Shown: positions 1 through 64,000 of the stretch, one piece after another
Layout of the letters: each line of letters begins with the position of its first letter
How positions within the stretch are numbered: the stretch's first letter is position 1
Assembly (NCBI RefSeq): GCF_000143965.1
Contig: NC_014365.1
Span: 2,569,501 to 2,633,500 of the forward strand
Origin: Desulfarculus baarsii DSM 2075
GTDB lineage: Bacteria; Desulfobacterota; Desulfarculia; Desulfarculales; Desulfarculaceae
Direction of reading: 5' to 3'
DNA: 64,000 bases
Notes under the pieces: generated by a model
What the model saw: the letters and a program-made list of their open reading frames with translations, nothing else
The model's database searches: none
Told to the model about the DNA's origin: nothing
Program-made: the position numbers and the translations under genes

Positions 1-1
1 A

Positions 2-181
2 TTGGACGAGACATCGGTCTACGGGCCGATTCTCAACCAGGTGGCGCGGGCCAAACTGCCGGTGAGCTACCTCACCACCGGCCAACGCGTGCCCGACGAC
101 ATGGAGCAGGCCACGCTGGACGGCCTGGCTCGGCGGCTTTTACCGCCCCGCCGCGAGCAAACATGGCCGGCGGTGTGTTAA
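2..181 (+). CDS. flhF: FlhF, flagellar SRP-like GTPase (3' end only)
   Basis: This is the C-terminal 59 residues of FlhF, the SRP-family GTPase that places polar flagella; the rest lies before the window. Reading from base 2 gives LDET near the start and then LPVSYLTTGQRVPDDME, the end of the NG-domain G4/G5 region found in FlhF and FtsY. The frame stops with TAA at 179-181. FlhG follows directly, which is the usual flhF-flhG pairing. The opening reading frame is inferred only from this match because the start is missing. Confidence 0.88.
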   Translation: MDETSVYGPILNQVARAKLPVSYLTTGQRVPDDMEQATLDGLARRLLPPRREQTWPAVC

Positions 182-298
182 TGAGCCTGCCCGCGAAACG
201 AAAAACAGCTACAATTGGTCGACCTGGATCGGCCATTGGCCCATTCGCGAATCGGACCGGCCCAGGATGGCGCCGTCCGCAACCCGCTAGGAGCATCG

Positions 299-1165
299 AT
301 GGATCAAGCCACTTCTCTTAGACGCATGGCCGAAAGGCCGCGCCAAGGAGCGTCCTCCGCGCCGCCGCTGCGCACCATGGCCATCACCAGCGGCAAGGGC
401 GGGGTCGGCAAGACCAACATCACCGTCAACCTGGCCCTGTGCCTGGCCCGCCTGGGGCGCAAGGTGCTGATCATCGACGCCGACCTGGGCCTGGCCAACG
501 TGGATATCGTCCTGGGGCTCAACCCCCAATACACCATCCGCGACGTCATCCACGGCGACAAGACCCTCGACGAGGTGATCCTCGAAGGGCCTGGCGGCGT
601 GCAGATCCTGCCGGCCACCAGCGGCGTGGCCGAGATGACCAGCCTGACCAAGGACGAGAAGATGATGCTGTTGCAGGTCTTCGACTCCTATCAGTTGCGC
701 GCCGACACCGTGATCATCGACACCGCCGCCGGCATCAACGACACGGTGCTCTATTTCAACTCGGCGGCCCAGGAGCGCATCGTCGTGGCCACCGGCGAGC
801 CGACAAGCCTCACCGACGCCTACGCGCTGATCAAGGTCATGTACACGACGTATCAGGAAAAACGCTTTCGGCTGCTGGTCAACAACGTCAAGGACGCCGC
901 CGAGGCCAAACAGGTTTACCGCAAGCTGGCCGCCGCCGCCGATCACTTCCTCGACGGCCTGGCCATCGATTACGTGGGGCACCTGCCCACCGACCTGGCC
1001 GTGCACAAGGCCGTGATGCAGCAGAGGCCCGTGGTCGAGGCCTTCCCCACGGCCGAGATCTCGCGGGCCTTCGCCGGCCTGGCCAAGGAGATGCTCGAGC
1101 GGCCCTCCCAGGAGACCGACGGCAACATCAAGTTCTTCTGGCGCAGACTGGTGGCCATGTCGTAG
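299..1165 (+). CDS. flhG: FlhG (YlxH/FleN), MinD-type flagellar-number ATPase
   Basis: FlhG is the MinD-like ATPase that works with FlhF to set flagellar number and place. The protein is 288 aa. It begins MDQATSLRRMAERP, matching the DQAxxLRxL helix by which FlhG stimulates the FlhF GTPase. The deviant Walker A SGKGGVGKTN lies at about residues 31-40 and the IIDADLGLANVD switch region follows. The ATG at 299 is chosen because it puts the DQA helix at the N-terminus and has AGGAG 5 bases upstream; an in-frame ATG at 215 would add unmatched residues. The C-terminus should hold the membrane-targeting helix, but I did not resolve it. Confidence 0.92.
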   Translation: MDQATSLRRMAERPRQGASSAPPLRTMAITSGKGGVGKTNITVNLALCLARLGRKVLIIDADLGLANVDIVLGLNPQYTIRDVIHGDKTLDEVILEGPGGVQILPATSGVAEMTSLTKDEKMMLLQVFDSYQLRADTVIIDTAAGINDTVLYFNSAAQERIVVATGEPTSLTDAYALIKVMYTTYQEKRFRLLVNNVKDAAEAKQVYRKLAAAADHFLDGLAIDYVGHLPTDLAVHKAVMQQRPVVEAFPTAEISRAFAGLAKEMLERPSQETDGNIKFFWRRLVAMS

Positions 1166-1212
1166 ACTTTCTAGCAAACTACGTAACCAAACGGGAGAAA
1201 GACGCTTTTTCG

Positions 1213-1995
1213 ATGACCTACGGCAAGGCGGATTATCTTGGCGAAGGCGCGGCCCGGCAGAACAAGGCCGGTTTCAGCGCCGCCGAGCGGGAGCGGCTCA
1301 TCCTGGAGTACGCGCCGATGATCCGCTACGTGGCTGGCCGCATCGCCATGCGCCTGCCCGCCCACGTGTCCATGGAGGATCTGATCGGGGCCGGCGTGCT
1401 GGGGCTCATCGACGCCGTAGACAAGTTCGACCCCGAAAAGAACGTCAAATTCAAGACCTACGCCGAGTTTCGCGTGCGCGGGGCCATCCTCGACGAGCTG
1501 CGGGCCATGGATTGGGTGCCGCGCAGCGTGCGCAAGAAAAGCTCCGACCTCGAAGACGCCATCGGCCGGCTGCAAAATCGCCTGGGCCGGCCGGCCGAGG
1601 ACGAGGAGATCGCCCAAGAGCTGGGCATTGGTCTTGACGATTTACACCGCCTGCTCGACGAAGTAAGTGGCGTGAATCTGCTCAGCCTGGACGACGCCGA
1701 CTCGCCGCTGGGCAACCTGGACTCTGAACAGGTCATGGAGGCCATGGGCCGCGAGGGGTTGGAAGACCCTCTGGTCATGCTTGGCCTGGTGGAGCTGCGC
1801 AGGGTCATCGCCTCGGCCATCGAAGGCCTGCCCGAAAAAGAAAAACTGGTGGTATCATTGTATTACTACGATGAATTAACCATGAGGGAAATCGGCGAGG
1901 TCTTGGGCTACACCGAATCCCGCATCAGCCAGATGCACACCAAGGCCATCCTGCGGTTGCGCGCCCGGCTGCGGGATTTCGGCGGATCCAGATGA
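1213..1995 (+). CDS. fliA: FliA, RNA polymerase sigma-28 factor
   Basis: This 260-aa sigma factor directs late flagellar transcription. Region 2 is seen in IRYVAGRIAMRLPAHVSMEDL and GVLGLIDAVDKFDPEKNVKFKTYA followed by RVRGAILDELR; region 3 and a region 4 helix-turn-helix (LTMREIGEVLGYTESRISQMH) follow. The order flhF-flhG-fliA-cheY is typical of polar flagellates. I start at ATG 1213. The nearest purine-rich stretch (GGGAG at 1193) is 15 bases away, so initiation may be weak or coupled to flhG, which ends 47 bases upstream. Its likely targets here are the sigma-28 promoters at 16475 (minus strand), 33553, 35511 and 37527. Confidence 0.94.
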   Translation: MTYGKADYLGEGAARQNKAGFSAAERERLILEYAPMIRYVAGRIAMRLPAHVSMEDLIGAGVLGLIDAVDKFDPEKNVKFKTYAEFRVRGAILDELRAMDWVPRSVRKKSSDLEDAIGRLQNRLGRPAEDEEIAQELGIGLDDLHRLLDEVSGVNLLSLDDADSPLGNLDSEQVMEAMGREGLEDPLVMLGLVELRRVIASAIEGLPEKEKLVVSLYYYDELTMREIGEVLGYTESRISQMHTKAILRLRARLRDFGGSR

Positions 1996-2011
1996 CGCCA
2001 GGAGACTGTAG

Positions 2012-2395
2012 ATGCCAAACTTCGACACCAAGATGAAGATCCTAGTGGTCGACGATTTTTCCACCATGCGCCGCATCGTCAAAAACATTCTGCGCCAGTT
2101 GGGCTTCGACAACATCGTCGAGGCCGAGGACGGCGAGGCGGCCAAGGCCAAGCTGGAGACCGAGCGCATCGATTTCGTCATCAGCGACTGGAACATGCCC
2201 AAGATGAGCGGCCTGGAGCTGCTCAAGTGGGTGCGCAGCCACGACGAGTTCAAGGACATGCCCTTTTTGATGGTCACCGCCGAAGCGCAAAAGGAAAACG
2301 TGCTGGAGGCGGTCAAGGCCAAGGTTAGCAACTACATCGTCAAGCCCTTCACGGCCGAGACGTTGAGCGACAAAATAGAAAAGATATTCAGCTGA
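2012..2395 (+). CDS. cheY: CheY-like single-domain response regulator
   Basis: This is a 127-aa stand-alone receiver domain. All CheY active-site residues are present: acidic pair D14-D15, phosphoacceptor D59 in SDWNMP, T89, Y108 and K111 (E. coli numbering plus two). It starts 16 bases after fliA. CheY proteins in this position usually bind the flagellar switch and control rotation direction. No kinase or other che gene is in the window, so the cognate CheA must be elsewhere. Confidence 0.9.
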   Translation: MPNFDTKMKILVVDDFSTMRRIVKNILRQLGFDNIVEAEDGEAAKAKLETERIDFVISDWNMPKMSGLELLKWVRSHDEFKDMPFLMVTAEAQKENVLEAVKAKVSNYIVKPFTAETLSDKIEKIFS

Positions 2396-2430
2396 CCAGC
2401 GAAGAGCGCTGAGCGTCGGCGAGGTTGGCG

Positions 2431-3189
2431 GTGGCCCAGCAGCAGACCAAATCGCCGCCGGCGGCCGTCGAAGGCCTGAACGAGGCCTTTGACGAGTCGA
2501 TCCTGGCCGAGATCGAGCAGCGCCTGGAGGGCGGCGACGACCAGTTCGACGAGTCCATCGCCGTCGGCGACAAAGTCGAACTCGACCGGGTCGATCTGCC
2601 CCTGGACGGCTTTCTGCCCGAAGGCCCCAAGCTGGAATCCGGCGAGATCGAGATCGACCTGGCCGACTCCGGCCACCTGGCGGGCTCCACGCCCGGCCCG
2701 GAGGAAGAACCCCAGCCGCCCAGCAAGCTGAAAAGGCTCTTGCTGGCGGTGGGCTCACTGGTGCTGGTGGTGGCCATCGCCGGCGGCACGGGCTTTTGGT
2801 TTTCGCGCCAAGAGGCCCAAAAGCTGCCCGACGCCGAATCGTTGCCGCCGTGGATGGTCCGCCAGGCCATGCCCTCGGTGGAAGACGAACTGATGCTGGG
2901 CCTGGAGCCGTTCATCGTGCCGCTCCTGGACACCAAGCAGGGCCAGATTCTGCGGGTGGTGGTCACGCTGGAGAGCATGGATGGCCTGAGCAAGTCGTCG
3001 CTCATCGAAAAGAATCTTGACGTGCGTGACGTCATCTATCGCGCCCTGCGCGACCGGCCGGCCAGCGAGTTGCAGAAGGCCAACCAAAACCGCCTGTTGC
3101 AGGCCCAGATCAAGGCCGAGCTAAACCATGCCCTGGGCCGGGAATGGGTGCATAAAGTTTATTTCTCACAGTTCCTCATTTCGGGATAG
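2431..3189 (+). CDS. FliL-like flagellar basal-body protein
   Basis: The protein is about 252 aa. An acidic, Pro-rich N-terminal segment of about 100 residues is followed by one membrane span (LLLAVGSLVLVVAIAGGTGF). The periplasmic domain ends in a FliL pattern: FIVPLL, LRVVVTLE, LIEKNLDVRDVIYRALRDR, then IKAELNHALGR and VHKVYFSQFLISG. FliL proteins sit around the stator and basal body. The cytoplasmic tail is longer than in classical FliL. GTG 2431 is preferred because GAGG lies 6 bases upstream; TTG 2425 is the alternative. It lies away from fliMN, so it may be a second FliL-type protein. Confidence 0.72.
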   Translation: MAQQQTKSPPAAVEGLNEAFDESILAEIEQRLEGGDDQFDESIAVGDKVELDRVDLPLDGFLPEGPKLESGEIEIDLADSGHLAGSTPGPEEEPQPPSKLKRLLLAVGSLVLVVAIAGGTGFWFSRQEAQKLPDAESLPPWMVRQAMPSVEDELMLGLEPFIVPLLDTKQGQILRVVVTLESMDGLSKSSLIEKNLDVRDVIYRALRDRPASELQKANQNRLLQAQIKAELNHALGREWVHKVYFSQFLISG

Positions 3190-3192
3190 GCC

Positions 3193-3519
3193 ATGTCCAC
3201 CCTGGCGCCAAACATCCCCCTGGTGATCCAGCAGGCCGGCGACGTCAGCCGAATCCAGGACGTCACCCAGCGCACGGGCGAGTTGCAGCAATCCGCCGCC
3301 GCCGCCGAGGTGCAGCGCGAGCGTCAGGCCGCCGCCCGCCAAGTCCAGGGTAGCCCGGCCGCCCAGACGCAAAACCGCCTGCGGCCGCGCCAACGCGGCG
3401 AAAACAGCCCCGACGGCGAGGGCCCCTCCGGCCGGCGACGCCAGACCAGCGACGCCCAGGCCGAGCCCGGCCTCGACCCGGAGCGCGAGGGCGGCGGCGT
3501 GGTCGACGTGGTGGTCTGA
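3193..3519 (+). CDS. Small hypothetical protein in the flagellar operon
   Basis: This 108-aa protein is not recognised. It has a short hydrophobic start (APNIPLVIQQAG), a Gln/Ala/Arg-rich helical stretch at about residues 25-65, a basic and Gly/Pro-rich disordered region, and a C-terminus ending VVDVVV. It starts 3 bases after the FliL-like gene and its stop overlaps the next start (TGATG), so it is probably translated together with its neighbours. The steady coding frame and tight packing support a real gene; a flagellar role rests on context alone. Confidence 0.6.
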   Translation: MSTLAPNIPLVIQQAGDVSRIQDVTQRTGELQQSAAAAEVQRERQAAARQVQGSPAAQTQNRLRPRQRGENSPDGEGPSGRRRQTSDAQAEPGLDPEREGGGVVDVVV

Positions 3520-4004
3520 TGGATTGGCTGTGGTGGGCCCAGATGGCCGCCGACGCCCTGCTGGTGGCCGCGGTGGCCCTGCTGCTTTTCAGGCTGCGCG
3601 GCCAAACGGGGCGGCAAGGCGACGGTCAGGCCGACGACTTGGGCAAATTTATTAACGAAGCTGGGCAGTTGAGCCAAGAATTCGATCGCCTGCTGGCCGA
3701 AAAACGCGACCTCGTCAACACCACCCTGGCCAGCCTCGATCAGCGCATCCAGGCCATCGAAGCCATGCTCGACCAGGCTCGCCAGGCCGCCCAGCGCCTG
3801 GAGCGGGCCCAAAGCGCCGCCGCCCCGCCGGCGATCACCAAAGCGCCGCCGCCCATCGCCGCCAGCGGCAGCGCCAATGACTTTCGGCGCAAGGTCGAGG
3901 AACTGCACCGCATGGGCCGCACCGCCGAACAGATCGCCCAGGCCACCGGACGCCCCCGTGGCGAGGTCGATCTGGCCCTGGGGCTTTTGGCCGGCGAAGG
4001 CTAG
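3519..4004 (+). CDS. DUF2802-like membrane-anchored coiled-coil protein
   Basis: This 161-aa protein has an N-terminal membrane helix (ADALLVAAVALLLF, about residues 11-25), a long coiled-coil segment (about 40-95), an Ala/Pro linker, and a C-terminal helix-turn-helix-like module with ELHRMGRTAEQIAQATG and RGEVDLALGLL. That tail matches the pattern of DUF2802 proteins, which are common in deltaproteobacterial flagellar operons and have no settled function. Its start overlaps the preceding gene by one base. Confidence 0.68.
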   Translation: MDWLWWAQMAADALLVAAVALLLFRLRGQTGRQGDGQADDLGKFINEAGQLSQEFDRLLAEKRDLVNTTLASLDQRIQAIEAMLDQARQAAQRLERAQSAAAPPAITKAPPPIAASGSANDFRRKVEELHRMGRTAEQIAQATGRPRGEVDLALGLLAGEG

Positions 4005-4013
4005 GCCCGCGTC

Positions 4014-5144
4014 ATGAAGCCAGCTCCGCCCGGCGTCACGGCCAAGGAACCGACGGCTCAACCAGGCCGCCCCACCGGCGACGAAGGCCCCACCTTGTGG
4101 CCCGGCCGGGCGGTCAAGGCTACGGTGTTGCAGGCCGCGGCCAACGGCCGAGTCGTGGTGCGCATCGCCGGCCAGGCCCTCGTCGCCGAAAGCGACCTAC
4201 CCCTGCGCCCCGGCCAGAACCTGGAGTTGATCGTCGAACAGGCCTCGCCACGCCTGGTGCTGGCCCTGGCCGACAGGCAACACGTGGCCCCATCCGACGC
4301 CCGCCGAGCCATGGGCGAGCTTTTGGCCGGCAGCCAGCGCCTGGCCCGCCAGTTGGAAACGCTGTTAAAAATCGACTTCACCGCGCGCCCCCTGGCCGAC
4401 AAAGACACCCAAAAGGCCGCCGTCGGCCTGCAAGAGGCCGCGCGGGCCGTGATCATCGACCGTCAAAAGGCCGCCGAACCGGCCTTGATCCGCCAGAGCC
4501 TGGCCGCCTTGGCCGCCAAAGGCGGCCTCAGCCGCGAGGCCAATCTGGCCAAGGCCCGGCCCGAGGCCCTGGTCGGCGACGATCTGCGCAGTATGGCCCA
4601 GCGCTTTCTGGCCCGCCTGCCGCTCGTCTCCGACCAGATCGCCCAGCAAGACCCGGAGCGCGCCGCCGAGTTGGGCCGTTTCGCCGAGGCGGCCAAGGGC
4701 CTGGCCACGACGCTGGAGGCCAACCAACGCCTAAACGCCCAGATTTTGCCCGAGCAATCACTTTTGGTGCTGCTGCTGCCGCTGGTGCTGGGCGGGCCCG
4801 CCGATCAGGGCCAGTTGCTGCTGGAGCCGCCGCCCGGCGACGAAAACGAACGCCGCCAGCGCCCCACGCGCCTGGCCTTTTTCCTGCGCCTGGAGGCCCT
4901 GGGGCCAGTGGTGGTCGAGGCCCTGGCCCAACCCGGCGCGGTGCAAGCCGACTTTCTGCTGGACAGCGAACCCAAGGCCGCCATGGTGCGCGGCATGCTG
5001 CCCCAGTTGGCTCAGGCCCTGGAGGCGGCCGGTTTCACGGCCCAGCTCGCGGCCGCCGCCCGCCCGGCCGACGACCTGGAGGCCCAAGCGCCCCTGGCCC
5101 GCTTGATCGGACGGGAAGGCCAATATCTCTCGGTGACGGTATGA
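4014..5144 (+). CDS. FliK-like hook-length control protein
   Basis: This 376-aa Ala/Pro/Gln-rich protein has two features of FliK-like proteins. Residues about 28-85 form a small beta domain (GRVVVRIAGQALVAES, then LRPGQNLELIVE). The C-terminal part has FFLRLEALGPVVVEAL, then VQADFLLDSEPKAAMVRGML and LPQLAQALEAAGF, like the FliK substrate-switch domain. Its stop overlaps the next gene (ATGA), which is a FlhB C-domain homolog, the known partner of FliK. The call rests on pattern and neighbour, so it is moderate. Confidence 0.6.
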   Translation: MKPAPPGVTAKEPTAQPGRPTGDEGPTLWPGRAVKATVLQAAANGRVVVRIAGQALVAESDLPLRPGQNLELIVEQASPRLVLALADRQHVAPSDARRAMGELLAGSQRLARQLETLLKIDFTARPLADKDTQKAAVGLQEAARAVIIDRQKAAEPALIRQSLAALAAKGGLSREANLAKARPEALVGDDLRSMAQRFLARLPLVSDQIAQQDPERAAELGRFAEAAKGLATTLEANQRLNAQILPEQSLLVLLLPLVLGGPADQGQLLLEPPPGDENERRQRPTRLAFFLRLEALGPVVVEALAQPGAVQADFLLDSEPKAAMVRGMLPQLAQALEAAGFTAQLAAAARPADDLEAQAPLARLIGREGQYLSVTV

Positions 5145-5461
5145 GCGACGACGGCAAGAAAAGCGCCCCGGCGGCCATCAAAAAAGCCGTGGCCCTGCGC
5201 TATGGCCCCGAGGGCCACGAAACCACCGGCGCGGTGGCGGCCAAGGGCCGGCTGCGCCTGGCCGAGCGCATCATCGAACTGGCCCGCCAGCACGGCGTGC
5301 CCATCAAACAGGACCCGGACCTCGTCGAAATCTTGGCGCGGCTGGATATCGACGAGGAGATTCCACCCGAGCTTTACGTGGTGGCCGCCGAGATTCTGGC
5401 CTTTGTCCATCGGGCCAACGAGGCCTGGCGGCTGGGCGCTGGCAACGAAGAAACCAAATAG
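5141..5461 (+). CDS. FlhB C-terminal-domain-like export switch protein (FlhX type)
   Basis: This 106-aa soluble protein resembles only the cytoplasmic C-terminal domain of FlhB/YscU: VALRYGP near residue 17, then AERIIELARQHGVPIKQDPDL and EEIPPELYVVAAEILAFVHR. Full FlhB has four membrane helices and an autocleaving NPTH motif; both are absent. Small stand-alone FlhB-like proteins (FlhX, YlqH) are known and can replace the cleaved FlhB fragment. ATG 5141 overlaps the end of the FliK-like gene by 4 bases. I treat it as an intact small gene, not a fragment of flhB. Confidence 0.82.
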   Translation: MSDDGKKSAPAAIKKAVALRYGPEGHETTGAVAAKGRLRLAERIIELARQHGVPIKQDPDLVEILARLDIDEEIPPELYVVAAEILAFVHRANEAWRLGAGNEETK

Positions 5462-5610
5462 GCAATATCTTCCTTGCTCGGCCACGCGAGGCCGGCGCGC
5501 CAAAAATCCGACGCCTCGTCAACGGCTCACCTGGCCGGCATTGATCGCGATTTCCAAGTAATTAAAGAGTATTATCCGCGCGCGCCATCTATCTGGCGGC
5601 GCTGGGCGTT

Positions 5611-5627
5611 CTGGCACGGCAGTTGCA
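5611..5627 (+). promoter_or_regulatory. Sigma-54 (-24/-12) promoter of the flgF operon
   Basis: CTGGCACGGCAGTTGCA matches every defined position of the sigma-54 consensus YTGGCACGRNNNTTGCW. It lies in the 208-bp gap between the FlhB-like gene and flgF, 42 bases before the flgF start. Transcription should begin at about 5638. The activator, probably an FlrC/FleQ-like protein, is not in the window. Confidence 0.88.
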
Positions 5628-5669
5628 ACATAACCAGACGAACCCAGGCCACCCGAACGAGGGGCGCAA

Positions 5670-6365
5670 ATGTTTTACGACCAAGGACTAGCCGACGCCG
5701 CCTGCGGCAGCCTGATGCAGATCAGGCACATGGACGTGACGGCCAACAACCTGGCCAACGTCTCCACCACCGGCTTCAAGGGCGACCGCCTTATTTTTGA
5801 CGACATGCTCTCGCGGGAGATGCAGGTCGACTTCAGCCAGGGCTCGCTGCAGGAGACGGGCAACCCCCTGGACGTAGCCCTGTCCGGCGACGGCTTTTTC
5901 ATGATCCGCACCCCCGGCGGCGACCGCTTGACCCGTAGCGGCGCATTCAAGATGGACGCCAACGGCGCGTTGGTCACCTCCGAGGGCCACGCCGTTTTGG
6001 ATAGCGCCGGCCAGCCGGTGACGCTCAACCCTTCCGGCGGCCAGGTCTTTATCGACAGCGAAGGCAATGTCTCCCAGGACGGAGCCCAGGTGGCCACTTT
6101 GGCCGTGGTGGAGGTGCAAAACAAGGCCGCCTTGCAAAAGGACGGCCGCACCGCCTTCAGCGGGGCCGACGGCCAGCTTCCTCCCACCGCGCCGGCCGCC
6201 GACGTGGTGGTCAACCAGGGCTCGCTGGAGATGAGCAACGTCACCGTGGTCGACCAGATGGTCAACATGATCACCGCCCAGCGGGCCTTCGAGTCTTATC
6301 AAAAGGCCGTGCATTCATTGCAGGAAATCGACCAAAAGGCCGTCAGTCAGGTCGGCAAGGTCTAG
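5670..6365 (+). CDS. flgF: FlgF-type flagellar proximal rod protein
   Basis: The protein is 231 aa. It has the N-terminal rod/hook family motif NNLANVSTTGFK (about residues 27-38), the central LDVALSGDGFFMI segment and the C-terminal EMSNVTVVDQMVNMITAQRAFESYQK helix, so it belongs to the FlgE/F/G family. Its size and its place before flgG identify it as FlgF. It is exported without a signal peptide by the flagellar apparatus and forms part of the rod. It is first in the operon behind the sigma-54 promoter; GAGGGG precedes the ATG. Confidence 0.92.
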   Translation: MFYDQGLADAACGSLMQIRHMDVTANNLANVSTTGFKGDRLIFDDMLSREMQVDFSQGSLQETGNPLDVALSGDGFFMIRTPGGDRLTRSGAFKMDANGALVTSEGHAVLDSAGQPVTLNPSGGQVFIDSEGNVSQDGAQVATLAVVEVQNKAALQKDGRTAFSGADGQLPPTAPAADVVVNQGSLEMSNVTVVDQMVNMITAQRAFESYQKAVHSLQEIDQKAVSQVGKV

Positions 6366-6380
6366 CGGAGGATATAAGCC

Positions 6381-7163
6381 ATGATGAGGAGCCTTTACAC
6401 CGCGGCCACCGGCATGACCGCCCAGCAGCTCAACCTGGACGTCATTTCCAACAACCTGGCCAACGTCAACACCACCGGCTTCAAGAAAAGCCGCGCCGAC
6501 TTCGAAGACCTGATGTATCAGACCCTGCGCCAGCCCGGCGCCCAGCAGGCCGGCGGCCAGATGATCCCCACCGGCAAGCAGGTGGGCATGGGCGTGCGGC
6601 CGGTGGCCATCCAGAAGATCTGGAGCCAAGGCGATTACCAGCAGACCGACAACCAGCTCGACGTGGCTATCGAGGGTCAGGGTTTTTTCCGCATCCAAAA
6701 AGACAACGAAGACGTCTACACCCGTGACGGTTCGTTCAAGCTCAACAACAACCGCGACATCGTCGACAGCAACGGCAACCTGTTGGTGCCCCAGATGACC
6801 GTGCCCGAAAACGCCACCAGCGTGGTCATCGACCCCAACGGCCTGGTCACGGCCCTGACCGCCGACGACGAGGCGGTCGAACTGGGCCGCATTCAGCTCT
6901 ACACCTTCCCCAACCCCTCGGGCCTGATGGCCATCGGCCGCAACTATTTCCGCGAATCGCCGGCCTCGGGCGTGGCCGTGCCCGGCGACCCCGGCGCCGA
7001 CCAGTTCGGCACCCTGGCCCAGGGCTTTCTGGAGATGAGCAACGTCAGCGTGGTCGACGAGATGGTCAACATGATCGTGGCCCAACGGGCCTACGAGGCC
7101 AACTCCAAGTCCATCACCACCTCCGACCAGATGCTGCAAACGGCCAACCAGGTCAAGCGCTAG
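6381..7163 (+). CDS. flgG: FlgG, flagellar distal rod protein
   Basis: This 260-aa protein starts MMRSLYTAATGM, has SNNLANVNTTGFKKSR at about residues 28-43, QLDVAIEGQGFF in the middle, and ends with FLEMSNVSVVDEMVNMI and ITTSDQMLQTANQ, all standard FlgG signatures. The length is that of the family. It follows flgF by 15 bases with GGAG upstream. FlgG forms the distal rod that passes through the P and L rings encoded just downstream. Confidence 0.96.
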   Translation: MMRSLYTAATGMTAQQLNLDVISNNLANVNTTGFKKSRADFEDLMYQTLRQPGAQQAGGQMIPTGKQVGMGVRPVAIQKIWSQGDYQQTDNQLDVAIEGQGFFRIQKDNEDVYTRDGSFKLNNNRDIVDSNGNLLVPQMTVPENATSVVIDPNGLVTALTADDEAVELGRIQLYTFPNPSGLMAIGRNYFRESPASGVAVPGDPGADQFGTLAQGFLEMSNVSVVDEMVNMIVAQRAYEANSKSITTSDQMLQTANQVKR

Positions 7164-7176
7164 GGAGGGTTTGATC

Positions 7177-8142
7177 ATGCGGGCTCTCGGGATGGCGATC
7201 GTGGTCATGGTTTTGGCGGCCCTGTGGGCGACGCAAGCCCCAGCCGCGCCCCAAGCCATTTGCTTCGGCGCGCGGGCCGAGGTGGCCGGCCAGCGGATCA
7301 CCCTGCTGGACCTGGTCGAAAACGCCCAGACACTGGAAGAAGAACTGCGCCACAAGCTGGCCGGGGTGTTCGTGGCCTCCAGCCCGGCTCTGAGCCAGTC
7401 GCGGGTGGTTTCGGGGGCGGTCTTGCGCTCGCTTTTGGCCCAGGCCGACCTGCCCGCCGGCGTGACGACGCTTTTGCCCACCAAGGTCGAGATTTGGCGG
7501 GCCAGCCAGACGGTCAGCGCCCAGCAGATCGCCGAGGCCTTCCGCCGGGCGGCCATCGAACGCCTGGGCGGCAAGGGCGGCGAGGTCGACGTGCATTCGG
7601 TCAGCGCCGGGGCCGAGATCATCGCGCCGGCTGGCCAGTTGGAGCTGACGGTCCGTTTCATCGGCGGCCAGCTCATTGGCCGCACGCCGGCCATCGTCGA
7701 GGTCGTCGTCGACGGCCAGAAGGTCAAGCAGGCGCGCATCGTCGGCGACATCGACGTCTACGCGCCGGTGGCGGTGGCCTCGCGCAGCCTGGCCCGGCGG
7801 CAAATCATCGGCCCCGACGACGTGGAGTTGGCGCGCATCAATCTGGCCGAGGCCCCCCGCGACGTGGTCACCGAGCCTGACCAGGTCATCGGCATGCGCA
7901 CCCGCGGCGCGGTGGGCATGGGCCAACCCCTGGACATGCGCTGGGTCGAACCGGCCCCGCTGATCCAGCGCGGCGAGATCGTCAACATTCTGGCCAAGGC
8001 CCCGGGCATGCGCATCAGCACCAAGGGCCGGGCCGAGGAAACCGGGTTCAGGGGCAAGGTCATCCGCCTGACCAACCTGGCCACCAAGCGCACCGTCAAC
8101 GGCCGCGTCAACGCCCCCGGCGAAGTGATCGTCGATTTTTGA
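7177..8142 (+). CDS. flgA: FlgA, P-ring assembly chaperone
   Basis: FlgA is the periplasmic chaperone for P-ring (FlgI) assembly. The 321-aa product has a signal peptide ending near WATQAPAAPQ, an N-terminal domain, and a C-terminal SAF domain with VASRSLARRQIIGPDDVEL, then GMRTRGAVGMGQPLD and IVNILAKAPGMRISTKGRA. It is longer than E. coli FlgA (219 aa), as is common in deltaproteobacteria. ATG 7177 has GGGAGGG 7 bases upstream and is preferred over TTG 7171. Confidence 0.92.
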   Translation: MRALGMAIVVMVLAALWATQAPAAPQAICFGARAEVAGQRITLLDLVENAQTLEEELRHKLAGVFVASSPALSQSRVVSGAVLRSLLAQADLPAGVTTLLPTKVEIWRASQTVSAQQIAEAFRRAAIERLGGKGGEVDVHSVSAGAEIIAPAGQLELTVRFIGGQLIGRTPAIVEVVVDGQKVKQARIVGDIDVYAPVAVASRSLARRQIIGPDDVELARINLAEAPRDVVTEPDQVIGMRTRGAVGMGQPLDMRWVEPAPLIQRGEIVNILAKAPGMRISTKGRAEETGFRGKVIRLTNLATKRTVNGRVNAPGEVIVDF

Positions 8143-8156
8143 AGGAGGCTCGCCTC

Positions 8157-8840
8157 ATGACCAAGACAACCCTGACCATCGCCGCCGTCGCCATGGCCCT
8201 TTGCCTGGCCGGCTGCGCCTCCAGCCCGGGCCAGTTCCAGCCCAGCCTGCCGGCCGCGCCCAAGCCGACGATCGACATCACCCACCCCAAGCCCACGGCC
8301 GGGTCGTTGTTCGTGGCCACCCGTAGCGACATGTTCACCGACCTGCGGGCGCGCAACGTCGGCGACATCATCGTGGTGGAGATCGTGGAAAACTCCAAGG
8401 CCGCCAAGAAGAACGACACCAAGGCCGAGCGCAAGAGCGACTACGACATCGGCGTCAGCAGCTTCATGGGCTACGAGCAGGATCTGCCCGGCTCCGACCC
8501 CAGCAAGCTGATCGGGGCCAACTTCAACAGCAAGAGCGACGCCAAGGCCCAACTGACCAAGGAAGACACCATGACCTCTTCCATCGGCTGCACGGTGGTG
8601 GAGGTGCTCAACAACGGCAACATGATCGTCAAGGGCTCGCGCGAGCTGCAAGTCAACGGCGAGACGCAGTATATCGTCTTGCAGGGCACCGTGCGGCCCC
8701 AGGACGTGACCAGCGAAAACACCGTCTACTCGACCCAACTGGCCGACGCGACCATCCACTACACCGGCCGCGGCGTGCTCACCGACAAGCAGACGCCCGG
8801 CTGGCTGGCCCGGCTGTTGGATCAGGTCTGGCCGTTCTAG
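8157..8840 (+). CDS. flgH: FlgH, flagellar L-ring lipoprotein
   Basis: FlgH forms the outer-membrane L-ring. The 227-aa precursor has a lipoprotein signal with the lipobox LAGC, the lipidated Cys being residue 20. The mature part has the family motifs LFVATRSDMFTDLRARNVGDI near the start and LQVNGETQYIVLQGTVRPQDV in the middle, then YTGRGVL near the end. ATG 8157 is chosen because AAGGAGG lies 8 bases upstream and the signal peptide starts there; an in-frame TTG at 8139 overlaps flgA. Confidence 0.95.
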   Translation: MTKTTLTIAAVAMALCLAGCASSPGQFQPSLPAAPKPTIDITHPKPTAGSLFVATRSDMFTDLRARNVGDIIVVEIVENSKAAKKNDTKAERKSDYDIGVSSFMGYEQDLPGSDPSKLIGANFNSKSDAKAQLTKEDTMTSSIGCTVVEVLNNGNMIVKGSRELQVNGETQYIVLQGTVRPQDVTSENTVYSTQLADATIHYTGRGVLTDKQTPGWLARLLDQVWPF

Positions 8841-8853
8841 GGGAGGCATGGAC

Positions 8854-9960
8854 ATGACGCGGCGCGCATCGATCATCGCGACCCTGGCCCTGGTGGCCGT
8901 CATCGTCGCCGCCGGCGCGGCCCAGGCCGCCCGGCTCAAGGACATGGCCAGCATCCACGGCGTGCGCGGCAACCAGCTCATCGGCTATGGCTTGGTGATG
9001 GGCTTGAACGGCACCGGCGACAAGGCCGCCACAACCTTCACCGTCCAGGGCCTGTCCAACATGCTAAACCGCATGGGCGTCAAGGTCAGCCCCGACAACG
9101 TCAAGGTCAAGAACGTGGCCGCGGTGATGGTCACCGCCGAGTTGCCGGCCTTCGCCAGGGCCGGCAGCCGCATCGACGTGACCCTCAGCTCCATTGGCGA
9201 CTCGGACAGCCTGGCCGGCGGCACCCTGGTCATGACGCCACTGCGCGCCGTCGACGGCAACATCTACGCCGTGGCCCAGGGCCCGGTGAGCGTGGGCGGT
9301 TTCACCGCCGGCGGCCAGGCCGCCACCGTCTCCAAGAACCACCCCACCGTGGGCCGCATCCCCAGCGGCGCGGTGATCGAGCGCGAGCTGACCGAACGCT
9401 TCGGCGAAAACCCGCGCATCAGCATCAATCTGCGCGTGCCCGACTTCACCGTGGCCGCGCGGGTGGCCCAGAGCATCCAGAGCGAGATCCCCACCCTGGC
9501 CCCCCGCGCCGTGGACCCCTCGACCATCGAGATCACCCTGCCCGCCAGCGGCCTGGAGAACGTGGCCCTGATGGCTCGGCTGGAAAACCTGGAGATCGAG
9601 CCCGACATGTCCTCCAAGGTGGTGGTCGACGAGCGCACCGGCACGGTGGTCATGGGCGAAGGCGTGCGCATCAGCACGGTGGCCGTGGCCTCGGGGGCGC
9701 TGAGCATCAGCGTCACCGAGTCGGCCGACGTCAGTCAGGCCCTGCCCTTCGCCCCCGGCGGCGAGACCGTGGTCGTTCCCAGCACCGATGTGACCGTGGG
9801 CGAGCAAAAGGCGCCCTTGGCCGTGGTGCGCAGCGGCGTTTCCATCGGCCAGGTGGTCAGCGCCCTCAACGCCCTGGGGGCCACCCCCCGCGACCTGATC
9901 GTCATCTTGCAGGCCATCGAGGCCGCCGGCGCCTTGCAGGCCAAGCTGGAGATCATCTAG
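8854..9960 (+). CDS. flgI: FlgI, flagellar P-ring protein
   Basis: FlgI forms the periplasmic P-ring. The 368-aa precursor has a signal peptide ending at AAQAA, then RLKDMASIHGVRGNQLIGYG with LVMGLNGTGDK after it, the invariant start of the mature protein. Later motifs include NVAAVMVTAELPAFARAG and VVVDERTGTVVMGEGVRIS. ATG 8854 has GGGAGG 7 bases upstream; ATG 8848 would leave a single base between ribosome site and start. The gap to flgJ is 2 bases. Confidence 0.96.
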   Translation: MTRRASIIATLALVAVIVAAGAAQAARLKDMASIHGVRGNQLIGYGLVMGLNGTGDKAATTFTVQGLSNMLNRMGVKVSPDNVKVKNVAAVMVTAELPAFARAGSRIDVTLSSIGDSDSLAGGTLVMTPLRAVDGNIYAVAQGPVSVGGFTAGGQAATVSKNHPTVGRIPSGAVIERELTERFGENPRISINLRVPDFTVAARVAQSIQSEIPTLAPRAVDPSTIEITLPASGLENVALMARLENLEIEPDMSSKVVVDERTGTVVMGEGVRISTVAVASGALSISVTESADVSQALPFAPGGETVVVPSTDVTVGEQKAPLAVVRSGVSIGQVVSALNALGATPRDLIVILQAIEAAGALQAKLEII

Positions 9961-9962
9961 CC

Positions 9963-10760
9963 ATGAGTTTCGGCAGCCAGCTCATACCCGCCAGCTACTC
10001 GGCCGGCCTGGACAAGGGCCTGGGCAAGGAAGAACTGGAAAAGGCCAAGCTGAGCCAGGCCTGCAAGATGTTCGAGGCCTATTTCCTCAAGCAGATGATG
10101 TCGGCCATGCGCCAGACCCTGGAAGGCGACACCCTGCTGGGCGGCGGCAACGCCGAGAAGATCTTCACCGACATGCTCGACCAGGCCTACGCTGACGAGG
10201 CGGTGGCCGGCGACAGCGGCGTGGGCCTGGCCGCCATGCTCGAAAAGCAACTGGGCCGCAGCCTTTTGCCCCACGCCGGCAGCGCCAAGCAGATGCCCGG
10301 CCTGGCCAGCGCCGGCCGCCAGGCCCTGGCCGCCGGGGCGCAAAGCGGCCAGATCGAATTGGACGCGCCGTTGCAGGGGGCCATCACCAGCACCTTCGGA
10401 ACCCGCATCCACCCCATCAGCGGCCAGGAGCAGGAGCACACCGGCCTGGACCTGGCCGCGCCGGAGGGCTCGGATATCCAGACCGCCGCCGCCGGTGAGG
10501 TCATCTTCGCCGGCGAAAACGGCGGCTATGGCAATTTGGTCATCGTCCGCCACGTCGACGGCCGCCAGACCTACTACGCCCACTGCCAGGACATCCTGGT
10601 GGCCGAGGGTCAACAGGTCAGCCGCGGCCAAGTCATCGCCACCGTGGGCAGCACGGGCACGTCCACCGGGCCCCATTTGCACTTCGAGGTGCGCAACAGC
10701 GTCGGTCAACCCCAAGACCCCCTGCCCACCATCAGGGCCGGCCTGAATACCACCGCTTAA
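9963..10760 (+). CDS. flgJ: FlgJ-type rod-binding domain fused to an M23 peptidase
   Basis: The protein is 265 aa. Residues about 25-90 form the rod-binding domain of FlgJ (FEAYFLKQMMSAMRQTL, then IFTDMLDQAYADEAV). In enterobacterial FlgJ the second domain is a glucosaminidase; here residues about 135-255 form an M23 metallopeptidase with the zinc ligands HTGLD and HLHFE and the GYGNLVIVRH core. The M23 residues look intact, so it is probably an active endopeptidase that opens peptidoglycan for the growing rod. There is no Sec signal peptide, as expected for a protein exported by the flagellar machine. Confidence 0.88.
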   Translation: MSFGSQLIPASYSAGLDKGLGKEELEKAKLSQACKMFEAYFLKQMMSAMRQTLEGDTLLGGGNAEKIFTDMLDQAYADEAVAGDSGVGLAAMLEKQLGRSLLPHAGSAKQMPGLASAGRQALAAGAQSGQIELDAPLQGAITSTFGTRIHPISGQEQEHTGLDLAAPEGSDIQTAAAGEVIFAGENGGYGNLVIVRHVDGRQTYYAHCQDILVAEGQQVSRGQVIATVGSTGTSTGPHLHFEVRNSVGQPQDPLPTIRAGLNTTA

Positions 10761-10770
10761 GGAGAGCCCC

Positions 10771-11259
10771 ATGCAGCAGGCCATGGAAATGATCGCCCAG
10801 GAGCTGGAAAACGAGATCCAGTGCTACCGCGAACTGCTGGAAGTGGTCTCCACCGAGCGAGACATCCTGCTCAGCGGCGACCACAAGCGGCTGGCCGAAA
10901 CCACCGAACAGAAAATCGGCCTGGGCAGTCGCCTGGCCAGGGCCCAGGAAAGCCGCCGCCAAGCCATGCAGGCCCTCGTGCCGCCGCAGGAAGGGCGCGA
11001 GGCGCGGTTGGGCGACCTGACCCCGCTCTTGCCCGTCGACCGCCGCGGTGAGTTCAAGGCCGCCGTGCGCGAGGCCGGCCTGCTGGCCCAGCGCCTTTCG
11101 CACATGAGCCAGGCCAACCGTTCGTTTTTGGAAGAAGCCCTCGACACGGTTGACAACCTCCTGGCCATCATCACCGGGCGCAAGCAGGGGGCGACCTACG
11201 GGGCCAACGGCCAGACCCGCCCCGCCCAGGGCCGCTCCATCATGGCCCGGGAGGCCTGA
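10771..11259 (+). CDS. flgN: FlgN-like hook-filament junction chaperone
   Basis: This 162-aa, mostly helical protein has the FlgN layout: an N-terminal heptad-rich helix (LENEIQCYRELLEVVSTERD), a central segment, and a second long helix (RLSHMSQANRSFLEEALDTV, then DNLLAIITG). FlgN binds FlgK and FlgL before export. It sits directly before flgK, with AGGAG upstream, 10 bases after flgJ. The family is poorly conserved in sequence, so position adds much of the weight. Confidence 0.85.
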   Translation: MQQAMEMIAQELENEIQCYRELLEVVSTERDILLSGDHKRLAETTEQKIGLGSRLARAQESRRQAMQALVPPQEGREARLGDLTPLLPVDRRGEFKAAVREAGLLAQRLSHMSQANRSFLEEALDTVDNLLAIITGRKQGATYGANGQTRPAQGRSIMAREA

Positions 11260-11260
11260 G

Positions 11261-12985
11261 ATGCCCGGCATCTACAGCATGATGGACATCTCGCGCTGGG
11301 CGCTCAACGCCAGCGTGGATCAACTCGACGTGGTCTCGCACAACGTGGCCAACGTCAACACGCCGGGCTATTCCCGCCAAGTGGCGGTGCTGGCCACGCG
11401 CAACCCGCAGTATTCGTCCAAGGGCTATTTCGGCAATGGCGTCCAGACCACCACCGTCATGCAATACGTCGACAAGCTTCTGCTGGGCCGCCTGACCGCC
11501 AACACATCGGACACCTCGTACTATTCGGCCAAGCTCAGCCAGCTGACCCGCCTGGAGGCCCTGGCCAACGAAGCCAGCGACACCGGCCTGGGCGCGCAGA
11601 TCACCAGCCTTTTCAACGCCTGGCAAGACCTGAGCAACAACCCCGAATCGTCGGCCGTGCGGGCCTCGCTGCAAGAAACCGCCAGCAACATGGCCCAGCG
11701 TTTTCAGTCCGTCGCCAACGACATGCTCTCCGTCCAGCGTGACATCGACGGCTACCTCAAGGACGCCGTCAGCCAAGCCAACCTGATCTGCCGGACCATC
11801 GCCGACCTCAACCTGAAGATTCAGCAGTCGGAGGTTTCGGGGCATTCGGCCAACGACTACCGCGACGAGCGTCAGCGCCAACTCAACGAGTTGGCCGGCT
11901 TGATGAACATAAGCTGGTACGAGGACAGCACCGGCGCGGTCAACGTCCAGACATCCAGCGGCAAGAGCCTGGTGCAGGTCAACTACCCCGGCGACAACGA
12001 CCCCGATCCCCTGGCCTTCGAGGAAAGGCTCGGCGACGGCTACGAGCACAACCAGCTCGTCTGGACCAGTGGCGGCCTGGTCATGGATTACACCGAGATC
12101 ACCGGCGGCAGCATCGGCGCCTGGCTGGACGTGCGCGACAACCAGATCGAAGACATGCTCGACTACATGAACGATCTGGCCAAGACGATCATCTTCGACG
12201 TCAACAAGCTTCACGCCTCGGGCGCGGGCCTCAGCGCCATGACCAGCGTCACCGGCGCCTATCAGGCCCAGAGCGCCAGCGCCGCCCTCAACAGCGCCGA
12301 CAACCTGGCCTATGGCGACGAAATCGTGGCCGGTTCGTTCGATATCTGGGTCTATCAGGGCGGCACCAGGATCAAGACGACCATCGACGTCAAGCCCACC
12401 GATTCGCTCGACGACATCGCCGCGGCCATCAACGGCGTCACCGGCCTCAACGCCTCGGTCAGTTCGCTCAACACCCTGACCATCCACGCCGACGAAGGCG
12501 CCGAGTTCACTTTCGCCAACGACACCAGCAATGTCCTGGCCGCCCTGGGCGTCAACACCTTCTTCGACGGCTCCACCGCCACCAGCATCAGCATCAACGA
12601 GACCATCGCCAACGACGTGGGCCGCATCTGCGCCGGTCGCATCGGCGACGACGGCGAGCTTTCCAAGGGCGACAACACCGCCGCCCTGGATATCGCCGAC
12701 TTGAAGGACTCGGACTCCATGCTCGGCGATACGGTGACCTACAACGAATCGTTGATCTCCTGGGCCGCGTCCCTGGGCACCACCATCTCCAACGCCACCG
12801 ACAGCTACTCCTTCGCCACTGAAACCACCAGTAGCCTGGAAAACCTGCGCGACTCCATGAGCGGCGTGAGCTTGGACGAGGAAATGGTGCGCATGATCCA
12901 GTTCCAGCGGTCGTACCAGATGGCCGCCCAGATGATCCAGGTCAGCGACGAGCTATTGCAAACCCTCATCGGCATTGTGAAATAG
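11261..12985 (+). CDS. flgK: FlgK, hook-filament junction protein 1
   Basis: This 574-aa protein begins MPGIYSMMDISRWALNAS with HNVANVNTPGYSRQ at about residues 27-40 and ends with GVSLDEEMVRMIQFQRSYQ, both hallmarks of FlgK. The middle carries a variable domain. ATG 11261 is chosen because GGGAGG lies 6 bases upstream and the family start is reached there. FlgK is the first junction layer between hook and filament. Confidence 0.95.
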   Translation: MPGIYSMMDISRWALNASVDQLDVVSHNVANVNTPGYSRQVAVLATRNPQYSSKGYFGNGVQTTTVMQYVDKLLLGRLTANTSDTSYYSAKLSQLTRLEALANEASDTGLGAQITSLFNAWQDLSNNPESSAVRASLQETASNMAQRFQSVANDMLSVQRDIDGYLKDAVSQANLICRTIADLNLKIQQSEVSGHSANDYRDERQRQLNELAGLMNISWYEDSTGAVNVQTSSGKSLVQVNYPGDNDPDPLAFEERLGDGYEHNQLVWTSGGLVMDYTEITGGSIGAWLDVRDNQIEDMLDYMNDLAKTIIFDVNKLHASGAGLSAMTSVTGAYQAQSASAALNSADNLAYGDEIVAGSFDIWVYQGGTRIKTTIDVKPTDSLDDIAAAINGVTGLNASVSSLNTLTIHADEGAEFTFANDTSNVLAALGVNTFFDGSTATSISINETIANDVGRICAGRIGDDGELSKGDNTAALDIADLKDSDSMLGDTVTYNESLISWAASLGTTISNATDSYSFATETTSSLENLRDSMSGVSLDEEMVRMIQFQRSYQMAAQMIQVSDELLQTLIGIVK

Positions 12986-12992
12986 GTGGGCC

Positions 12993-14813
12993 ATGCGCGT
13001 TAGCCAGATGACATTTTATCGCACAAGCTCCGCCCAGCTCATGCGCATCCAGACCGAGCTGAGCAGGCTGAACAATCAGGCGGCCACCGGCGACATCATC
13101 AGCAAGCCCAGCGACGCGCCGGTTTCGTCGATCACCGTGCAAAGCGCCACGGTGCAGTTGCAAGAGCTGGATCAATACGCCATCGACCTGGAGCACGCCA
13201 AGAGCTGGCTCAGCCAGGCCACCAGCGACTTCAGCCAACTCGATTCGCTGATCCAGCAGGCCCTGACCCTGGCCGAACAGATGTCCACCGGCACCATGGA
13301 CTCCAGCAATCGCCAGGTCGCCGCCGAAAAGGTGCAGGGGCTGATCGGCGACATCATCCTGATCTGCAACAACGAGATTTCCGGATCGCACATCTACGCC
13401 GGCACGCGCACCGACCAGTCGGCCGTCAGCAGCAGCCTCAAGGTCGACGATATCGCTACGCCCGCCAGCGGCAACACCGGCACGGGCAACATCTACGCCT
13501 TTGGCGATTACAGCGGCCTGATGAGCCGCGACATCACCATCACCGCCGACGCCACCGTGGCCAACCGCTTCCAGGTCAGCTACGTGGACGATTTCGGCCG
13601 CCAGCGCACCAACACCGTTGACCTGGCCGGCGAGGGCGTGGGCAACGCCGTGGAGATCTGCGATGGCGTGATGATCTACATCGACAGCGGTTCGTTCACC
13701 CCCGGCGAAAGCTACACCCTCGGCGTGGGCCGCCAGCAGGGCAACACATCGGATCTGCTGGTCAACCTCTCCACCGACAACCGCATGGACTACAACTACA
13801 CCGTCGACCAGTTCCTGGGAGCCGAGGGTAACTCCGGCGACGGCTGGACCAACCTGCTCGATATCCTCAGCCAGTGGTCCTACTATCTGGAGCGTGACGG
13901 CCAGGATCATGATTATTACGAGGCCATGCCCGGCGTGGGCAACGATCCCACCAACTCGGGCGCGTTTCAGGTCTCGGGCGATTGGGACACCCTGTCCGCC
14001 CGGCAATACGAGTTCAACGTCGGCGGGCCCATCACCAGCGACGCCGACGCCGCCGATCGGGCTCACTTCAGCAATTTCACCATCGACGCCAGTTGGGGCG
14101 GCGGCGTGCCCAGCGCCGACAACCCCATGATCGTCAATTACGAATACGACGGGGCTTACGGCGGCATGCCCGCCGGGACATATCAGGTGACGATCACCGA
14201 CGTGGGCGACGACGCCAGCTTCGCCCTGGTCGAGGGCGGCGTGGAGATCAGCCTGGCCGACTGCGCTTACGAAAACACCGGCCAGACCTGGCAGATAACC
14301 TCGTCGTTCCAGGATGGCCAGACGCCCAGCCCCAGCAATCCAATGGAAGTTACCTACACCTACCTGGACGACTCGGGCGTGCGGCGCATGGGCACGTTGA
14401 CCTTCGACGGCACGGGCTCCACCAACGCGGCCAACCTGGAGCCGTCCGGTTCGGGCGTCAGCCTGACCCTGAGCGAAGACGGCGCCTTCGCCCTGGGCGA
14501 CCGCTTTGACCTGACTTTGGAGCAATACAACCAGGGCCAGACCAAAAGTCAGGAGATGTTGGAAACACTGAAGACCTCGCTGACAACCGTGCTACAATGC
14601 GAGGCCGACGCCGGGGCCAAGCTCAACCGCCTGGAGGTGCGCTACAGTTTCTTCGAGGAAGACGTCCTGCGTCTCGACGACCGCTTGCAGGCCCTGAACG
14701 GCGTGGACATCGCCACGGTCACCGCCGAATGGCAGTTGCAAAAGATCATGTACCAAGCCGCGTTAAAGGCCACGGCCATGGTTTCCAGCACCAGCTTGGC
14801 CGACTATATCTGA
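12993..14813 (+). CDS. flgL: FlgL, hook-filament junction protein 2 (enlarged)
   Basis: The N-terminal flagellin-like helix (MRVSQMTFYRTSSAQLMRIQ, then LSRLNNQAATGDIISKPSDA) and the C-terminal helix (YQAALKATAMVSSTSLADYI) identify FlgL. At 606 aa it is about twice the size of enterobacterial FlgL (about 317 aa). The extra length is a central insert of about residues 150-520, rich in Gly, Asp, Thr and aromatic residues in beta-like patterns. The insert probably forms a surface domain. It is 7 bases from flgK. Confidence 0.93.
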   Translation: MRVSQMTFYRTSSAQLMRIQTELSRLNNQAATGDIISKPSDAPVSSITVQSATVQLQELDQYAIDLEHAKSWLSQATSDFSQLDSLIQQALTLAEQMSTGTMDSSNRQVAAEKVQGLIGDIILICNNEISGSHIYAGTRTDQSAVSSSLKVDDIATPASGNTGTGNIYAFGDYSGLMSRDITITADATVANRFQVSYVDDFGRQRTNTVDLAGEGVGNAVEICDGVMIYIDSGSFTPGESYTLGVGRQQGNTSDLLVNLSTDNRMDYNYTVDQFLGAEGNSGDGWTNLLDILSQWSYYLERDGQDHDYYEAMPGVGNDPTNSGAFQVSGDWDTLSARQYEFNVGGPITSDADAADRAHFSNFTIDASWGGGVPSADNPMIVNYEYDGAYGGMPAGTYQVTITDVGDDASFALVEGGVEISLADCAYENTGQTWQITSSFQDGQTPSPSNPMEVTYTYLDDSGVRRMGTLTFDGTGSTNAANLEPSGSGVSLTLSEDGAFALGDRFDLTLEQYNQGQTKSQEMLETLKTSLTTVLQCEADAGAKLNRLEVRYSFFEEDVLRLDDRLQALNGVDIATVTAEWQLQKIMYQAALKATAMVSSTSLADYI

Positions 14814-14871
14814 TTCTCTTCGGCCGGCCGCGCCCGGAGCGGTTTCCGGGCGGCCACAACGAGGTTCGACT

Positions 14872-15114
14872 GTGCTGATCCTGACTCGAAAAGCCGGCCA
14901 GAGCATCGCCATCGGCGACGGCTCGATCACGGTCTGCGTCATGGAGATAAAGGGCCGCCAGGTGCGTCTGGGCATCGAAGCGCCGCCGGACACACCCATC
15001 CATCGACAAGAAATATTCCAAAAAATCGTCGAATCCAACAAGGAATCGGTGGCCGCCGCCGCTCAGGATCTGGACATGCTCAGCGACCTGTTGGGATTGG
15101 AGGACGCCAAATGA
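14872..15114 (+). CDS. csrA: CsrA, carbon storage/translation regulator
   Basis: CsrA binds GGA motifs in mRNA leaders and blocks translation. The 80-aa protein begins with the canonical MLILTRKAGQSIAIGD and has VRLGIEAPPDTPIHRQEIF. It is longer than E. coli CsrA (61 aa). The extra C-terminal tail (about residues 58-80) is typical of CsrA proteins controlled by FliW, which is the next gene. The start is GTG with GAGG 7 bases upstream. Its last codons overlap fliW (ATGA). Confidence 0.96.
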   Translation: MLILTRKAGQSIAIGDGSITVCVMEIKGRQVRLGIEAPPDTPIHRQEIFQKIVESNKESVAAAAQDLDMLSDLLGLEDAK

Positions 15115-15569
15115 GCGAGCAACTCCAAACCCCCACCCTGATCAAGGCGAGCACGGCCCGCTTTGGCGAGATCACCGTCCCGGCCGAGGACGTGCTGCAC
15201 ATGCCGCTGGGCATGATCGGCTTCCCCGGCCTGCAACGCTTCGTGCTGATCAAGCACCGCCAGGATTCGCCGTTTCAGTGGCTGCAAAGCCTGGACGCGC
15301 CGGACGTGGCCTTCGTGGTGGTCAGCCCGTTGCTGTTCGACCCGCAGTACAACCTGCATCTTGGCGATTCGGAGATGCGCCTGCTGAAGATGACCAAGCC
15401 CGAACAGGTCGATATCCTGGTGGTGGTCAACATACCCCACGGCCAGCCGCAAAAGATGACCGGCAACCTGCGCGCGCCGGTGGTGATCAACTCGGAGGCC
15501 AGGCTGGCCGCCCAAATCGTGCTGGAGCACTCCGATTACGATCTGCGCTGCCCACTGAAGCGGCAATAA
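15111..15569 (+). CDS. fliW: FliW, flagellin-binding CsrA antagonist
   Basis: The 152-aa protein shows FliW features: FGEITVPAEDVLHMPLGMIG with FPGLQRFVLI after it, QWLQSLDAPDVAFVVVSP, a central beta segment, and the closing NLRAPVVINSEARLAAQIVL. FliW binds CsrA and is displaced by flagellin, so it couples flagellin level to flagellin translation. It overlaps csrA by 4 bases and closes the flgF operon. Confidence 0.95.
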   Translation: MSEQLQTPTLIKASTARFGEITVPAEDVLHMPLGMIGFPGLQRFVLIKHRQDSPFQWLQSLDAPDVAFVVVSPLLFDPQYNLHLGDSEMRLLKMTKPEQVDILVVVNIPHGQPQKMTGNLRAPVVINSEARLAAQIVLEHSDYDLRCPLKRQ

Positions 15570-15604
15570 GCCAGGATGAACGGCTGATTGTCATTGGTTG
15601 GCGA

Positions 15605-15641
15605 CAAAAGGCGAACGCCGGTCCCCGCGGGCCGGCGTTCG
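15605..15641 (-). terminator. Hairpin terminator at the flgM/fliW convergence
   Basis: A perfect 10-bp stem (CGAACGCCGG at 15612-15621 pairing with CCGGCGTTCG at 15632-15641) lies between the converging fliW and flgM genes. Read on the minus strand it is followed by a short run of four T, so it suits flgM best. No T run follows on the plus strand. Confidence 0.55.
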
Positions 15642-15671
15642 TGTTGGCTGCGGTCGTCGCTCAGGTCGCGA

Positions 15672-15989
15672 TCAAACCAGCTCGCCCAGGAAATCGACGA
15701 TCATGCGATGGGCCACCTGCTCGGCGTTGACCTGATACTCGTTGTTGGCCACCTGGCGCTTGAGTTCCTCGATCTTTTGCCGGCGGACGTCAGGCGCGTT
15801 GACCACCGCCTCGTGGGCCCTGGCCAGTTCCTTGCTGCGATTGGACAGGGCGACCGTGTCTTCGGCCGCCGAGGCGGAGTCGGTCACCGATGCACTGGTG
15901 ACCTTGGCTCCCGACTTGCCGACGCGGGATGAGCCATCCCGGCCTTCAAGGGCCTTGTCCCTTACGCCCAGTGTGTCCTTGATCAACAT
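15672..15989 (-). CDS. flgM: FlgM, anti-sigma-28 factor
   Basis: FlgM binds and inhibits FliA until it is exported through the finished hook. The 105-aa protein has the usual disordered N-terminal half and a conserved C-terminal sigma-binding half: TVALSNRSKELARAHEAV, then VRRQKIEELKRQVANNEYQV and NAEQVAHRMIVDFL. ATG at 15989 has GGAAGG 7 bases upstream; the TTG six codons earlier has no such site. It lies 20 bases after the FlaG-like gene and is probably read from the sigma-28 promoter at 16475-16502, giving negative feedback on FliA. Confidence 0.92.
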   Translation of the reverse strand: MLIKDTLGVRDKALEGRDGSSRVGKSGAKVTSASVTDSASAAEDTVALSNRSKELARAHEAVVNAPDVRRQKIEELKRQVANNEYQVNAEQVAHRMIVDFLGELV

Positions 15990-16009
15990 TTTCGACCTTC
16001 CCGACAAAA

Positions 16010-16450
16010 TTACGAGAGCATGTTCTCGTCGATGACCTCTTGGGTGATGCGATAGAGTCTTTGTTGCAAACCGGCCGATTCCTCGGCTCCCAAGCTGCGC
16101 AACACTTCGCCGCTTTGTTCATCGACCACGTTGAACATCAGTCTGCCAGAGTGCTCGTCTTGGCGGATGGCCAGTTTCTGCCCGTATTCCGTGGAAAGCC
16201 GCGCCAATGCCGCGTCTTCGACTCCGCCCCACGACTCTTTCAACCCGGGCGCCCTGGAACCGATGTTGGCCACGATCTCGGAGGTGATCTTTTCTATCAC
16301 TTGCTTGCGCCGGGCTTCGATGCTCAGGTTCACGCGATCGGCCAAGTTTTCCTCGGCACTGGACCGCGCCCTGGCCAGCCGCTGTCCGCGGCTGAGTTGC
16401 CTGGCGTATGTGCGCAGAATATTCTGCACCTGGTAGGAAGTGATAGTCAT
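16010..16450 (-). CDS. FlaG-like protein co-transcribed with flgM
   Basis: The protein is 146 aa. The N-terminal part (YQVQNILRTYARQLSRGQRL, then VNLSIEARRKQVIEKI) is basic and helical and I do not recognise it as a named domain. The C-terminal part reads EHSGRLMFNVVDEQSGEVLR and then SLGAEES, which follows the FlaG pattern in which a D-TGEVIRQIP-type motif is central. FlaG proteins affect filament length. It is the first gene after a sigma-28 promoter and precedes flgM. The FlaG link is a motif-level inference. Confidence 0.6.
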   Translation of the reverse strand: MTITSYQVQNILRTYARQLSRGQRLARARSSAEENLADRVNLSIEARRKQVIEKITSEIVANIGSRAPGLKESWGGVEDAALARLSTEYGQKLAIRQDEHSGRLMFNVVDEQSGEVLRSLGAEESAGLQQRLYRITQEVIDENMLS

Positions 16451-16474
16451 ACCTTAAAAATCCCTCCATACACC

Positions 16475-16502
16475 ATATCGGCAACGCACAGCTCAAACTT
16501 TA
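16475..16502 (-). promoter_or_regulatory. Sigma-28 promoter for the flaG-like/flgM operon
   Basis: On the minus strand TAAAGTTT (16502-16495) is identical to the sigma-28 -35 consensus, and after 12 bases GCCGATAT (16482-16475) matches GCCGATAA at 7 of 8 positions. The usual spacer is 11. The first gene starts 24 bases beyond. Confidence 0.8.
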
Positions 16503-16550
16503 TCTTTTTTTTAGTGATTAAGCAATGTTTCAATCCCTCCAGGCCGCGTC

Positions 16551-16579
16551 TTGCCGGCCGTCATGGGTTGATATATACT
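16551..16579 (+). promoter_or_regulatory. Possible sigma-70 promoter
   Basis: TTGCCG (16551-16556) and TATACT (16574-16579) are separated by exactly 17 bases and lie 37 bases before the ATG of the next gene. The match is 4/6 and 5/6. It would make this gene one of the few in the flagellar region with a housekeeping-type promoter. Confidence 0.4.
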
Positions 16580-16616
16580 TTAACAAGACACATTAGCGGG
16601 TTACAAGGACGTAGCC

Positions 16617-17075
16617 ATGACGCCGATCAAGATCGATCCCGCCGCGCCGGCTGGATGGACCGCTGGCGAGCCCACGCGGTCACGGGCCGACGGGCTGGCC
16701 GAAGACAAGACACGGTCGGTCACCAGTCACAGCCTGACGTTGCGAACTCCTTTGTTTTCCTTGGGCTATAGCTGGCGGCGCGTCGAACTGGAGCCAACGC
16801 CCACGTCCGGCGGCGGTCGCGTCTCCCCCGACGAAAAGCCGTCCGGCCCGACGGTCAAACGCCAACCCCAAAAGCCGGACACGCCCGAAGAAGCCAAGCG
16901 GCGCATGCAACTGGCCGCGCTGCTGACCAAGGCCGACAGCCCCGCTGACGACTTTCCGGCGGCCGCCGCGCCCACGCCCGGCCAGCGCCCCAGCGCCGAG
17001 GCTGTTTGTCGGCTTTACTCGCGCCACGCCGGCCCGGCCGCCGACGACCACCAAGGCCAACCGCCAAGCTGCTGA
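16617..17075 (+). CDS. Hypothetical Pro-rich protein
   Basis: This 152-aa product is not recognised. It is rich in Pro, Ala, Thr and Arg, with no signal peptide or membrane segment, and looks largely disordered apart from a short helix near residues 90-105 (TPEEAKRRMQLAALLTKA). AAGGA lies about 8 bases before the ATG and a plausible -10/-35 pair lies upstream. It is divergent from the flaG-like/flgM operon and upstream of the glycosylation island. The length of the C-terminal tail is uncertain. Confidence 0.5.
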   Translation: MTPIKIDPAAPAGWTAGEPTRSRADGLAEDKTRSVTSHSLTLRTPLFSLGYSWRRVELEPTPTSGGGRVSPDEKPSGPTVKRQPQKPDTPEEAKRRMQLAALLTKADSPADDFPAAAAPTPGQRPSAEAVCRLYSRHAGPAADDHQGQPPSC

Positions 17076-17187
17076 CGCCACTGTTGCCGCGCGTCGGGGA
17101 AGAAATTGCCGCGCCGGCAAAGCCCGCCAAGACGTTCCCGCATCATGCCGTTTTCGTTATGGTTTATCGAAGGATATCGCCACACCC

Positions 17188-17204
17188 TTGGCACGATAGT
17201 TGCT
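17188..17204 (+). promoter_or_regulatory. Sigma-54 promoter of the glycosyltransferase island
   Basis: TTGGCACGATAGTTGCT fits the sigma-54 consensus YTGGCACGRNNNTTGCW at every defined position. It is 40 bases before the GTG start of the first glycosyltransferase gene. The following genes overlap or nearly touch up to 24798, so one transcript from here could cover at least five genes. Confidence 0.88.
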
Positions 17205-17244
17205 TTATCAACGACAGGGCAGACCTTGCGCCAAGGAGTCGGCA

Positions 17245-18813
17245 GTGTTGATCTTTTTACTGGGCAGCCAGGACTTCGCCGCGCCCCTGAGTGAACTGGG
17301 GCACGAGGTGGTTCGGTGCGCACCCGACCCCGCGGCCGATATTCCCGTTCAGGGCCCCGACCCTGACTGGCTGAGCGTGGCCAATCGGGCCGCCCAAATG
17401 GGGTTGCGGCCCGACGCCGTGTTGGTCTGCGATGACGTGGGCTTCCGCAACCTGCCGGTGGGGCTCGGGCAAAGTGAAGCCGTGACGGCCTGTTACCTGG
17501 TGGACGCGCCACTGAACGAGTTCTGGCAGCAGCCATACGCCAGACTTTTCGATGTGGCGCTGTTCGATCAACCAGCCCAGGCCGCGCGGGCCGTCTCCGA
17601 AGGAGTCAACGCCCATTGGCTGCCGTTGGGCGTGGAGCCAAAGCGCTATGAAAGCAACATGTTGGCGCGAGAAGAAAAAGCCGCCTGCTTTGTCGGCGTG
17701 GTCGACCCAAGGGTGCGGCCCAAACGCTCGGCGGTGTTGGACCGGGTGAGACGCCGGGTCGAGTTGCGCGTGCAAGGCGGCCGTCAAGGCAAATGGTTCG
17801 CCACGGCCGACGCCGCGTATATGTATAAAACTCACAGGGTTGTCATCAACGAAAACCTGTTTCCCGGCCTGACGACCAGGCCACTTGAGGTCATGGCCGC
17901 CGGCGGCTTTTTGCTCAGCGAGGCCGCGCCGGGCGTCATGGACCGTCACTTCGCCGACTTCGAGCATTTACTTTATTATGATCATGACAACCTGGATCAA
18001 CGGCTGAGCCTGGCGCTCGGTGACGACGGCCTGCGCCGTAGATGCATGCGCGCCGGGCGTGAAGCTGTCTTGGGCGCGCATACCCTGGCTCACCGCGCCG
18101 ATCAGCTTGCAAAACAATTAAAGCACGCGCTTGAAGATACCGAGCGCCTGGCCAAACGCCCCGACCACGGCCAAGCCATCGGCTTGGAGGGGCAAGCGTT
18201 GTTGATGAGCGCCCTGCGCTGGCCGGGCAAAGATGGCCGGCGGCGCTTGTTGCGCGCGGCGGCCAGGCTGCGTCAAGCCAACGACGCCGGCGTGGTCGGC
18301 CTGCCCACGATCAGGGCGGCGGCCGTGGCCGAGATGGCTTTAGGCCGGCACGACGCGGCGCTTGGGCTCTTACGTCAAGCCATGGAGCATGGCGCGCCTT
18401 GCGACGCCTTGGCCCTGACGATTTTTGAAAAACAGCATGCTGGCGTTGTTACGCAAAACCCCGGGCTCCACCAGTTGGTTCAGCGGCATCCAGGCTTGGC
18501 CGGGCGAGATGGGGAGGCGTCTTTTCATCTGGCCGCCGCCGCCTTGCTGGCCGACCATGGGCGCGGCATGAGCGCCGGCTTCAACAAAGCGCGGTCGCCA
18601 CAGCCGTGTTGGGACGCATTGGAGCATTTACTCGAAGCAACCAGGCTCGACCCCACCCTGGAACCGGCTTGGCGTCTGGGTGGCGACATCCTGCTGGATA
18701 ACGGCGCGCCCTGCGAGGCCAGCATGTTCTACGAAAAAGCGTGGCAATTATCGCCCCGGCGTCAAACCATGGAACGCCTGGCGTTGGCCCGTCAAAGGGG
18801 ATATTTGGCATGA
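17245..18813 (+). CDS. CgeB-like glycosyltransferase with C-terminal TPR-like region
   Basis: The protein is 522 aa. Residues about 1-300 resemble CgeB-type/GT1-like transferases: an N-terminal Rossmann-like half (VLIFLLGSQDF), then FVGVVDPRVRPKR and the sugar-nucleotide side ENLFPGLTTRPLEVMAAGGF with LLSEAAPG. Residues about 320-522 are helical repeats of TPR type (ALEHLLEATRLDPTLEPAWR, then ILLDNGAPCEASMFYEKAWQ). GTG 17245 has AAGGAG 6 bases upstream. It is first behind a sigma-54 promoter and overlaps the next gene (ATGA). The probable role is flagellin glycosylation; the donor sugar is unknown. Confidence 0.75.
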   Translation: MLIFLLGSQDFAAPLSELGHEVVRCAPDPAADIPVQGPDPDWLSVANRAAQMGLRPDAVLVCDDVGFRNLPVGLGQSEAVTACYLVDAPLNEFWQQPYARLFDVALFDQPAQAARAVSEGVNAHWLPLGVEPKRYESNMLAREEKAACFVGVVDPRVRPKRSAVLDRVRRRVELRVQGGRQGKWFATADAAYMYKTHRVVINENLFPGLTTRPLEVMAAGGFLLSEAAPGVMDRHFADFEHLLYYDHDNLDQRLSLALGDDGLRRRCMRAGREAVLGAHTLAHRADQLAKQLKHALEDTERLAKRPDHGQAIGLEGQALLMSALRWPGKDGRRRLLRAAARLRQANDAGVVGLPTIRAAAVAEMALGRHDAALGLLRQAMEHGAPCDALALTIFEKQHAGVVTQNPGLHQLVQRHPGLAGRDGEASFHLAAAALLADHGRGMSAGFNKARSPQPCWDALEHLLEATRLDPTLEPAWRLGGDILLDNGAPCEASMFYEKAWQLSPRRQTMERLALARQRGYLA

Positions 18814-20324
18814 GTGGCTTGCTTTGGCAAAACGCCAATGGCGACTGGATGTTAGGGCAAATGCTGCTCCACCCGGCCCGCGATCCCAAGGCCGCCGCGG
18901 CCCAGGATCTGGCCGGGCTTCTATCCAAGGCCCGGCCCGAAGACCTTGTGGTGCTGGCCGGGCTGGGCCTGGGTTGGCACGCCGTGGCCATCCATGAAGC
19001 GCCCAATCGCCCCCATGTGGTGGCCTACGAACCAGACACCGCCATCGGCCGTCAGCAAGTCGCGACCGGCCCTGACCTATCGTGGCTCAACGTCGCCGGT
19101 GATCCGCATAGGCTGACCGAGTTGATCGCCGAACGCGTGGTTTATGCCGGCACGTCGCGCGTGGCCGTCTTTTCACCGCCCGCTTACCGCAATACATTGC
19201 CATTACTGGCCAATCATGTGCGCGAGCTCGTGGCCGGCGTCGTCGACCGTGGTCGGAGCGACAGTTTGACACGTCGGACGCACGGGCTGCGGTGGGCCAG
19301 CCTGGCCGCCGAAAACATCGAGTTCGTGCTGCGAACGCCAGACGCCGTCAGTCTGCCGGGCGCGTTCAAAGGGTTGCCGGCTTTTATCGTGGGCGCGGGG
19401 CCGTCGCTCAGCCAAAGCCTGGACGACCTGGCGAAAGTGCAAGATAAAGGGCTGATATTATGCGCGGCTTCGGCCCTGGGTCCGCTGGCGTCAGTGGGCG
19501 TTGCCCCCCACTGCGCCGTGGCCCTGGAGGCCAAGGACGAATCGCGCCAATTTGTCGGAACAAACCTTGAAGCAATTACTCTGATTGCCGCATCGAACTC
19601 GCACGGCAATCACTTCAAGAAATGGCCTGGGCCCTTGGCGCATGCCCATCTGCTGCCCTGGCTGGCCCAGTTATGCGGCGGCGCGGCCGTTCCCAACGGT
19701 GGGCACGCCTCCAGCCTGGCCTTCACGCTCGCCTATGTTTGGGGTTGCGACCCTATCGTCCTCGTCGGACAAGATCTGGCCTACACTGGCGGCAAGGTGC
19801 ATGCCGAGGGTCGTCCCGGCGGCGAAGAGGACGGCGTGCAAGGCCAATTGACGACAGCGGCCATCGGCGGCGGGACAGTCCGAACTTCACCGACTTTTCA
19901 TAGTTATATCAACTGGTATCAAGAGTCGGCCAGTTATGTCGCCCGTGGCGGGGCCGGCGTGCGCCTGATCAACGCCAGTAGCGCCGGCGCGCTTATTCCG
20001 GGCTTTCGGCACATGCCTTTGCATGAAGCGACGGCGGGCATGGCCGAAATCGCCATGACGCGCCAGCGCTTCAACGAAATTCTGGCCGAAGGGCGGATGG
20101 TCGAACGCCACGCGCTGGCTGGCAATTTAGGGGCGGCGCGTCAGCAACTACGCGCGGCCATCGCCAACGCAGGCGGCAAAGATGCCGGCGCGCTGAAAAT
20201 ACAAGAGGCCCCGGCGGTGGTGGCCTACGCCGTTGAATGCGCTGGCGGTTCCACCGAGATGCTGCCTGACGTATTAAAGCATTTGCTAGAATGCGTCCTG
20301 CGGATGGAGCAGCGCCGTGGTTGA
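18810..20324 (+). CDS. Maf/DUF115 motility-associated glycosyltransferase-like protein
   Basis: This 504-aa protein has the DUF115 (MptE-like) core: LPAFIVGAGPSLSQSLDDLA, then VGVAPHCAVALEAKDE, PNGGHASSLAFTLAYVWGCD and IVLVGQDLAYTGGKVHAEG. These are typical of Maf proteins that transfer nonulosonic acids or other sugars to flagellin. The N-terminal 130 residues (VVLAGLGLGWHAVAI, VVAYEPDT) are the Maf N-terminal domain, also found at the start of the protein at 25575. It overlaps both neighbouring genes. Confidence 0.85.
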   Translation: MSGLLWQNANGDWMLGQMLLHPARDPKAAAAQDLAGLLSKARPEDLVVLAGLGLGWHAVAIHEAPNRPHVVAYEPDTAIGRQQVATGPDLSWLNVAGDPHRLTELIAERVVYAGTSRVAVFSPPAYRNTLPLLANHVRELVAGVVDRGRSDSLTRRTHGLRWASLAAENIEFVLRTPDAVSLPGAFKGLPAFIVGAGPSLSQSLDDLAKVQDKGLILCAASALGPLASVGVAPHCAVALEAKDESRQFVGTNLEAITLIAASNSHGNHFKKWPGPLAHAHLLPWLAQLCGGAAVPNGGHASSLAFTLAYVWGCDPIVLVGQDLAYTGGKVHAEGRPGGEEDGVQGQLTTAAIGGGTVRTSPTFHSYINWYQESASYVARGGAGVRLINASSAGALIPGFRHMPLHEATAGMAEIAMTRQRFNEILAEGRMVERHALAGNLGAARQQLRAAIANAGGKDAGALKIQEAPAVVAYAVECAGGSTEMLPDVLKHLLECVLRMEQRRG

Positions 20325-21498
20325 ACAGACCTTGGGCCTGGTGATGATCCTGAAAAACGAGGCTCACAATTTAAAGCATTCGCTAGAACCATTGGCCTGC
20401 TTGTTCGACGAAGTGGTGGTCGTCGATACCGGCAGCAGCGACGACACGCCGCGAATCTGCACGCATCTCGGAGCAAAAGTATTTTTTTTCAAGTGGATAG
20501 ATGACTTCGCGGCCGCGCGGAACCATGGCCTCATGCACGCCCAGAGCGATTGGTTGCTTTGGCTTGACGCCGACAACGCCATGCCGCCAGCATCCGTGAC
20601 GACGCTACGCTCCTTGTTGCCCACGGAAAAAAACGCGATCATCTGGGCACAGGAATACGTCACAAGCACTGGCGGCCGCTTGTGGCAAAAACGTTGCTTC
20701 CCGCGAAGCCCGGCCGTCAGGTTCCACGGTCGTGTGCACGAGCAACTAATGCACCCGGCCGGTTGGCGCGACATCGCAAGCCCCGTAGCCATCAAGCATT
20801 GGGGCTATGAAGACCCGGCGCGCGTCAAGGCGAAGGGTAGTTATTATTTGGAGTTGCTCCAACGCTCCCTGGCCGACGATCCGTCTGATTTCTATAATCA
20901 TTTCCAAGCCGCCCGCTGCCTGGCCAATCTGCGACGCTTCGATGACGCCATTGATCATCTGTGGCAAGTCGCGCGCGATCGGCAAGCGCCGGCGCAAAAC
21001 GCCGGGCTATGGGTGCAGGCAAACGCTGACCTGGCGCGCCTGTTGGAACGCCAAGGGAAACATGAAACAGCGGCCATGCTCCTCGACCATGTGCTCGAAG
21101 AGCTGCCGCGCTCCGGCCTGGCCCACTTTCATCGCGGCAGGCTGGCCCACGCCATGAGCCAATGGCAATCCGCGCGTCATCATCTTGAATTAGCATTTAA
21201 ACTTGGCCTGGGCTCTCCGGTGGTGGACCTGGACCCGGTCAAAACGCAGGCCCAGGCCGGCTATTACCTTGGCCAAGCGCTTTGGCGCCTGGGTGAGCTG
21301 AAGGCCGCTCGGCTTTCATTCGAGCGAACGCTTGAATTAGTACCCGGCGATCTCGCCTGCCGCGCCCAATTGGCCAAACTCCTGCTGGAGCAAAGCGACG
21401 CCACAGCTGCCCGCGGACAAGCCGAAACGATGCTCCGCCTGAGGCCCGGCGACCCGACGGCCCTGCGTCTGCTGCGGGCATGCCAGGAGGCCCCTTGA
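20317..21498 (+). CDS. Family 2 glycosyltransferase with TPR tail
   Basis: The protein is 393 aa. The GT2 domain (about residues 1-230) shows LVMILKNEAHNLKHSL, VVVVDTGSSDDTPRI and the DXD-type WLLWLDADNAMPP. The rest is TPR-like helical repeats (RLLERQGKHETAAMLLDHVL, then LKAARLSFERTLELVPGD). GTG 20317 lies inside the end of the previous gene (8-base overlap). Proteins of this build are common in flagellar glycosylation clusters. Its codon usage shows more TTA, ATA and AAA codons than the flanking flagellar genes. Confidence 0.85.
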   Translation: MVEQTLGLVMILKNEAHNLKHSLEPLACLFDEVVVVDTGSSDDTPRICTHLGAKVFFFKWIDDFAAARNHGLMHAQSDWLLWLDADNAMPPASVTTLRSLLPTEKNAIIWAQEYVTSTGGRLWQKRCFPRSPAVRFHGRVHEQLMHPAGWRDIASPVAIKHWGYEDPARVKAKGSYYLELLQRSLADDPSDFYNHFQAARCLANLRRFDDAIDHLWQVARDRQAPAQNAGLWVQANADLARLLERQGKHETAAMLLDHVLEELPRSGLAHFHRGRLAHAMSQWQSARHHLELAFKLGLGSPVVDLDPVKTQAQAGYYLGQALWRLGELKAARLSFERTLELVPGDLACRAQLAKLLLEQSDATAARGQAETMLRLRPGDPTALRLLRACQEAP

Positions 21499-21500
21499 TC

Positions 21501-23267
21501 ATGCGCATCTGCTTTGTCACCGATGGCGAGGAGTTTCATGGCGCCAGCCCCGAGGAAAGGGCGTTGGGCGGCTCGGAAACCGCGCTTGTGCAGATGGCGC
21601 GAGCGCTGGCGCGGCGCGGTCACAGCGTTCAGGTATTTTGCCGCTGCCCGGCCCCGGGCTTGTATCATGGCGTAATTTATCATGATCGCACGACAATGAC
21701 GGCGTCGGTCCTCCGCGAAAGCTGGGACGTCCTCATCGTCAGCCGTTTTTTCGGCGCGTTTAGCCTGCCTTTCCAGGCCGGGCTGACCGTGCTGTGGAAC
21801 CACGACATCCTCGACCACTCGGCCGAGTTGGCCAGGCATCTCCAGACAATAGACATCATGTTCGTGCTCAGCCGGTTTCACGCCCAAGATTACGCCGGCA
21901 AACTTGAAGCATGCGCTAACAAGCTGGTGCAGACACGCAACGGGCTTGACCTGGGTCTGCTGGAAAGGGCCGCGGCCGGCGTCACGCGCACGCCCGGCAG
22001 AATGATCTATGCCTCCCGACCAGAGCGAGGCTTAAAGCTTTTGCTTGAACAAATCTGGCCCCGGCTGCTTCGGCAATTCCCTCATTTGCGCCTGACCATC
22101 TGCGGTTATCAGTTGGGGAATACGCCAATTCACCCGTCGCTGCAAAAAAAATACATTGAAATTGAACGTTTGACCCAAAAAACCCCCGGAGTTGAGGTGC
22201 TGGGGCCGCTGGCCAAAGAGCCCTACTACGCTCATTTGGCAAGCTGCGAGTGCATGCTTTATCCTTGCGCGTTTCCAGAAATTTCCTGCATCGCCGCCCT
22301 GGAGGCCCAGGCCTTGGGCGTGCCGATCGTCACCAGCGACCGCTTCGCCATGGCCGAGACAGTGCTCACGCCACAATTCAGAGTGGGCGGTGAGCCCGGC
22401 TCGAACGGGTATATAGATCAATTTATCATGGCCGTACAATCGGTTATCAGCAGTCCGCAGCAGGCGGCCGATCGCGCCGCCGCGGCCAAGGCAACCGTCG
22501 TCAGCCATAATTCGTGGGACGCCATCGCCGGCCAGTGGGAAGAACTGTTTTTCGACACGATGGCCGAACGCAGGGTCAAGCATCCCATGGCCGTGGCCGC
22601 CGACCAGATAATCCACGGAGAACGCCTGGCGGCCAGCAGGCTTTTGCAGCGCCCCCTACCCGCGCCGCACGAGTCCCCGCCGCCAGACCCCAATGAAAAC
22701 GCATTGATAGCCGAGTTAACCCGCCTTATCGACTTGACCACGGGCCCTTCCGCCACGCCAAACATCGGCGTGGTCTCCATCGACCACGGCCGCACGGCCG
22801 CCGCCATCGCCGCCGCCCGGCCTGGCCTGGCCATCAGTTCGGCCGATGAGCATGGCCCCGCCGCCTCTTTTGACTTGCTGGTCATCCGCGACGTCATCGA
22901 ACGAGCCGCCGAACCCGACGCTAAATTAAAGCAAATGCTCGAACTGTGCCTATCAACCGGCCACGTGCTCCTGTGCGTGGCCAGCGGGGCCTGGCCCTTG
23001 ATCTGTCCCGGTCACGCCTCGCGCAACTTTGATTTGGACCAAGACGACTTGCGCGAGCTGCTGGCCGGTCGGCCCGCCGTGTTTTCATTCGTCCCGCAGG
23101 GGCTGGTCAAAACCGGCGCCAGGGCATACCGCGCCGGGCGTTGGCTGGCCCTGGCCCCGGTCGATGGACCGCTGCCGGGCAAGATAACCCTTGAAAACCG
23201 TCACTTGCGTGCGCGGATCGCCCCGTCGCAGGTGGAGGCCGAGGTGCTCCGTGCCCGGCTTCTCTAG
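21501..23267 (+). CDS. Family 4 glycosyltransferase with methyltransferase-like tail
   Basis: The protein is 588 aa. Residues about 1-350 form a GT4 enzyme: MRICFVTDGEEFHG, GGSETALVQMARALARRGH, VLWNHD, then ASRPERGLKLLLE and FPEISCIAALEAQALGVPIV. Residues about 400-560 look like a class I methyltransferase fold (FDLLVIRDVIERAAEPDAKL, then LSTGHVLLCV), but the SAM-binding glycine motif is replaced by VVSIDHGRT, so activity is doubtful. AGGAGG lies 10 bases before ATG 21501. It starts 2 bases after the previous gene. Confidence 0.78.
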   Translation: MRICFVTDGEEFHGASPEERALGGSETALVQMARALARRGHSVQVFCRCPAPGLYHGVIYHDRTTMTASVLRESWDVLIVSRFFGAFSLPFQAGLTVLWNHDILDHSAELARHLQTIDIMFVLSRFHAQDYAGKLEACANKLVQTRNGLDLGLLERAAAGVTRTPGRMIYASRPERGLKLLLEQIWPRLLRQFPHLRLTICGYQLGNTPIHPSLQKKYIEIERLTQKTPGVEVLGPLAKEPYYAHLASCECMLYPCAFPEISCIAALEAQALGVPIVTSDRFAMAETVLTPQFRVGGEPGSNGYIDQFIMAVQSVISSPQQAADRAAAAKATVVSHNSWDAIAGQWEELFFDTMAERRVKHPMAVAADQIIHGERLAASRLLQRPLPAPHESPPPDPNENALIAELTRLIDLTTGPSATPNIGVVSIDHGRTAAAIAAARPGLAISSADEHGPAASFDLLVIRDVIERAAEPDAKLKQMLELCLSTGHVLLCVASGAWPLICPGHASRNFDLDQDDLRELLAGRPAVFSFVPQGLVKTGARAYRAGRWLALAPVDGPLPGKITLENRHLRARIAPSQVEAEVLRARLL

Positions 23268-24798
23268 CACCAACGCCCCGGCCACGGCGGACCGTCCGCT
23301 CATCCTGGCCATTCAACTGGCCCGCCTGGGTGATTTCTTGCAAACAACGCCCCTGCTGGCCCACCTGGCCCGGCGACGCCCCCATGCCCGCATCGCGGCC
23401 ATGGTCACGCCAGAGCAGGCCCCCTTGGCCCGACGTTGCCCGGACCTCGACGAGGTCATAATCATCAAACGTAACGAAATCAACGCATTATCTGGAAGCT
23501 GCCCTGATCGGCGCGCCCTGGCCCAACTCGACAACCGCCTCGCCGAGCTGCGCCCCCGGCACATCTTCAACCTCAACATGAGCATGCCCAGCGCCCGCCT
23601 GGCCCAGGCCTGGCCCAAGGCCGGACTGACGGGTTGGCGCTTTTCGGCCCAAGGCGACGCCCTCGTCGGCGAGCCCTGGTTTGGTTTCATGATGAACATG
23701 GTGGCCGATCGCCGCCTGACCAGGCACCATCTCAGCGACTTGCTTGCCTCTTTCGCCGACCCGCCGGGCCCGGCCGTGGGACGCCTGCGCTATCAGGTCG
23801 GCCCGCGTTCGCGCGAACGCGCCGCCCAGCTTTTGCCCCGCGACGGTCGGCCCGTGGTCGCCCTGCAGCTTGGCGCCAACAATGACCTGCGCCGTTGGCC
23901 GGTCAACCGCTTCGCCGCCCTGGCCGACGGGCTCATCGCCGCCGGTTGCGCACCGTTGCTGATCGGGGCGCGCGCCGAAGGCGACCTCGGCCGGCGCATG
24001 AAGGCGTCCATGGCTGGATCGCACAACCAACTCATCGATATCATGGGTAAAACAGACCTACCAACCTTGGCCGCCGTGCTGGAAGGCTGCGCCTTGGTTG
24101 TCTCCAACGACACCGGCACCTTGCACCTGGCCACTGCCGTGGGCGCGCCGACGCTGGCCCTGTTCATGGGCCCGGCCCAGGCCCACGAGACCGGGCCTTA
24201 CGGCCAGGGGCATCTGGTGTTGCAGGCGCGTGACATCTGCGGGCCGTGCCAGGAGCAAACGCCCGTTTGTGGCGGGGCCGCGCCGTGCCGCCGGCTGATC
24301 GCCCCCGAATTGGTCCTGGCCACCGGCCTGGCCCTGGCCACCGGCCAAAGCGCCGCCCAAGCCTGCCGAAACGTGGATTTCGGCCCAGGCGTGCAGGCCC
24401 TGGAAGGCGTCATCGACCGCTTTGGCCAACGTTACAGGCCGCTTGGGCCCAACAAGCCGCTGGGGCGCATCGAGGCCTTGGCCCTGGCCCTGCGCGAGGC
24501 CGGGCGCGTGCTGATCCGTTCGACGCACGATTTTCGCGCCGCCGAACTGGCCGCCGAATTGGCCGCCGAACACCTGCCGCCAAGCGACCAGGCCCGCGCC
24601 GACATTGACGCCTTGGCGCGAACGGCCCAGACCCTGGCCTGGGCGGCGGCGGATGGCCAGCGCGAGGCGGCCTTGGGCCTGTTGCCGCGAGCGCCGGAGC
24701 TCAAGCCCCTGGCCTCGCTGGTCGGCGGCGGCGCGCCGCGTCTGGCCTTGGCGTGCCAGGCCGCGACCCAAAGCCTGGAGATTTGCGCCGCGTTGTGA
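23251..24798 (+). CDS. Family 9 (heptosyltransferase-type) glycosyltransferase
   Basis: This 515-aa protein has the GT9 pattern: LAIQLARLGDFLQTTPLL at the N-terminus, VVALQLGANNDLRRWPVNRF and LVVSNDTGTLHLATAVGAPT with LALFMGP after it. A Cys-rich stretch (DICGPCQEQTPVC) follows, as in several GT9 proteins. A helical extension of about 150 residues forms the C-terminus. GTG 23251 has GAGG 6 bases upstream and lies 17 bases inside the previous gene. In this place it probably adds a sugar to a flagellin glycan, though a lipopolysaccharide role is possible. Confidence 0.82.
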   Translation: MPGFSSTNAPATADRPLILAIQLARLGDFLQTTPLLAHLARRRPHARIAAMVTPEQAPLARRCPDLDEVIIIKRNEINALSGSCPDRRALAQLDNRLAELRPRHIFNLNMSMPSARLAQAWPKAGLTGWRFSAQGDALVGEPWFGFMMNMVADRRLTRHHLSDLLASFADPPGPAVGRLRYQVGPRSRERAAQLLPRDGRPVVALQLGANNDLRRWPVNRFAALADGLIAAGCAPLLIGARAEGDLGRRMKASMAGSHNQLIDIMGKTDLPTLAAVLEGCALVVSNDTGTLHLATAVGAPTLALFMGPAQAHETGPYGQGHLVLQARDICGPCQEQTPVCGGAAPCRRLIAPELVLATGLALATGQSAAQACRNVDFGPGVQALEGVIDRFGQRYRPLGPNKPLGRIEALALALREAGRVLIRSTHDFRAAELAAELAAEHLPPSDQARADIDALARTAQTLAWAAADGQREAALGLLPRAPELKPLASLVGGGAPRLALACQAATQSLEICAAL

Positions 24799-24940
24799 TC
24801 GGGCAGTGGCCTTAGTGACGAAAAAACTTTTGATCATGCGGTGTTATGGTTTATCATGACCGCAGATGGCCCCCGCGGCCAACCATTGCCGCCCCCGCGC
24901 GGCCATCTCCCCCGCCGAAGGGAGAAACCAGGAGAACGAC

Positions 24941-25555
24941 ATGGAAATTATCTTGGACGGCAAGGCCATTGCTGACGAATTGACCGGCGAAAACCTCATG
25001 GACATGCTCCAAGACCTGGCCGAAAAACGCCTGGGCGACGACCTGGCCATTCGTGAGCTTTTGATCAACGGCTCTCCCTACGAGGAAGCGGTCCACGGCG
25101 CGCCCGAGGAAATCTCGCGCCAGGCCATCCAGCGCCTGGAGATCGAAACCATCAGCACCCGCGATCTGGCGCTGGGTTTTCTGCAAAACTTCCCGCCGAC
25201 CCTGGCCACACTGGCCGAGGCCATCGAAAAAGTGGCCGAGCTTTTCCGCATCGGCGACGAACAGACGGCCAACGAGGAGTATCTGCAGTTTCTGGAAGCG
25301 CTGGAAATCCTGCTGGAAACGCTCCAGCAATCCAGCGACGCCCTGGGCCTGGACATGGAGCGCATCCACGCCGACGGCGTCTCGGCCCAACACCGCCTGG
25401 AACGCCTGGCCGGCCTCACCACCGAAATGCTCGCCGCCCAGGAACAAGACGACTGGGTGCTCTTGGCCGACCTGCTGCAATACGACCTCAAGCCGGAGAT
25501 GAACGCCTGGGCCAAGCTCATGGAACAGATGCGGCGGATGGCCCTGGCCTGCTGA
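24941..25555 (+). CDS. Unrecognised acidic helical protein in the glycosylation island
   Basis: This 204-aa protein matches no family I know. It is acidic and almost wholly helical, with leucine-rich amphipathic helices (LTGENLMDMLQDLAEKRLGD, EEYLQFLEALEILLETLQQS) and no signal or membrane segment. ATG 24941 has AGGAG 6 bases upstream. A 142-bp gap precedes it, so it may have its own promoter, but I saw no clear sigma-54 or sigma-28 site. Cytoplasmic chaperone or adaptor roles would fit its build; that is speculation. Confidence 0.6.
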   Translation: MEIILDGKAIADELTGENLMDMLQDLAEKRLGDDLAIRELLINGSPYEEAVHGAPEEISRQAIQRLEIETISTRDLALGFLQNFPPTLATLAEAIEKVAELFRIGDEQTANEEYLQFLEALEILLETLQQSSDALGLDMERIHADGVSAQHRLERLAGLTTEMLAAQEQDDWVLLADLLQYDLKPEMNAWAKLMEQMRRMALAC

Positions 25556-25574
25556 CGCCCGAACGGCGGTCGTC

Positions 25575-27158
25575 ATGGATCACCTGGCCCGCAACCTGGA
25601 GGCCCTGGCCCAGCGCCAGCCCGAACTGAGCCGCCGCCTGGCCGGCTTGGCGCCCCACCCCGCCGCGCGGATCACGCCCAGCCGAGATGGCTGGCCCACC
25701 CTGCGCCTGGACGGGCAGTGGTGGTGCTCTTCGGTGGCCCCGTGGGATGAGGGCCGCCGCCTGGCCGCCGAGGCGCCGGACGGTCCGTTGGCCGTGCTGG
25801 GCTTTGGCCTGGGCTATCACGTCGAACCATTGGCCGATGGCGACGTGCTGGTCTGGGAGCCCGACGCCAGGCTCTTGCGCAGCGCCCTGGCCGCCCGCGA
25901 CATGAGCGCCTGGCTGGCCAAGGTGCGCCTCTGCCTGGAACCACCCAGCGCCGACCAGGCCGCCGGCCGGGCCGTGCTGCTGCACCGGCCCACGGCCCGG
26001 CTTCACCCCGAGGCCGCCGCCGTCCTGCAGCGCTTGGCCACCGCCCCGCGGCCGGCTCGACGGCCGACACGACCGCGGGTGTTGCTCGCCCCACCGATCA
26101 TGGGCGGCTCGCTGCCCGTGGCCCTGTGGTGCGCCCAGGCCCTGGAGCGTCTGGGTTGCCAGGTGCGGGTTTTGCCCTTTCACCAGGCCGCGCCGGTCTA
26201 CGAGGTCATGCGCCGCAGCGCCCAGCCCATCGAGCGCATCGGCAAAGCCCAGGCGCCGATGCTGGCCTTTTTCAGCGAACTGGCGCTGCTGGCGGCCGAT
26301 GATTTTCAGCCGCACCTGTTTTTGGCCCTGGCCCAAGCGCCGCTTCTGCCGCGCGCGGTGGAGGCCATGGGCGCGCGAGGGGTGGCCACGGCCTATTGGT
26401 TTGTCGAAAACCATCGCCTCTTCGATTACTTCAGCCTCATCGCCGCCAGCTACGAGCACTTTTTTCACATCCAGGGCGAACCTTTTGACCACGCGCTGAG
26501 CCGCCTGGGGGCCAACGGGCATCACCTGCCGCTGGCCGCCCATCCGCCTTGCCACCGCCCCGTCAGCCTCTCCGACGACGACCACCGTGATTTCGGCGCG
26601 CCCATCGGTTTCATGGGCTCGGGGATTTATGGCAATCGCCGCCGGGCCCTGGCCAAAGTGGCCCAAAGCGACCTTGGCCTACGCCTCTGGGGCAGCGAAT
26701 GGCCGACCGAGGGGCCCTGGGCCCGGATCGTCGCCCTGGGCGGCCGCCGCCTGGCCGACGACGAAGTGGTCAAGGTGTACAATGCCTGCCAGGCGCTGAT
26801 CAACCTGCACTCCGACGTGGATCCGGCCACGCCTCTGGGCCGTAGCGACTTCATCAACCCGCGGACCTTCGAGATCCCGGCCTGCGGCGGCTTGCAACTG
26901 GTGGACATGGCCGCCGGCCTGGACCAGGCGTTCGACCTGGGCCGCGAGTTGGTCGTGGTGGAAAGCGTGGCCGATCTCATCGAAAAGGCGAGACATTTCC
27001 TGGCCCATCCCGCCGAGCGCGCGGCCATCGCCGCCGCCGGACGACAAAGGGTGCTGGCCGAACACACCTATTTTCATCGCATGAGTCAACTGCTGGATAT
27101 CTGCCTGGGCGCCGGGCAAGAAGGGGTGGCCAAAGATGAGCGATCCGCGCGCGCTTAG
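25575..27158 (+). CDS. Maf N-domain fused to CgeB-like glycosyltransferase
   Basis: The protein is 527 aa. Residues about 40-130 (WWCSSVAPWDEGRRLAAE, PLAVLGFGLGYHVEPLADGD, VLVWEPDARLLRSAL) match the N-terminal domain of Maf/DUF115 proteins such as the one at 18810. From about residue 170 it is CgeB-like: RVLLAPPIMGGSLPVALWCA, TAYWFVENHRLFDYF, GFMGSGIYGNRR, ALINLHSDVD and RTFEIPACGGLQLVD. The two parts are normally in separate proteins. It overlaps the next gene by 23 bases. Confidence 0.78.
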   Translation: MDHLARNLEALAQRQPELSRRLAGLAPHPAARITPSRDGWPTLRLDGQWWCSSVAPWDEGRRLAAEAPDGPLAVLGFGLGYHVEPLADGDVLVWEPDARLLRSALAARDMSAWLAKVRLCLEPPSADQAAGRAVLLHRPTARLHPEAAAVLQRLATAPRPARRPTRPRVLLAPPIMGGSLPVALWCAQALERLGCQVRVLPFHQAAPVYEVMRRSAQPIERIGKAQAPMLAFFSELALLAADDFQPHLFLALAQAPLLPRAVEAMGARGVATAYWFVENHRLFDYFSLIAASYEHFFHIQGEPFDHALSRLGANGHHLPLAAHPPCHRPVSLSDDDHRDFGAPIGFMGSGIYGNRRRALAKVAQSDLGLRLWGSEWPTEGPWARIVALGGRRLADDEVVKVYNACQALINLHSDVDPATPLGRSDFINPRTFEIPACGGLQLVDMAAGLDQAFDLGRELVVVESVADLIEKARHFLAHPAERAAIAAAGRQRVLAEHTYFHRMSQLLDICLGAGQEGVAKDERSARA

Positions 27159-27597
27159 CAAAAACCTGGCTTCGCGGCTGGGCGAGCTGCGCAAACTACA
27201 TCAAGAGCTCAACAGCCTGGCCCACACGGCCCTGGCCTTGTTGCGACAAAACCAACTGGAGGCCCTGGACGACCTCTGGGCCAAACGTCGGAACCTGTGG
27301 ACGCGCATCGGCTTGCGTCAGCGAAAGCTCGCGCCCGCCTTTGATCAGTGGTCGTTGGTCCTGGCCGAATTACCGGCGCAAACGGCTGCCCAGCGTCAAC
27401 AAGAAGTTGACGACATCCGCGACCTGGCCCAACAAACTTTGGAGTTGGATCAATTGGCCGTACCGATGCTGGAGCGGGCCATGGACGATCTGCGGGGGCA
27501 AATGAAAAAACTCGACGCCGGCAAAAAGCTGGTGCGCGCCTACAGCCGCAATCCAACCAACAGCCGGCCCAGGCCAGGTTTTTCGCGCAACGGTTGA
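27136..27597 (+). CDS. FliT/FlgN-like export chaperone (putative)
   Basis: This 153-aa helical protein (LGELRKLHQELNSLAHTALA, LDDLWAKRRNLWTRIGLRQR, QQTLELDQLAVPMLERAMDD) has the size and heptad pattern of small flagellar export chaperones such as FliT. It faces the fliD-fliS operon, and FliT is the chaperone of FliD. Its start lies within the preceding glycosyltransferase gene and a strong terminator follows. Sequence alone does not separate FliT from other chaperones. Confidence 0.5.
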   Translation: MSDPRALSKNLASRLGELRKLHQELNSLAHTALALLRQNQLEALDDLWAKRRNLWTRIGLRQRKLAPAFDQWSLVLAELPAQTAAQRQQEVDDIRDLAQQTLELDQLAVPMLERAMDDLRGQMKKLDAGKKLVRAYSRNPTNSRPRPGFSRNG

Positions 27598-27649
27598 ACA
27601 ACGGCCCGGCGAGGGCCTGGCGCGGCGCGAACAACGCGAAGCAAATGAC

Positions 27650-27687
27650 GACCGGGGGCGGGATGGCCTGCCCCCGGTCGGTCTTTT
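27650..27687 (+). terminator. Rho-independent terminator between converging operons
   Basis: A 10-bp perfect stem (GACCGGGGGC at 27650 with GCCCCCGGTC at 27670) is followed on the plus strand by GGTCTTTT. It ends the glycosylation island; fliS ends at its downstream edge on the other strand. Confidence 0.75.
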
Positions 27688-28127
27688 CAGACTTGGGCCC
27701 CGGCCCTGGTCTGGGCCTTTTGCGGCGTGGGCCGCTGCTGCAAGACCTCCTGGGCCTCGGGGCTGGCCACGGCCTCGCGCCAGGCGTCATTGAGGGTGCT
27801 GAGCATGCCAATCACGCCGTCGAGCTGTTCAGCGTCGCCCTTGACCTTGGCTTTGACCAACTGGTCGCCCATGAACAGGTAGAGCCGGCGCAGGTTGGCG
27901 GCGATTTCTCCGCCGACTTCCAGGTTGAGCGAGGCGTTGAGTTCGTCCAGGATGTCCTGGGCGCGGTTGATCAGGCCGGAAGCGCCGGGGATGTCGTTTT
28001 CGGCCAAGGACGCCTTGGCCTTGGTCAAATAGCTGATCGCCCCTTCGTAGAGCAGAACTATCAACCGTCCCCGATCCACGGTGGCCACCTGGGTCCGCTT
28101 GTATTGCTGCTGTCCGTAACTCATCAT
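27687..28127 (-). CDS. fliS: FliS, flagellin export chaperone
   Basis: FliS binds the flagellin C-terminus and keeps it from polymerising in the cytoplasm. The 146-aa protein has the family core QQQYKRTQVATVDRGRLIVL with LYEGAISYL after it, then LINRAQDILDELNASLNLEV and LYLFMGDQLVKAKV. It starts with two ATG codons; the first (28127) is used here, with GAGGTGG upstream. It follows fliD by 58 bases on the minus strand. Confidence 0.94.
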   Translation of the reverse strand: MMSYGQQQYKRTQVATVDRGRLIVLLYEGAISYLTKAKASLAENDIPGASGLINRAQDILDELNASLNLEVGGEIAANLRRLYLFMGDQLVKAKVKGDAEQLDGVIGMLSTLNDAWREAVASPEAQEVLQQRPTPQKAQTRAGAQV

Positions 28128-28185
28128 GATTCCACCTCATCCATGGCGTTTCACGGCCGCGCCGCTGCCCGGCCGGTTGTTGACC

Positions 28186-30603
28186 CTAGTCGCCGCTGGA
28201 GCTGGGCAACTCGGCGATGGCGCTTTCCAGCGCGGTCTGGGTGTTGCTCAGCGTCGACAACGTGGCTTCCAGCCGGGCGAATTTTTCCACCTGCCGCTGG
28301 CGATAAAGCTCTAGCCTGGCTTCCTCGCTGTCTATCTTCTTGTCGATGTTCTTGACGATGCCCTCGTAGTTGCTGATCAACACCGAGCAGATGCCGGTCT
28401 CGTCGTTGGTCTGGGTGTCCATCAGGTCGTACATCTGTTTGGCCACGCCGCTGCTGCCGGTGGTCGTGTCGTTGATGAACAGCTTGGCCACCGCCTCGGG
28501 ATTGTCGGCCAGGGCGTCTTCAAGGATGTCTTCGTCGATGATCCAGCGGCCCTCGTCGTCGGGGTTGCTGGTGATGCCGATCTGCTGAAGCAGGGTGTAG
28601 GCGTCCTCGCCGTCGGTCAAGCCGGGGATGGAGCTGTTGAGGAGGGAGTCGATCTGCGACTTGGCGATCTGGAAGGCGTAGTTGCCGATCAAGACGCCGG
28701 TTTCGTCGCCTTCGGCGTCATACTTGGTGTTGCTGCGGATGTAGTCCTGCACGTAGTTGACGGCGTTGATGAAGGCCTCGATCTTGTCGGCCACGGCGGA
28801 GGCGTCCACCGAAACGGTCACTCGCGAGGTGCCGCCGTCGACCAGGGCCAGCGAAACGCCGGTGATCACATCCGTGACGGTGTTGGAGGTGCGCTGCAAA
28901 AACACGTCGCCCGTCGGGAAGCCGTCGACCTGGATCATGGAGTTGGTGGCCAACTGGCTGGTGCTGAAGCCGCCGCCGGCGTCGCCGCCGCTGGAAAAAT
29001 TGGAGCCGGTGAAGTCGTGCTCGACGCTGGAGATCTGGTACTGCGCGCCGGTGTTGGTGCCGGTGAGCACCAGCCGATAGCTGTTGGGCAGGCCCAGGCC
29101 ATCGTTGACGATGCTGGCCTCGACGCCGGGGTTGTTTTCGTCGTTGTTGATCTTGTCCACCAAGTCGGCCAGCACGGTGCCGGCCTCCACCGCAACACTG
29201 GTGGTTTCGCCGCCGTAGGTGTAGGTGAAGGTGGCGTCGGAGTCGGTGACGGGGGTGATGGTGGTGTCGGAAAAACCTTCGTGGATCAGCTTGCAGTTCT
29301 GCGCCAGCCCGGTGTCCTGGCCCTGCTGCTTGTCCGGGGCGAAGACGTTGACCTGAAAATCGTCGCCGTGGGTCACCGTGCCGGCGTCCAGCTTGATCGT
29401 GAAGCCCTGATCCACTTCGTAGCTCTGATCGGCGTCGGAGAGGCTGACCGTGCCGGTGTTGCCCAGCGAGTCGGTCCAGCGCATGACGATGGTGTCGCCG
29501 CCGCCGCCTGCCTGCAGGTTGCCGGCGCTGATCACCTCGAAGGAAAAAGTCTTGCTCACCGAGCCTTGATAGTTGCCCTCGGTGCTGATGGCCGGGCCGG
29601 ACCAAGTGCCCAACTCGGCGTCATCGATGTCGTTGGCGTAGGCGTTGACCGAAAAACTCTCGCCGTCGCTGACCGAACCCTCGCCAAGCTGAATGAAAAC
29701 GCCCTTTTCCACCTCGATGCTGTCGCCGGGCGTATAGTCGGCGGGCACGGTGATCGTGCCCGAGCCGCCGCCGGCGCTGGCGGTCCAGTTCAACTCGAAA
29801 CTGTCGGCGCCGATGGTCGAGGGATTGGAGCTGGAGGCCACGGTGAAGGTGTAGCCGTAAACGCTGGCCACGGATTTGTCGCCGGTGAACATGCCGGTCA
29901 GGCCGATGGAGGCCCCGCCCCATGAAGACGTGTCGCTGACGACCATGTCCTTGCCGCCCAACGACAGCGCCGTGGGGTTTTGCGTGGCCGTGATGCGCCC
30001 GGCGTCGCCGCCGGTCCCGCTGGTCAGCACCAGGTGGTATTGATTGCTGGAGGTGCCGTCGTTTTCGATGCTGGCCACGATGTTTTCGCCGGTGACGGCG
30101 TTTATCTTGTCGACGATGTCGTTCAGCGTGTCGGCGGCGTCGATGGCCACGTTGTAGGACACGCCGTTGGATTCAAGAATAAGCGTGCCGCCCGAGCCGC
30201 CGTAGGCCGTGGTGTCGGCGTCGGCGCAGCCGGCGGTGCTGACGATGTGTTTGACGTTTTGCCCAACCGTGACGGTGGATGCGCCGGTGGAGGCGCTGGA
30301 GGTGGCCGTGGCCGTGACCACGCTGGTGTTGCTGGAGGTGGCCGCCCGCGAGAGGAATTCCTTCTCGGTGTCCATGGCCCCGGCGGCTTCCTCGAGGGCC
30401 AGCATGCGCGTGTTCAGCGCGGTGATGACCTCGATCTTTTCTTCCCAGGTTGCCTTCCAGGTCTCGAGCCTGTTCATGTTGATGGATTCGATCTCCACCA
30501 ACTGGTCGATGACTTCGTTGAAGTCGGTGCCCGAGCCAAGGCCGGAAATAACGATCGAGCCCGAAAGCAGCGCCGAGGTGAGGGCGGATGTGGAAGAAGC
30601 CAT
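28186..30603 (-). CDS. fliD: FliD, filament cap protein (enlarged)
   Basis: FliD caps the filament and guides flagellin folding. The N-terminus (ISGLGSGTDFNEVIDQLVEI, then NMNRLETWKATWEEKI) and the C-terminal coiled coil (GIVKNIDKKIDSEEARLELY with RQRQVEKFARLEATLS after it) are typical. At 805 aa it is well above the 450-690 aa usual for FliD; the excess is in the central beta-rich region, which is rich in Gly, Thr, Ser and Asp and has repeated DSLGNTGTVSL-like strands. ATG 30603 has GAGG 7-8 bases upstream. Confidence 0.93.
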   Translation of the reverse strand: MASSTSALTSALLSGSIVISGLGSGTDFNEVIDQLVEIESINMNRLETWKATWEEKIEVITALNTRMLALEEAAGAMDTEKEFLSRAATSSNTSVVTATATSSASTGASTVTVGQNVKHIVSTAGCADADTTAYGGSGGTLILESNGVSYNVAIDAADTLNDIVDKINAVTGENIVASIENDGTSSNQYHLVLTSGTGGDAGRITATQNPTALSLGGKDMVVSDTSSWGGASIGLTGMFTGDKSVASVYGYTFTVASSSNPSTIGADSFELNWTASAGGGSGTITVPADYTPGDSIEVEKGVFIQLGEGSVSDGESFSVNAYANDIDDAELGTWSGPAISTEGNYQGSVSKTFSFEVISAGNLQAGGGGDTIVMRWTDSLGNTGTVSLSDADQSYEVDQGFTIKLDAGTVTHGDDFQVNVFAPDKQQGQDTGLAQNCKLIHEGFSDTTITPVTDSDATFTYTYGGETTSVAVEAGTVLADLVDKINNDENNPGVEASIVNDGLGLPNSYRLVLTGTNTGAQYQISSVEHDFTGSNFSSGGDAGGGFSTSQLATNSMIQVDGFPTGDVFLQRTSNTVTDVITGVSLALVDGGTSRVTVSVDASAVADKIEAFINAVNYVQDYIRSNTKYDAEGDETGVLIGNYAFQIAKSQIDSLLNSSIPGLTDGEDAYTLLQQIGITSNPDDEGRWIIDEDILEDALADNPEAVAKLFINDTTTGSSGVAKQMYDLMDTQTNDETGICSVLISNYEGIVKNIDKKIDSEEARLELYRQRQVEKFARLEATLSTLSNTQTALESAIAELPSSSGD

Positions 30604-30671
30604 GGGTCGTCCTCGAATTAGAGTGGGGCAAGGACTTCGCCGCCGCCGATGGCGGAGTTCACCGCTTGTAA

Positions 30672-30688
30672 AGCAACATGCGTGCCAG
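30672..30688 (-). promoter_or_regulatory. Sigma-54 promoter of fliD-fliS
   Basis: On the minus strand CTGGCACGCATGTTGCT carries TGGCACG, four bases, then TTGCT. The only deviation from YTGGCACGRNNNTTGCW is C at the R position. It lies 68 bases before the fliD start codon, within the 324-bp gap upstream of fliD. Confidence 0.85.
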
Positions 30689-30873
30689 CAATGTCCAAGA
30701 CCCGATAATGCAAGCATGACAATTGGTTGCCAACACTTTCATTATCAGCGGCATGGCGTCCTTCCGGGCAACATCTGCCCAGCGGCCCACGCCTTACAAG
30801 GACCGCATCGGCATGTCTTGCCCAAGACTTGAATGAATTCGACAAATCACCGGTTTTATAATAGGCGATCAAC

Positions 30874-30907
30874 AAAAGCGGCCGAGGCGCTAACCCCGGC
30901 CGCTTTT
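30874..30907 (-). terminator. Bidirectional-looking terminator after the GT2-TPR gene
   Basis: AAAAGCGGCCG (30874-30884) pairs with CGGCCGCTTTT (30897-30907) around a 12-base loop. Read on the minus strand the T run follows the stem and lies 20 bases past the stop of the large glycosyltransferase gene. Confidence 0.75.
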
Positions 30908-30927
30908 GTCGGTGTTTTGACGTGCGC

Positions 30928-33396
30928 TCAGGAAACCAGGCGCAAAATCTCGGCGACGACGTCACCGACGGGGGCGCGGCCGTTTTCGCCGCCGCGCCAC
31001 GAAAGGCAATAAAAGCCTTCGGCGGTGGGCGTCATGCTCAGCTTGTCGTAACCTCGCTGGCCAAGCACCGCGAAATGCCTGGGCCGCAGGCCGGCCAAGG
31101 CCGCTTCGATGATGGCGTAAACCTGCTGATAAGCGGCGAAAACCCGTGAGTCAACACCGCTGAAGCTCTGCTGGGCCCATTCCAGGCAGTTGACGCCGAT
31201 GACCAACACGTCCACCGCCGGCAGCTTGGCGGCCAGGGTCAGTTTGTTGCGTTCGATCTGATACAACCGGCCTTCGTGCACGCGGTTGCTGGTCAGCAGG
31301 CTGGTGGCCAGCAGTTGCTCGGCCTTGCTGGTAACGAAATCGCTGCGGTAGCCGCTGGCCAAGACGCGGGGCAGCAACTCGGGCGGACTCACCAGGCCCT
31401 CGCTCAACAGGCCGCCCGGGTAGCCCGAGACGGCCCAGCCGTTGATGGCCGGCGCGGGATGACACAGCGGCGCGGCCAGCAAGCCGACTCGCTTGGAACC
31501 GGCCATGGTCCGCCAAATATCCGGCGCGGCCATGTCGGCCAGACTTTTGGGGTTGTCCATGCCCAAACGGCCGGACAGGCCGTGCTGGGCCGGCGCGCGC
31601 CCGCTGAAAAGCGTGGCCCAGCGAGCCAAGTCATCCTCGGGGTCGACGCCATCGAACATGGCCCGGCCCCAGGCCCGATGCATCAGGAAGTGGGGGGCCA
31701 CTTCGCAGACCGCCTCGGCGCCAAGCCCGCCCACCAGAAACACCAGAAGCGTCGGCGGCGTCTCGGCCACGCTGGGCGTCGCCGCGCGCTCGAGCTGAAG
31801 CCGGCTCAACGTCTCGCGGGCGGCTTGGTCGCCGGGCTGGATGGCCAGATAGCGTTCGAGATAGACATGGGCCGCCTCGACCTCGCCTTTGGCCATGCTC
31901 AACTCGGCCAGCGCCCGCCAGGCCCACGGGTGGCCCGGGTGGGCGCAGAGGCCCTTGACCAAGGCCTGGCCGGCCTCGGCGTGGCGGCCCAGGCCCAACA
32001 AGGCCTGGGCCTGGCCCAGATGGACCTCGGCGTCGGCGATCACGTGATTGGCCGCCAGGCCGAAGTTTTTGGCCGCGTCTTCCAGCCTGTGCTCGTCCAG
32101 GGCCCGGCGCGCTTCCATTTTATATTGTCGGCCCAGCTTTTCGGCGGCCTTGGACTCGGCCACGGGCTTGAGCGGGGCCAGCCAATCCCAATGGGGCCGC
32201 GCGGCCATGGCCAGATTGATCAACTCGACGGTCAGTTGGGGGTCGTCGCCGGTGAGCAAAGTCTTGACCAGGCGTCGGCATTCGGGCTCGCCGCGCTCGT
32301 CGGCCACCAAGCGCCCGAAAACATCGATCGCCGCGGCGGCGTCGCCACGGTTGGCCTCGGCCAGGGTCCACAGGTGCAACACCTGGGGGAACTGGTTGAA
32401 GGTCTGGTTTTCGGCGAACAAAAAGTCCTCTGGCTTGCTGCGCGCCAGGTCTTGCATCTCGAAAAAGCGTCGCCCGGCCAGGCAGACATCATCCCACTGC
32501 CGTTTGTAATAATAGGCGTGAACTAAAAACAGCCAAGGATCCGGATAGTTGGGCATGGCCTCCAGGCAGGCGTGGGCGTAGGTGACGGTCTCGTCCCAAC
32601 GTTGCAGGGCGTAAAGCGCGCCCAAAAGCGGATAGTAGCAGCGCGGGAAGTCGGTGCCCGGCGCCAGTTGCTCCTGGGCCAGACGAATGGCCGTGAGCGA
32701 CTCGTCCACGGCCTCCAGGCAGGTGTCGATGCGCGAGGCCAGGGTCTGGGCCAGATAGGCGTGGGCCTTGAAGTTGTGGGGTTCGCGCTCGATGGCTTGG
32801 CGCAGCATGCCCAGCCGCCGCTGATGCTTGGCCTCCATGGTCTGGGGGTCCAGGTTGTAGCCGTAGTGGGTCAGCTTGACGTCCGAACGGGTGTAGTGGC
32901 CCTTGATGCGCGGTTCGTTGTGCACCAGGCCGGCGTAATGAAAGCCCACGCCATTGCGGAACAGGCGCGGGTGCAGCAGGAACGTCGACCCGCCGCCGGG
33001 CACGTCGTTGTAGAGCTTGAACAGGAAGCAGTTGAGCCCCTCCGGCGCGTTGGTCAGTTGGCGCATCAGGGGCGCGGTTTGCTGGTCGAGTTCCTCGTCG
33101 GCGTCGAGGATGAGGATCCAGTCGCCGGTGCAGTAGCCGATGGACTGGTTGCGGTGGGTGGAAAAATTGTTTTCCCACGGGTGGTGATAAACCTTGGCCC
33201 CGTAGGAGGCGGCGATCTCCACGGTGCGGTCGGTGGAGCCGGTGTCGACGACGATGATCTCGTCGACCCAGGGCTTGACGCTTTCCAGGGCCCGCGGCAA
33301 CATTTTCTCTTCGTTCTTGACCATCATGGCCACGCTGATGGTGGGCCTTTTGCCTTGGCCTTTAGGGGCGACATTTTTTTGTCTACTGCCAGCCAT
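30928..33396 (-). CDS. GT2-TPR protein with a degenerate alkaline-phosphatase-fold tail
   Basis: The protein is 822 aa and has three parts. Residues about 20-260 are a GT2 domain (ISVAMMVKNEEKMLPRALES, IIVVDTGSTDRTVEI, DWILILDADEELDQQ). Residues about 260-560 are TPR repeats. Residues about 560-822 resemble type I phosphodiesterases of the alkaline phosphatase superfamily: LLVFLVGGLGAEAV, LFSGRAPAQHGLSG, VGLLAAPLCHPAPAINGW, HFAVLGQRGY. The metal ligands and nucleophile of that family seem to be replaced. ATG 33396 has GGAGG 4 bases upstream. Its place between fliD and the flagellins suggests flagellin glycosylation. Confidence 0.78.
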   Translation of the reverse strand: MAGSRQKNVAPKGQGKRPTISVAMMVKNEEKMLPRALESVKPWVDEIIVVDTGSTDRTVEIAASYGAKVYHHPWENNFSTHRNQSIGYCTGDWILILDADEELDQQTAPLMRQLTNAPEGLNCFLFKLYNDVPGGGSTFLLHPRLFRNGVGFHYAGLVHNEPRIKGHYTRSDVKLTHYGYNLDPQTMEAKHQRRLGMLRQAIEREPHNFKAHAYLAQTLASRIDTCLEAVDESLTAIRLAQEQLAPGTDFPRCYYPLLGALYALQRWDETVTYAHACLEAMPNYPDPWLFLVHAYYYKRQWDDVCLAGRRFFEMQDLARSKPEDFLFAENQTFNQFPQVLHLWTLAEANRGDAAAAIDVFGRLVADERGEPECRRLVKTLLTGDDPQLTVELINLAMAARPHWDWLAPLKPVAESKAAEKLGRQYKMEARRALDEHRLEDAAKNFGLAANHVIADAEVHLGQAQALLGLGRHAEAGQALVKGLCAHPGHPWAWRALAELSMAKGEVEAAHVYLERYLAIQPGDQAARETLSRLQLERAATPSVAETPPTLLVFLVGGLGAEAVCEVAPHFLMHRAWGRAMFDGVDPEDDLARWATLFSGRAPAQHGLSGRLGMDNPKSLADMAAPDIWRTMAGSKRVGLLAAPLCHPAPAINGWAVSGYPGGLLSEGLVSPPELLPRVLASGYRSDFVTSKAEQLLATSLLTSNRVHEGRLYQIERNKLTLAAKLPAVDVLVIGVNCLEWAQQSFSGVDSRVFAAYQQVYAIIEAALAGLRPRHFAVLGQRGYDKLSMTPTAEGFYCLSWRGGENGRAPVGDVVAEILRLVS

Positions 33397-33552
33397 GATC
33401 CCTCCGCCGCTGGGAAAAATCTCGTCAAACTGTTTAGTTAGCATTGAGTTTATGTTTCCGCCGCGGCGGTGTCAACCACCCATGACGACGCCCGCGGCGA
33501 TTGACGCCACCGCGGCGCGGCGCTTTTTTTCGACCCCACGACAAAAAAAGCC

Positions 33553-33579
33553 TTAACCCGTTTTTCAAGATGCCGATAA
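33553..33579 (+). promoter_or_regulatory. Sigma-28 promoter of flagellin gene 1
   Basis: TTAACCCG (33553-33560), 11 bases, then GCCGATAA (33572-33579), a perfect -10. The -35 is a partial match to TAAAGTTT. T7 and A7 tracts (33524-33530 and 33543-33549) lie just upstream. The predicted leader is about 100 bases. Confidence 0.85.
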
Positions 33580-33689
33580 GTCCCTTGAAACAACTGGTGT
33601 GACGCCGGGCTAATCTCACGCAAGGGGAAAGGCACACCGTCCAAGGCGCCAAAAGGATATTGGCGCACACGAACCAAGGAGGGGTTCCA

Positions 33690-35393
33690 ATGAGTCTCAT
33701 TATCAATCACAACATGATGGCCGCCAACGCGGCGCGCAACCTGACGACGACCTACGGGCGGCTTTCGACGTCGGTGCAGCGCCTGAGCTCGGGCCTGCGC
33801 ATCAACTCCGCCGCCGACGACGCCGCCGGCCTGGCCATCCGCGAAATGATGCGCGCCGACATCGCCACCCTCAACCAGGGCGTGCGCAACGCCAGTGACG
33901 CCATCAGCATGATTCAGACCGCTGAAGGCGCCATGAGCGTCATCGACGAAAAGCTCATCCGCATGAAGGAGCTGGCCGAACAGGCCGCCACCGGCACCTA
34001 CACCACCGCCCAGCGCATCATCATCAACTCCGAGTATCAGGCGATGGCCGCGGAAATCGACCGTATCGCCAACGCCACCGACTTCAACGGCGTCAAGGTG
34101 CTCGACGGTAGCCTCCTGACTCTGCACGACGGCTCTGGCATGAAGATCCACTTCGGCACCGGCAACGACGCCGCCGAGGACTACTACTTCATCACCATCG
34201 GCGACATGCGGGCCACCTCGGTCACCGGTTTGCAGGTCGGCGGCGGCACCGGCCTGGATTCCGTGTGGCGCACCACCGGCCTGGACATGGCCGCCTCCAC
34301 CGACACCATGGCCAACAGCGGCGCCTTCGGCATCCAGACCAGCACCGACGGCGTGACCTGGACCACCTACGGCTTCCTGACCGTCGACGACGACGACACC
34401 CTCGACGACGTCGTGGCCAAGTTCAACGACGGCGCGACCAGCCGGGGCAACGCCGCCACCAACAGCATCACCTTCGACTCCGGCTTCTCCTCGACGGACC
34501 TGGCCGGCGACACCATCACCATCAACGGCCACGCCTTCACCTTCAGCACCAGCACCAGCACCAGCACCGCCAACACCATCGGCCTCCAGGGCCTGGGCTC
34601 GGTGGCCTCCATCGCCGCCGCCACCCAGTTCGCCATCAACACCTGGGCCTCGGTGGGCAACGCCAACGGCGTCTACGCCACCATCAACGCCACGGCCAGC
34701 ACCCTGACCGTCAGCCTCACCGACCGCGACTTCGGCGACAACACCTCGACCCTGGCCAGCAGCAACACCACCCTGACCCTGGGCGGGGCCACCTTCAGCG
34801 GCGGCGGAACCGACACCACCATCACCGCCGCGGCGGTCGAGGACGAGGACGGCACGGGCTACGAACTGCAAATCACCGCCGAAGGCAACACCCAGGTGCG
34901 CCTGGTCCAGACCAACGGCGCGGCCTTCACCGCCGCCAGCGCCACCGTGGGCGGCACGCCGACCACCGGCACCACCGTCTCCGAAATGGCCCTCAACACC
35001 GGGGCGGCGGCCTATGTCTCCGACTGGGCCGACGGCGACGACGACACCGAGTGGTTCAGCCGCAACGCCTCTGGCGCATGGTGGGACGGCGCCAACATCA
35101 TCACCCAGAGCGCGGCCCAGCTCGCCCTGGCCCAGCTCGACGACGCCATCAACCGCAAGGACACCGCCCGCGCCTCCTTGGGCGCGACCCAGAACCGCCT
35201 GGAAAACACCATCACCAACCTGCAGATCCAGGCTGAAAACCTCCAGGCCGCCGAATCGCGCATCTCCGACGTGGACGTGGCCCTGGAAATGACCGAGTTC
35301 ACCCGCAACAACATCCTGGCCCAGTCGGCGGTGGCCATGCTGGCCCAGGCCAACAGCCTGCCGCAACTGGCCCTGCAGCTCCTGGGCGGTTGA
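33690..35393 (+). CDS. fliC: Flagellin 1
   Basis: This 567-aa flagellin begins MSLIINHNMMAANAARNL with VQRLSSGLRINSAADDAAGL, and ends with the conserved SRISDVDVALEMTEFTRNNI and a C-terminal helix to LQLLGG. The central domain (about residues 180-460) is Thr/Ser/Gly-rich and contains a short TSTSTSTA run. AAGGAGG precedes the ATG. It has its own sigma-28 promoter and a downstream hairpin. Its centre is close to that of flagellin 2 and unlike that of flagellin 3. Confidence 0.96.
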   Translation: MSLIINHNMMAANAARNLTTTYGRLSTSVQRLSSGLRINSAADDAAGLAIREMMRADIATLNQGVRNASDAISMIQTAEGAMSVIDEKLIRMKELAEQAATGTYTTAQRIIINSEYQAMAAEIDRIANATDFNGVKVLDGSLLTLHDGSGMKIHFGTGNDAAEDYYFITIGDMRATSVTGLQVGGGTGLDSVWRTTGLDMAASTDTMANSGAFGIQTSTDGVTWTTYGFLTVDDDDTLDDVVAKFNDGATSRGNAATNSITFDSGFSSTDLAGDTITINGHAFTFSTSTSTSTANTIGLQGLGSVASIAAATQFAINTWASVGNANGVYATINATASTLTVSLTDRDFGDNTSTLASSNTTLTLGGATFSGGGTDTTITAAAVEDEDGTGYELQITAEGNTQVRLVQTNGAAFTAASATVGGTPTTGTTVSEMALNTGAAAYVSDWADGDDDTEWFSRNASGAWWDGANIITQSAAQLALAQLDDAINRKDTARASLGATQNRLENTITNLQIQAENLQAAESRISDVDVALEMTEFTRNNILAQSAVAMLAQANSLPQLALQLLGG

Positions 35394-35426
35394 TCAGCCA
35401 GGCGACTGAAGACTGAACAAACTATC

Positions 35427-35463
35427 GCCCCCGTCGGCCCGCGCCGGCGGGGGCCTCGTCTTG
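35427..35463 (+). terminator. Hairpin after flagellin 1
   Basis: GCCCCCGTCGG (35427-35437) pairs with CCGGCGGGGGC (35444-35454) with one G-U pair. The following CTCGTCTT is only weakly T-rich. The same stem sequence recurs after flagellin 2, which suggests copying with the gene. Confidence 0.6.
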
Positions 35464-35510
35464 GCCACGCGCCGCCGAGGATAAAATCCGTTTCACGTAT
35501 CGAAAAAGCT

Positions 35511-35537
35511 CAAGTTCCAGCCCGGCGCTGCCGAAAA
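35511..35537 (+). promoter_or_regulatory. Sigma-28 promoter of flagellin gene 2
   Basis: CAAGTTCC (35511-35518), 11 bases, then GCCGAAAA (35530-35537; 7/8 to GCCGATAA). The same 8-mers with the same spacing occur before flagellin 3. A TTGAAAGC element follows at 35543. The predicted leader is about 165 bases. Confidence 0.8.
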
Positions 35538-35709
35538 GGTTCTTGAAAGCTCTGGAGAAGGCGACGGCCTTCATGCCCGTGGGGACGGGTGACAAGACTT
35601 TCGAGATTGGCACGGGGACCCGCCAACGCATCGCTAGGGAGTCAAAAACAAAAGCCGCTCCGATATGGACTTCGGGCCGCGGCGCAAAAACAACCACGGA
35701 GGGGATCAT

Positions 35710-37401
35710 ATGTCTCTTTACATCAACCACAACATGATGGCGTCCAACGCCGCGCGCAACCTGTCCAACGTCTACGGTGACCTGGCCACCTCGGTGCAGC
35801 GCCTGTCGTCGGGCCTGCGCATCAACTCCGCCGCCGACGACGCCGCCGGCCTGGCCGTGCGCGAGATGATGCGCGCCGACGTCGCCGCCCTCAACCAGGG
35901 CATCAGGAACGCCTCCGACGCCATCAGCATGATTCAGACCGCTGAAGGCGCCATGAGCGTCATCGACGAAAAGCTCATCCGCATGAAGGAGCTGGCCGAG
36001 CAGGCCGCCACCGGCACCTACACCACCGCCCAGCGCTTGATCATGGACTCGGAATACCAGGCCATGGCCGCGGAAATCGACCGTATCGCCAACGCCACCG
36101 ACTTCAACGGCATCAAGCTCCTCGACGGTAGCCTGCTGACCCAGCACGACGGCTCGGGCCTCAAGGTCCACTTCGGCACGGGCAACGAGGCCGCCGAAGA
36201 CTACTACTACGTCTCCATCGGCGACATGAAGGCCACCTCCATCACCGGCCTGCAGGTCGGCGGCGGGGCCGGCGAAGGCGCGACCTGGCGCACCACCGGC
36301 CTGGACATGGCCGCCTCCACCGACGCCATGGCCAACAACGGCACCTTCGGCATCCAGACCAGCACCGACGGCACGACCTGGAGCAACTACGGCTTCCTGA
36401 CCGTCGACGCCGGCGACACCCTCGACGACGTCGTGGACAAGGTCAACGCCGGCAACGCCGCCACCAACAGCATCACCTTCGCCGCCGGCTCCTCCTCGAC
36501 GGACCTGGCCGGCGACACCATCACCGTCAACGGCCACGCCTTCACCTTCAGCACCGGCACCAGCACCAGCACCGCCAACACCATCGGCATCCAGAACCTG
36601 GGCTCGGTGGCCTCCATCGCCGCCGCCACCCAGTTCGCCATCAACACCTGGGCCTCGGTGGGCAACGCTGACGGCGTCTACGCCACCATCAACGCCACGG
36701 CCAGTTCCCTGACCGTCAACCTCACCGACCGCGACTTCGGGGCCAGCACCGACACCCTGGCCAGCAGCAACACCACCCTGACCCTGGGCGGGGCCACCTT
36801 CAGCGGCGGCGGAACCGACACCACCTCCGTCACCGCATCGGCCGTGGCCGACGCAGACGGCTCGGGCTACGAACTGCAGCTCACCGGCGGCACGGGAGTG
36901 CAGGTGCGCCTGGTCCAGACCAACGGCGCGGCCTTCACCGCCTCCACCGCCACCGTGGGCGGCACGCCGACCACCGGCACCACCGTCTCGTCCATGGCCC
37001 TCAACACCGGGGCGGCGGCCTATGTCTCCGACTGGGCCGACGGCGACGAGGACAGCGAGTGGTTCAGCATCGGCTCCACCGGCCCGACCTGGGACGGCGC
37101 GCACATCCAGACCCAGAGCGCGGCCCAGCTCGCCTTGGCCCAGATCGACGCGGCCATCAGCAAGAAGGACACCGCCCGCGCCTCCTTGGGTTCGACCCAG
37201 AACCGCCTGGAAAACACCATCACCAACCTGCAGATCCAGGCAGAAAACCTCCAGGCCGCCGAATCGCGCATCTCCGACGTGGACGTGGCCCTGGAAATGA
37301 CCGAGTTCACCCGCAACAACATCCTGACCCAGGCGGCCGTCTCCATGCTGGCCCAGGCCAACAGCCTGCCGTCACTGGCCCTGAGCCTGCTGGGCGGCTA
37401 G
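35710..37401 (+). CDS. fliC: Flagellin 2
   Basis: This 563-aa flagellin begins MSLYINHNMMASNAARNL. Its N-terminal 175 and C-terminal 100 residues are nearly the same as in flagellins 1 and 3. The central domain aligns with flagellin 1 throughout (GFLTVDAGDTLDDVV, LAGDTITVNGHAFTFST, ATINATASSLTVNLTDRDFG). CGGAGGGG precedes the ATG and could be both ribosome site and CsrA target. It has a separate sigma-28 promoter and terminator, so it is a single-gene unit. Confidence 0.96.
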   Translation: MSLYINHNMMASNAARNLSNVYGDLATSVQRLSSGLRINSAADDAAGLAVREMMRADVAALNQGIRNASDAISMIQTAEGAMSVIDEKLIRMKELAEQAATGTYTTAQRLIMDSEYQAMAAEIDRIANATDFNGIKLLDGSLLTQHDGSGLKVHFGTGNEAAEDYYYVSIGDMKATSITGLQVGGGAGEGATWRTTGLDMAASTDAMANNGTFGIQTSTDGTTWSNYGFLTVDAGDTLDDVVDKVNAGNAATNSITFAAGSSSTDLAGDTITVNGHAFTFSTGTSTSTANTIGIQNLGSVASIAAATQFAINTWASVGNADGVYATINATASSLTVNLTDRDFGASTDTLASSNTTLTLGGATFSGGGTDTTSVTASAVADADGSGYELQLTGGTGVQVRLVQTNGAAFTASTATVGGTPTTGTTVSSMALNTGAAAYVSDWADGDEDSEWFSIGSTGPTWDGAHIQTQSAAQLALAQIDAAISKKDTARASLGSTQNRLENTITNLQIQAENLQAAESRISDVDVALEMTEFTRNNILTQAAVSMLAQANSLPSLALSLLGG

Positions 37402-37441
37402 GGCCAAACCGGCCGCCTTTGGGCCCCAAACACATCGTCAA

Positions 37442-37474
37442 AGCCCCTGTCGGCCCACGCCGGCGGGGGCTTTC
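37442..37474 (+). terminator. Terminator after flagellin 2
   Basis: AGCCCCTGTCGG pairs with CCGGCGGGGGCT (stem ends at 37471) and is followed by TTTCG. It is a near copy of the hairpin after flagellin 1. Confidence 0.7.
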
Positions 37475-37526
37475 GCCGTGGGCCGGTCAAATGGCATAAA
37501 AGTGATTCGACACGCCAAATTATTGT

Positions 37527-37553
37527 CAAGTTCCGAGCCCGACGCGCCGAAAA
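37527..37553 (+). promoter_or_regulatory. Sigma-28 promoter of flagellin gene 3
   Basis: CAAGTTCC (37527-37534), 11 bases, then GCCGAAAA (37546-37553), identical in both boxes and spacing to the flagellin 2 promoter. TTTGAAAGC follows at 37558. The predicted leader is about 140 bases. Confidence 0.8.
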
Positions 37554-37700
37554 GGTCTTTGAAAGCATTGAAACGGCCTCCGCCCACTGCCCCCCCCTGA
37601 GGCGACCCGGTTTCAACGCCCCCTCGATCGCAAGATAGCAGCAGTTGTCCGCTCGACAGGGAGGTTGGGCCGTGGGTAACCCATGGAGGCAGGGGGACGT

Positions 37701-39407
37701 ATGTCTCTTTACATCAACCACAACATGATGGCGTCCAACGCCGCGCGCAACCTGTCCAACGTCTACGGTGACTTGGCCACCTCGGTGCAGCGGCTGTCGT
37801 CGGGCCTGCGCATCAACTCCGCCGCCGACGACGCCGCCGGCTTGGCCGTGCGCGAGATGATGCGCGCCGACATCGCCGCCCTCAACCAGGGCGTGCGCAA
37901 CGCCAGCGACGCCATCAGCATGATCCAGACCGCTGAAGGCGCCATGAGCGTCATCGACGAAAAGCTCATCCGCATGAAGGAGCTGGCCGAGCAGGCCGCC
38001 ACCGGCACCTACACCACCGCCCAGCGCTTGATCATGGACTCCGAATACCAGGCCATGGCCGCGGAAATCGACCGTATCGCCAGCGCCACCGACTTCAACG
38101 GCATCAAGCTCCTCGACGGCAGCTTGCTCACTCAGCACGACGGTTCGGGCCTCAAGGTCCACTTTGGCACGGGCAACGAGTCGGCCGAGGACTACTACTA
38201 CGTCTCCATCGCCGACATGAAGGCCACTTCCATCACTGGCCTGCAAGTCGGCGGCGGGGCGTCCGGGGCGGAGGCAAGCGTCTTTCGCACCAACAGCCTC
38301 GACATGGCCAGCACATCCGACACGCTAGACCATTATGGGGCTTTCGGCATACAGCTAAGCAACGATGGCGCTGACTGGGGCCGATATGGCTACGTCAATT
38401 ACGGCCCCGGCGACACCCTCGACGATATCGTCAACAATATCAACCGCGGCAACGCCGGCGGCAACTTGGTTGACTTCAGCACCTGCACCACCACCGAGTT
38501 GGACGGAGAGTCCGTCTTCGTCAGTGGTTTTGAATACAGGTTCAACAACTCAACCCTGCCGGGCCTGACCGCCATCTCCCTGACCACCTTGAGCATCGGC
38601 ACCCAGGGAGCCTCCCTGGCCTCGGTGGCCCAGTGGTTCCAATGCGCCGTCAACTACAACGCCAGCGCCAGCCCGGGTTCATCCAAGTTGGTGGCTGTCT
38701 ACGATTCAGCGGAACCGCAGTCGGTCATCCTGAGCGCGACCAGCTTTGGTCTCGACGCCATGGCGATCACCAGCAGCTACTCCACCTTGGTCTTCATGAG
38801 CCCAACCTTCACCGGCGGCGGCCAAAACAACGCGGTAAGCGCCGAGGCGGTGCAAGATTCCGATGGCTCGGGCTGGGAGTTGCAGATCACCGCCACAAAC
38901 GGCCAGTACATGCGCCTGACCATGCCCGATGGCCAAGCCTTCGAGCTCAACGCGTCCAGCGAAGGCGGCGATCCCTCCGGCGACTCCGTCGACCCCACGG
39001 TGGCGCTGCGGATAGACCTATCCGGAACCTATGTTTATGCCGATTCACGGCTGGACCAGACCAACGAATGGTTCAGCCAGGGCGCGGGCGTGAGTTGGGA
39101 CGGGGCCAACATCCTCACCCAGAGCGCGGCGCAAGCGGCCCTGGGCCAGATCGACGCGGCCATCAACCGCAAGGACACCGCCCGCGCCAACCTGGGCGCC
39201 ACGCAAAACCGCCTGGAAAACACCATCACCAACTTGCAAATCCAGGCCGAAAACCTCCAGGCCGCCGAATCGCGCATCTCCGACGTGGACGTGGCCCTGG
39301 AAATGACCGAGTTCACCCGCAACAACATCCTCACCCAGGCGGCCGTCTCCATGCTGGCCCAGGCCAACAGCCTGCCAAACCTGGCCCTGAGCCTGCTGGG
39401 CGGATAA
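37701..39407 (+). CDS. fliC: Flagellin 3 with divergent central domain
   Basis: This 568-aa flagellin has ends almost the same as flagellins 1 and 2 (MSLYINHNMMASNAARNL; SRISDVDVALEMTEFTRNNI), but the centre (about residues 190-460) is different: FGIQLSNDGADWGRYGYVNY, SVFVSGFEYRFNNSTLPG, SAEAVQDSDGSGWELQITAT. It shares only scattered positions with the others there and lacks the TST run. The centre also uses more varied codons than the flanks. Two GGA motifs flank the ribosome site (37683-37697). Confidence 0.96.
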   Translation: MSLYINHNMMASNAARNLSNVYGDLATSVQRLSSGLRINSAADDAAGLAVREMMRADIAALNQGVRNASDAISMIQTAEGAMSVIDEKLIRMKELAEQAATGTYTTAQRLIMDSEYQAMAAEIDRIASATDFNGIKLLDGSLLTQHDGSGLKVHFGTGNESAEDYYYVSIADMKATSITGLQVGGGASGAEASVFRTNSLDMASTSDTLDHYGAFGIQLSNDGADWGRYGYVNYGPGDTLDDIVNNINRGNAGGNLVDFSTCTTTELDGESVFVSGFEYRFNNSTLPGLTAISLTTLSIGTQGASLASVAQWFQCAVNYNASASPGSSKLVAVYDSAEPQSVILSATSFGLDAMAITSSYSTLVFMSPTFTGGGQNNAVSAEAVQDSDGSGWELQITATNGQYMRLTMPDGQAFELNASSEGGDPSGDSVDPTVALRIDLSGTYVYADSRLDQTNEWFSQGAGVSWDGANILTQSAAQAALGQIDAAINRKDTARANLGATQNRLENTITNLQIQAENLQAAESRISDVDVALEMTEFTRNNILTQAAVSMLAQANSLPNLALSLLGG

Positions 39408-39430
39408 AACCGGCCGCGACGCGCGACAAC

Positions 39431-39462
39431 AAAACCCCGTCCGCGCGGCGGGGTTTTTCTTT
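39431..39462 (+). terminator. Terminator after flagellin 3
   Basis: AAAACCCCG pairs with CGGGGTTTT around an inner GC-rich loop and is followed by TTCTTT. The upstream A run means it could also serve the minus-strand diguanylate cyclase gene that ends at 39483. Confidence 0.8.
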
Positions 39463-39482
39463 GGCCTTGGCTTGTGGTTGGC

Positions 39483-40550
39483 TCAGTTCAGGCAGGCTTG
39501 ACTGGGGCCCAGGGGCTCCTCGCCGCAGACCAGATTCTTGCCCAGGGCCTTGGCGCGATACATGTTCTTATCGGCCCGCTCGACGACCTGCTCGGGGCGC
39601 TCGTCGTCGGGGCGAAAGCACGACACGCCAAAGCTGGCCGTCAGCCGCGCCCGTTGGCCGGCCGCCGTGAAGGCCCAGGCCGCCAGCGAGGCGCGCAGGC
39701 GCTCGGCCAACACGTAGGCCCCGTCCAGGCTGGTCTCGGGCAGCAGGCAGACGAACTCCTCGCCGCCGAAGCGGGCCAGGAAATCCACCGCGCGCAGGCC
39801 TTGCTGGCAGAGCCTGGCCACCTGGATCAGGGCTTGGTCGCCCACCAGATGACCGAAACGGTCGTTGATGGCCTTGAAGTCGTCGATGTCGAGCATGATC
39901 ACCGAGCAGGGCCGGCCAAAGCGCAGAAAGCGGTTGAACTCCACGCGCAGGCGGCTGTCCCAGGCCCGGCGGTTGGCCAGCTTGGTCAGTTCGTCGGTCA
40001 GGGCCATGGTCTCCAGGCGATCCAGCGACTGCACGGCCTTTTCCAGCTCTTGGCTCTTGTCGACCAGCTCGCCGCCCAGCCTGCTGCTGGCCTGGTTGAC
40101 CTCCTGGACCTGGAGCAGGGCCTGACGCAGCCAGCGGCCGGCCTCGTCGGCCTCGCCCAGGCGCTGGGCCGCCTCGATGGTCTTGCACAGCTCACGGCTG
40201 GCCGAATCGGCCAACTCGGCCGTCTGGCACGAGCGGGCCACGATGAAATCGGCCGTCTGACGCAGCGATTGCGCTAGGCGTTCGTTGTTGCGGCGCATGT
40301 CGATGTTGGCCTCGGCGCTGAAAAGCTGGCCAAAGACCTGGCTGGTGGTCTCGGCGGTCCATGGGCGGCCGGTGTTGAGTTGGGCGTCGACCACGCGGCG
40401 GACAAGATGCAGGTCGCCCTCGAAATAGAGATAAAATATCATGTAATTTTCGGGCGTTGCCGGTATCTGATGCTGGCCGAGGAACGGCAGCACCTTGCGC
40501 GCGATGGCAAGGGAAATTTCGAACAATCTTTTATGGTTGTCCGTTGTCAT
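39483..40550 (-). CDS. Diguanylate cyclase (GGDEF domain)
   Basis: This 355-aa protein makes cyclic di-GMP. The N-terminal 185 residues are helical and unnamed. The C-terminal GGDEF domain has LTDELTKLANRRAWDSRL, SVIMLDIDDFKAINDRFGH and the active site FGGEEF. An inhibitory I-site RAVD lies exactly five residues before GGEEF, so product inhibition is likely. There are no membrane helices, so it is cytoplasmic. ATG 40550 is chosen; an in-frame TTG at 40568 is possible. Its location beside the flagellins suggests a link to motility control. Confidence 0.9.
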   Translation of the reverse strand: MTTDNHKRLFEISLAIARKVLPFLGQHQIPATPENYMIFYLYFEGDLHLVRRVVDAQLNTGRPWTAETTSQVFGQLFSAEANIDMRRNNERLAQSLRQTADFIVARSCQTAELADSASRELCKTIEAAQRLGEADEAGRWLRQALLQVQEVNQASSRLGGELVDKSQELEKAVQSLDRLETMALTDELTKLANRRAWDSRLRVEFNRFLRFGRPCSVIMLDIDDFKAINDRFGHLVGDQALIQVARLCQQGLRAVDFLARFGGEEFVCLLPETSLDGAYVLAERLRASLAAWAFTAAGQRARLTASFGVSCFRPDDERPEQVVERADKNMYRAKALGKNLVCGEEPLGPSQACLN

Positions 40551-40614
40551 GGCCTTAAGTAATAACAAATCGCCACCCGATGCGCCAGCGACAAATTGCC
40601 ATGACGCGCTAGGG

Positions 40615-40974
40615 TTAGGCGTGGGTCTGGAAATATTTTTCGGGATTGGCGCGGTAGGCCACCACCCGCACCGGCTCCATGGTCACCAGGCCTTCGCCGA
40701 TCAGTTCGTCCAACAGCGGCGCAAAGCGCTGGATTTTTTCTTCCGCGTCGATGATCTCGATGATCACGGGCAGGTCTTCGGACAGGCGCAGGATCTTGTC
40801 GGTGTGCAGGCGGCTGTTGGCCCCAAAGCCCAGCATGGCCCGCCAGGCCGTGGCCCCGGCCAGGCCTTCTTGGCGGGCCCGCTCGACGATGAGCTGATAG
40901 ACCGGCTTGCCGTGAAGCCTGGCGCTTTCGCCGATAAAAATACTCAGCCTGAGGCACTGGCCGTCCAGTTTCAT
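40615..40974 (-). CDS. DUF190 family protein
   Basis: This 119-aa protein has the DUF190 pattern: [58 protein letters not shown]. The fold resembles PII-like signalling proteins. DUF190 genes often accompany crcB, as here (18-base gap, same strand), so a part in fluoride export or its control is likely. The biochemical role is not established. Confidence 0.88.
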
Positions 40975-40992
40975 GCAAAGCCTCCTTTTACG

Positions 40993-41370
40993 CTACAGCG
41001 CCCGGGCCAGGGCCATGCCGGCCAGCACGGCCAGCAGGCCAATGATGTTTTGCAACGCCAGGTTGCCCATGGCGAAAAGCCATTGGCCGCCGCGCAGCAG
41101 TTCGCCGGTTTCGAACATGAAGGTGGAAAATGTGGTGAAGGCGCCCATGAAGCCGGTGAGGATGATCAGCCTGGCCTCGGGGCCGATCACGGCCCGCTGC
41201 ACGGCCAGGGCCCAGACCAGGCCAAAGGCGAAGCTGCCCACCAGATTGACGCAGACCGTGCCCCAAGGAAAGCCCGCGCTCAGCCAACGATGAACCAGGT
41301 TGCCCAGGCCATAGCGGCACAAGGTGCCCACGGCCCCGGCCAGGGCCACGAGGATCAGTTTTTGGATCAT
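40993..41370 (-). CDS. crcB: CrcB/Fluc fluoride ion channel
   Basis: This 125-aa membrane protein has four predicted helices and the Fluc motifs [22 protein letters not shown] and [16 protein letters not shown]. It forms dual-topology dimers that let fluoride out of the cell. I looked for a fluoride riboswitch in the 226 bases upstream on the minus strand and could not recognise one. Confidence 0.93.
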
Positions 41371-41482
41371 GCCAGTCGCTCCCGCCTCGGGCGACCGATG
41401 AACGGCCGCGTCTCATAGATAACACCAGCCGTTCGGCGGCACAATCATCTTTCACAAATGATATAATGAACAGCTCTGGCCC

Positions 41483-41511
41483 TTGACACGAACCCATAGC
41501 TTTGATAGTTG
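41483..41511 (+). promoter_or_regulatory. Possible sigma-70 promoter of the oxidoreductase operon
   Basis: TTGACA (41483-41488) is a perfect -35 hexamer. The -10 is weak: TAGTTG at 17-base spacing, or GATAGT at 15. It lies in the 226-bp gap between crcB and the four-subunit oxidoreductase operon. Confidence 0.35.
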
Positions 41512-41596
41512 TTTTTGCTCAACCCTAATAGCAGCTTATAGCCCCCGGTCGAGCTTCCTGTTCCCTCCGCGCCGGGGAAAGACCATTGGAGTGGGG

Positions 41597-41827
41597 ATGT
41601 CCAAAGGCAAAATCGAAATAGAACGCGAAAAATGCAAGGGCTGTCACCTTTGCGTCGCGTTCTGCCCAAACCAATGCATCCAGGTCAGCAAGGAAATCAA
41701 CAGCAAGGGATACTACCCGGCGGAGTTCAAGCCCGAGGAGGCCAAAGAGGGCAAGGACGGCTGTTCGGGTTGCTGTATCTGCGCGACGATGTGCCCGGAC
41801 CTGGCGATAGAGGTGTACCGTGGCTAA
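41597..41827 (+). CDS. 2-Oxoacid:ferredoxin oxidoreductase delta subunit (2x4Fe-4S)
   Basis: This 76-aa ferredoxin-like subunit has two 4Fe-4S motifs, CKGCHLCVAFCP and CSGCCICATMCP. It carries electrons from the thiamine-diphosphate site to ferredoxin. ATG 41597 has GGAG about 8 bases upstream; the longer reading frame upstream has no family match. Its end overlaps the alpha-subunit start by 8 bases, showing a coupled operon. Confidence 0.9.
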   Translation: MSKGKIEIEREKCKGCHLCVAFCPNQCIQVSKEINSKGYYPAEFKPEEAKEGKDGCSGCCICATMCPDLAIEVYRG

Positions 41828-42920
41828 AAAATTGATGCGTGGAAGCCACGTCCTGGGCGAGGCCGCCGTGCGCGCCGGGTGCCGTTACTACTTCGGCTAC
41901 CCCATCACGCCGCAGAACGAAGTGCCCGAATACATGTCCGGCCGGCTGCTGGAGGTGGGCGGCACGTTCGTCCAGGCCGAGAGCGAACTGGCCTCGATCA
42001 ACATGGTCATTGGCGCCTCCATGGCCGGCGGCCGGGTGATGACCAGCTCCTCCAGCCCGGGCATTAGCCTCAAGCAGGAGGGCATCAGCTATCTGGCCGG
42101 CCTGGAGCTGCCGGCGGTGATCGCCAACATGGTCCGCGGCGGGCCGGGCCTGGGCAACATCGCCCCGGCCCAGAGCGACTATTTCCAGGCCACCCGCGGC
42201 GGCGGCCACGGCGACTATCGCTGTATCGTGCTGGCGCCGGCCTCGTGCCAGGAGCTGTGCGACATGACCATCCGCGCCTTCGACCTGGCCGACAAGTACC
42301 GCAACCCCGTGTTGATCCTGGGCGACGGCATGATGGGCCAGATGATGGAGCCGGTGAACTTCCCCGAGCCCCTCGACCCGGCCGCCCTGCCCAAGAAAGA
42401 CTGGACCCTGAGTGGGGCCAAGGGCCGGCCGCCACGGGCGCTCCTGTCGCTTTTGCTCAACCCCAAAATCCTCGAAGAGCACAACTACAAGCTGGTGCGC
42501 AAGTACGACGCGGTGGTCCAGAACGAGATCGACTGGGAATCCTACATGACCGAGGACGCCAGGCTGGTTTTGGTGGCCTACGGCACGGCCGCGCGCATCG
42601 CCAAGGGGGCTATCGCCAGGGTGCGCGAACTGGGCATGAAGGTGGGCCTGCTGCGGCCCAAGACCCTGTGGCCCTTCCCCAAGCCGGCCCTGCTGGAGCT
42701 GACCAAGGTCGTGCGCCATCTCTTGGTCATCGAACTCAGCGCCGGCCAGATGGTCGAGGACGTGGAGCTGGCGGTCAAGGGCCAGGCCGAAGTCAACTTT
42801 TATGGCCGGCCCGGCGGCGTGGTGCCCACCCCCGAGGAAGTCGCCCACCAGATCACCCACTATTATTACCGCGCCCATCTGGACCAGGATGGCCCGGCGT
42901 CCGCCAGGCGGGAGGCTTAG
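41820..42920 (+). CDS. vorB: 2-Oxoacid:ferredoxin oxidoreductase alpha subunit (VorB/KorA type)
   Basis: This 366-aa subunit has the family signatures [40 protein letters not shown] and [18 protein letters not shown]. It belongs to the group that oxidises branched-chain 2-oxoacids or 2-oxoglutarate with CoA and ferredoxin. The delta-alpha-beta-gamma order and four separate subunits fit VOR/KOR enzymes; the exact substrate cannot be told from sequence by eye. The start is GTG inside the delta gene. Confidence 0.9.
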
Positions 42921-42921
42921 C

Positions 42922-43668
42922 ATGAAAAAAGTCTTCGAAGCGCCCAAGAGCCTCAAGCCCAACATCTTCCACTATTGTCCGGGCTGTGGTCACTCGATCA
43001 TCCACCGCCTGGTGGCCGAGGTCATCGACGAGCTTGGCTTCCGCGAGGAGGCCATCGGCGTGCCGCCGGCCGGCTGCGCGGTGTTGGCCTACAACTACTT
43101 CGACGTGGACATGGGCGAGGCCCCCCATGGCCGGGCCCTGGCCGTGGCCACGGGCATCAAGCGGGTGCTGCCGCAAAAGGTCGTCTTCACCTACCAGGGT
43201 GACGGCGACATCGCCGCCATCGGCACGGCCGAAACCATCCACGCGGCAAACCGCGGCGAGCGCATCACGGCCATCTTCGTCAACAACGGCGTTTACGGCA
43301 TGACCGGCGGCCAGATGGCCCCCACCACCCTGCCGGGCATGTACTCGACCACCACCCCCGGTGGCCGCGACGTGGCCCGCGATGGTTCGCCCCTGAACCT
43401 GACCGAGATGCTGGCCATCGCCAAGGGCAGCGTCTACCTCGAGCGCGTGGCCGTCACCTCGCCGGCCAAGGTCAACAAGGCCAAAAAGGCCATCAAAAAG
43501 GCCTTCCAGGCCCAGATCGACAACCTTGGCTTCAGCCTGGTCGAGGTGCTCTCGCCCTGCCCCACCAACTGGAAAATGCAGCCGGTGGCGGCCTGCCAGT
43601 GGGTCGAGGAGGAAATGACCCGGTTCTTCCCGCTGGGCGTAATCAAAGACGAGACCGGCTACAAATAG
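42922..43668 (+). CDS. 2-Oxoacid:ferredoxin oxidoreductase beta subunit (TPP-binding)
   Basis: This 248-aa subunit binds thiamine diphosphate: [15 protein letters not shown] at the N-terminus, [20 protein letters not shown] and [16 protein letters not shown]. The GDGD-to-NN spacing is that of the TPP motif. GGGAGG lies 6 bases before ATG 42922, one base after the alpha-subunit stop. Confidence 0.92.
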
Positions 43669-43690
43669 CCGCCGCCGAAGGAGGTCAGCG

Positions 43691-44248
43691 TTGACCGTTA
43701 AAAGCATATTCGCCGGTTTCGGCGGCCAGGGCGTCCTGCTGATGGGCTACACCCTGGCCCTGACGGCCATGAACGAAGGCAAGGAAGTGACCTACCTGCC
43801 GTCCTACGGGGCGGAGGTGCGCGGCGGCACGGCCAACTGCACGGTGGTGGTCAGCGACCAGCCCATCGCCAGCCCCGTGGCCAGTTCGCCCGACATCATC
43901 GTGGTGATGAACAACCCCAGCCTGCTGCGTTTCGCCAACATCGTGCGACCCGGCGGGATGGTGTTGATCAACGAGGATTTGGTGCGCGACCAGATCGGCC
44001 GCGACGACGTGAAAATCATCAAGGCGCCCGTCAACAGCATCGCCCACGACCTGGGCGAGGACCGTTCGGCCAACGTGGTCATGCTGGGCGCCATGGCCCA
44101 GGCCACCGGCGTGGTCGGCCTCGATGCGCTCAAGGAGGCCCTGGCCGCCACCGGCCTGGGCAAAAAGGCCAAGGTTTTGGAACTCAACAGGCGGGCCCTG
44201 GATGCGGGCGCCGACCACGTTCGCCGCCTCGCGGCCAAGGAGAGCTAG
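43691..44248 (+). CDS. 2-Oxoacid:ferredoxin oxidoreductase gamma subunit
   Basis: This 185-aa subunit starts SIFAGFGGQGVLLMGYTLAL and has SYGAEVRGGTANCTVVVSD, both typical of the gamma chain, which helps bind CoA. The start is TTG (43691) with AAGGAGG upstream, the only TTG start I assign with good support in the operon. Two bases separate it from the ACT-domain gene. Confidence 0.92.
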   Translation: MTVKSIFAGFGGQGVLLMGYTLALTAMNEGKEVTYLPSYGAEVRGGTANCTVVVSDQPIASPVASSPDIIVVMNNPSLLRFANIVRPGGMVLINEDLVRDQIGRDDVKIIKAPVNSIAHDLGEDRSANVVMLGAMAQATGVVGLDALKEALAATGLGKKAKVLELNRRALDAGADHVRRLAAKES

Positions 44249-44250
44249 AG

Positions 44251-44688
44251 ATGACCGTCACCCAGCTCACCATCAACATCCCCGACCGTCCGGGTCAACT
44301 GGCCGCCATCAGCGAAATGATGGGCGAGGCGGGCGTCAACATCATCGCCTTCTTCGTCTCGACCAACACCCCCGGCGGCCAGGGCCTGATGCGTTTCGTG
44401 GCCGACAACCCCGAAAAAGCCTACAACGTGCTGGTCGGCCGCGGCGTCGACGTCAGCACCCAGCAGGTGCTGGCCGCCGAGACGCCCCATCACGCCGGCG
44501 GCTTGCAGGCCGTGCTCAACCCGCTCAAGCGCACCGACATCAACGTCCTGCACATCTACCCCACCATCCAGACCACCGAGTCGACGATCCTGATCATCGG
44601 CGTGGCCCCCGAGACCTTGCAAACGGCCGTCGAGGCCCTGCAAAAAGAGTGGATCCGCCTGTTTGACGAGGAACTCTACAACATGTGA
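44251..44688 (+). CDS. Double ACT-domain protein
   Basis: This 145-aa protein consists of two ACT domains: LTINIPDRPGQLAAISEMMG and GVNIIAFFVSTNT in the first half, and LKRTDINVLHIYPTIQTTES then TILIIGV in the second. ACT domains bind amino acids. As the last gene of the oxidoreductase operon it may sense a branched-chain or aromatic amino acid and adjust the enzyme's use, which is inference from context. Confidence 0.85.
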   Translation: MTVTQLTINIPDRPGQLAAISEMMGEAGVNIIAFFVSTNTPGGQGLMRFVADNPEKAYNVLVGRGVDVSTQQVLAAETPHHAGGLQAVLNPLKRTDINVLHIYPTIQTTESTILIIGVAPETLQTAVEALQKEWIRLFDEELYNM

Positions 44689-44720
44689 GGCGCGCGCCCG
44701 ACGCGGGCGACGATCGACGA

Positions 44721-44761
44721 AAAAACGCGGACCCGACCGATAAAGTCGGGCCCGCGTTTTT
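44721..44761 (+). terminator. Bidirectional terminator
   Basis: AAAAACGCGG plus CCCGAC pairs with GTCGGG plus CCCGCGTTTTT around a 7-base loop. It has A and T runs on both sides and lies between the ACT gene and the converging ABC binding-protein gene, so it can serve both. Confidence 0.85.
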
Positions 44762-44782
44762 GGCGTCACGCCGATCCGGGGC

Positions 44783-45997
44783 TTAGTGGTCCAGGCCCTC
44801 GTAGTCCTTGATGTCGAAGTTTTCGATGGTGATCCAGTCGGAGATCTTGCGGCCCATGCCCTTGACCTCGGGGTCGCAAACGGCCAGGAAGACGCTGTTG
44901 GCGCCCTGACGCTGCTCGGGGGTGAAGGTCAGCGGCGCGCCCAAGCCCTCGCTCCAACCCTTGAAGGTCTCCATCTGCTTGATGAAATTGTCATAGCTCA
45001 GGTCGTTGCCGCAGCGCTTGATGCCTTCGACCATGGGCATGGCGTAGAGGATGCCCGAGGTGTAGAAAGCGCCCCAACGCTCTTGCGGGGCGTACTTCTG
45101 CCAGGCTTCGCGCAGCTTGACCATCATCGGATGGTCGGACCAGGGCAGTTCGCCGAAGGTCGAGAAGATCACGCCCTTCCACAGGCCCTTGGTGATCTTG
45201 TACATCAGCTCGGGGTCGGCCAGGGTGGTGCTGGTCATGAACTGGGGCTTGAAGCCCATCTTGGCGGCGGTGCCCAGGGTGATGGCGGCCTGCTTGGGCA
45301 GCAACCACAGAACGACCACTTCGCAACCGGCTTCCTTGAGCTTGAGCACCTGGGTGCTCAGGTCGGTGTCGGTGACCTCGGTGGAGACGGCGGCGGCCAG
45401 CTCCAGCTTGTGGTCGCGCAGCTCCTTGCGAGCGCCCATCAGGCCGCCCTTGCCGTAGTCGTCATTCTGGTAGAGGAAGCCGATCTTGGTCTTCTTGAGG
45501 GTGTCGAGGGCGTGGCGGACCAACAGGGCCGCGTCGACCGGGTAGGTCGGGTAGACGCCGAAGATGTTCTTCTTGGGCGGGATCGTCCAGTGGGTGGAGC
45601 CAGACGACGGCGAGACCCAGGGGATGTTTTTCTCGACCAGGTAAGGCATCACGGCCATGCCCGGGCTGGTGCCCACGCCGCCGACAAAGCCCCAAACGCC
45701 TTCATTTTCGACCAACTCTTTGACGATGGCCTTGGTGCGGTTGGGTTGATAGCCGTCGTCGCGCAGATAATAGGCGATCTTGCGGCCGTTGACGCCGCCT
45801 TCGTCGTTAAGCATCTTGAAATACAAGTCGGTTCCGCGGGCCACCGCGCCCCAGAGGGCCGCCGGTCCGGTCTGGGGGCCCCACTGGCCGATCTTGATCT
45901 CGGTGTCGGTCACGCCCCTGACCTCGGCGGCCATCGCCGTGGCGCACAGGGCCGCGCTCATCACCAATGCCAGAAACAAGCTCAAAAACCTTTTCAT
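44783..45997 (-). CDS. LivK-type ABC transporter substrate-binding protein
   Basis: This 404-aa periplasmic protein has a signal peptide (MKRFLSLFLALVMSAALCAT, cut near AMAAE), then VTDTEIKIGQWGPQTGP, GGVNGRKIAYYLRDDGYQP and GFVGGVGTSPGMAVMPYLVE, the type I periplasmic binding fold of the branched-chain amino acid/amide family. ATG 45997 has GAGAGGAA upstream. No permease or ATPase genes are near, so it is an orphan. Its position beside the oxidoreductase and ACT genes suggests a linked amino acid substrate. Confidence 0.9.
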   Translation of the reverse strand: MKRFLSLFLALVMSAALCATAMAAEVRGVTDTEIKIGQWGPQTGPAALWGAVARGTDLYFKMLNDEGGVNGRKIAYYLRDDGYQPNRTKAIVKELVENEGVWGFVGGVGTSPGMAVMPYLVEKNIPWVSPSSGSTHWTIPPKKNIFGVYPTYPVDAALLVRHALDTLKKTKIGFLYQNDDYGKGGLMGARKELRDHKLELAAAVSTEVTDTDLSTQVLKLKEAGCEVVVLWLLPKQAAITLGTAAKMGFKPQFMTSTTLADPELMYKITKGLWKGVIFSTFGELPWSDHPMMVKLREAWQKYAPQERWGAFYTSGILYAMPMVEGIKRCGNDLSYDNFIKQMETFKGWSEGLGAPLTFTPEQRQGANSVFLAVCDPEVKGMGRKISDWITIENFDIKDYEGLDH

Positions 45998-46349
45998 GTT
46001 CCTCTCCCTCGAGACGTTTTCAATGCGTGCCGACGGTATGCCATCTCGAATACCGCACCGCCGAACTTCGTCGACCAAGAAGCCAAATCGCAAGCCTTTC
46101 GCCGGCTTCGCCGCGGCCAGCGCCGCCAAGCCACCCCAAGGCGACGCCTCCGGCCACGCCAGCCAGCGCGAGCGGCCATCGTCATCGCCGACGACCGTCC
46201 ATATTCACGATCCGGCAATAACGAGTCTAGAATATCCCAACGCCGATTTTCAATGCGAAATAAGCGACCACTTGTCGTTGTGATGAAATTTACAAGCAGC
46301 GGTTATTTTTTTTGACGATTTTTGAAGCCATGACTTTTGGATAGGCCAT
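45998..46349 (-). other. Upstream region of the binding-protein gene
   Basis: This gap of about 350 bases contains no coding frame I can support. It is the leader and promoter region of the binding-protein gene on the minus strand. Its distal part (46200-46330) is AT-richer than the surroundings, but I could not fix a clear -35/-10 pair. Confidence 0.5.
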
Positions 46350-46376
46350 AAGAAAAGGCCGCCGAACACGGCGGCC
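46350..46376 (-). terminator. Terminator of the DsrE-like gene set
   Basis: GGCCGCCG and CGGCGGCC (46357-46376) form an 8-bp perfect stem with an AACA loop. On the minus strand it is followed by TTTTCTTAT. It is 26 bases past the stop of the 56-aa gene. Confidence 0.82.
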
Positions 46377-46401
46377 CCGTTTGGCGACGCCGGTGATCAG
46401 T

Positions 46402-46572
46402 TCACCACCAGCTTATCACTTCGTCGCTGTCAAAGACAAGCTCCACCAGTTTGGCGTAATCGGCGTCTTCGTAAAGATTGAACCGCCGCGCCTGCTTGCC
46501 CTCGGCCAGTTTCTCGGCCAAAAACGTGGTGGTCTTGTCGGGTTCGGTTTTGAATATCATCAAGTGCTTCAC
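46402..46572 (-). CDS. 56-aa hypothetical protein downstream of DsrE-like genes
   Basis: This short gene encodes 56 residues, starting VKHLMIFKTEPDKTTTFLAE (GTG start, read as Met) and ending DEVISWW. GGGAGG lies 6 bases before the GTG at 46572. It begins 11 bases after the preceding DsrE-like gene and is followed by a strong terminator, so it is the last gene of a three-gene unit. It may be a small DsrH/TusB-like partner: the size is small for that family but the MIFKTEPD start and Trp-ended tail are suggestive only. Confidence 0.7.
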   Translation of the reverse strand: MKHLMIFKTEPDKTTTFLAEKLAEGKQARRFNLYEDADYAKLVELVFDSDEVISWW

Positions 46573-46583
46573 GCCACGCCTCC

Positions 46584-46892
46584 CTAGAACGGCACGACCA
46601 GTTCATATTGCTTGATTTTTTCGGCCATGTCCTCCAGGGACATGTACTGCACCTGCTCGAAGTTGTCCACGTTGGCCTGGACGTTGCTGTAGACCTCGCC
46701 TTCCAGGTCGTCGACGAGCATCTCCAGGTTTTCGCGCAGGTCGTCGATGGTCTTGGACGCGGGCACCCGCATTTCGTGATCGACCACGAACGCCGCGCAC
46801 CACATGTTTTCCACCAACAGGCCCAGCGTGGAGCGAATGCCTTCCCAACAGTCGTCTTTTTTGATAATGAACGCGACTTTTTCGACCTTCAT
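46584..46892 (-). CDS. DsrE-like small protein
   Basis: This 102-aa protein starts VEKVAFIIKKDDCWEGIRST, then LGLLVENMWCAAFVVDHEM, which follows the beta-alpha-beta layout of DsrE/DsrF-like proteins. Two Cys residues (in DDCW and MWCA) could be functional. GGGAGG lies about 7 bases upstream. It sits 12 bases after another DsrE-like gene. DsrE relatives bind or pass on sulfur or act as small accessory proteins; the role here is open. Confidence 0.65.
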   Translation of the reverse strand: MKVEKVAFIIKKDDCWEGIRSTLGLLVENMWCAAFVVDHEMRVPASKTIDDLRENLEMLVDDLEGEVYSNVQANVDNFEQVQYMSLEDMAEKIKQYELVVPF

Positions 46893-46904
46893 CTGCCGGC
46901 CTCC

Positions 46905-47207
46905 CTATAATACGATATAGCGGTCACAGTCCTCGATCAGGTGACCGTGGCGCATCTGCGTGGCGAAATCCTCGTCCTTGACCACCGGCACCGGCTTTTG
47001 CAGCTTGAAAAACTCGAAACCGACGTTGCACAGGCTGATGGTGGTCTTGCCCTCCATCTCGGGGAAACGCGGGTGCTGCGTCAACAACACGCCTTCGGCG
47101 CTGAGAAACACGATGACCTCATGCCCCGACGCCCTGGCCGCGTCGGTGATCCCGATCAGGTGATCGATGTGCTTATCCGAGGAAACCAGTATGCCCAGTT
47201 TGCCCAT
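46905..47207 (-). CDS. DsrE/F-like protein
   Basis: This 100-aa protein has KLGILVSSDKHIDHLIGITD, AARASGHEVIVFLSAEGVLL and TTISLCNVGFEFFKLQ, the pattern of DsrE/F-like proteins in which a Cys follows the third strand. ATG 47207 has GGAG 8 bases upstream. It is the first gene of the three-gene unit on the minus strand. No dsrAB or other sulfur genes are in the window. Confidence 0.75.
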   Translation of the reverse strand: MGKLGILVSSDKHIDHLIGITDAARASGHEVIVFLSAEGVLLTQHPRFPEMEGKTTISLCNVGFEFFKLQKPVPVVKDEDFATQMRHGHLIEDCDRYIVL

Positions 47208-47233
47208 TAAACAATCTCCATGTCTTGCGGTGC

Positions 47234-47260
47234 GAAACGAAACGGGCCCGAAGCGCCCGT
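47234..47260 (-). terminator. Terminator of the heparinase-like gene
   Basis: On the minus strand ACGGGC and GCCCGT form a stem around a short loop, followed by TTCGTTT. It lies 46 bases past the stop of the heparinase-like gene and just upstream of the DsrE-like set. Confidence 0.6.
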
Positions 47261-47306
47261 CAACTGCCAGTTTAGCCAAAAATTATATCACAATGTAACT
47301 TATTGT

Positions 47307-49184
47307 TCAGCCCTCACCCCAGACAAAGCTGGTCGTCAGCCGGGCCTGGCCCACCACCGAGGCGAAAACCCGCACCACCCAGGTCGGCTCCACCGAGCCC
47401 GGCCGCACGGCCAGCCAGCCCAACGGCGGGTCCAGCCGGCCGCGCAGCAACTCGGCCCCGGCCTTGGCGTCGGGGCGCATCAGCACCACGCCAAAGGCCC
47501 CGCCAATGACGAACATGCCGTCTTCCTGACGCTGGACCTGCACCTCCGGCGGCAGGTGAAAAAACAGCTCCAACATGTGTTGGGCCTTGGCCACCACTTG
47601 ATCGACCACGCTGAGCAGGCCGCGTCGGCCGTCGAGGAACACCCGCCGCCGCAAAATCGGCCCACCGGCCAGATGGCGATAGCCATCGTAGCTGGCCGCG
47701 GCAAAGGCGTGGGTCTCGGTTTGCTCCAGGCCCTCCAGGGTGACCACGCCGCCGCCGGGCCGCGCGCCGTCCAGCAGGGCCGCGTTCTGCGCCTGGCGCG
47801 AGCGCAGATGGGGGCCCAGGGGCCCCTCGAAGGCCGGGCCGGGCGTCAACAGCAGCGGCCGGCCGTCCAGGCAAAAACTGACGGCCAGGGCCTGGGCCTG
47901 CCACTGATAGCCGTCGCTGGCCAGCCTGGGGCCGGTGCGAAAGAGCGCCTCGGCGCGGCGGTCGCCGGCGGCCAGGCACAACGACGACAGGCCCATGGCC
48001 GGCGCGTCGATGGCCTCGGGCGGTTTGGCCCAGGCCAGGCGGCGCAGGCCCTCCACGGCCTGATGGCCCATCAACCAAAACAGCGGCTCGTCCAACTGGC
48101 GGTCGGCGCGCAGTTCCGGCTCGCCCAGCAGCAGCGCGGCCAGGTTGGCCGGCCAGGCCAGGGCGCGCTCGGGCTTTTGGCCGGCGTCCAGGCGCAACGC
48201 CTCGGCCGCCGGGGCCCAACCCCAGGCCTGGCCGCAACCCCAGGGCGGCGCGCCAGCCCGGCAGCAGGCGGCCACCGGCCACAGGGCCTCGGCCAGGCCC
48301 GACGCCTCCAGGCCAGCCTTGCGAGCCAGCCACAGGCCCAACGCCCCCCATTGGCCGGCCGTGGCCGTGGCCATGGTCGGCCGGGCCGGGCCCACGCGGT
48401 CCCAGGCGGCCAGGGCCGGGCCGGCGCTTTCCGCCCCCAGCTTGAGCCAGTGGCCGGACTCGGGCAAAAACGATAGCGACCGGCCCAGGTGCATCAGGGC
48501 CACGGCCGGGGCCAGTTGCTCCAGGCCCGGCTCGGCGGCGGTCTCCAGGGCTCCGGCCAAGACCATGCCCGCCACCCGCAGGTCGACCACCGCCTGGGCC
48601 GTCACCGCCGCCTCCAGCCGCGAGACCACGCCCACCAGGCGCAAGGCCCACAGCCAGTTGACGACCCTGGTGGCCACCCAGGCCGCCTCGACCCAGCCGG
48701 GGCCCATCAGCGGCGGGCTCATGAGATGAAATTCGCGCATCTGGCGCTCGACGGCCGAGAGATAATCCGCCTCGCCCGCGATCAGCCAGGCCCTGGCCAG
48801 GCGCGTGACGATCTGGCCGCTCAGCCAGGGCCAGAGTCTGTGTTGCTCGTCGGGCGAAAGACGCAGCTTGCCCGCCGGCAGCGGACCGCCCGCATCCGGC
48901 CGGGGTGGCAGGCGCGCGGCCTCACGCCGGCTCTGGGCCATCAGGCCGGGGCCGTCGAAGAGCGAACCGAAAAAACGCGCTTGCCGCTGATCGGCGGCCA
49001 GAGGCAGGGCCAGGGGCAGCTCCATCTCCAGCCGCGCGGCCAGGCCCTCGGGCCGACCGGCGTAACCGCATTGGCGAAGCAGCCGTTCCACCGCCCGGTC
49101 GCCGGCCAACTCCTCGGCCACCTTGGCCGCGGTGGCGTTGCGGGCCAGGCGCTTGAAAACGCTATCGAGGTCGAAACGTTTCAT
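47307..49184 (-). CDS. Heparinase II/III-like protein, catalytic residues apparently lost
   Basis: This 625-aa protein has an all-alpha N-terminal half (about residues 90-370, with WVEAAWVATRVVNWLWALRL) and a C-terminal beta region (about 420-625), the layout of the heparinase II/III family. In active members a His-rich motif (HxHxD) and an R-xx-AHN motif are conserved. Here the matching places read YQWQAQALAVSF and SRQAQNAALLDG, so the key His residues seem to be Gln. There is no signal peptide, and no polysaccharide genes are near. ATG 49184 is the family start, but its ribosome site is weak. Confidence 0.72.
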   Translation of the reverse strand: MKRFDLDSVFKRLARNATAAKVAEELAGDRAVERLLRQCGYAGRPEGLAARLEMELPLALPLAADQRQARFFGSLFDGPGLMAQSRREAARLPPRPDAGGPLPAGKLRLSPDEQHRLWPWLSGQIVTRLARAWLIAGEADYLSAVERQMREFHLMSPPLMGPGWVEAAWVATRVVNWLWALRLVGVVSRLEAAVTAQAVVDLRVAGMVLAGALETAAEPGLEQLAPAVALMHLGRSLSFLPESGHWLKLGAESAGPALAAWDRVGPARPTMATATAGQWGALGLWLARKAGLEASGLAEALWPVAACCRAGAPPWGCGQAWGWAPAAEALRLDAGQKPERALAWPANLAALLLGEPELRADRQLDEPLFWLMGHQAVEGLRRLAWAKPPEAIDAPAMGLSSLCLAAGDRRAEALFRTGPRLASDGYQWQAQALAVSFCLDGRPLLLTPGPAFEGPLGPHLRSRQAQNAALLDGARPGGGVVTLEGLEQTETHAFAAASYDGYRHLAGGPILRRRVFLDGRRGLLSVVDQVVAKAQHMLELFFHLPPEVQVQRQEDGMFVIGGAFGVVLMRPDAKAGAELLRGRLDPPLGWLAVRPGSVEPTWVVRVFASVVGQARLTTSFVWGEG

Positions 49185-49507
49185 CGATCGATCGCGGGGT
49201 TCGCGGGCATGGGGCGCTCTCCAGACAAGGCCGCGCAAAAGGTGACAGCGGCCGCCGCTTGCAAAGATAGCACAGACCGCCGCCTCGTCCACGACCTGTT
49301 TGCCCGCCGCGCCCCTTGCCAAGTCGCGGCGATTCTGCTAAAAAGAGCCATCCGGGCCGACGGGGCCCCTTTTCGTTTTTTGGGCGGTCGATGTCGCTGA
49401 CGCACGATGCGGCCCGAGTCCCCGACGGCCGGCCTCCTCGACGAACGGCGGGCATGTTTTTTTCGACGGCCCCCGCGCGGCGGCCATTTTCGTTTTTCTG
49501 GCGGCGG
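49185..49507. other. Divergent intergenic region with a duplicated 34-base segment
   Basis: This 323-bp gap lies between the divergent heparinase-like and ppx/gppA genes. It holds two copies of a T-rich then GC-rich 34-base segment (49370-49403 and 49487-49520). No gene is supported elsewhere in it; a frame open on the plus strand from 49316 looks non-coding before 49508. Confidence 0.6.
49370..49403 (+). repeat. Direct repeat, copy 1
   Basis: The segment starts TTTTCGTTTTTTGGGCGG and ends GATGTCGCTGACGC. It matches the copy at 49487-49520 at 29 of 34 positions, without gaps, at a 117-base offset (117 is a multiple of 3). Confidence 0.75.

Positions 49508-49520
<13 letters not shown>
49487..49520 (+). 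repeat. Direct repeat, copy 2 (spans the ppx/gppA start)
   Basis: The segment starts TTTTCGTTTTTCTGGCGG and ends GATGTCGTTGACGC. It includes the ATG at 49508 chosen for the ppx/gppA gene. The first copy has an ATG at the matching place (49391). Confidence 0.75.
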
Positions 49521-51935
<2,415 letters not shown>

Positions 51936-51959
51936 CCCCAGAGCATTGGACAAAAGCCC

Positions 51960-53513
51960 GTGGCAGACATTCACGCCGAAAAAATATTGATCCTGGACTT
52001 TGGCTCGCAGACCACCCAGCTCATCGCCCGCCGCGTGCGCGAGGCCAGGGTCTATTGCGAGATCCACCCCTGCACCATGCCCCTGGAGCGCGTCAAGGCC
52101 TTCAACCCCCGGGGCGTGATCCTCTCCGGTGGGCCGGCCTCGGTCTACGCCGTCGACGCGCCCAAGGTGGACCCCGGCGTCTTTGAACTGGGCGCGCCAG
52201 TGCTGGGCATCTGCTACGGCATGCAGATCATCACCCACCTGTTGGGCGGCGTGGTGGCCAGGGGCGAAAAGCGCGAATACGGCCCGGCCAAGCTGAGCCT
52301 GCGCCAGGCCATCGGCCTCTTTGGCGAGTTGGACCAGGCCCAGCCCGTGCCGGTGTGGATGAGCCACGGCGACCGCATCGAGCAACTGCCGCCGGGCTTC
52401 CAGGTGCTGGCCACCAGCGAAAACTCGCCCGTGGCGGCCATGGGCGACCCGGCGCGGCGCATCTACGGCGTGCAGTTCCACCCCGAGGTGGCCCACACGC
52501 CCCAGGGCGCGACCATGCTGGCCTCCTTCGTGCTGGGCGAGTGCCGCTGCCAGCCGATCTGGACCATGCACAACTTCGCCGAGGCCACCATCGCCGACTT
52601 CAAGGCCCGTCTTGGCGGCAAGAAGGTGCTATGCGCGCTGTCGGGCGGGGTGGATTCGTCGGTGGTGGCGCTGTTGCTGCACAAGGCCATCGGCCCGGAT
52701 CTGCACTGCATTTTTGTCGACAACGGCCTGCTGCGCGCCGGCGAGGTCAACGAGGTCAGCAACGTCTTCCGCGAGGTTTTTGGCGTCAACCTGGTGGTGG
52801 CCAAGGCCGCCGAGCTGTTCCTCTCGCGTCTGGCCGGGGTGGTCGACCCCGAACAAAAGCGGCGCATCATCGGCCACACCTTCATCGAGGTCTTCGAGGC
52901 CGAGGCCAAAAAGATCGGCAAAGTCGACTACCTGGCCCAGGGCACGCTCTACCCCGACGTCATCGAGTCGGTCAGCTTCCGTGGGCCCAGCGCGGTGATC
53001 AAGAGCCACCATAACGTAGGCGGCCTGCCCGAGCACATGAAAATGGAGCTGGTCGAGCCCCTGCGCGAGCTGTTCAAGGACGAATGCCGCGAGGTGGGCC
53101 GCGAACTGGGTCTGCCCGAAACCATCGTCGGCCGTCAGCCCTTCCCTGGTCCGGGCCTGGCCATCCGCATCATGGGCGAAGTCAGCGGGCCCAAACTGGC
53201 CACCTTGCGCCAGGCCGACGGCATCGTGCTGGAGGAAATGCGCGCCGCCGGGCTCTATGACAAAGTCTGGCAGAGCTTCGCCGTGCTGGTTCCGGTGAAA
53301 ACCGTGGGCGTCATGGGCGACGAGCGCACCTACGAGGACGTCATCGCCCTGCGCGTGGTCGACAGCGTCGACGCCATGACCGCCGACTGGACCCGCGTGC
53401 CCTATCAGGTGCTGGCCACCATCAGCAGCCGGATCATCAACGAAGTGGCCGGCGTCAACCGCGTGGTTTTGGACATATCGAGCAAACCGCCCGCCACCAT
53501 CGAGTGGGAATAG
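51960..53513 (+). CDS. guaA: GMP synthase (glutamine-hydrolysing)
   Basis: GuaA aminates XMP to GMP. The 517-aa protein has a class I glutamine amidotransferase domain ([19 protein letters not shown]; nucleophile Cys about residue 85 in [17 protein letters not shown]), an ATP-pyrophosphatase domain ([20 protein letters not shown]) and the C-terminal dimer domain ([26 protein letters not shown]). The start is GTG 51960. guaB-guaA form an operon. Confidence 0.97.
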
Positions 53514-53554
53514 GCCAAGGGCGGCCGGCCGACACGCCGCCGCCAAGGATGATC

Positions 53555-56500
53555 ATGACGCCATCGTTTGTCCATCTGCACACCCACACCGCCTACAGCC
53601 TGCTCGACGGGGCCATCCGCCTGCCCGAGTTGATCAAGCGCACCGCCGAGTTGGGCATGAACGCCGTGGCCGTGACCGATCACGGCAACATGTTCGGCGC
53701 GCTCAATTTCTTCCAGCAGGCCAAAAAGGCCGGCCTCAAGCCGATCATCGGCTGCGAGGTCTACGTGGCCCCCGGCGATCGCCGCGACAAGGAGCACAGG
53801 CCCGGCCACGAGACGGCCTTTCACCTGGTGCTCTTGTGCAAAAATCTGGAGGGCTACCAAAATCTGGTGCGCCTGGTCAGCGCCGGCTTCACCGAAGGCT
53901 TCTATTACAAGCCGCGCATCGACATGGAGCTCTTGCGCCAGCACAACGGCGGGCTGATCGCCCTCAGCGCCTGCCTGGGCGGCCGGGTGCCCCATTATCT
54001 GCTGCGCGGAAACATCGACCAAGCCCTGGCCGCGGCCGAGGATATGGCCCAGACCATGGGCGAGGGCAACTTTTTCATCGAACTGCAAGACCATGGCCTG
54101 GTCGAGCAAAAGCAGGTCAACCCCGGCCTGCGCGAGATCGCCCAGCGTCTGGGCCTGGGCCTGGTCGTGACCAACGACTGCCATTTCCTGCGCCGCCAGG
54201 ACCACGAGGCCCACGACATTCTGCTGTGCATCCAGACCGGCAAGACCATCGCCGACGCCGAACGCATGACCATGTCGCCCGAGCTCTACTTCAAGTCGCC
54301 CGAGGAGATGGCCCTGCTCTTTCCCGACTGCCCCGAGGCCATGGCCAACACCATGGACATCGCCGCCCGCTGCGACCTGGACATCCCCCTGGGCCAACTG
54401 CGGTTTCCCCAATACCCGCTGCCCGAAGGCCAGTCGGCCGAGGATCAACTGACGCGCATGGCCCGTCGGGGCCTGGAGCGCCGCCTGGCCGAAATGGACG
54501 CCCGCGGCCTGAAGTTCGACCGCGATTTCTACAAAAAGCGCCTGGAATACGAAATCGACGTGCTGTTGCAGATGGGTTTCGCCGGCTATTTCCTGGTGGT
54601 CTCCGACTTCATTGTCTGGGCCAAGAGCCAGGGCATCCCGGTGGGGCCGGGGCGCGGCTCGGCCGCCGGCTCGCTGGTGGCCTACTCCATGCGCATCACC
54701 GACCTGGACCCCATCCGCTACGGGCTGATCTTCGAGCGCTTCCTGAACATCGAACGCAAGTCCATGCCCGACATCGACGTGGACTTCTGCTACAACCGCC
54801 GGCCCGAGGTGATCCAATACGTCACCGAGCGCTACGGATCGGACCACGTGGCCCAGATCATCACCTTCGGTTCGATGCTGGCCCGGGCGGTGATCCGCGA
54901 TGTGGGCCGGGCCATGAACGTGCCCTTTGGCGACGTGGACCAGATCGCCAAGTTGGTGCCCACGGCCCTGGGCATGACCCTGGACAAGGCCCTGGAGCAG
55001 GAGCCGCGCCTGGCCCAGCGCATCAAGGACGAGCCCCAGGTGGCCAAGCTGGTGCGCATCGCCAAGTCGCTGGAGGGCCTGCCGCGTCACGCCTCGACCC
55101 ACGCCGCCGGCGTGGTCATCGGCGACGTGCCGCTGGACCGGGTGGTGCCGCTCTATCGGGGGTCACAGGGCGAGTGCGTCACCCAGTTCGACATGAAGTG
55201 CGTGGAAAAGGCCGGGTTGATCAAGTTCGACTTTCTGGGCTTGCGGACGCTGACGGTCATCGACGTGGCCGTCAAGATGATCCGCCAGGGCCGCGACCCC
55301 AGCTTCGACATCGACGCCATCGACATGGACGACAAGGCCTCATACGAGCTGCTCAGTCGGGGCGACACCACCGGCGTGTTCCAGTTGGAGTCGTCGGGCA
55401 TGAAGGAGCTGCTGACCAAAATGCGGCCCGAGGTCTTCGAGGACGTCATTGCCCTGGTGGCCCTCTATCGGCCCGGCCCCTTGGAAAGCGGCATGGTCGA
55501 CGACTTCGTGGCCTGCAAGCACGGCGCGAAAAAGGTCTCCTACCCCCTGCCCCAGTTGGAGCCGGTGCTCAAGGAGACCTATGGCGTGATCGTCTATCAG
55601 GAGCAGGTGCAGGAGATCGCCCGCATCCTGGCCGGCTACTCGCTGGGCGAGGGCGACATCCTGCGCCGAGCCATGGGCAAAAAGGTGCCCGAGGTCATGG
55701 CCGCCCAGCGCGAGCGCTTTGTCTCGGGGGCCAAGGCCAACGGCGTCAGCGAGAAAAAGGCCGGCGAGATCTTCGACCTGATGGAAAAATTCGCCGGCTA
55801 TGGCTTCAACAAGAGCCACTCGGCGGCCTACGGATTGATCGCCTACCAGACGGCCTTTCTCAAGGCCCACTTCCCCCACGAGTTCATGGCCGCCCTGCTG
55901 ACCAGCGAGGTCAGCAACACCGACAAGATCATGCTGCACATCGCCGAGTGCCGCGATCAAAACCTCAAGGTGCTGCCGCCCGACATCAACCACTCCGGCC
56001 GCGAATTCACCGTCGACGACGACGCCATCCGCTTTGGCCTGGCGGCGGTGAAAAACGTAGGCGAGGGCGCGGTCGACGCCATCATCGAGGCCCGCCAGGA
56101 AAAGCCCTTCGAGGATATCTTCGACTTCTGCGAGCGGGTCAACCTGGCCAAGGTCAACCGGCGGGTGATCGAAAGCCTGATCAAGTGCGGGGCCTTTGAC
56201 TCGCTGGGGGCCCACCGCGCCCAGAACATGGCCGCCCTCGATGACGCCATGGAGCAGGGCCAAAAGCTGGGCCGCGACCGCGACGGCGGCCAGATCAACA
56301 TGTTCGCCGCCTTCAGCGAGGCCGCCGCCAGCGCCCGGCCGACCATGCCCGACGTGCCGCCTTGGCTGGAGGCCGACGCCCTGACCTACGAAAAGGAGGC
56401 CCTGGGTTTTTACATCACCGGACACCCGCTGGGCCGCTTTGCCGAGGACATCAAGCGGCTGGGCGTGCTGGACAGCGTGACCGTCCAGGCCGCAGCCGAC

Positions 56501-57013
56501 GGCATGAGCGTGCGCCTGGCCGGCCTGGCCACCGAGATCAAGGAAAAAATCACCAAAAAAGGCGACCGCATGGCCTTCGTGCGTCTGGAAGACCTCAAGG
56601 GCTCGCTGGAGTTGGTGGTCTTTCCCGACTGCTACGCCCAGAGCGTCGAACATTTGCGCGGCGACGAGCCGGTCTTGGTCAAGGGCGTGGTGGACAAAGA
56701 CGAGCGCGGCGTGAAAATCAAGGCCAGCAAGATCACGCCCCTGTCGGAGGCGGCCCGAACCATGACCACCCGCCTGCGCCTGCGTCTGCAAGCGCCCGGG
56801 CTGACCCGCGAGCAGTTGGTGGCCCTGCGCCAGACCCTGGAGCGCCACGGTGGTGGCTGCCGGGTGACCCTGCACCTGGGCGTGCCTGGCAAGGGCGAGG
56901 CCGTGCTGGCCCTGCCCGAGCGCTACCGCGTCGAGCCCAGCGCCGGCCTGCTGGAGCGCATCAACGAGCTGTTCGGCCACGGCGTGGTCGAGCCGGTCTT
57001 CGGCGGGGATTAA
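53555..57013 (+). CDS. dnaE: DNA polymerase III alpha subunit
   Basis: This 1152-aa polymerase has an N-terminal PHP domain (FVHLHTHTAYSLLDGAIRLP), the polymerase core (PVGPGRGSAAGSLVAYSM; catalytic Asp pair in MPDIDVDFCYNRRPEVIQYV; YQEQVQEIARILAGYSLGEG), a helix-hairpin-helix region and a C-terminal OB domain (VRLAGLATEIKEKITKKGDR). ATG 53555 has AAGGA about 5 bases upstream and begins MTPSFVHLH; ATG 53549 is close. It starts 41 bases after guaA. Its stop shares bases with the converging mqnD stop. Confidence 0.97.
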   Translation: MTPSFVHLHTHTAYSLLDGAIRLPELIKRTAELGMNAVAVTDHGNMFGALNFFQQAKKAGLKPIIGCEVYVAPGDRRDKEHRPGHETAFHLVLLCKNLEGYQNLVRLVSAGFTEGFYYKPRIDMELLRQHNGGLIALSACLGGRVPHYLLRGNIDQALAAAEDMAQTMGEGNFFIELQDHGLVEQKQVNPGLREIAQRLGLGLVVTNDCHFLRRQDHEAHDILLCIQTGKTIADAERMTMSPELYFKSPEEMALLFPDCPEAMANTMDIAARCDLDIPLGQLRFPQYPLPEGQSAEDQLTRMARRGLERRLAEMDARGLKFDRDFYKKRLEYEIDVLLQMGFAGYFLVVSDFIVWAKSQGIPVGPGRGSAAGSLVAYSMRITDLDPIRYGLIFERFLNIERKSMPDIDVDFCYNRRPEVIQYVTERYGSDHVAQIITFGSMLARAVIRDVGRAMNVPFGDVDQIAKLVPTALGMTLDKALEQEPRLAQRIKDEPQVAKLVRIAKSLEGLPRHASTHAAGVVIGDVPLDRVVPLYRGSQGECVTQFDMKCVEKAGLIKFDFLGLRTLTVIDVAVKMIRQGRDPSFDIDAIDMDDKASYELLSRGDTTGVFQLESSGMKELLTKMRPEVFEDVIALVALYRPGPLESGMVDDFVACKHGAKKVSYPLPQLEPVLKETYGVIVYQEQVQEIARILAGYSLGEGDILRRAMGKKVPEVMAAQRERFVSGAKANGVSEKKAGEIFDLMEKFAGYGFNKSHSAAYGLIAYQTAFLKAHFPHEFMAALLTSEVSNTDKIMLHIAECRDQNLKVLPPDINHSGREFTVDDDAIRFGLAAVKNVGEGAVDAIIEARQEKPFEDIFDFCERVNLAKVNRRVIESLIKCGAFDSLGAHRAQNMAALDDAMEQGQKLGRDRDGGQINMFAAFSEAAASARPTMPDVPPWLEADALTYEKEALGFYITGHPLGRFAEDIKRLGVLDSVTVQAAADGMSVRLAGLATEIKEKITKKGDRMAFVRLEDLKGSLELVVFPDCYAQSVEHLRGDEPVLVKGVVDKDERGVKIKASKITPLSEAARTMTTRLRLRLQAPGLTREQLVALRQTLERHGGGCRVTLHLGVPGKGEAVLALPERYRVEPSAGLLERINELFGHGVVEPVFGGD

Positions 57014-57846
57014 GTATCCAGGCCCAGCGGCCCGGCGGGCGGCGGCAACAGGCCGCTACCTCGCCCGCGGGCGAGCATCTCCTCCACGGCGGCCAGGCCT
57101 TCCGCGCCCAAGTCGGCGCTGAAATCGTTGACGTAGAGGGCGATATGCTGGCTGGTGACCTCGGGCGAAAGCTCCTGGGCGTGGGCCAGCACGAAGCCCT
57201 GGCTGGCCGCCGGATCACGCCAGGCGGCGCGCACGCTCGCGGCCAGGGCCAGCTCCAGCCGGCCGATCAGCTCCGGCCCCAGGTCGCGGCGGGCGGCGAT
57301 GCAGCCCAGGGGTATGGGCCGGCCGGTCTCCTGCTCCCACCACTGGCCCAAGTCCAGAATGCTTGTCAGGCCATATTGCTGATAGGTGAAACGGCCTTCG
57401 TGGATGACCAGCCCGGCGTCGAAACTGCCCGCCGCCACCGCCGGCATGACCTGGCTGAACTCCATGGGGCAAACCATTGGCCGCTGGCCCAAATAAAGGC
57501 TGAGCAACAGGTGGGCCGTGGTCATCCGACCGGGCACGGCCACCGTGGTCCTGGCCAGGCGCTCCGGGTCGAAGCCGGGCCGGGCCACCACCAGCGGCCC
57601 GCAGCCTCGGCCCAAGGCCGCGCCGGAACGCAACAAGGCGTAGTCGCCCAGCACGTGGCCCAGGGCGTGGAAACTCAGTTTGGTCAGCGGCAGATGGCCC
57701 CGCAAGGCCAGGTGGTTGAGGCGCTCCACATCGGCCATGAACGGCCGAATGTCCAGATCAAGCGGCCCGACCAGGCCGTTGACCAGGGCGTGAAAGGCAA
57801 AGGTGTCGTTGGGACAAGGCGAAAAGCCGAATTCCAGCACGCGCAT
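57010..57846 (-). CDS. mqnD: MqnD, 1,4-dihydroxy-6-naphthoate synthase
   Basis: MqnD acts in the futalosine route to menaquinone, turning cyclic dehypoxanthine futalosine into 1,4-dihydroxy-6-naphthoate. The 278-aa protein starts LEFGFSPCPNDTFAFHAL, has TKLSFHALGHVLGDYALLRS and GLVIHEGRFTYQQYGL, typical of the family. ATG 57846 follows GGAGG by 10 bases. The neighbouring mqnB confirms the pathway; mqnA, mqnC and mqnE are not in the window. Confidence 0.92.
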   Translation of the reverse strand: MRVLEFGFSPCPNDTFAFHALVNGLVGPLDLDIRPFMADVERLNHLALRGHLPLTKLSFHALGHVLGDYALLRSGAALGRGCGPLVVARPGFDPERLARTTVAVPGRMTTAHLLLSLYLGQRPMVCPMEFSQVMPAVAAGSFDAGLVIHEGRFTYQQYGLTSILDLGQWWEQETGRPIPLGCIAARRDLGPELIGRLELALAASVRAAWRDPAASQGFVLAHAQELSPEVTSQHIALYVNDFSADLGAEGLAAVEEMLARGRGSGLLPPPAGPLGLDT

Positions 57847-57851
57847 CGTTT

Positions 57852-58541
57852 TCAAGCCTCCGCCATGGCCAGCAACGCGCGTTGGGCCGCTTCAGCGCCC
57901 AGGGCCACGTCCAGCTCGCGTTGGCCGGCGATGTTGCTGACCCCGCGCAGCGCCGCGAAGGGTCGGCCATAGTGGGCCGCCACCTGGGCCACGGCGGCGG
58001 CCTCCATCTCTTCGATCCGCGCGCCCCAGCGGGCGGCCGTCGCCTGGGCCGTGGCCGCGTCGCCGCTGATGCGCCCCACCGTGGCGAAAATCACGCGCGG
58101 CAAATTCGGTGTCCCGGCAGCCAGGCGGTCATTAAGCGCCGCGTCACAGGGCAGATGGTTGTAGAGCGGCGCGCCGGTGGCGTCTTGACCCACGGGGATG
58201 CCCACCTTGGCGATGTCGTGCAGATGGCCGCCGGCGGCCACGCCCAGATCGGCGTTGACGACCTGGCTGGCCAAGGCCGCCTGGCCCGGCGCCAGGCCCG
58301 AATCGGCGTAGGCCCCGGCGCAGCCGATGTTGATCAGGCCGCTGGCCCGGGGAAAGGCCTCCAGCGTGGCGCTGACGGCCTGGGCGGCGTTGACCAGGCC
58401 CATGCCCGTCAGCACCAGCAAGGCGTCCTCACCGCCCAGGCGGCCCCGAAAAACCGGCCGGCCGCCCACCACGCCCACGGGCTCCATGAGCGCCATGAGC
58501 AGCCGGGCCTCGGCGGCCATGGCCACGCTGACGATCAGCAC
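57852..58541 (-). CDS. mqnB: MqnB, futalosine hydrolase
   Basis: This 229-aa nucleosidase of the MTA/SAH family has LLVLTGMGLVNAAQAVSATL, GLINIGCAGAYADSGLAPGQ, IEEMEAAAVAQVAAHYGRP and LRGVSNIAGQRE. It removes hypoxanthine from futalosine in menaquinone synthesis. The pairing with mqnD, 5 bases away, favours MqnB over a general MTA/SAH nucleosidase. Its start overlaps the tetR stop by 7 bases. Confidence 0.9.
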   Translation of the reverse strand: MLIVSVAMAAEARLLMALMEPVGVVGGRPVFRGRLGGEDALLVLTGMGLVNAAQAVSATLEAFPRASGLINIGCAGAYADSGLAPGQAALASQVVNADLGVAAGGHLHDIAKVGIPVGQDATGAPLYNHLPCDAALNDRLAAGTPNLPRVIFATVGRISGDAATAQATAARWGARIEEMEAAAVAQVAAHYGRPFAALRGVSNIAGQRELDVALGAEAAQRALLAMAEA

Positions 58542-59185
58542 GGCCGCGCCCCCAGGCCCGCGAGCAGGGTTTCGACCACCACCGCCGCCTTGTCGGCGGC
58601 CAGCTCGTGGCCGGCGGCGAACAGGCCCAAACCGCCGTCCAGGTGCTCCTGGCTGTGGGCCACCAAAAAGCGCTCCAACACGGCGTCGAGCACGAAGACC
58701 GCCGCCTCCAGGTTCAGCCCCGGCCGCAACTCGCCGGCCCGGGCGGCGTCTTCAAGCAGATCCAGCATGTATTGCCGCGAAAAGGCGCGCACCGCCGCCA
58801 GCATCTCGCCGCGAAAGGGCGCGCCGTCCTCGAACATGATGCGCAGATATAGCTGAAACAGCCGTGGCTGGCCCTGGATCAAGGCCAGGCCAGCCGCCAG
58901 GCTTTGCAGCAGGCGGCTGGCCAAGTCCTGGCCCTGGCTGGCCCCGCGCACCTGGCGCAGCAGCTCGACCACCAACTCCACCGCGTGGTTGAACACCGCG
59001 CGAAAGAGCCCGGCCTTATCGCCAAAATATTGAAAAATCGATCCTTTGGATATGCCTAGCTTGGCCACCAGCGCGTTGAGCGAGGCCCCGCCATAGCCGC
59101 CGGCGGCAAACTCGTCCAGCGCGCCATCCAGGATGCGCCGCCGTTTTTCGGCCGGCAGGTTCTGAAAGGTGGACGAGGCGGTCAT
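58535..59185 (-). CDS. TetR family transcriptional regulator
   Basis: The 216-aa protein has a TetR N-terminal DNA-binding domain at about residues 12-60 (RRRILDGALDEFAAGGYGGA, SLNALVAKLGISKGSIFQYF) and a variable ligand domain. It is packed between nusB (4-base gap) and mqnB (7-base overlap) in one transcriptional direction. It could respond to a redox or quinone-related ligand and control mqnBD, but no operator is visible; that link is inference. Confidence 0.88.
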   Translation of the reverse strand: MTASSTFQNLPAEKRRRILDGALDEFAAGGYGGASLNALVAKLGISKGSIFQYFGDKAGLFRAVFNHAVELVVELLRQVRGASQGQDLASRLLQSLAAGLALIQGQPRLFQLYLRIMFEDGAPFRGEMLAAVRAFSRQYMLDLLEDAARAGELRPGLNLEAAVFVLDAVLERFLVAHSQEHLDGGLGLFAAGHELAADKAAVVVETLLAGLGARPC

Positions 59186-59189
59186 GGCC

Positions 59190-59618
59190 CTAACCAGCCG
59201 GCGCGCCGGCGGCCGGCTTGGCGTTGATCAGCGAATCCAGCACGCCGTTGATGAACGAACACGAACAATCCTCGGCGTAGCGCTTGGAGAGATCCAGGGC
59301 CTCGCTGATGGCCGCCTTGGGCGGCACGGGCTGGGGCGCCAGGTAGATCTCGTAGCAGGCCAGGCGCAAAATGTTGCGGTCGACCCAGGACATGCGCTCG
59401 ACCCGCCATTTGCGGCTGACACGATTGAGCATCTCGTCGATGCGCCGGCGGTTTTGCTCCACGCCCAGCACAAGCTGGCGCGTATAGGCAAAAAGCTTTT
59501 CCGGCGCGGCGAAGTTTTCGGCGAACACCGTCAGCGCCGCCTCGGCGTCCTGGTCGCCGTGCTCCATCTGGTAGAGCACTTTCAACGCCAGTTCGCGGCT
59601 GAGACTTCGATCTCCCAC
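59190..59618 (-). CDS. nusB: NusB, transcription antitermination factor
   Basis: This 142-aa protein has the NusB fold motifs SRELALKVLYQMEHGD, SWVDRNILRLACYEIYLA, PPKAAISEALDLSKRYAEDC and SFINGVLDSLI. With NusE it binds boxA RNA in rRNA antitermination. The start is GTG 59618. ribH ends 9 bases upstream, the common rib-nusB arrangement. Confidence 0.94.
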   Translation of the reverse strand: MGDRSLSRELALKVLYQMEHGDQDAEAALTVFAENFAAPEKLFAYTRQLVLGVEQNRRRIDEMLNRVSRKWRVERMSWVDRNILRLACYEIYLAPQPVPPKAAISEALDLSKRYAEDCSCSFINGVLDSLINAKPAAGAPAG

Positions 59619-59627
59619 GGCGACCGA

Positions 59628-60092
<465 letters not shown>

Positions 60093-60105
60093 GAACCCGC
60101 TCCTT

Positions 60106-61317
60106 TTAATCCTTGTCGGCCATGTGCAGCAGATGGCCCATTTTGACGCATTTGGTGCGCAGATAGCGCTCATTTTCGGGGCAGGCGGCGATCTCCAGAG
60201 GCACGCGCTCCACCATCGACAGGCCATAGCCTTCCAGGCCGACCATCTTTTTGGGGTTGTTGGTCATCAGGCGCATCTTGCGCACGCCCAGATCGGCCAG
60301 AATCTGCGCGCCGATGCCATAGTCGCGCAGGTCGGCGGCAAAGCCCAGGGCCTCGTTGGCCTCGACGGTGTCGCAGCCGCCGTCTTGCAGGGCGTAGGCC
60401 TTGAGTTTGTTCATCAGGCCGATGCCCCGACCCTCCTGGCGCATGTAGAGCAACACGCCACAGCCCTCGTCGTTGATCATCTGCAGGGCCTTGGCCAGTT
60501 GATCACCGCAGTCGCAGCGCCGCGAATGAAAGGTGTCGCCGGTCAGGCATTCGGAGTGCACGCGCACCAATGTCGGCTTTTCGGGGTCGATCTGGCCCTT
60601 GATCAGAGCCACGTGCTCGGCGTCGTCAACGTCGTTGGTGTAACCGATGGCCCGAAACTCGCCAAAGGCCGTGGGCAAGGCCACATCGGCCTCGCGGTGG
60701 ACAAAGGACTCGTTGCGCATGCGATAGGAGATCAGATCGGCGATGCTGACGATCTTGAGGTTTTGCTCGGCGGCGAAGCGCTCCAGGTCGGGCAGGCGCG
60801 ACATCGTGCCGTCCTCGTTCATCACCTCGCAGATCACGCCGGCCGGGGTCAGGCCGGCCAGGCGGGCCAGGTCCACCGAGCCTTCGGTCTGGCCGGTGCG
60901 CACCAACACGCCGCCGCGCCGAGCGCGCAGCGGAAAGACGTGCCCCGGGCTGACCACGTCCTTGGGTCCGGACTTGGGATCGACGGCCACCTTGATGGTG
61001 TGGGCGCGGTCGGCGGCCGAGATGCCCGTGGTCACGCCGCAGCGCGCCTCGATGCTGACGGTGAAAGCCGTCTCGAAGGGCGATTCGTTGTCGCGCACCA
61101 TCATGCGCAGGCCCAGCCGCTCGACCATGTCGGGCGTCAGGCTCAGGCAGATCAGGCCCCGGCCGTATTTGGCCATGTAGTTGATGGCCTCGGGCGTGAC
61201 CATCTCGGCGGCCATGGTCAGATCGCCTTCGTTCTCGCGGTCCTCGTCGTCGACCAGGATGACCATTTTGCCCTGGCGGATATCTTCGATGGCCTCTTGG
61301 ATGGTGGCCAATGGCAT
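60106..61317 (-). CDS. ribBA: RibBA, DHBP synthase/GTP cyclohydrolase II
   Basis: This 403-aa fused enzyme supplies both riboflavin precursors. The RibB half has [20 protein letters not shown] and [16 protein letters not shown]; the RibA half has [20 protein letters not shown] with zinc Cys residues, then [23 protein letters not shown] 61317 has AAGGAG about 7 bases upstream. Both active sites look complete. Confidence 0.96.
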
Positions 61318-61358
61318 TTCAACGCTCCTTGGCGCGTCGCCGGATGCTTGGCCGCCTT

Positions 61359-61859
61359 TCACGGCTGGCCCGGCGGCCGCGTTTCGTATAACTGTTCGAT
61401 GATGCTCGCGCCCCACTGATGTAGGGCGTGTTCCTTGGCCAGATAAAAACCGGCCCGCGTGTAAAGCGCCTTGGCCGCCTCCAGGCCCCGGAAGGTGTAA
61501 AGATACACCCGCGCGGGGCCCGGCTCCAGGGCCAAACGCACGGCCCGCTCCAGCAGCGCCGGCCCCAGGCCGCCGCCGCGCCACGGCCGGTCGACGATGA
61601 ACCAGCGCAGGCGCAGGCCCGGCTCGCCGGCGGCGTGGTCCACCGCCAGCGCCCCGGCCAGCTCCGGCCCGCGCCAGGCCGAAAGCAGCACGTCGCGCCC
61701 CGGTTGGAAGCGCTCGACGAACTCGGCCAGTTGGCTGGCCACCTGGGCCTCGAAGCTGTGATCAAAGCCCCAGGCGTGGTGATAATACTCGGCGTGCAGC
61801 CTGGTCAGCGCGCCGATCAGTCCCGGCCGATAGCCCTGGCGCAGCTCCAGGCCATCCAT
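61359..61859 (-). CDS. GNAT family N-acetyltransferase
   Basis: The protein is about 166 aa. It carries the GNAT core: [20 protein letters not shown] (motif A, acetyl-CoA loop with RGGGLG), [10 protein letters not shown] and [17 protein letters not shown]. The substrate is unknown. It interrupts the rib operon between ribE and ribBA, on the same strand with short gaps. ATG 61859 is used; GTG 61874, directly after the ribE stop, is an alternative start. Confidence 0.85.
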
Positions 61860-61874
61860 GCCGGTCGGGCCCAC

Positions 61875-62534
61875 TTAAAACCCGGCCCGCGCCAGGGCGT
61901 CCAGGGACAGCCCCGGCGCTGGGCCGTCGGCTCGAGCGGGCGCGGCGTCGCGGCCCATGAGCCGGGCCACGTACTTGCCGATCAGGTCGGTTTCGATGTT
62001 GACCACATCGCCTGGGCGCAGCAGGCTGAGGGTGGTCTCGCGCCAGGTGTGGGGGATGATGTTTAGCGCGAAACGGTCGTCCCAGACCTGGTTGACCGTC
62101 AGGCTCACGCCATCGACGGTGACCGAGCCCTTTTCCACCACCAGGCGCATGTGCTCGGCCGGGATGGCGATTTCCAGATGCTGGGAGCCGCCCCGCGGCG
62201 CGATCAGCGTCACCCGGCCCAGGCAGTCCACGTGACCGCTGACCAGGTGTCCGCCCAGGCGATCGCCCAGTTGCATGGCCCGCTCCAGGTTGACCGCGTC
62301 CCCGGCCCGCAGCCCGCCCAGTTTGGTGCGCGCAAGCGACTCGGCCGAGACGTCCACGTCAAAGCCGTCGCCGCCCAGGCCGGTGACGGTCAGGCAGGCG
62401 CCCAGCACGGCGATGGATTCGCCCAGCACCGTCCGCGCCGCGTCCCACGGCGGACGGATGCGCAACACCGCGTCGGGGCCCTTGCGCTCGATGCGCCCGA
62501 TGGCCCCCAGCCCTTCCACAAGACCGGTGAACAT
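61875..62534 (-). CDS. ribE: RibE (RibC), riboflavin synthase alpha chain
   Basis: This 219-aa enzyme makes riboflavin from two lumazine molecules. It has the two tandem lumazine-binding repeats: MFTGLVEGLGAIG and AVLGACLTVTGLGGDGFDVD, then GGHLVSGHVDCLGRVTL and VDGVSLTVNQVWDDRFALNI. The start at MFTGLVEG is the family start. A terminator-like hairpin lies just upstream. Confidence 0.95.
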   Translation of the reverse strand: MFTGLVEGLGAIGRIERKGPDAVLRIRPPWDAARTVLGESIAVLGACLTVTGLGGDGFDVDVSAESLARTKLGGLRAGDAVNLERAMQLGDRLGGHLVSGHVDCLGRVTLIAPRGGSQHLEIAIPAEHMRLVVEKGSVTVDGVSLTVNQVWDDRFALNIIPHTWRETTLSLLRPGDVVNIETDLIGKYVARLMGRDAAPARADGPAPGLSLDALARAGF

Positions 62535-62548
62535 GATTTGGCCTCGCC

Positions 62549-62583
62549 CTCTCCAAAAAAGCGGCCCACCCCGCCGGCGGGCC
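62549..62583 (-). terminator. Terminator-like hairpin in the ribE leader
   Basis: On the minus strand GGCCC and GGGCC flank the palindromic CCGCCGGCGG and are followed by GCTTTTTT, then GGAGAGGG. It lies inside the 119-bp ribD-ribE gap, 21-50 bases before ribE. It may end ribD transcripts in part or act as an attenuator. I saw no FMN riboswitch core next to it. Confidence 0.5.
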
Positions 62584-62653
62584 TGATGCGCACGGATTAA
62601 AATGTAATCATCGGCACAAGCCGGCGCAAGGCGCGGCCGGCAAAAGCGGCTTT

Positions 62654-63787
62654 TCAGCGGGCGTGGTCCACGGGCGCGGCCAGCGAGGCCCACAGCAACA
62701 CGTCGGGATTGAAGCGCCGCAGGCGCGGCGCGCCCAACTCGATGGCCTGGGCCATGGCGGCCACCCCAGCCCCGCCCAGCATGGGCGCGGCCGTGGCCCC
62801 GCCGAGGAGCTTTGGCGCGAAGAAATACATCACCTCGTCCACCAGCCCCTGGGACAAAAAGCCCCAGGCCAGCGTGGCCCCGCCCTCCAGCAGCATGCCG
62901 ATCACCCCGCGCCGGCCCAGATGATCCAACAACTCGGCCAGGTCCAGCCCGCCGCCCGCCGCCGGCGAAAGACGCAGCACCTCCGCGCCGACCGCCCGCA
63001 GGCGCTCCATGTCGGCCGGCCGGGCCAGCGGGCCGCAGGCCACCAGGCAGCCGCCGCCGGCCGCCGGGTCAAAGACCTTGGCCCGGTGGTCGATGCGTAG
63101 GCGGCTGTCGACGATCACCCGCAAGGGATCGCGGCCGCCGGGCAGACGGCAGGTGAGCTGGGGGTCGTCGACCAGGGCCGTGCCCACGCCCACGCAGACG
63201 CAATCGCACCAGCCGCGCAGGCGGTGGACAAAGCGCCGGCTGGCCGGGCCGGTGATCCAACGGCTGTCGCCGCTGGCCGTGGCGGTCTTGCCGTCGAGGG
63301 TGGCGGCGGTTTTGAGGATGACGTGGGGCCGGCCCTTGGTGATGTGGGTCAGAAAAAAACGATGCTCAAAGGCGCACTGCTCGGCCAGCACGCCGGCCTC
63401 CACCGCCAGGCCGCGACCGGCCAGAAAGGCCCCGCCGCCGCCGGCCACCGTGGGGTTGGGATCGCCGGCGCCGTAGACCACCCTGGCCACGCCGGCCCGC
63501 AAAATGGCCTGGGTGCAGGGCGGGGTTGCGCCCTGGTGATTGCAGGGCTCCAGGGTGACGTAGAGGGTCGCGCCCCTGGCCGCCGCGCCAGCCTGGGCCA
63601 GGGCCAGGGGCTCGGCGTGGGGCTGGCCTTTTTTGACGTGCCAGCCCCGGCCGACGATGCGGCCCTCGGCCACGACCAGCGCGCCCACGGCCGGATTGGG
63701 CGAACTGCGGCCCAGCCCACGGCGGGTCAGGGCCAGGGCCCGCGCCATGAAGTGGCGGTCGAGGCGCTGTTGGTCGGCTTGCTCCAT
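62654..63787 (-). CDS. ribD: RibD, bifunctional pyrimidine deaminase/reductase
   Basis: This 377-aa enzyme performs the second and third steps after GTP cyclohydrolase II. The N-terminal deaminase domain has the zinc motif HAEPLAL with PCNHQGATPPC (about residues 55-95). The C-terminal reductase has VILKTAATLDGKTATASGDS, then RWITGPASR and MLLEGGATLAWGFLSQGLVD. It begins 6 bases after nrdR. Confidence 0.95.
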   Translation of the reverse strand: MEQADQQRLDRHFMARALALTRRGLGRSSPNPAVGALVVAEGRIVGRGWHVKKGQPHAEPLALAQAGAAARGATLYVTLEPCNHQGATPPCTQAILRAGVARVVYGAGDPNPTVAGGGGAFLAGRGLAVEAGVLAEQCAFEHRFFLTHITKGRPHVILKTAATLDGKTATASGDSRWITGPASRRFVHRLRGWCDCVCVGVGTALVDDPQLTCRLPGGRDPLRVIVDSRLRIDHRAKVFDPAAGGGCLVACGPLARPADMERLRAVGAEVLRLSPAAGGGLDLAELLDHLGRRGVIGMLLEGGATLAWGFLSQGLVDEVMYFFAPKLLGGATAAPMLGGAGVAAMAQAIELGAPRLRRFNPDVLLWASLAAPVDHAR

Positions 63788-63793
63788 GGCGCT

Positions 63794-64000
63794 TCAGGCT
63801 GGGCCCGTCTGGCGGTTGGCCAGGATGCGCTCCAGCTCGTGCTTGAACTCCTCGACGTTATGGAACTCTTTGTAGACGCTGGCGAAACGGATATAGGCCA
63901 CGTCGTCCCACTCCTGGAGCTTGTTCATGACCGCCTCGCCCAACTCCCGCGAGGGAATCTCGCGCAGATTGCGCTCTTGAAAGCCGGTCTCCAGCTTGTC
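63794..64000 (-). CDS. nrdR: NrdR, ribonucleotide reductase repressor (3' end only)
   Basis: The last 68 residues of NrdR are encoded here; the N-terminal zinc ribbon lies beyond the window. The ATP-cone part shows [20 protein letters not shown] followed by [20 protein letters not shown], which is diagnostic. NrdR represses ribonucleotide reductase genes when dATP is high. The nrdR-ribD-ribE order is common in proteobacteria. Confidence 0.93.

Follow-up and report, generated by a model that had tools for sequence, protein, structure and literature searches.

A gene of Desulfarculus baarsii DSM 2075, located among flagellar genes, encodes an 822-aa protein in which a GT2 domain and a TPR region are followed by a C-terminal domain that has the predicted fold of type I phosphodiesterases and none of their canonical catalytic residues. 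We give a probability of about 0.6 to the reading that this protein is a GT2-TPR enzyme which modifies flagellin and to which a phosphodiesterase-fold domain, serving recognition and not catalysis, was added once. Such a lineage-wide, fixed pseudoenzyme of the alkaline phosphatase (AP) superfamily, carried on a probable flagellin-modifying enzyme, would provide a clear test of acceptor choice by protein glycosyltransferases and of the reuse of a metalloenzyme fold once its chemistry has been lost. Our literature searches yielded nothing relevant on pseudo-phosphodiesterase glycosyltransferases, no description of a glycosyltransferase guided by a pseudo-phosphodiesterase and, in the literature searched, none of a pseudoenzyme version of the AP superfamily; the initial annotation knew of no description of the architecture, and these searches found none published.

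Predicted fold and former active site of the C-terminal domain

The window, a stretch of 64,000 nucleotides from the single contig of 3,655,731 bases that makes up the genome, contains the gene at 30928-33396 on the minus strand. The open reading frame is complete and free of internal stops, starts with ATG and has the ribosome-binding sequence GGAGG upstream, at 33401-33405. It codes for a GT2 (GT-A) domain (residues 16-182; 32851-33351, minus strand), a TPR/helical region recognized by Pfam TPRs and in an AlphaFold2 model (residues 183-542; 31771-32850, minus strand), and the tail (residues 546-822; 30931-31761, minus strand). The GT2-TPR architecture proposed in the initial annotation agrees with the Pfam results, where PF00535 reaches 84 bits against a cut-off of 23.3 and the TPRs also score above their cut-off.

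The tail had been assigned to the AP superfamily, and the motif strings then quoted are indeed present in the protein. Taken alone, the 822-aa protein matches PF01663 with 14.5 bits (E 0.027), short of the 23 bits required; 12 of the 13 homologous domains match this family at E<=1, the best of them at E 1.5e-8, and when hhalign compares the tail with PF01663-type paralogs, P is 99.5% and E is 6.9e-23. Furthermore, AlphaFold2 modelling of residues 546-822 with 13 family sequences gave a pLDDT of 89.7 and a pTM of 0.91, and the top Foldseek matches of this model, at probability 1.00, include NPP3 and XacNPP (E about 1e-6), SPAP and phosphonoacetate hydrolase, so that the fold search led to the AP superfamily and not to an unlike fold. 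The query-normalised TM-scores against solved relatives are about 0.5, which we attribute to the caps and insertions of those structures; the large cap is absent from the tail. An alkaline-phosphatase/NPP fold is therefore predicted for residues 546-822 with good confidence.

Seven catalytic positions, a nucleophile and six metal ligands (D, D, H, D, H, H), were compared, using residue numbers that we take to be those of XacNPP. On the minus strand of the window, ligand D54 corresponds to G556 (31729-31731), the nucleophile to D589 (31630-31632), ligands D210 and H214 to E739 and Q743 (31168-31182), ligands D257 and H258 of the SDHG motif to Q780 and R781 (31054-31059), and ligand H363 to P790 (31027-31029). 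None of the seven canonical residues is kept, which bears out the proposal that every metal and nucleophile place had changed, including the changes read as DG to GLG and SDHG to GQRG. The nucleophile itself had been placed elsewhere, at the Thr next to TG, which is Ala (A594) in this protein. When PhnA PSFTNPNNLSIATG is aligned with entry 3t02 PSFANPNNLSIATG the nucleophile lies at G-10, and in XacNPP 7mw8 SLAFPNHYTLVTG it also lies at G-10, ten residues before the TG glycine; both 3t02 and 7mw8 are presumably engineered nucleophile mutants. Alignment with these solved proteins therefore puts the site at D589, five positions earlier, and rules out A594 as the lost nucleophile. Since position 589 is still non-canonical, being mostly Asp, the conclusion of a dead site stands even with the nucleophile moved.

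A homolog with intact ligands was looked for, and every one of the 13 copies has lost its metal site: each keeps 0-2 of the seven catalytic residues and at most one of the six ligands. Position 589 is Asp in ten copies, Asn in one and Ser in two (G004 and G005). All 12 copies that extend to the D257 position have Gln there; Arg stands at the H258 position in 11 of these 12, the remaining copy having a gap. An acidic residue occupies position 739 in 12 of the 13. At the D54 and H363 positions the residue varies from copy to copy. The sporadic canonical residues, Asp at D54 (once, in G009), Ser at the nucleophile position (G004 and G005), His at H363 (G004) and Asp at D210 (four copies), appear to be left over from an active ancestor.

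Mean identity among copies is 48% in the tail, 65% in the GT2 domain and 39% in the TPR region, and many of the invariant tail residues are Gly, Pro and Trp. The tail dN/dS is 0.225 in the close pairs G013/G016 and G006/G011a; a third pair, G003/G008, whose synonymous sites are almost saturated, gives 0.69. This conservation, seen in the mean identity of 48% and in a dN/dS of about 0.22 that indicates purifying selection from the two close pairs only, points to a pseudoenzyme and not to debris.

Origin, distribution and flagellar neighbourhood

The fused protein was found in 13 copies from six genera, all of them Desulfarculaceae. An alignment scan of one genome per species, covering 84,980 species, returned 12 loci, only in Desulfarculaceae/Desulfarculales; because the scan works with short peptide patterns, more distant fusions may have escaped it. 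A contig scan with the single 822-aa protein as query gave no matches, and among 395 genomes of the phylum the fusion was not found outside Desulfarculaceae/Desulfarculales; a search of the phylum for the domain in other architectures turned up no further fusion. In the tree, the fused copies form one group (support 97/99) among tail-less GT2-TPR proteins, within a wider group supported at 89/75, so most simply the tail was gained once. In G006 (C37, L052:4246-4686) there is a broken remnant of a second copy, in which a GT2 start and a phosphodiesterase end lie in overlapping frames.

Related phosphodiesterases occur separately. The same genome encodes three paralogs (L002-L004) in which most catalytic residues are retained. 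One of them, the 451-aa L003 (L003:643-1998), was considered to lack a nucleophile, which is ruled out by the Ser present at G-10; it is followed by an adenylylsulfate-kinase-like ORF, and similar frames of 451-453 aa occur across the family. In a genome of another family (G078), a stand-alone capless PF01663 protein of 360 aa, L085 (L085:1492-2574), keeps all canonical residues and lies between a flippase-like and an acyltransferase-like gene. A search of 297 genomes of the phylum for similar proteins found only L085 itself.

The gene was described initially as being beside fliD and flagellins, and in the window it does lie between fliD-fliS and three flagellins. The order is flgI, flgJ, flgN, flgK, flgL, fliW and a glycosyltransferase island, then fliS (27687-28127, minus strand), fliD (28186-30717, minus strand), the GT2-TPR-tail gene, and flagellins at 33690-35393 (plus strand, divergent from the gene), 35665-37401 and 37683-39407. 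In the flgJ-type protein (9963-10760, plus strand), an M23 peptidase is joined to a rod-binding domain. A 19-bp hairpin just past the stop codon (30870-30911, minus strand; z -4.0) probably terminates transcription between the gene and fliD, and this strong hairpin suggests that the gene ends its own transcript. The island (17247-27158, plus strand) encodes a PF13524 glycosyltransferase, an MptE-like (PF01973) protein, GT4 and GT9 proteins, a second GT2-TPR protein (20317-21498, with VHE kept) and a glycosyltransferase with a weak Maf N-terminal match, and it probably serves flagellin glycosylation. Exact sigma-54 sites (TGGCACN5TTGCW) occur three times in the window, at 5612-5627 (plus), 17189-17204 (plus) and 30672-30687 (minus), the last two preceding the island and the probable start of fliD, respectively; a two-part scan for sigma-28-type promoters found none. 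In relatives, a protein of about 420 aa that is absent from the window is encoded between the gene and fliD (L037:7910-9178, L038:6502-7746, L034:3510-4766, L040:6436-7725); the one tested has a weak GT9 match.

Across 20 genomes of the family, the gene is present in all 12 that have flagellin and in none of the eight that do not. These eight all belong to one genus, so the co-occurrence may reflect one loss event. A flagellar linkage of the homologs, which the initial annotation proposed to check, holds for nine of the 13 copies, window copy included, which adjoin flagellin and usually have fliD-fliS on the other side; the other four (G005, G008, G015 and the second G011 copy), two of them on short contigs, were not seen beside flagellar genes.

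The GT2 domain

The closest PDB match of the GT2 part is GmaR (22ao, E 3.8e-31), with SunS and ThuS also matched, and the best full-length structural match of the protein is SunS/ThuS. D51, the DxD motif (D98/D100) and the C-terminal His (H177) are found in every copy covering those positions, and TPRs follow the GT2 domain. By these sequence features we class the GT2 part as GmaR/SunS-like, with one departure: the [VI]HE motif, IHE in GmaR and VHE in SunS/ThuS, is VHN here (residues 158-160; 32917-32925, minus strand), as in 11 of the 12 copies covering it. The catalytic base of inverting GT-A enzymes is the Asp/Glu of the xED motif (PMC7185993). We infer that the HE glutamate is this base, and the change to VHN could mean that glycosyl transfer is altered or lost. 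The domain had been called apparently intact; DxD, D51 and the C-terminal His uphold this, but with VHN in place of [VI]HE it is not assured.

The same VHN is found in tail-less GT2-TPR proteins beside flagellin in G087 and, twice, in G094, and in those of G067 and G103, which have no flagellar gene in the stretches examined. HE is kept in the paralog of the island and in other flagellar GT2-TPR proteins of G069, G078 and G098. A frame of 1483 aa in G087 (L120:7344-11795), adjoining flagellin and fliW, contains three GT2 units, each with VHN.

Role of the tail and comparison with known systems

In the reading that we prefer, the gene product would be a GT2-TPR glycosyltransferase like GmaR and SunS that works in the cytoplasm and modifies flagellin. 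In the common ancestor from which the flagellated Desulfarculaceae descend, a GT2-TPR protein would have gained a C-terminal phosphodiesterase-fold domain, which would have lost its nucleophile and metal sites. Because the catalytic residues are gone and the domain is nevertheless conserved, the tail probably binds a partner or ligand and does not cleave it. The tail and the TPRs may jointly hold the acceptor, either flagellin itself or its complex with a chaperone, or else a glycan or nucleotide-sugar ligand, and in this way the tail would steer the GT2 domain. What is held would sit in the old active-site cleft, where the metal-nucleophile centre would be replaced by the invariant Gln-Arg pair and in most copies an Asp; judging from topology only, the conserved residues may cluster in this cleft. 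Binding of a glycan or phospho-ligand, as suggested initially, is possible, with Asp at the nucleophile site and Gln-Arg at metal-ligand sites. We propose only tentatively that an NPP-type phosphodiesterase, with the Gln-Arg pair and the usual Asp in its old catalytic centre, has come to bind a nucleotide sugar, a phosphoglycan or flagellin without metal and so guides the glycosyltransferase.

Alternatively, the tail might be regulatory: by binding either a protein of the FliS/FliD type or a regulator, it would couple glycosylation to flagellar gene expression or export. GmaR, a flagellin GlcNAc-transferase with TPRs, has the same order of GT2, TPRs and an extra C-terminal domain, and in GmaR that domain is regulatory, binding the repressor MogR as an antirepressor (PMC9638930). 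The position of the gene between flagellin and fliD-fliS is in keeping with such a role, but neither sequence nor fold searches matched the tail to the C-terminal part of GmaR and no candidate regulator gene was identified adjoining the gene, and we consider a regulatory tail unlikely. A purely structural or dimerisation element, needed for folding or stability and free of ligand, appears somewhat less probable still: the Gly, Pro and Trp among the invariant residues are those expected for maintenance of a fold, but the former catalytic positions are non-random, with Q780 and R781 fixed and position 739 nearly always acidic. That the tail is still an enzyme with other chemistry, for instance with D589 as a nucleophile and no two-metal site, would fit the Asp found there in most copies; neither metal site can be assembled, however, Ser or Asn also occur at 589 and the D54 and H363 positions vary, which makes continued catalysis very improbable.

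The predicted fold of the tail is common to the type I phosphodiesterases/NPPs (PF01663; XacNPP, ENPP1-3, phosphonoacetate hydrolase), with which it also shares the DG and TG landmark positions and the C-terminal helix region; unlike those enzymes it lacks the nucleophile, the metal ligands and the large cap, and is fused to GT2-TPR. L085, which shares the capless PF01663 domain and the ERxKL and GFYC segments, may serve as a model of the ancestor, and differs from the fused tail in being canonical (ADG, T, DxxGH, ADHG, VH) and stand-alone. SunS and ThuS, peptide S-glycosyltransferases that modify the Cys of glycocins, resemble the protein in GT2 and helical repeats, whereas they keep VHE and their solved chains have no phosphodiesterase-fold tail. 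GmaR of Listeria, a flagellin O-GlcNAc transferase, is alike in its N-terminal GT2, TPRs, extra C-terminal domain and flagellar role, whereas its C-terminal domain is a MogR-binding antirepressor instead of a predicted NPP fold and it has IHE where the Desulfarculus protein has VHN.

Follow-up and report, generated by a model that had tools for sequence, protein, structure and literature searches.

Three complete, intact flagellin genes, F1, F2 and F3, lie in tandem in the window, the stretch of 64,000 nucleotides of Desulfarculus baarsii DSM 2075 analyzed here, and form a mosaic. Judged by silent sites, promoter and terminator, the recombinant appears to be F2, which resembles F3 as far as about codon 190 and F1 in its centre and terminator. 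The history that we favor, with a probability of about 0.58, is that an old F1/F3 pair underwent an unequal crossover near codon 190, which left a hybrid F2 between its parents, followed by small exchanges. An earlier note on this DNA, which had located the three genes exactly, described a swapped middle in F3; the mosaic is real, but the odd gene was probably misidentified, and a swap in F3 is not the simplest account of the silent sites, promoter and terminator. The genes and their central regions (from the segmentation, alignment codons 195-468) are:

33690..35393, + strand: flagellin F1, 567 aa, putative first parent type (Flagellin_N E 4.7e-39, Flagellin_C E 9.8e-26)
34266..35063, + strand: F1 central region
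35710..37401, + strand: flagellin F2, 563 aa, mosaic, with an F3-like 5' part and an F1-like centre and terminator
36286..37071, + strand: F2 central region
37701..39407, + strand: flagellin F3, 568 aa, putative second parent type, with a diverged centre
38283..39080, + strand: F3 central region, 40% aa identity to F1/F2, GC3 about 0.81

All three products match Flagellin_N (PF00669; E-values up to 5.5e-38) and Flagellin_C (PF00700; up to 3e-25) far over the Pfam cut-offs, and the conserved ends presumably correspond to the D0/D1 core. With an alignment limited to the three window proteins, the predicted structure of F3 was of low quality (mean pLDDT 41), both ends being helical and the centre unusable, and no solved structure resembled the F3 centre by sequence (best E 0.4). 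A structural RNA search of positions 33400-39600 found no Rfam family at the gathering threshold.

Near-identity of the ends, which had been claimed for all three genes, holds for F2 and F3, with 98% nucleotide identity over codons 1-60, but not for F1, which is only 81-82% identical to either gene there. Farther along, F1 is 93-97% identical to F2 and F3 at codons 61-110, 84-88% at codons 111-178 and 91-94% over the last 68 codons; just inside the C end, at codons 467-500, the pairs go down to 78-85%. The F3 centre had been read as unrelated or highly diverged, and the latter term is the right one: it is collinear with the centres of F1 and F2, with 58-59% nucleotide and 40% amino acid identity (E 2e-38 to F2). 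The maximum chi-square of 148, at alignment codon 186, was reached in none of the 500 permutations; a two-segment model places the best cut at codon 194/195, with an additional cut at about 468, and models with 3 to 6 segments fit equally within about 1 BIC unit. Uniform divergence lacking breakpoints, the pattern incompatible with a mosaic, is thus excluded. In the F2 centre, 22 of the 303 informative sites are F3-like and the remainder F1-like, whereas F2 is mixed after codon 468 (17/37 F3-like), so that the single breakpoint expected of a simple crossover hybrid was not found, and one crossover is insufficient.

To identify the recombinant, we used silent-codon identity corrected for codon usage, on a scale where 0 is the background and 1 is identity, with 127 pairs drawn from separate genomes as controls (98 for the last region). 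Regional means of the controls ranged from -0.13 to 0.10, and their maxima were 0.29 at codons 1-60, 0.38 at 61-110, 0.42 in the centre and as high as 0.54-1.0 in the remaining regions, most of which are shorter. F2-F3 identity is 0.79 at codons 1-60 and 0.04 in the centre; F1-F2 identity is 0.27 at codons 1-60, 0.20 at 111-178, 0.79 in the centre, bearing out the claim of a central domain common to these two genes, and 0.77 at 491-542. For F1-F3, the values in the seven regions, in order, are 0.23, 0.62, 0.12, -0.09, 0.30, 0.27 and 0.04, inside the control range everywhere but at codons 61-110, although over the control mean in several regions of the ends. At codons 61-110, all three pairs reach 0.62-0.68, so that this tract is common to F1, F2 and F3. 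The proposed conversion of the ends is accordingly borne out for this tract, but elsewhere F1 and F3 are no closer than pairs from different genomes can be.

Codons 111-178 of F2 are weakly F3-like (0.35 for F2-F3), a value exceeded by two of six sister-genome pairs (0.48 and 0.37), with another at 0.34. Among codons encoding the same residue in all three proteins, F2=F3 prevails over F1=F2 by 18 to 10 at the N end but falls behind by 3 to 29 in the centre (Fisher p 9e-6), and by 3 to 10 at the C end. Silent identity between F1 and F2 differs between the 5' parts (78/98) and the centre (208/219; p 6e-5), and the F2-F3 5' parts (147/162) and F1-F2 3' parts (276/291) are compatible with one age (p 0.11). 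An exchange between F2 and F3 may also have involved the last 20 codons, where 9 of 12 informative columns fit it; the silent measure there, 0.45, is inside the control range.

The regions around the genes contain the following predicted signals:

33553..33579, + strand: sigma-28-like promoter of F1, TTAA-N15-GCCGATAA (pattern scan)
35510..35537, + strand: sigma-28-like promoter of F2, TCAA-N16-GCCGAAAA, resembling that of F3 (pattern scan, block alignment)
37526..37553, + strand: sigma-28-like promoter of F3, TCAA-N16-GCCGAAAA (pattern scan, block alignment)
35427..35454, + strand: hairpin 3' of F1 (-28.7 kcal/mol for 35425-35465, z -2.5)
37440..37473, + strand: hairpin 3' of F2, a near copy of the F1 hairpin (-29.4 kcal/mol for 37438-37480, z -4.0)
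39431..39457, + strand: hairpin 3' of F3, different in sequence (-16.7 kcal/mol for 39425-39462, z -2.7)

The promoter pattern, based on what we take to be the sigma-28 consensus and composed after these regions had been viewed, has three matches in the 64 kb, one upstream of each flagellin, against 0.04 expected. F2 and F3 share a promoter block (54/70 nt, score 64 vs 32 for shuffles); the region upstream of F1 gave no alignment above shuffles with either spacer, its similar promoter core notwithstanding. At the other end of the genes, the hairpins of F1 and F2 are indeed near copies, as had been noticed by eye (33/39 nt, with a score of 51 where shuffles reached at most 34), and the F3 hairpin matches neither above shuffles (scores 28 and 30, maxima 31 and 34). 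A terminator scan returned 5 candidates, with 5.8 expected from shuffles, including only the F3 hairpin of the three; the F1 and F2 hairpins, which have no clear T run, are called terminators because of their folding, position and similarity. The two spacers are identical in 111 of 160 aligned columns (score 98, shuffle maximum 41) and diverged in the rest; they are more diverged than the coding copies, and the leader scores barely over shuffles. F2 thus carries the promoter and 5' part of the downstream gene and the 3' part and terminator of the upstream gene, with the exception of the last 20 codons, and it lies between the two (order F1-F2-F3), flanked by spacers that are copies of each other, as expected of a crossover hybrid. 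This partner switch along F2 and the common promoter and terminator blocks support the duplication and recombination proposed in the earlier note.

We infer the crossover as a physical event, and the order of events, as follows. F1 and F3 would stem from an old tandem duplication. Constraint on the protein would have kept their conserved ends similar, while identity in the exposed centre fell to about 40%. At about codon 190, the 5' part of F3 would then have been linked to the rest of F1 by an unequal crossover, or by another duplicating recombination of equivalent effect, giving the array promoter1-F1-terminator1 / promoter3-[F3 front, F1 centre]-terminator1 / promoter3-F3-terminator3. Further small exchanges probably brought the 61-110 tract into all three genes and F3-like last 20 codons into F2. 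Since each gene has a sigma-28-like promoter, expression of all three is probable, as is their joint assembly into one filament, whose surface would be of two types, that of F1/F2 and that of F3. The extra divergence of the spacers is not predicted by a single recent event in the absence of codon-bias constraint or repeated conversion, and the crossover does not account for the low GC3 of the F3 centre described below.

The most credible of the competing accounts, although clearly less probable, is a history with no crossover, in which three old copies repeatedly underwent gene conversion of segments, and in which the F2/F3 promoter and 5' end, the F1/F2 centre and terminator, and codons 61-110 of all three genes would be separate tracts. 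Several tracts are required in any case (codons 61-110, the last 20 codons), divergence in the spacers exceeds that in the coding tracts, and concerted evolution of fla genes is documented in Alteromonadales, according to the part of that report available to us (PMC6053082). Furthermore, F1-F3 silent identity is slightly higher in the ends (72/96) than in the centre (61/102; p 0.024), which, together with the end values over the control mean, hints at more end conversion than the crossover requires. Conversion alone, however, needs more events and predicts neither a hybrid located between its parents nor the same terminator and promoter blocks in both spacers. A history free of recombination, with conserved ends, a free centre and codon bias mimicking the likeness of the ends, could account for most of the F1-F3 comparison and for the contrast between ends and centre in the family, but it cannot swap F1-F2 and F2-F3 at silent sites, promoter and terminator; these partner changes refute it for F2, and we assign it practically no weight. 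Only marginally less implausible is a recent copying of F2 to give F3, after which selection for a new surface rapidly altered the centre of F3, an account compatible with the very close F2/F3 ends and with the lower mean similarity of the F3 centre to 14 family centres (0.27, vs 0.31 for F1 and 0.32 for F2). Silent identity at centre residues shared by F2 and F3 is at the background level (65/100, with 63.4 expected), which selection on the protein does not produce, and the rapid change of the exposed F3 domain suggested earlier is disfavored accordingly.

Import of the F3 centre from another species, with F2 and F3 as true sisters, appears improbable, although several observations fit it. 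GC3 of the F3 centre minus that of its ends is -0.115, outside the range of the 16 other flagellins (mean 0.017, sd 0.028, minimum -0.038); its GC3 of 0.805 and codon index of 0.53 are under the lower quartiles (0.838 and 0.598) of 59 mechanically chosen background ORFs, with the F3 ends at GC3 0.91-0.92. The codon index, derived from the ribosomal stretch, is a weak measure that does not separate ribosomal genes (0.53-0.75) from the background (median 0.67), and a GC3 of 0.805 is not foreign to this genome because ORFs in the ribosomal stretch span 0.73 to 0.89. From 51 Flagellin_N places in the order, we used 17 full-length flagellins, omitting truncated, weak or FlgL-like matches. In the ends tree, F2 and F3 cluster with support 100/99, and an F1+F2 clade, a group named after viewing the tree, is rejected (p 0.0007). 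In the centre tree, F3 has the longest end branch (1.22) but groups with F1/F2 (100/99); an F2+F3 clade of centre proteins is not formally rejected (p 0.118). In a regression of ends against centre with 117 control protein pairs (G017, with a cut C end, was omitted), F1-F3 falls where the controls predict (z -0.07), F2-F3 is no outlier (z -0.72), and F1-F2 is one (z 4.68).

The closest relatives of the F3 centre are F2 and F1, not, as expected of an imported domain, a sequence in another lineage, and the other matches show only 26-34% identity. Matches, own genome included, occur in 4 of 21 genomes of the order (8 of 21 for the F1 centre), 5 of 63 of the class at E 0.01 and 3 of 395 in a phylum sample. 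In plasmids and phages there was no match; genome contigs and viral contigs, each scanned with two peptide patterns, yielded 44 and 32 pattern stretches, none of them confirmed. No close donor was therefore detected in the class genomes, phylum sample, plasmids, phages and these limited scans, and in its own genome the F3 centre matched only F1, F2 and F3, with no silent cassette at that sensitivity. Under import, moreover, silent divergence between F1 and F2 should be uniform and the F2 terminator should resemble that of F3; neither is observed. The import raised in the earlier note is thus not needed, although the low GC3 relative to its own ends fits it: by sequence, the F3 centre is an ancient and highly diverged homologue of the F1/F2 centres, possibly acquired from an unsampled relative given this anomaly.

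With F2 read as a crossover hybrid, the array clearly exemplifies how a third gene, and with it a mixed surface of the filament, may be added to tandem flagellins, and it illustrates that an eye reading of identical ends and an odd centre can misname the recombinant, for which silent sites, promoter and terminator are needed. Other flagellin pairs of the order (G001, G002, G011, G016, G018 and G019) likewise have similar lengths, homologous centres and conserved ends; none of the six sister-genome pairs, from draft genomes among the flagellins used, has the F2-like silent-site pattern. The G016 pair is also mosaic: a single clade is rejected for its two ends (p 0.0002) and recovered for its two centres (100/97). 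A more speculative and rather doubtful generalization is that core and outer domain behave as separate modules, such that paralogues retain different ends and promoters and neighbors within a genome exchange their centres (F1/F2 and, independently, G016), keeping the filament to one or two surface types, with F3 a separate type of its own, possibly foreign, origin. If true across the family, this pattern would provide a system to ask whether selection keeps filament surfaces uniform.

Our literature search found no paper combining "Desulfarculus baarsii" and flagellin and, among the matches listed for unequal crossing, hybrid genes or tandem duplication, none on flagellin genes by title. Separately, and as background only, 18 of 80 surveyed flagellin loci were multi-gene, 17 labelled Glaciecola, Alteromonas or Pseudoalteromonas and one Cloacimonadota, and every one of these 18 had short flagellins. 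The combination of conserved ends and variable centres is already known from tandem flagellins, and hybrid formation by recombination between neighboring genes is a known kind of gene shuffling. In Stenotrophomonas maltophilia, fliC1-fliC2-fliC3 are three tandem flagellins of 400-406 aa, 67-82% identical, which, like the F1-F3 array, have nearly identical N and C ends and a centre variable in size and sequence; as described in the part of the source at hand, they form one operon (PMC8998449), unlike our array with its three sigma-28-like promoters and defined hybrid. The fla paralogues of Alteromonadales are homogenized within a genome, as in the present array, but in the accessible part of that report this concerted evolution, in another order, is at the level of genes (PMC6053082), whereas the three genes here show domain-sized tracts with differing partners. 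The outer domains of FliC are exchangeable on a conserved core, some chimeras giving working filaments, and natural recombination of these domains is cited in the same source, as far as its available text goes (PMC12445082); that exchange was engineered between species, whereas the one in our array is natural and between neighbors.

The three tandem flagellin genes, designated F1, F2 and F3, are all intact and arranged head to tail in a genome that consists of a single contig of 3,655,731 bases. These genes and their relevant neighbors are as follows:

12993-14813, FlgL-like gene (so named by position, adjoining flgK), with a Flagellin_N match
18810-20324, MptE-like gene, within a glycosyltransferase cluster
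20344-21498, GT2-TPR gene, within the cluster
25575-27158, gene with a Maf N-terminal match below the cut-off, within the cluster
28186-30717, minus strand, fliD, ahead of the flagellin trio
30928-33444, minus strand, glycosyltransferase with TPR repeats (another GT2-TPR gene), ahead of the trio
33690-35393, flagellin F1
35710-37401, flagellin F2
37701-39407, flagellin F3
39483-40568, minus strand, GGDEF gene, after the trio

Identities were derived from a codon-level alignment of F1, F2 and F3, the columns of which serve as codon numbers. The near-identical gene ends described in the earlier note are found between F2 and F3 (98% of nucleotides in codons 1-60) but not in F1, which is only 81-82% identical to either in this region. 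All pairs are 93-97% identical in codons 61-110, 84-94% in codons 111-178, 78-85% in codons 467-500 and 91-95% in the last 68 codons, and identity is unbroken over at most 116 nt (F2/F3), 84 nt (F1/F2) and 83 nt (F1/F3). In the center (codons 195-468), F1 and F2 share 89% of nucleotides, compared to 58-59% (40% of amino acids) for F3 versus either. The F3 center is indeed highly diverged, as previously noted, but not unrelated: it aligns collinearly with the other two centers across the full length (E = 2e-38 with F2, 8e-37 with F1) and is a diverged homolog rather than an unrelated insert. Breakpoints, whose absence would have refuted the earlier note, are present, with the informative-site breakpoint at codon 186 (chi-square 148 vs a maximum of 17.5 in 500 permutations).

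Because protein constraint and a strong codon bias (GC3 exceeding 0.9) alone make flagellin ends look alike, codon identity at shared residues was scored against codon usage, with 0 for the background and 1 for identity. By this measure, F2 switches partner, pairing with F3 in codons 1-60 (0.79) and with F1 in the center (0.79) and codons 491-542 (0.77). A stricter count, limited to codons where all three genes encode the same residue, gives F2=F3 to F1=F2 ratios of 18:10 at the N end, 3:29 in the center (Fisher p = 9e-6) and 3:10 at the C end. Among the 425 sites of F2 where F1 and F3 differ, F3-like states account for 65 of 85 as far as codon 194 and for 22 of 303 from there to codon 468, and the remainder is mixed (17 of 37), although models with more segments fit as well; from codon 553 onward, F2 matches F3 in 9 of 12 informative columns. 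F3, previously considered the odd gene with a swapped middle, probably does not play this role: when center identity was predicted from end identity across 117 control pairs of the order, F1-F3 fell on the regression line (z = -0.07), so that the contrast between its ends and center is nothing unusual. F2-F3 lies inside the scatter at the protein level (z = -0.72), and F1-F2 is far above the line (z = 4.68).

Three of the six flagellin pairs from sister genomes of the order are also well above the line (G011, 4.01; G019, 3.24; G016, 2.68). The G016 pair, L030/L040, neighboring flagellins on contig 188 of another genus, is a putative independent mosaic: a single clade is rejected for the ends (p = 0.0002) and recovered for the centers (support 100/97), so that the family includes one further genome with support for differing histories of ends and center. 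For G011, the one-clade test of the ends falls short of significance (p = 0.116), and the G019 pair forms one clade in both trees. The G011 and G016 centers are at the silent background (0.08 and 0.04), and therefore these events, if real, are old.

The account we favor, with a probability of about 0.58, is that an old ancestral F1/F3 tandem pair underwent unequal crossover around codon 190, which would have placed a hybrid F2 between both parents, with small exchanges following later. Silent identities of the two parts of F2 are compatible (147/162 with F3 in the 5' part vs 276/291 with F1 in the 3' part, p = 0.11). The flanks were also compared. The spacers 5' of F2 and F3 share a promoter block (54/70 nt, score 64 vs a shuffle maximum of 32), whereas the region upstream of F1 gave no alignment with either spacer above shuffles, although the promoter core is alike. 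The downstream hairpins of F1 and F2 are near copies, as the earlier note had it (33/39 nt in common); that of F3 matches neither above shuffles. A sigma-28-like promoter precedes each flagellin gene, these being the only 3 pattern matches in 64 kb (0.04 expected), with a pattern based on the consensus and composed after viewing these regions. The mixed C end of F2, the weak signal at codons 111-178, spacers that diverged further than the coding copies, and a center protein tree in which an F2+F3 clade falls short of rejection (p = 0.118) all count against the crossover.

Repeated conversion could yield the same picture and gains a little weight from F1-F3 silent identity, which is slightly higher in the ends (72/96) than in the center (61/102, p = 0.024), but it requires more events, and we consider it rather unlikely. 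The conversion of ends posited earlier finds support only in codons 61-110, where F1-F3 scores 0.62 against a maximum of 0.38 among 127 inter-genome control pairs; in the remaining end regions, F1-F3 is inside the control range, frequently above its mean. Codons 61-110 (33870-34019, 35890-36039 and 37881-38030) are the sole tract in which all three genes are alike at silent sites (0.62-0.68), reflecting either conversion or a DNA/RNA constraint peculiar to this genome.

Compared with a background of 59 mechanically chosen ORFs, GC3 (0.805) and the codon index (0.53) of the F3 center are both under the lower quartiles (0.838 and 0.598); GC3 is 0.91-0.92 in the F3 ends and 0.97 in the F1 and F2 centers. 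The center-minus-ends difference in GC3 (-0.115) is lower than in any of the 16 other flagellins compared (mean 0.017, sd 0.028, minimum -0.038). Given that ORFs of the ribosomal stretch span 0.73-0.89, this GC3 as such is not foreign, and the codon index fails to set these ORFs apart from the background. The F3 center has also been the faster to change, judging by its mean identity to 14 family centers (0.27 vs 0.31-0.32 for F1 and F2). Either long relaxed evolution or import, with an unsampled close relative as the donor, would be consistent with this; among 63 genomes of the class, this one alone represents the genus.

Flagellin_N matches five loci of the genome, namely, F1, F2, F3, the flgK-adjacent gene and one beyond the window (2963265-2963636 in genome coordinates; 33.8 bits, above the cut-off, in a long open frame). 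CsrA and FliW are a pair controlling flagellin translation, and csrA-like (80 aa) and fliW-like (152 aa) ORFs, named by eye from the translation, overlap at 14872-15569. From these ORFs to fliD, several glycosyltransferases cluster at 17200-27158, likely a flagellin glycosylation island; the MptE-like family includes Maf flagellin glycosyltransferases. GT2 and GT-B enzymes belong to different fold classes. The GT-TPR modularity resembles that of FlmG of Caulobacter (PMC7591256), in which the transferase portion is a GT-B enzyme.

More than one flagellin is present in about half of flagellated species, according to PMC6299084. The literature lists Alteromonadales for concerted evolution of fla (PMC6053082) and states, with references, that the outer domain of flagellin recombines (PMC12445082). 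A close parallel is the tandem trio of S. maltophilia, which, as described in PMC8998449, combines near-identical ends with a variable center. Flagellin arrays of this kind are already known; the present analysis adds which gene is the likely recombinant and by what mechanism it probably arose.
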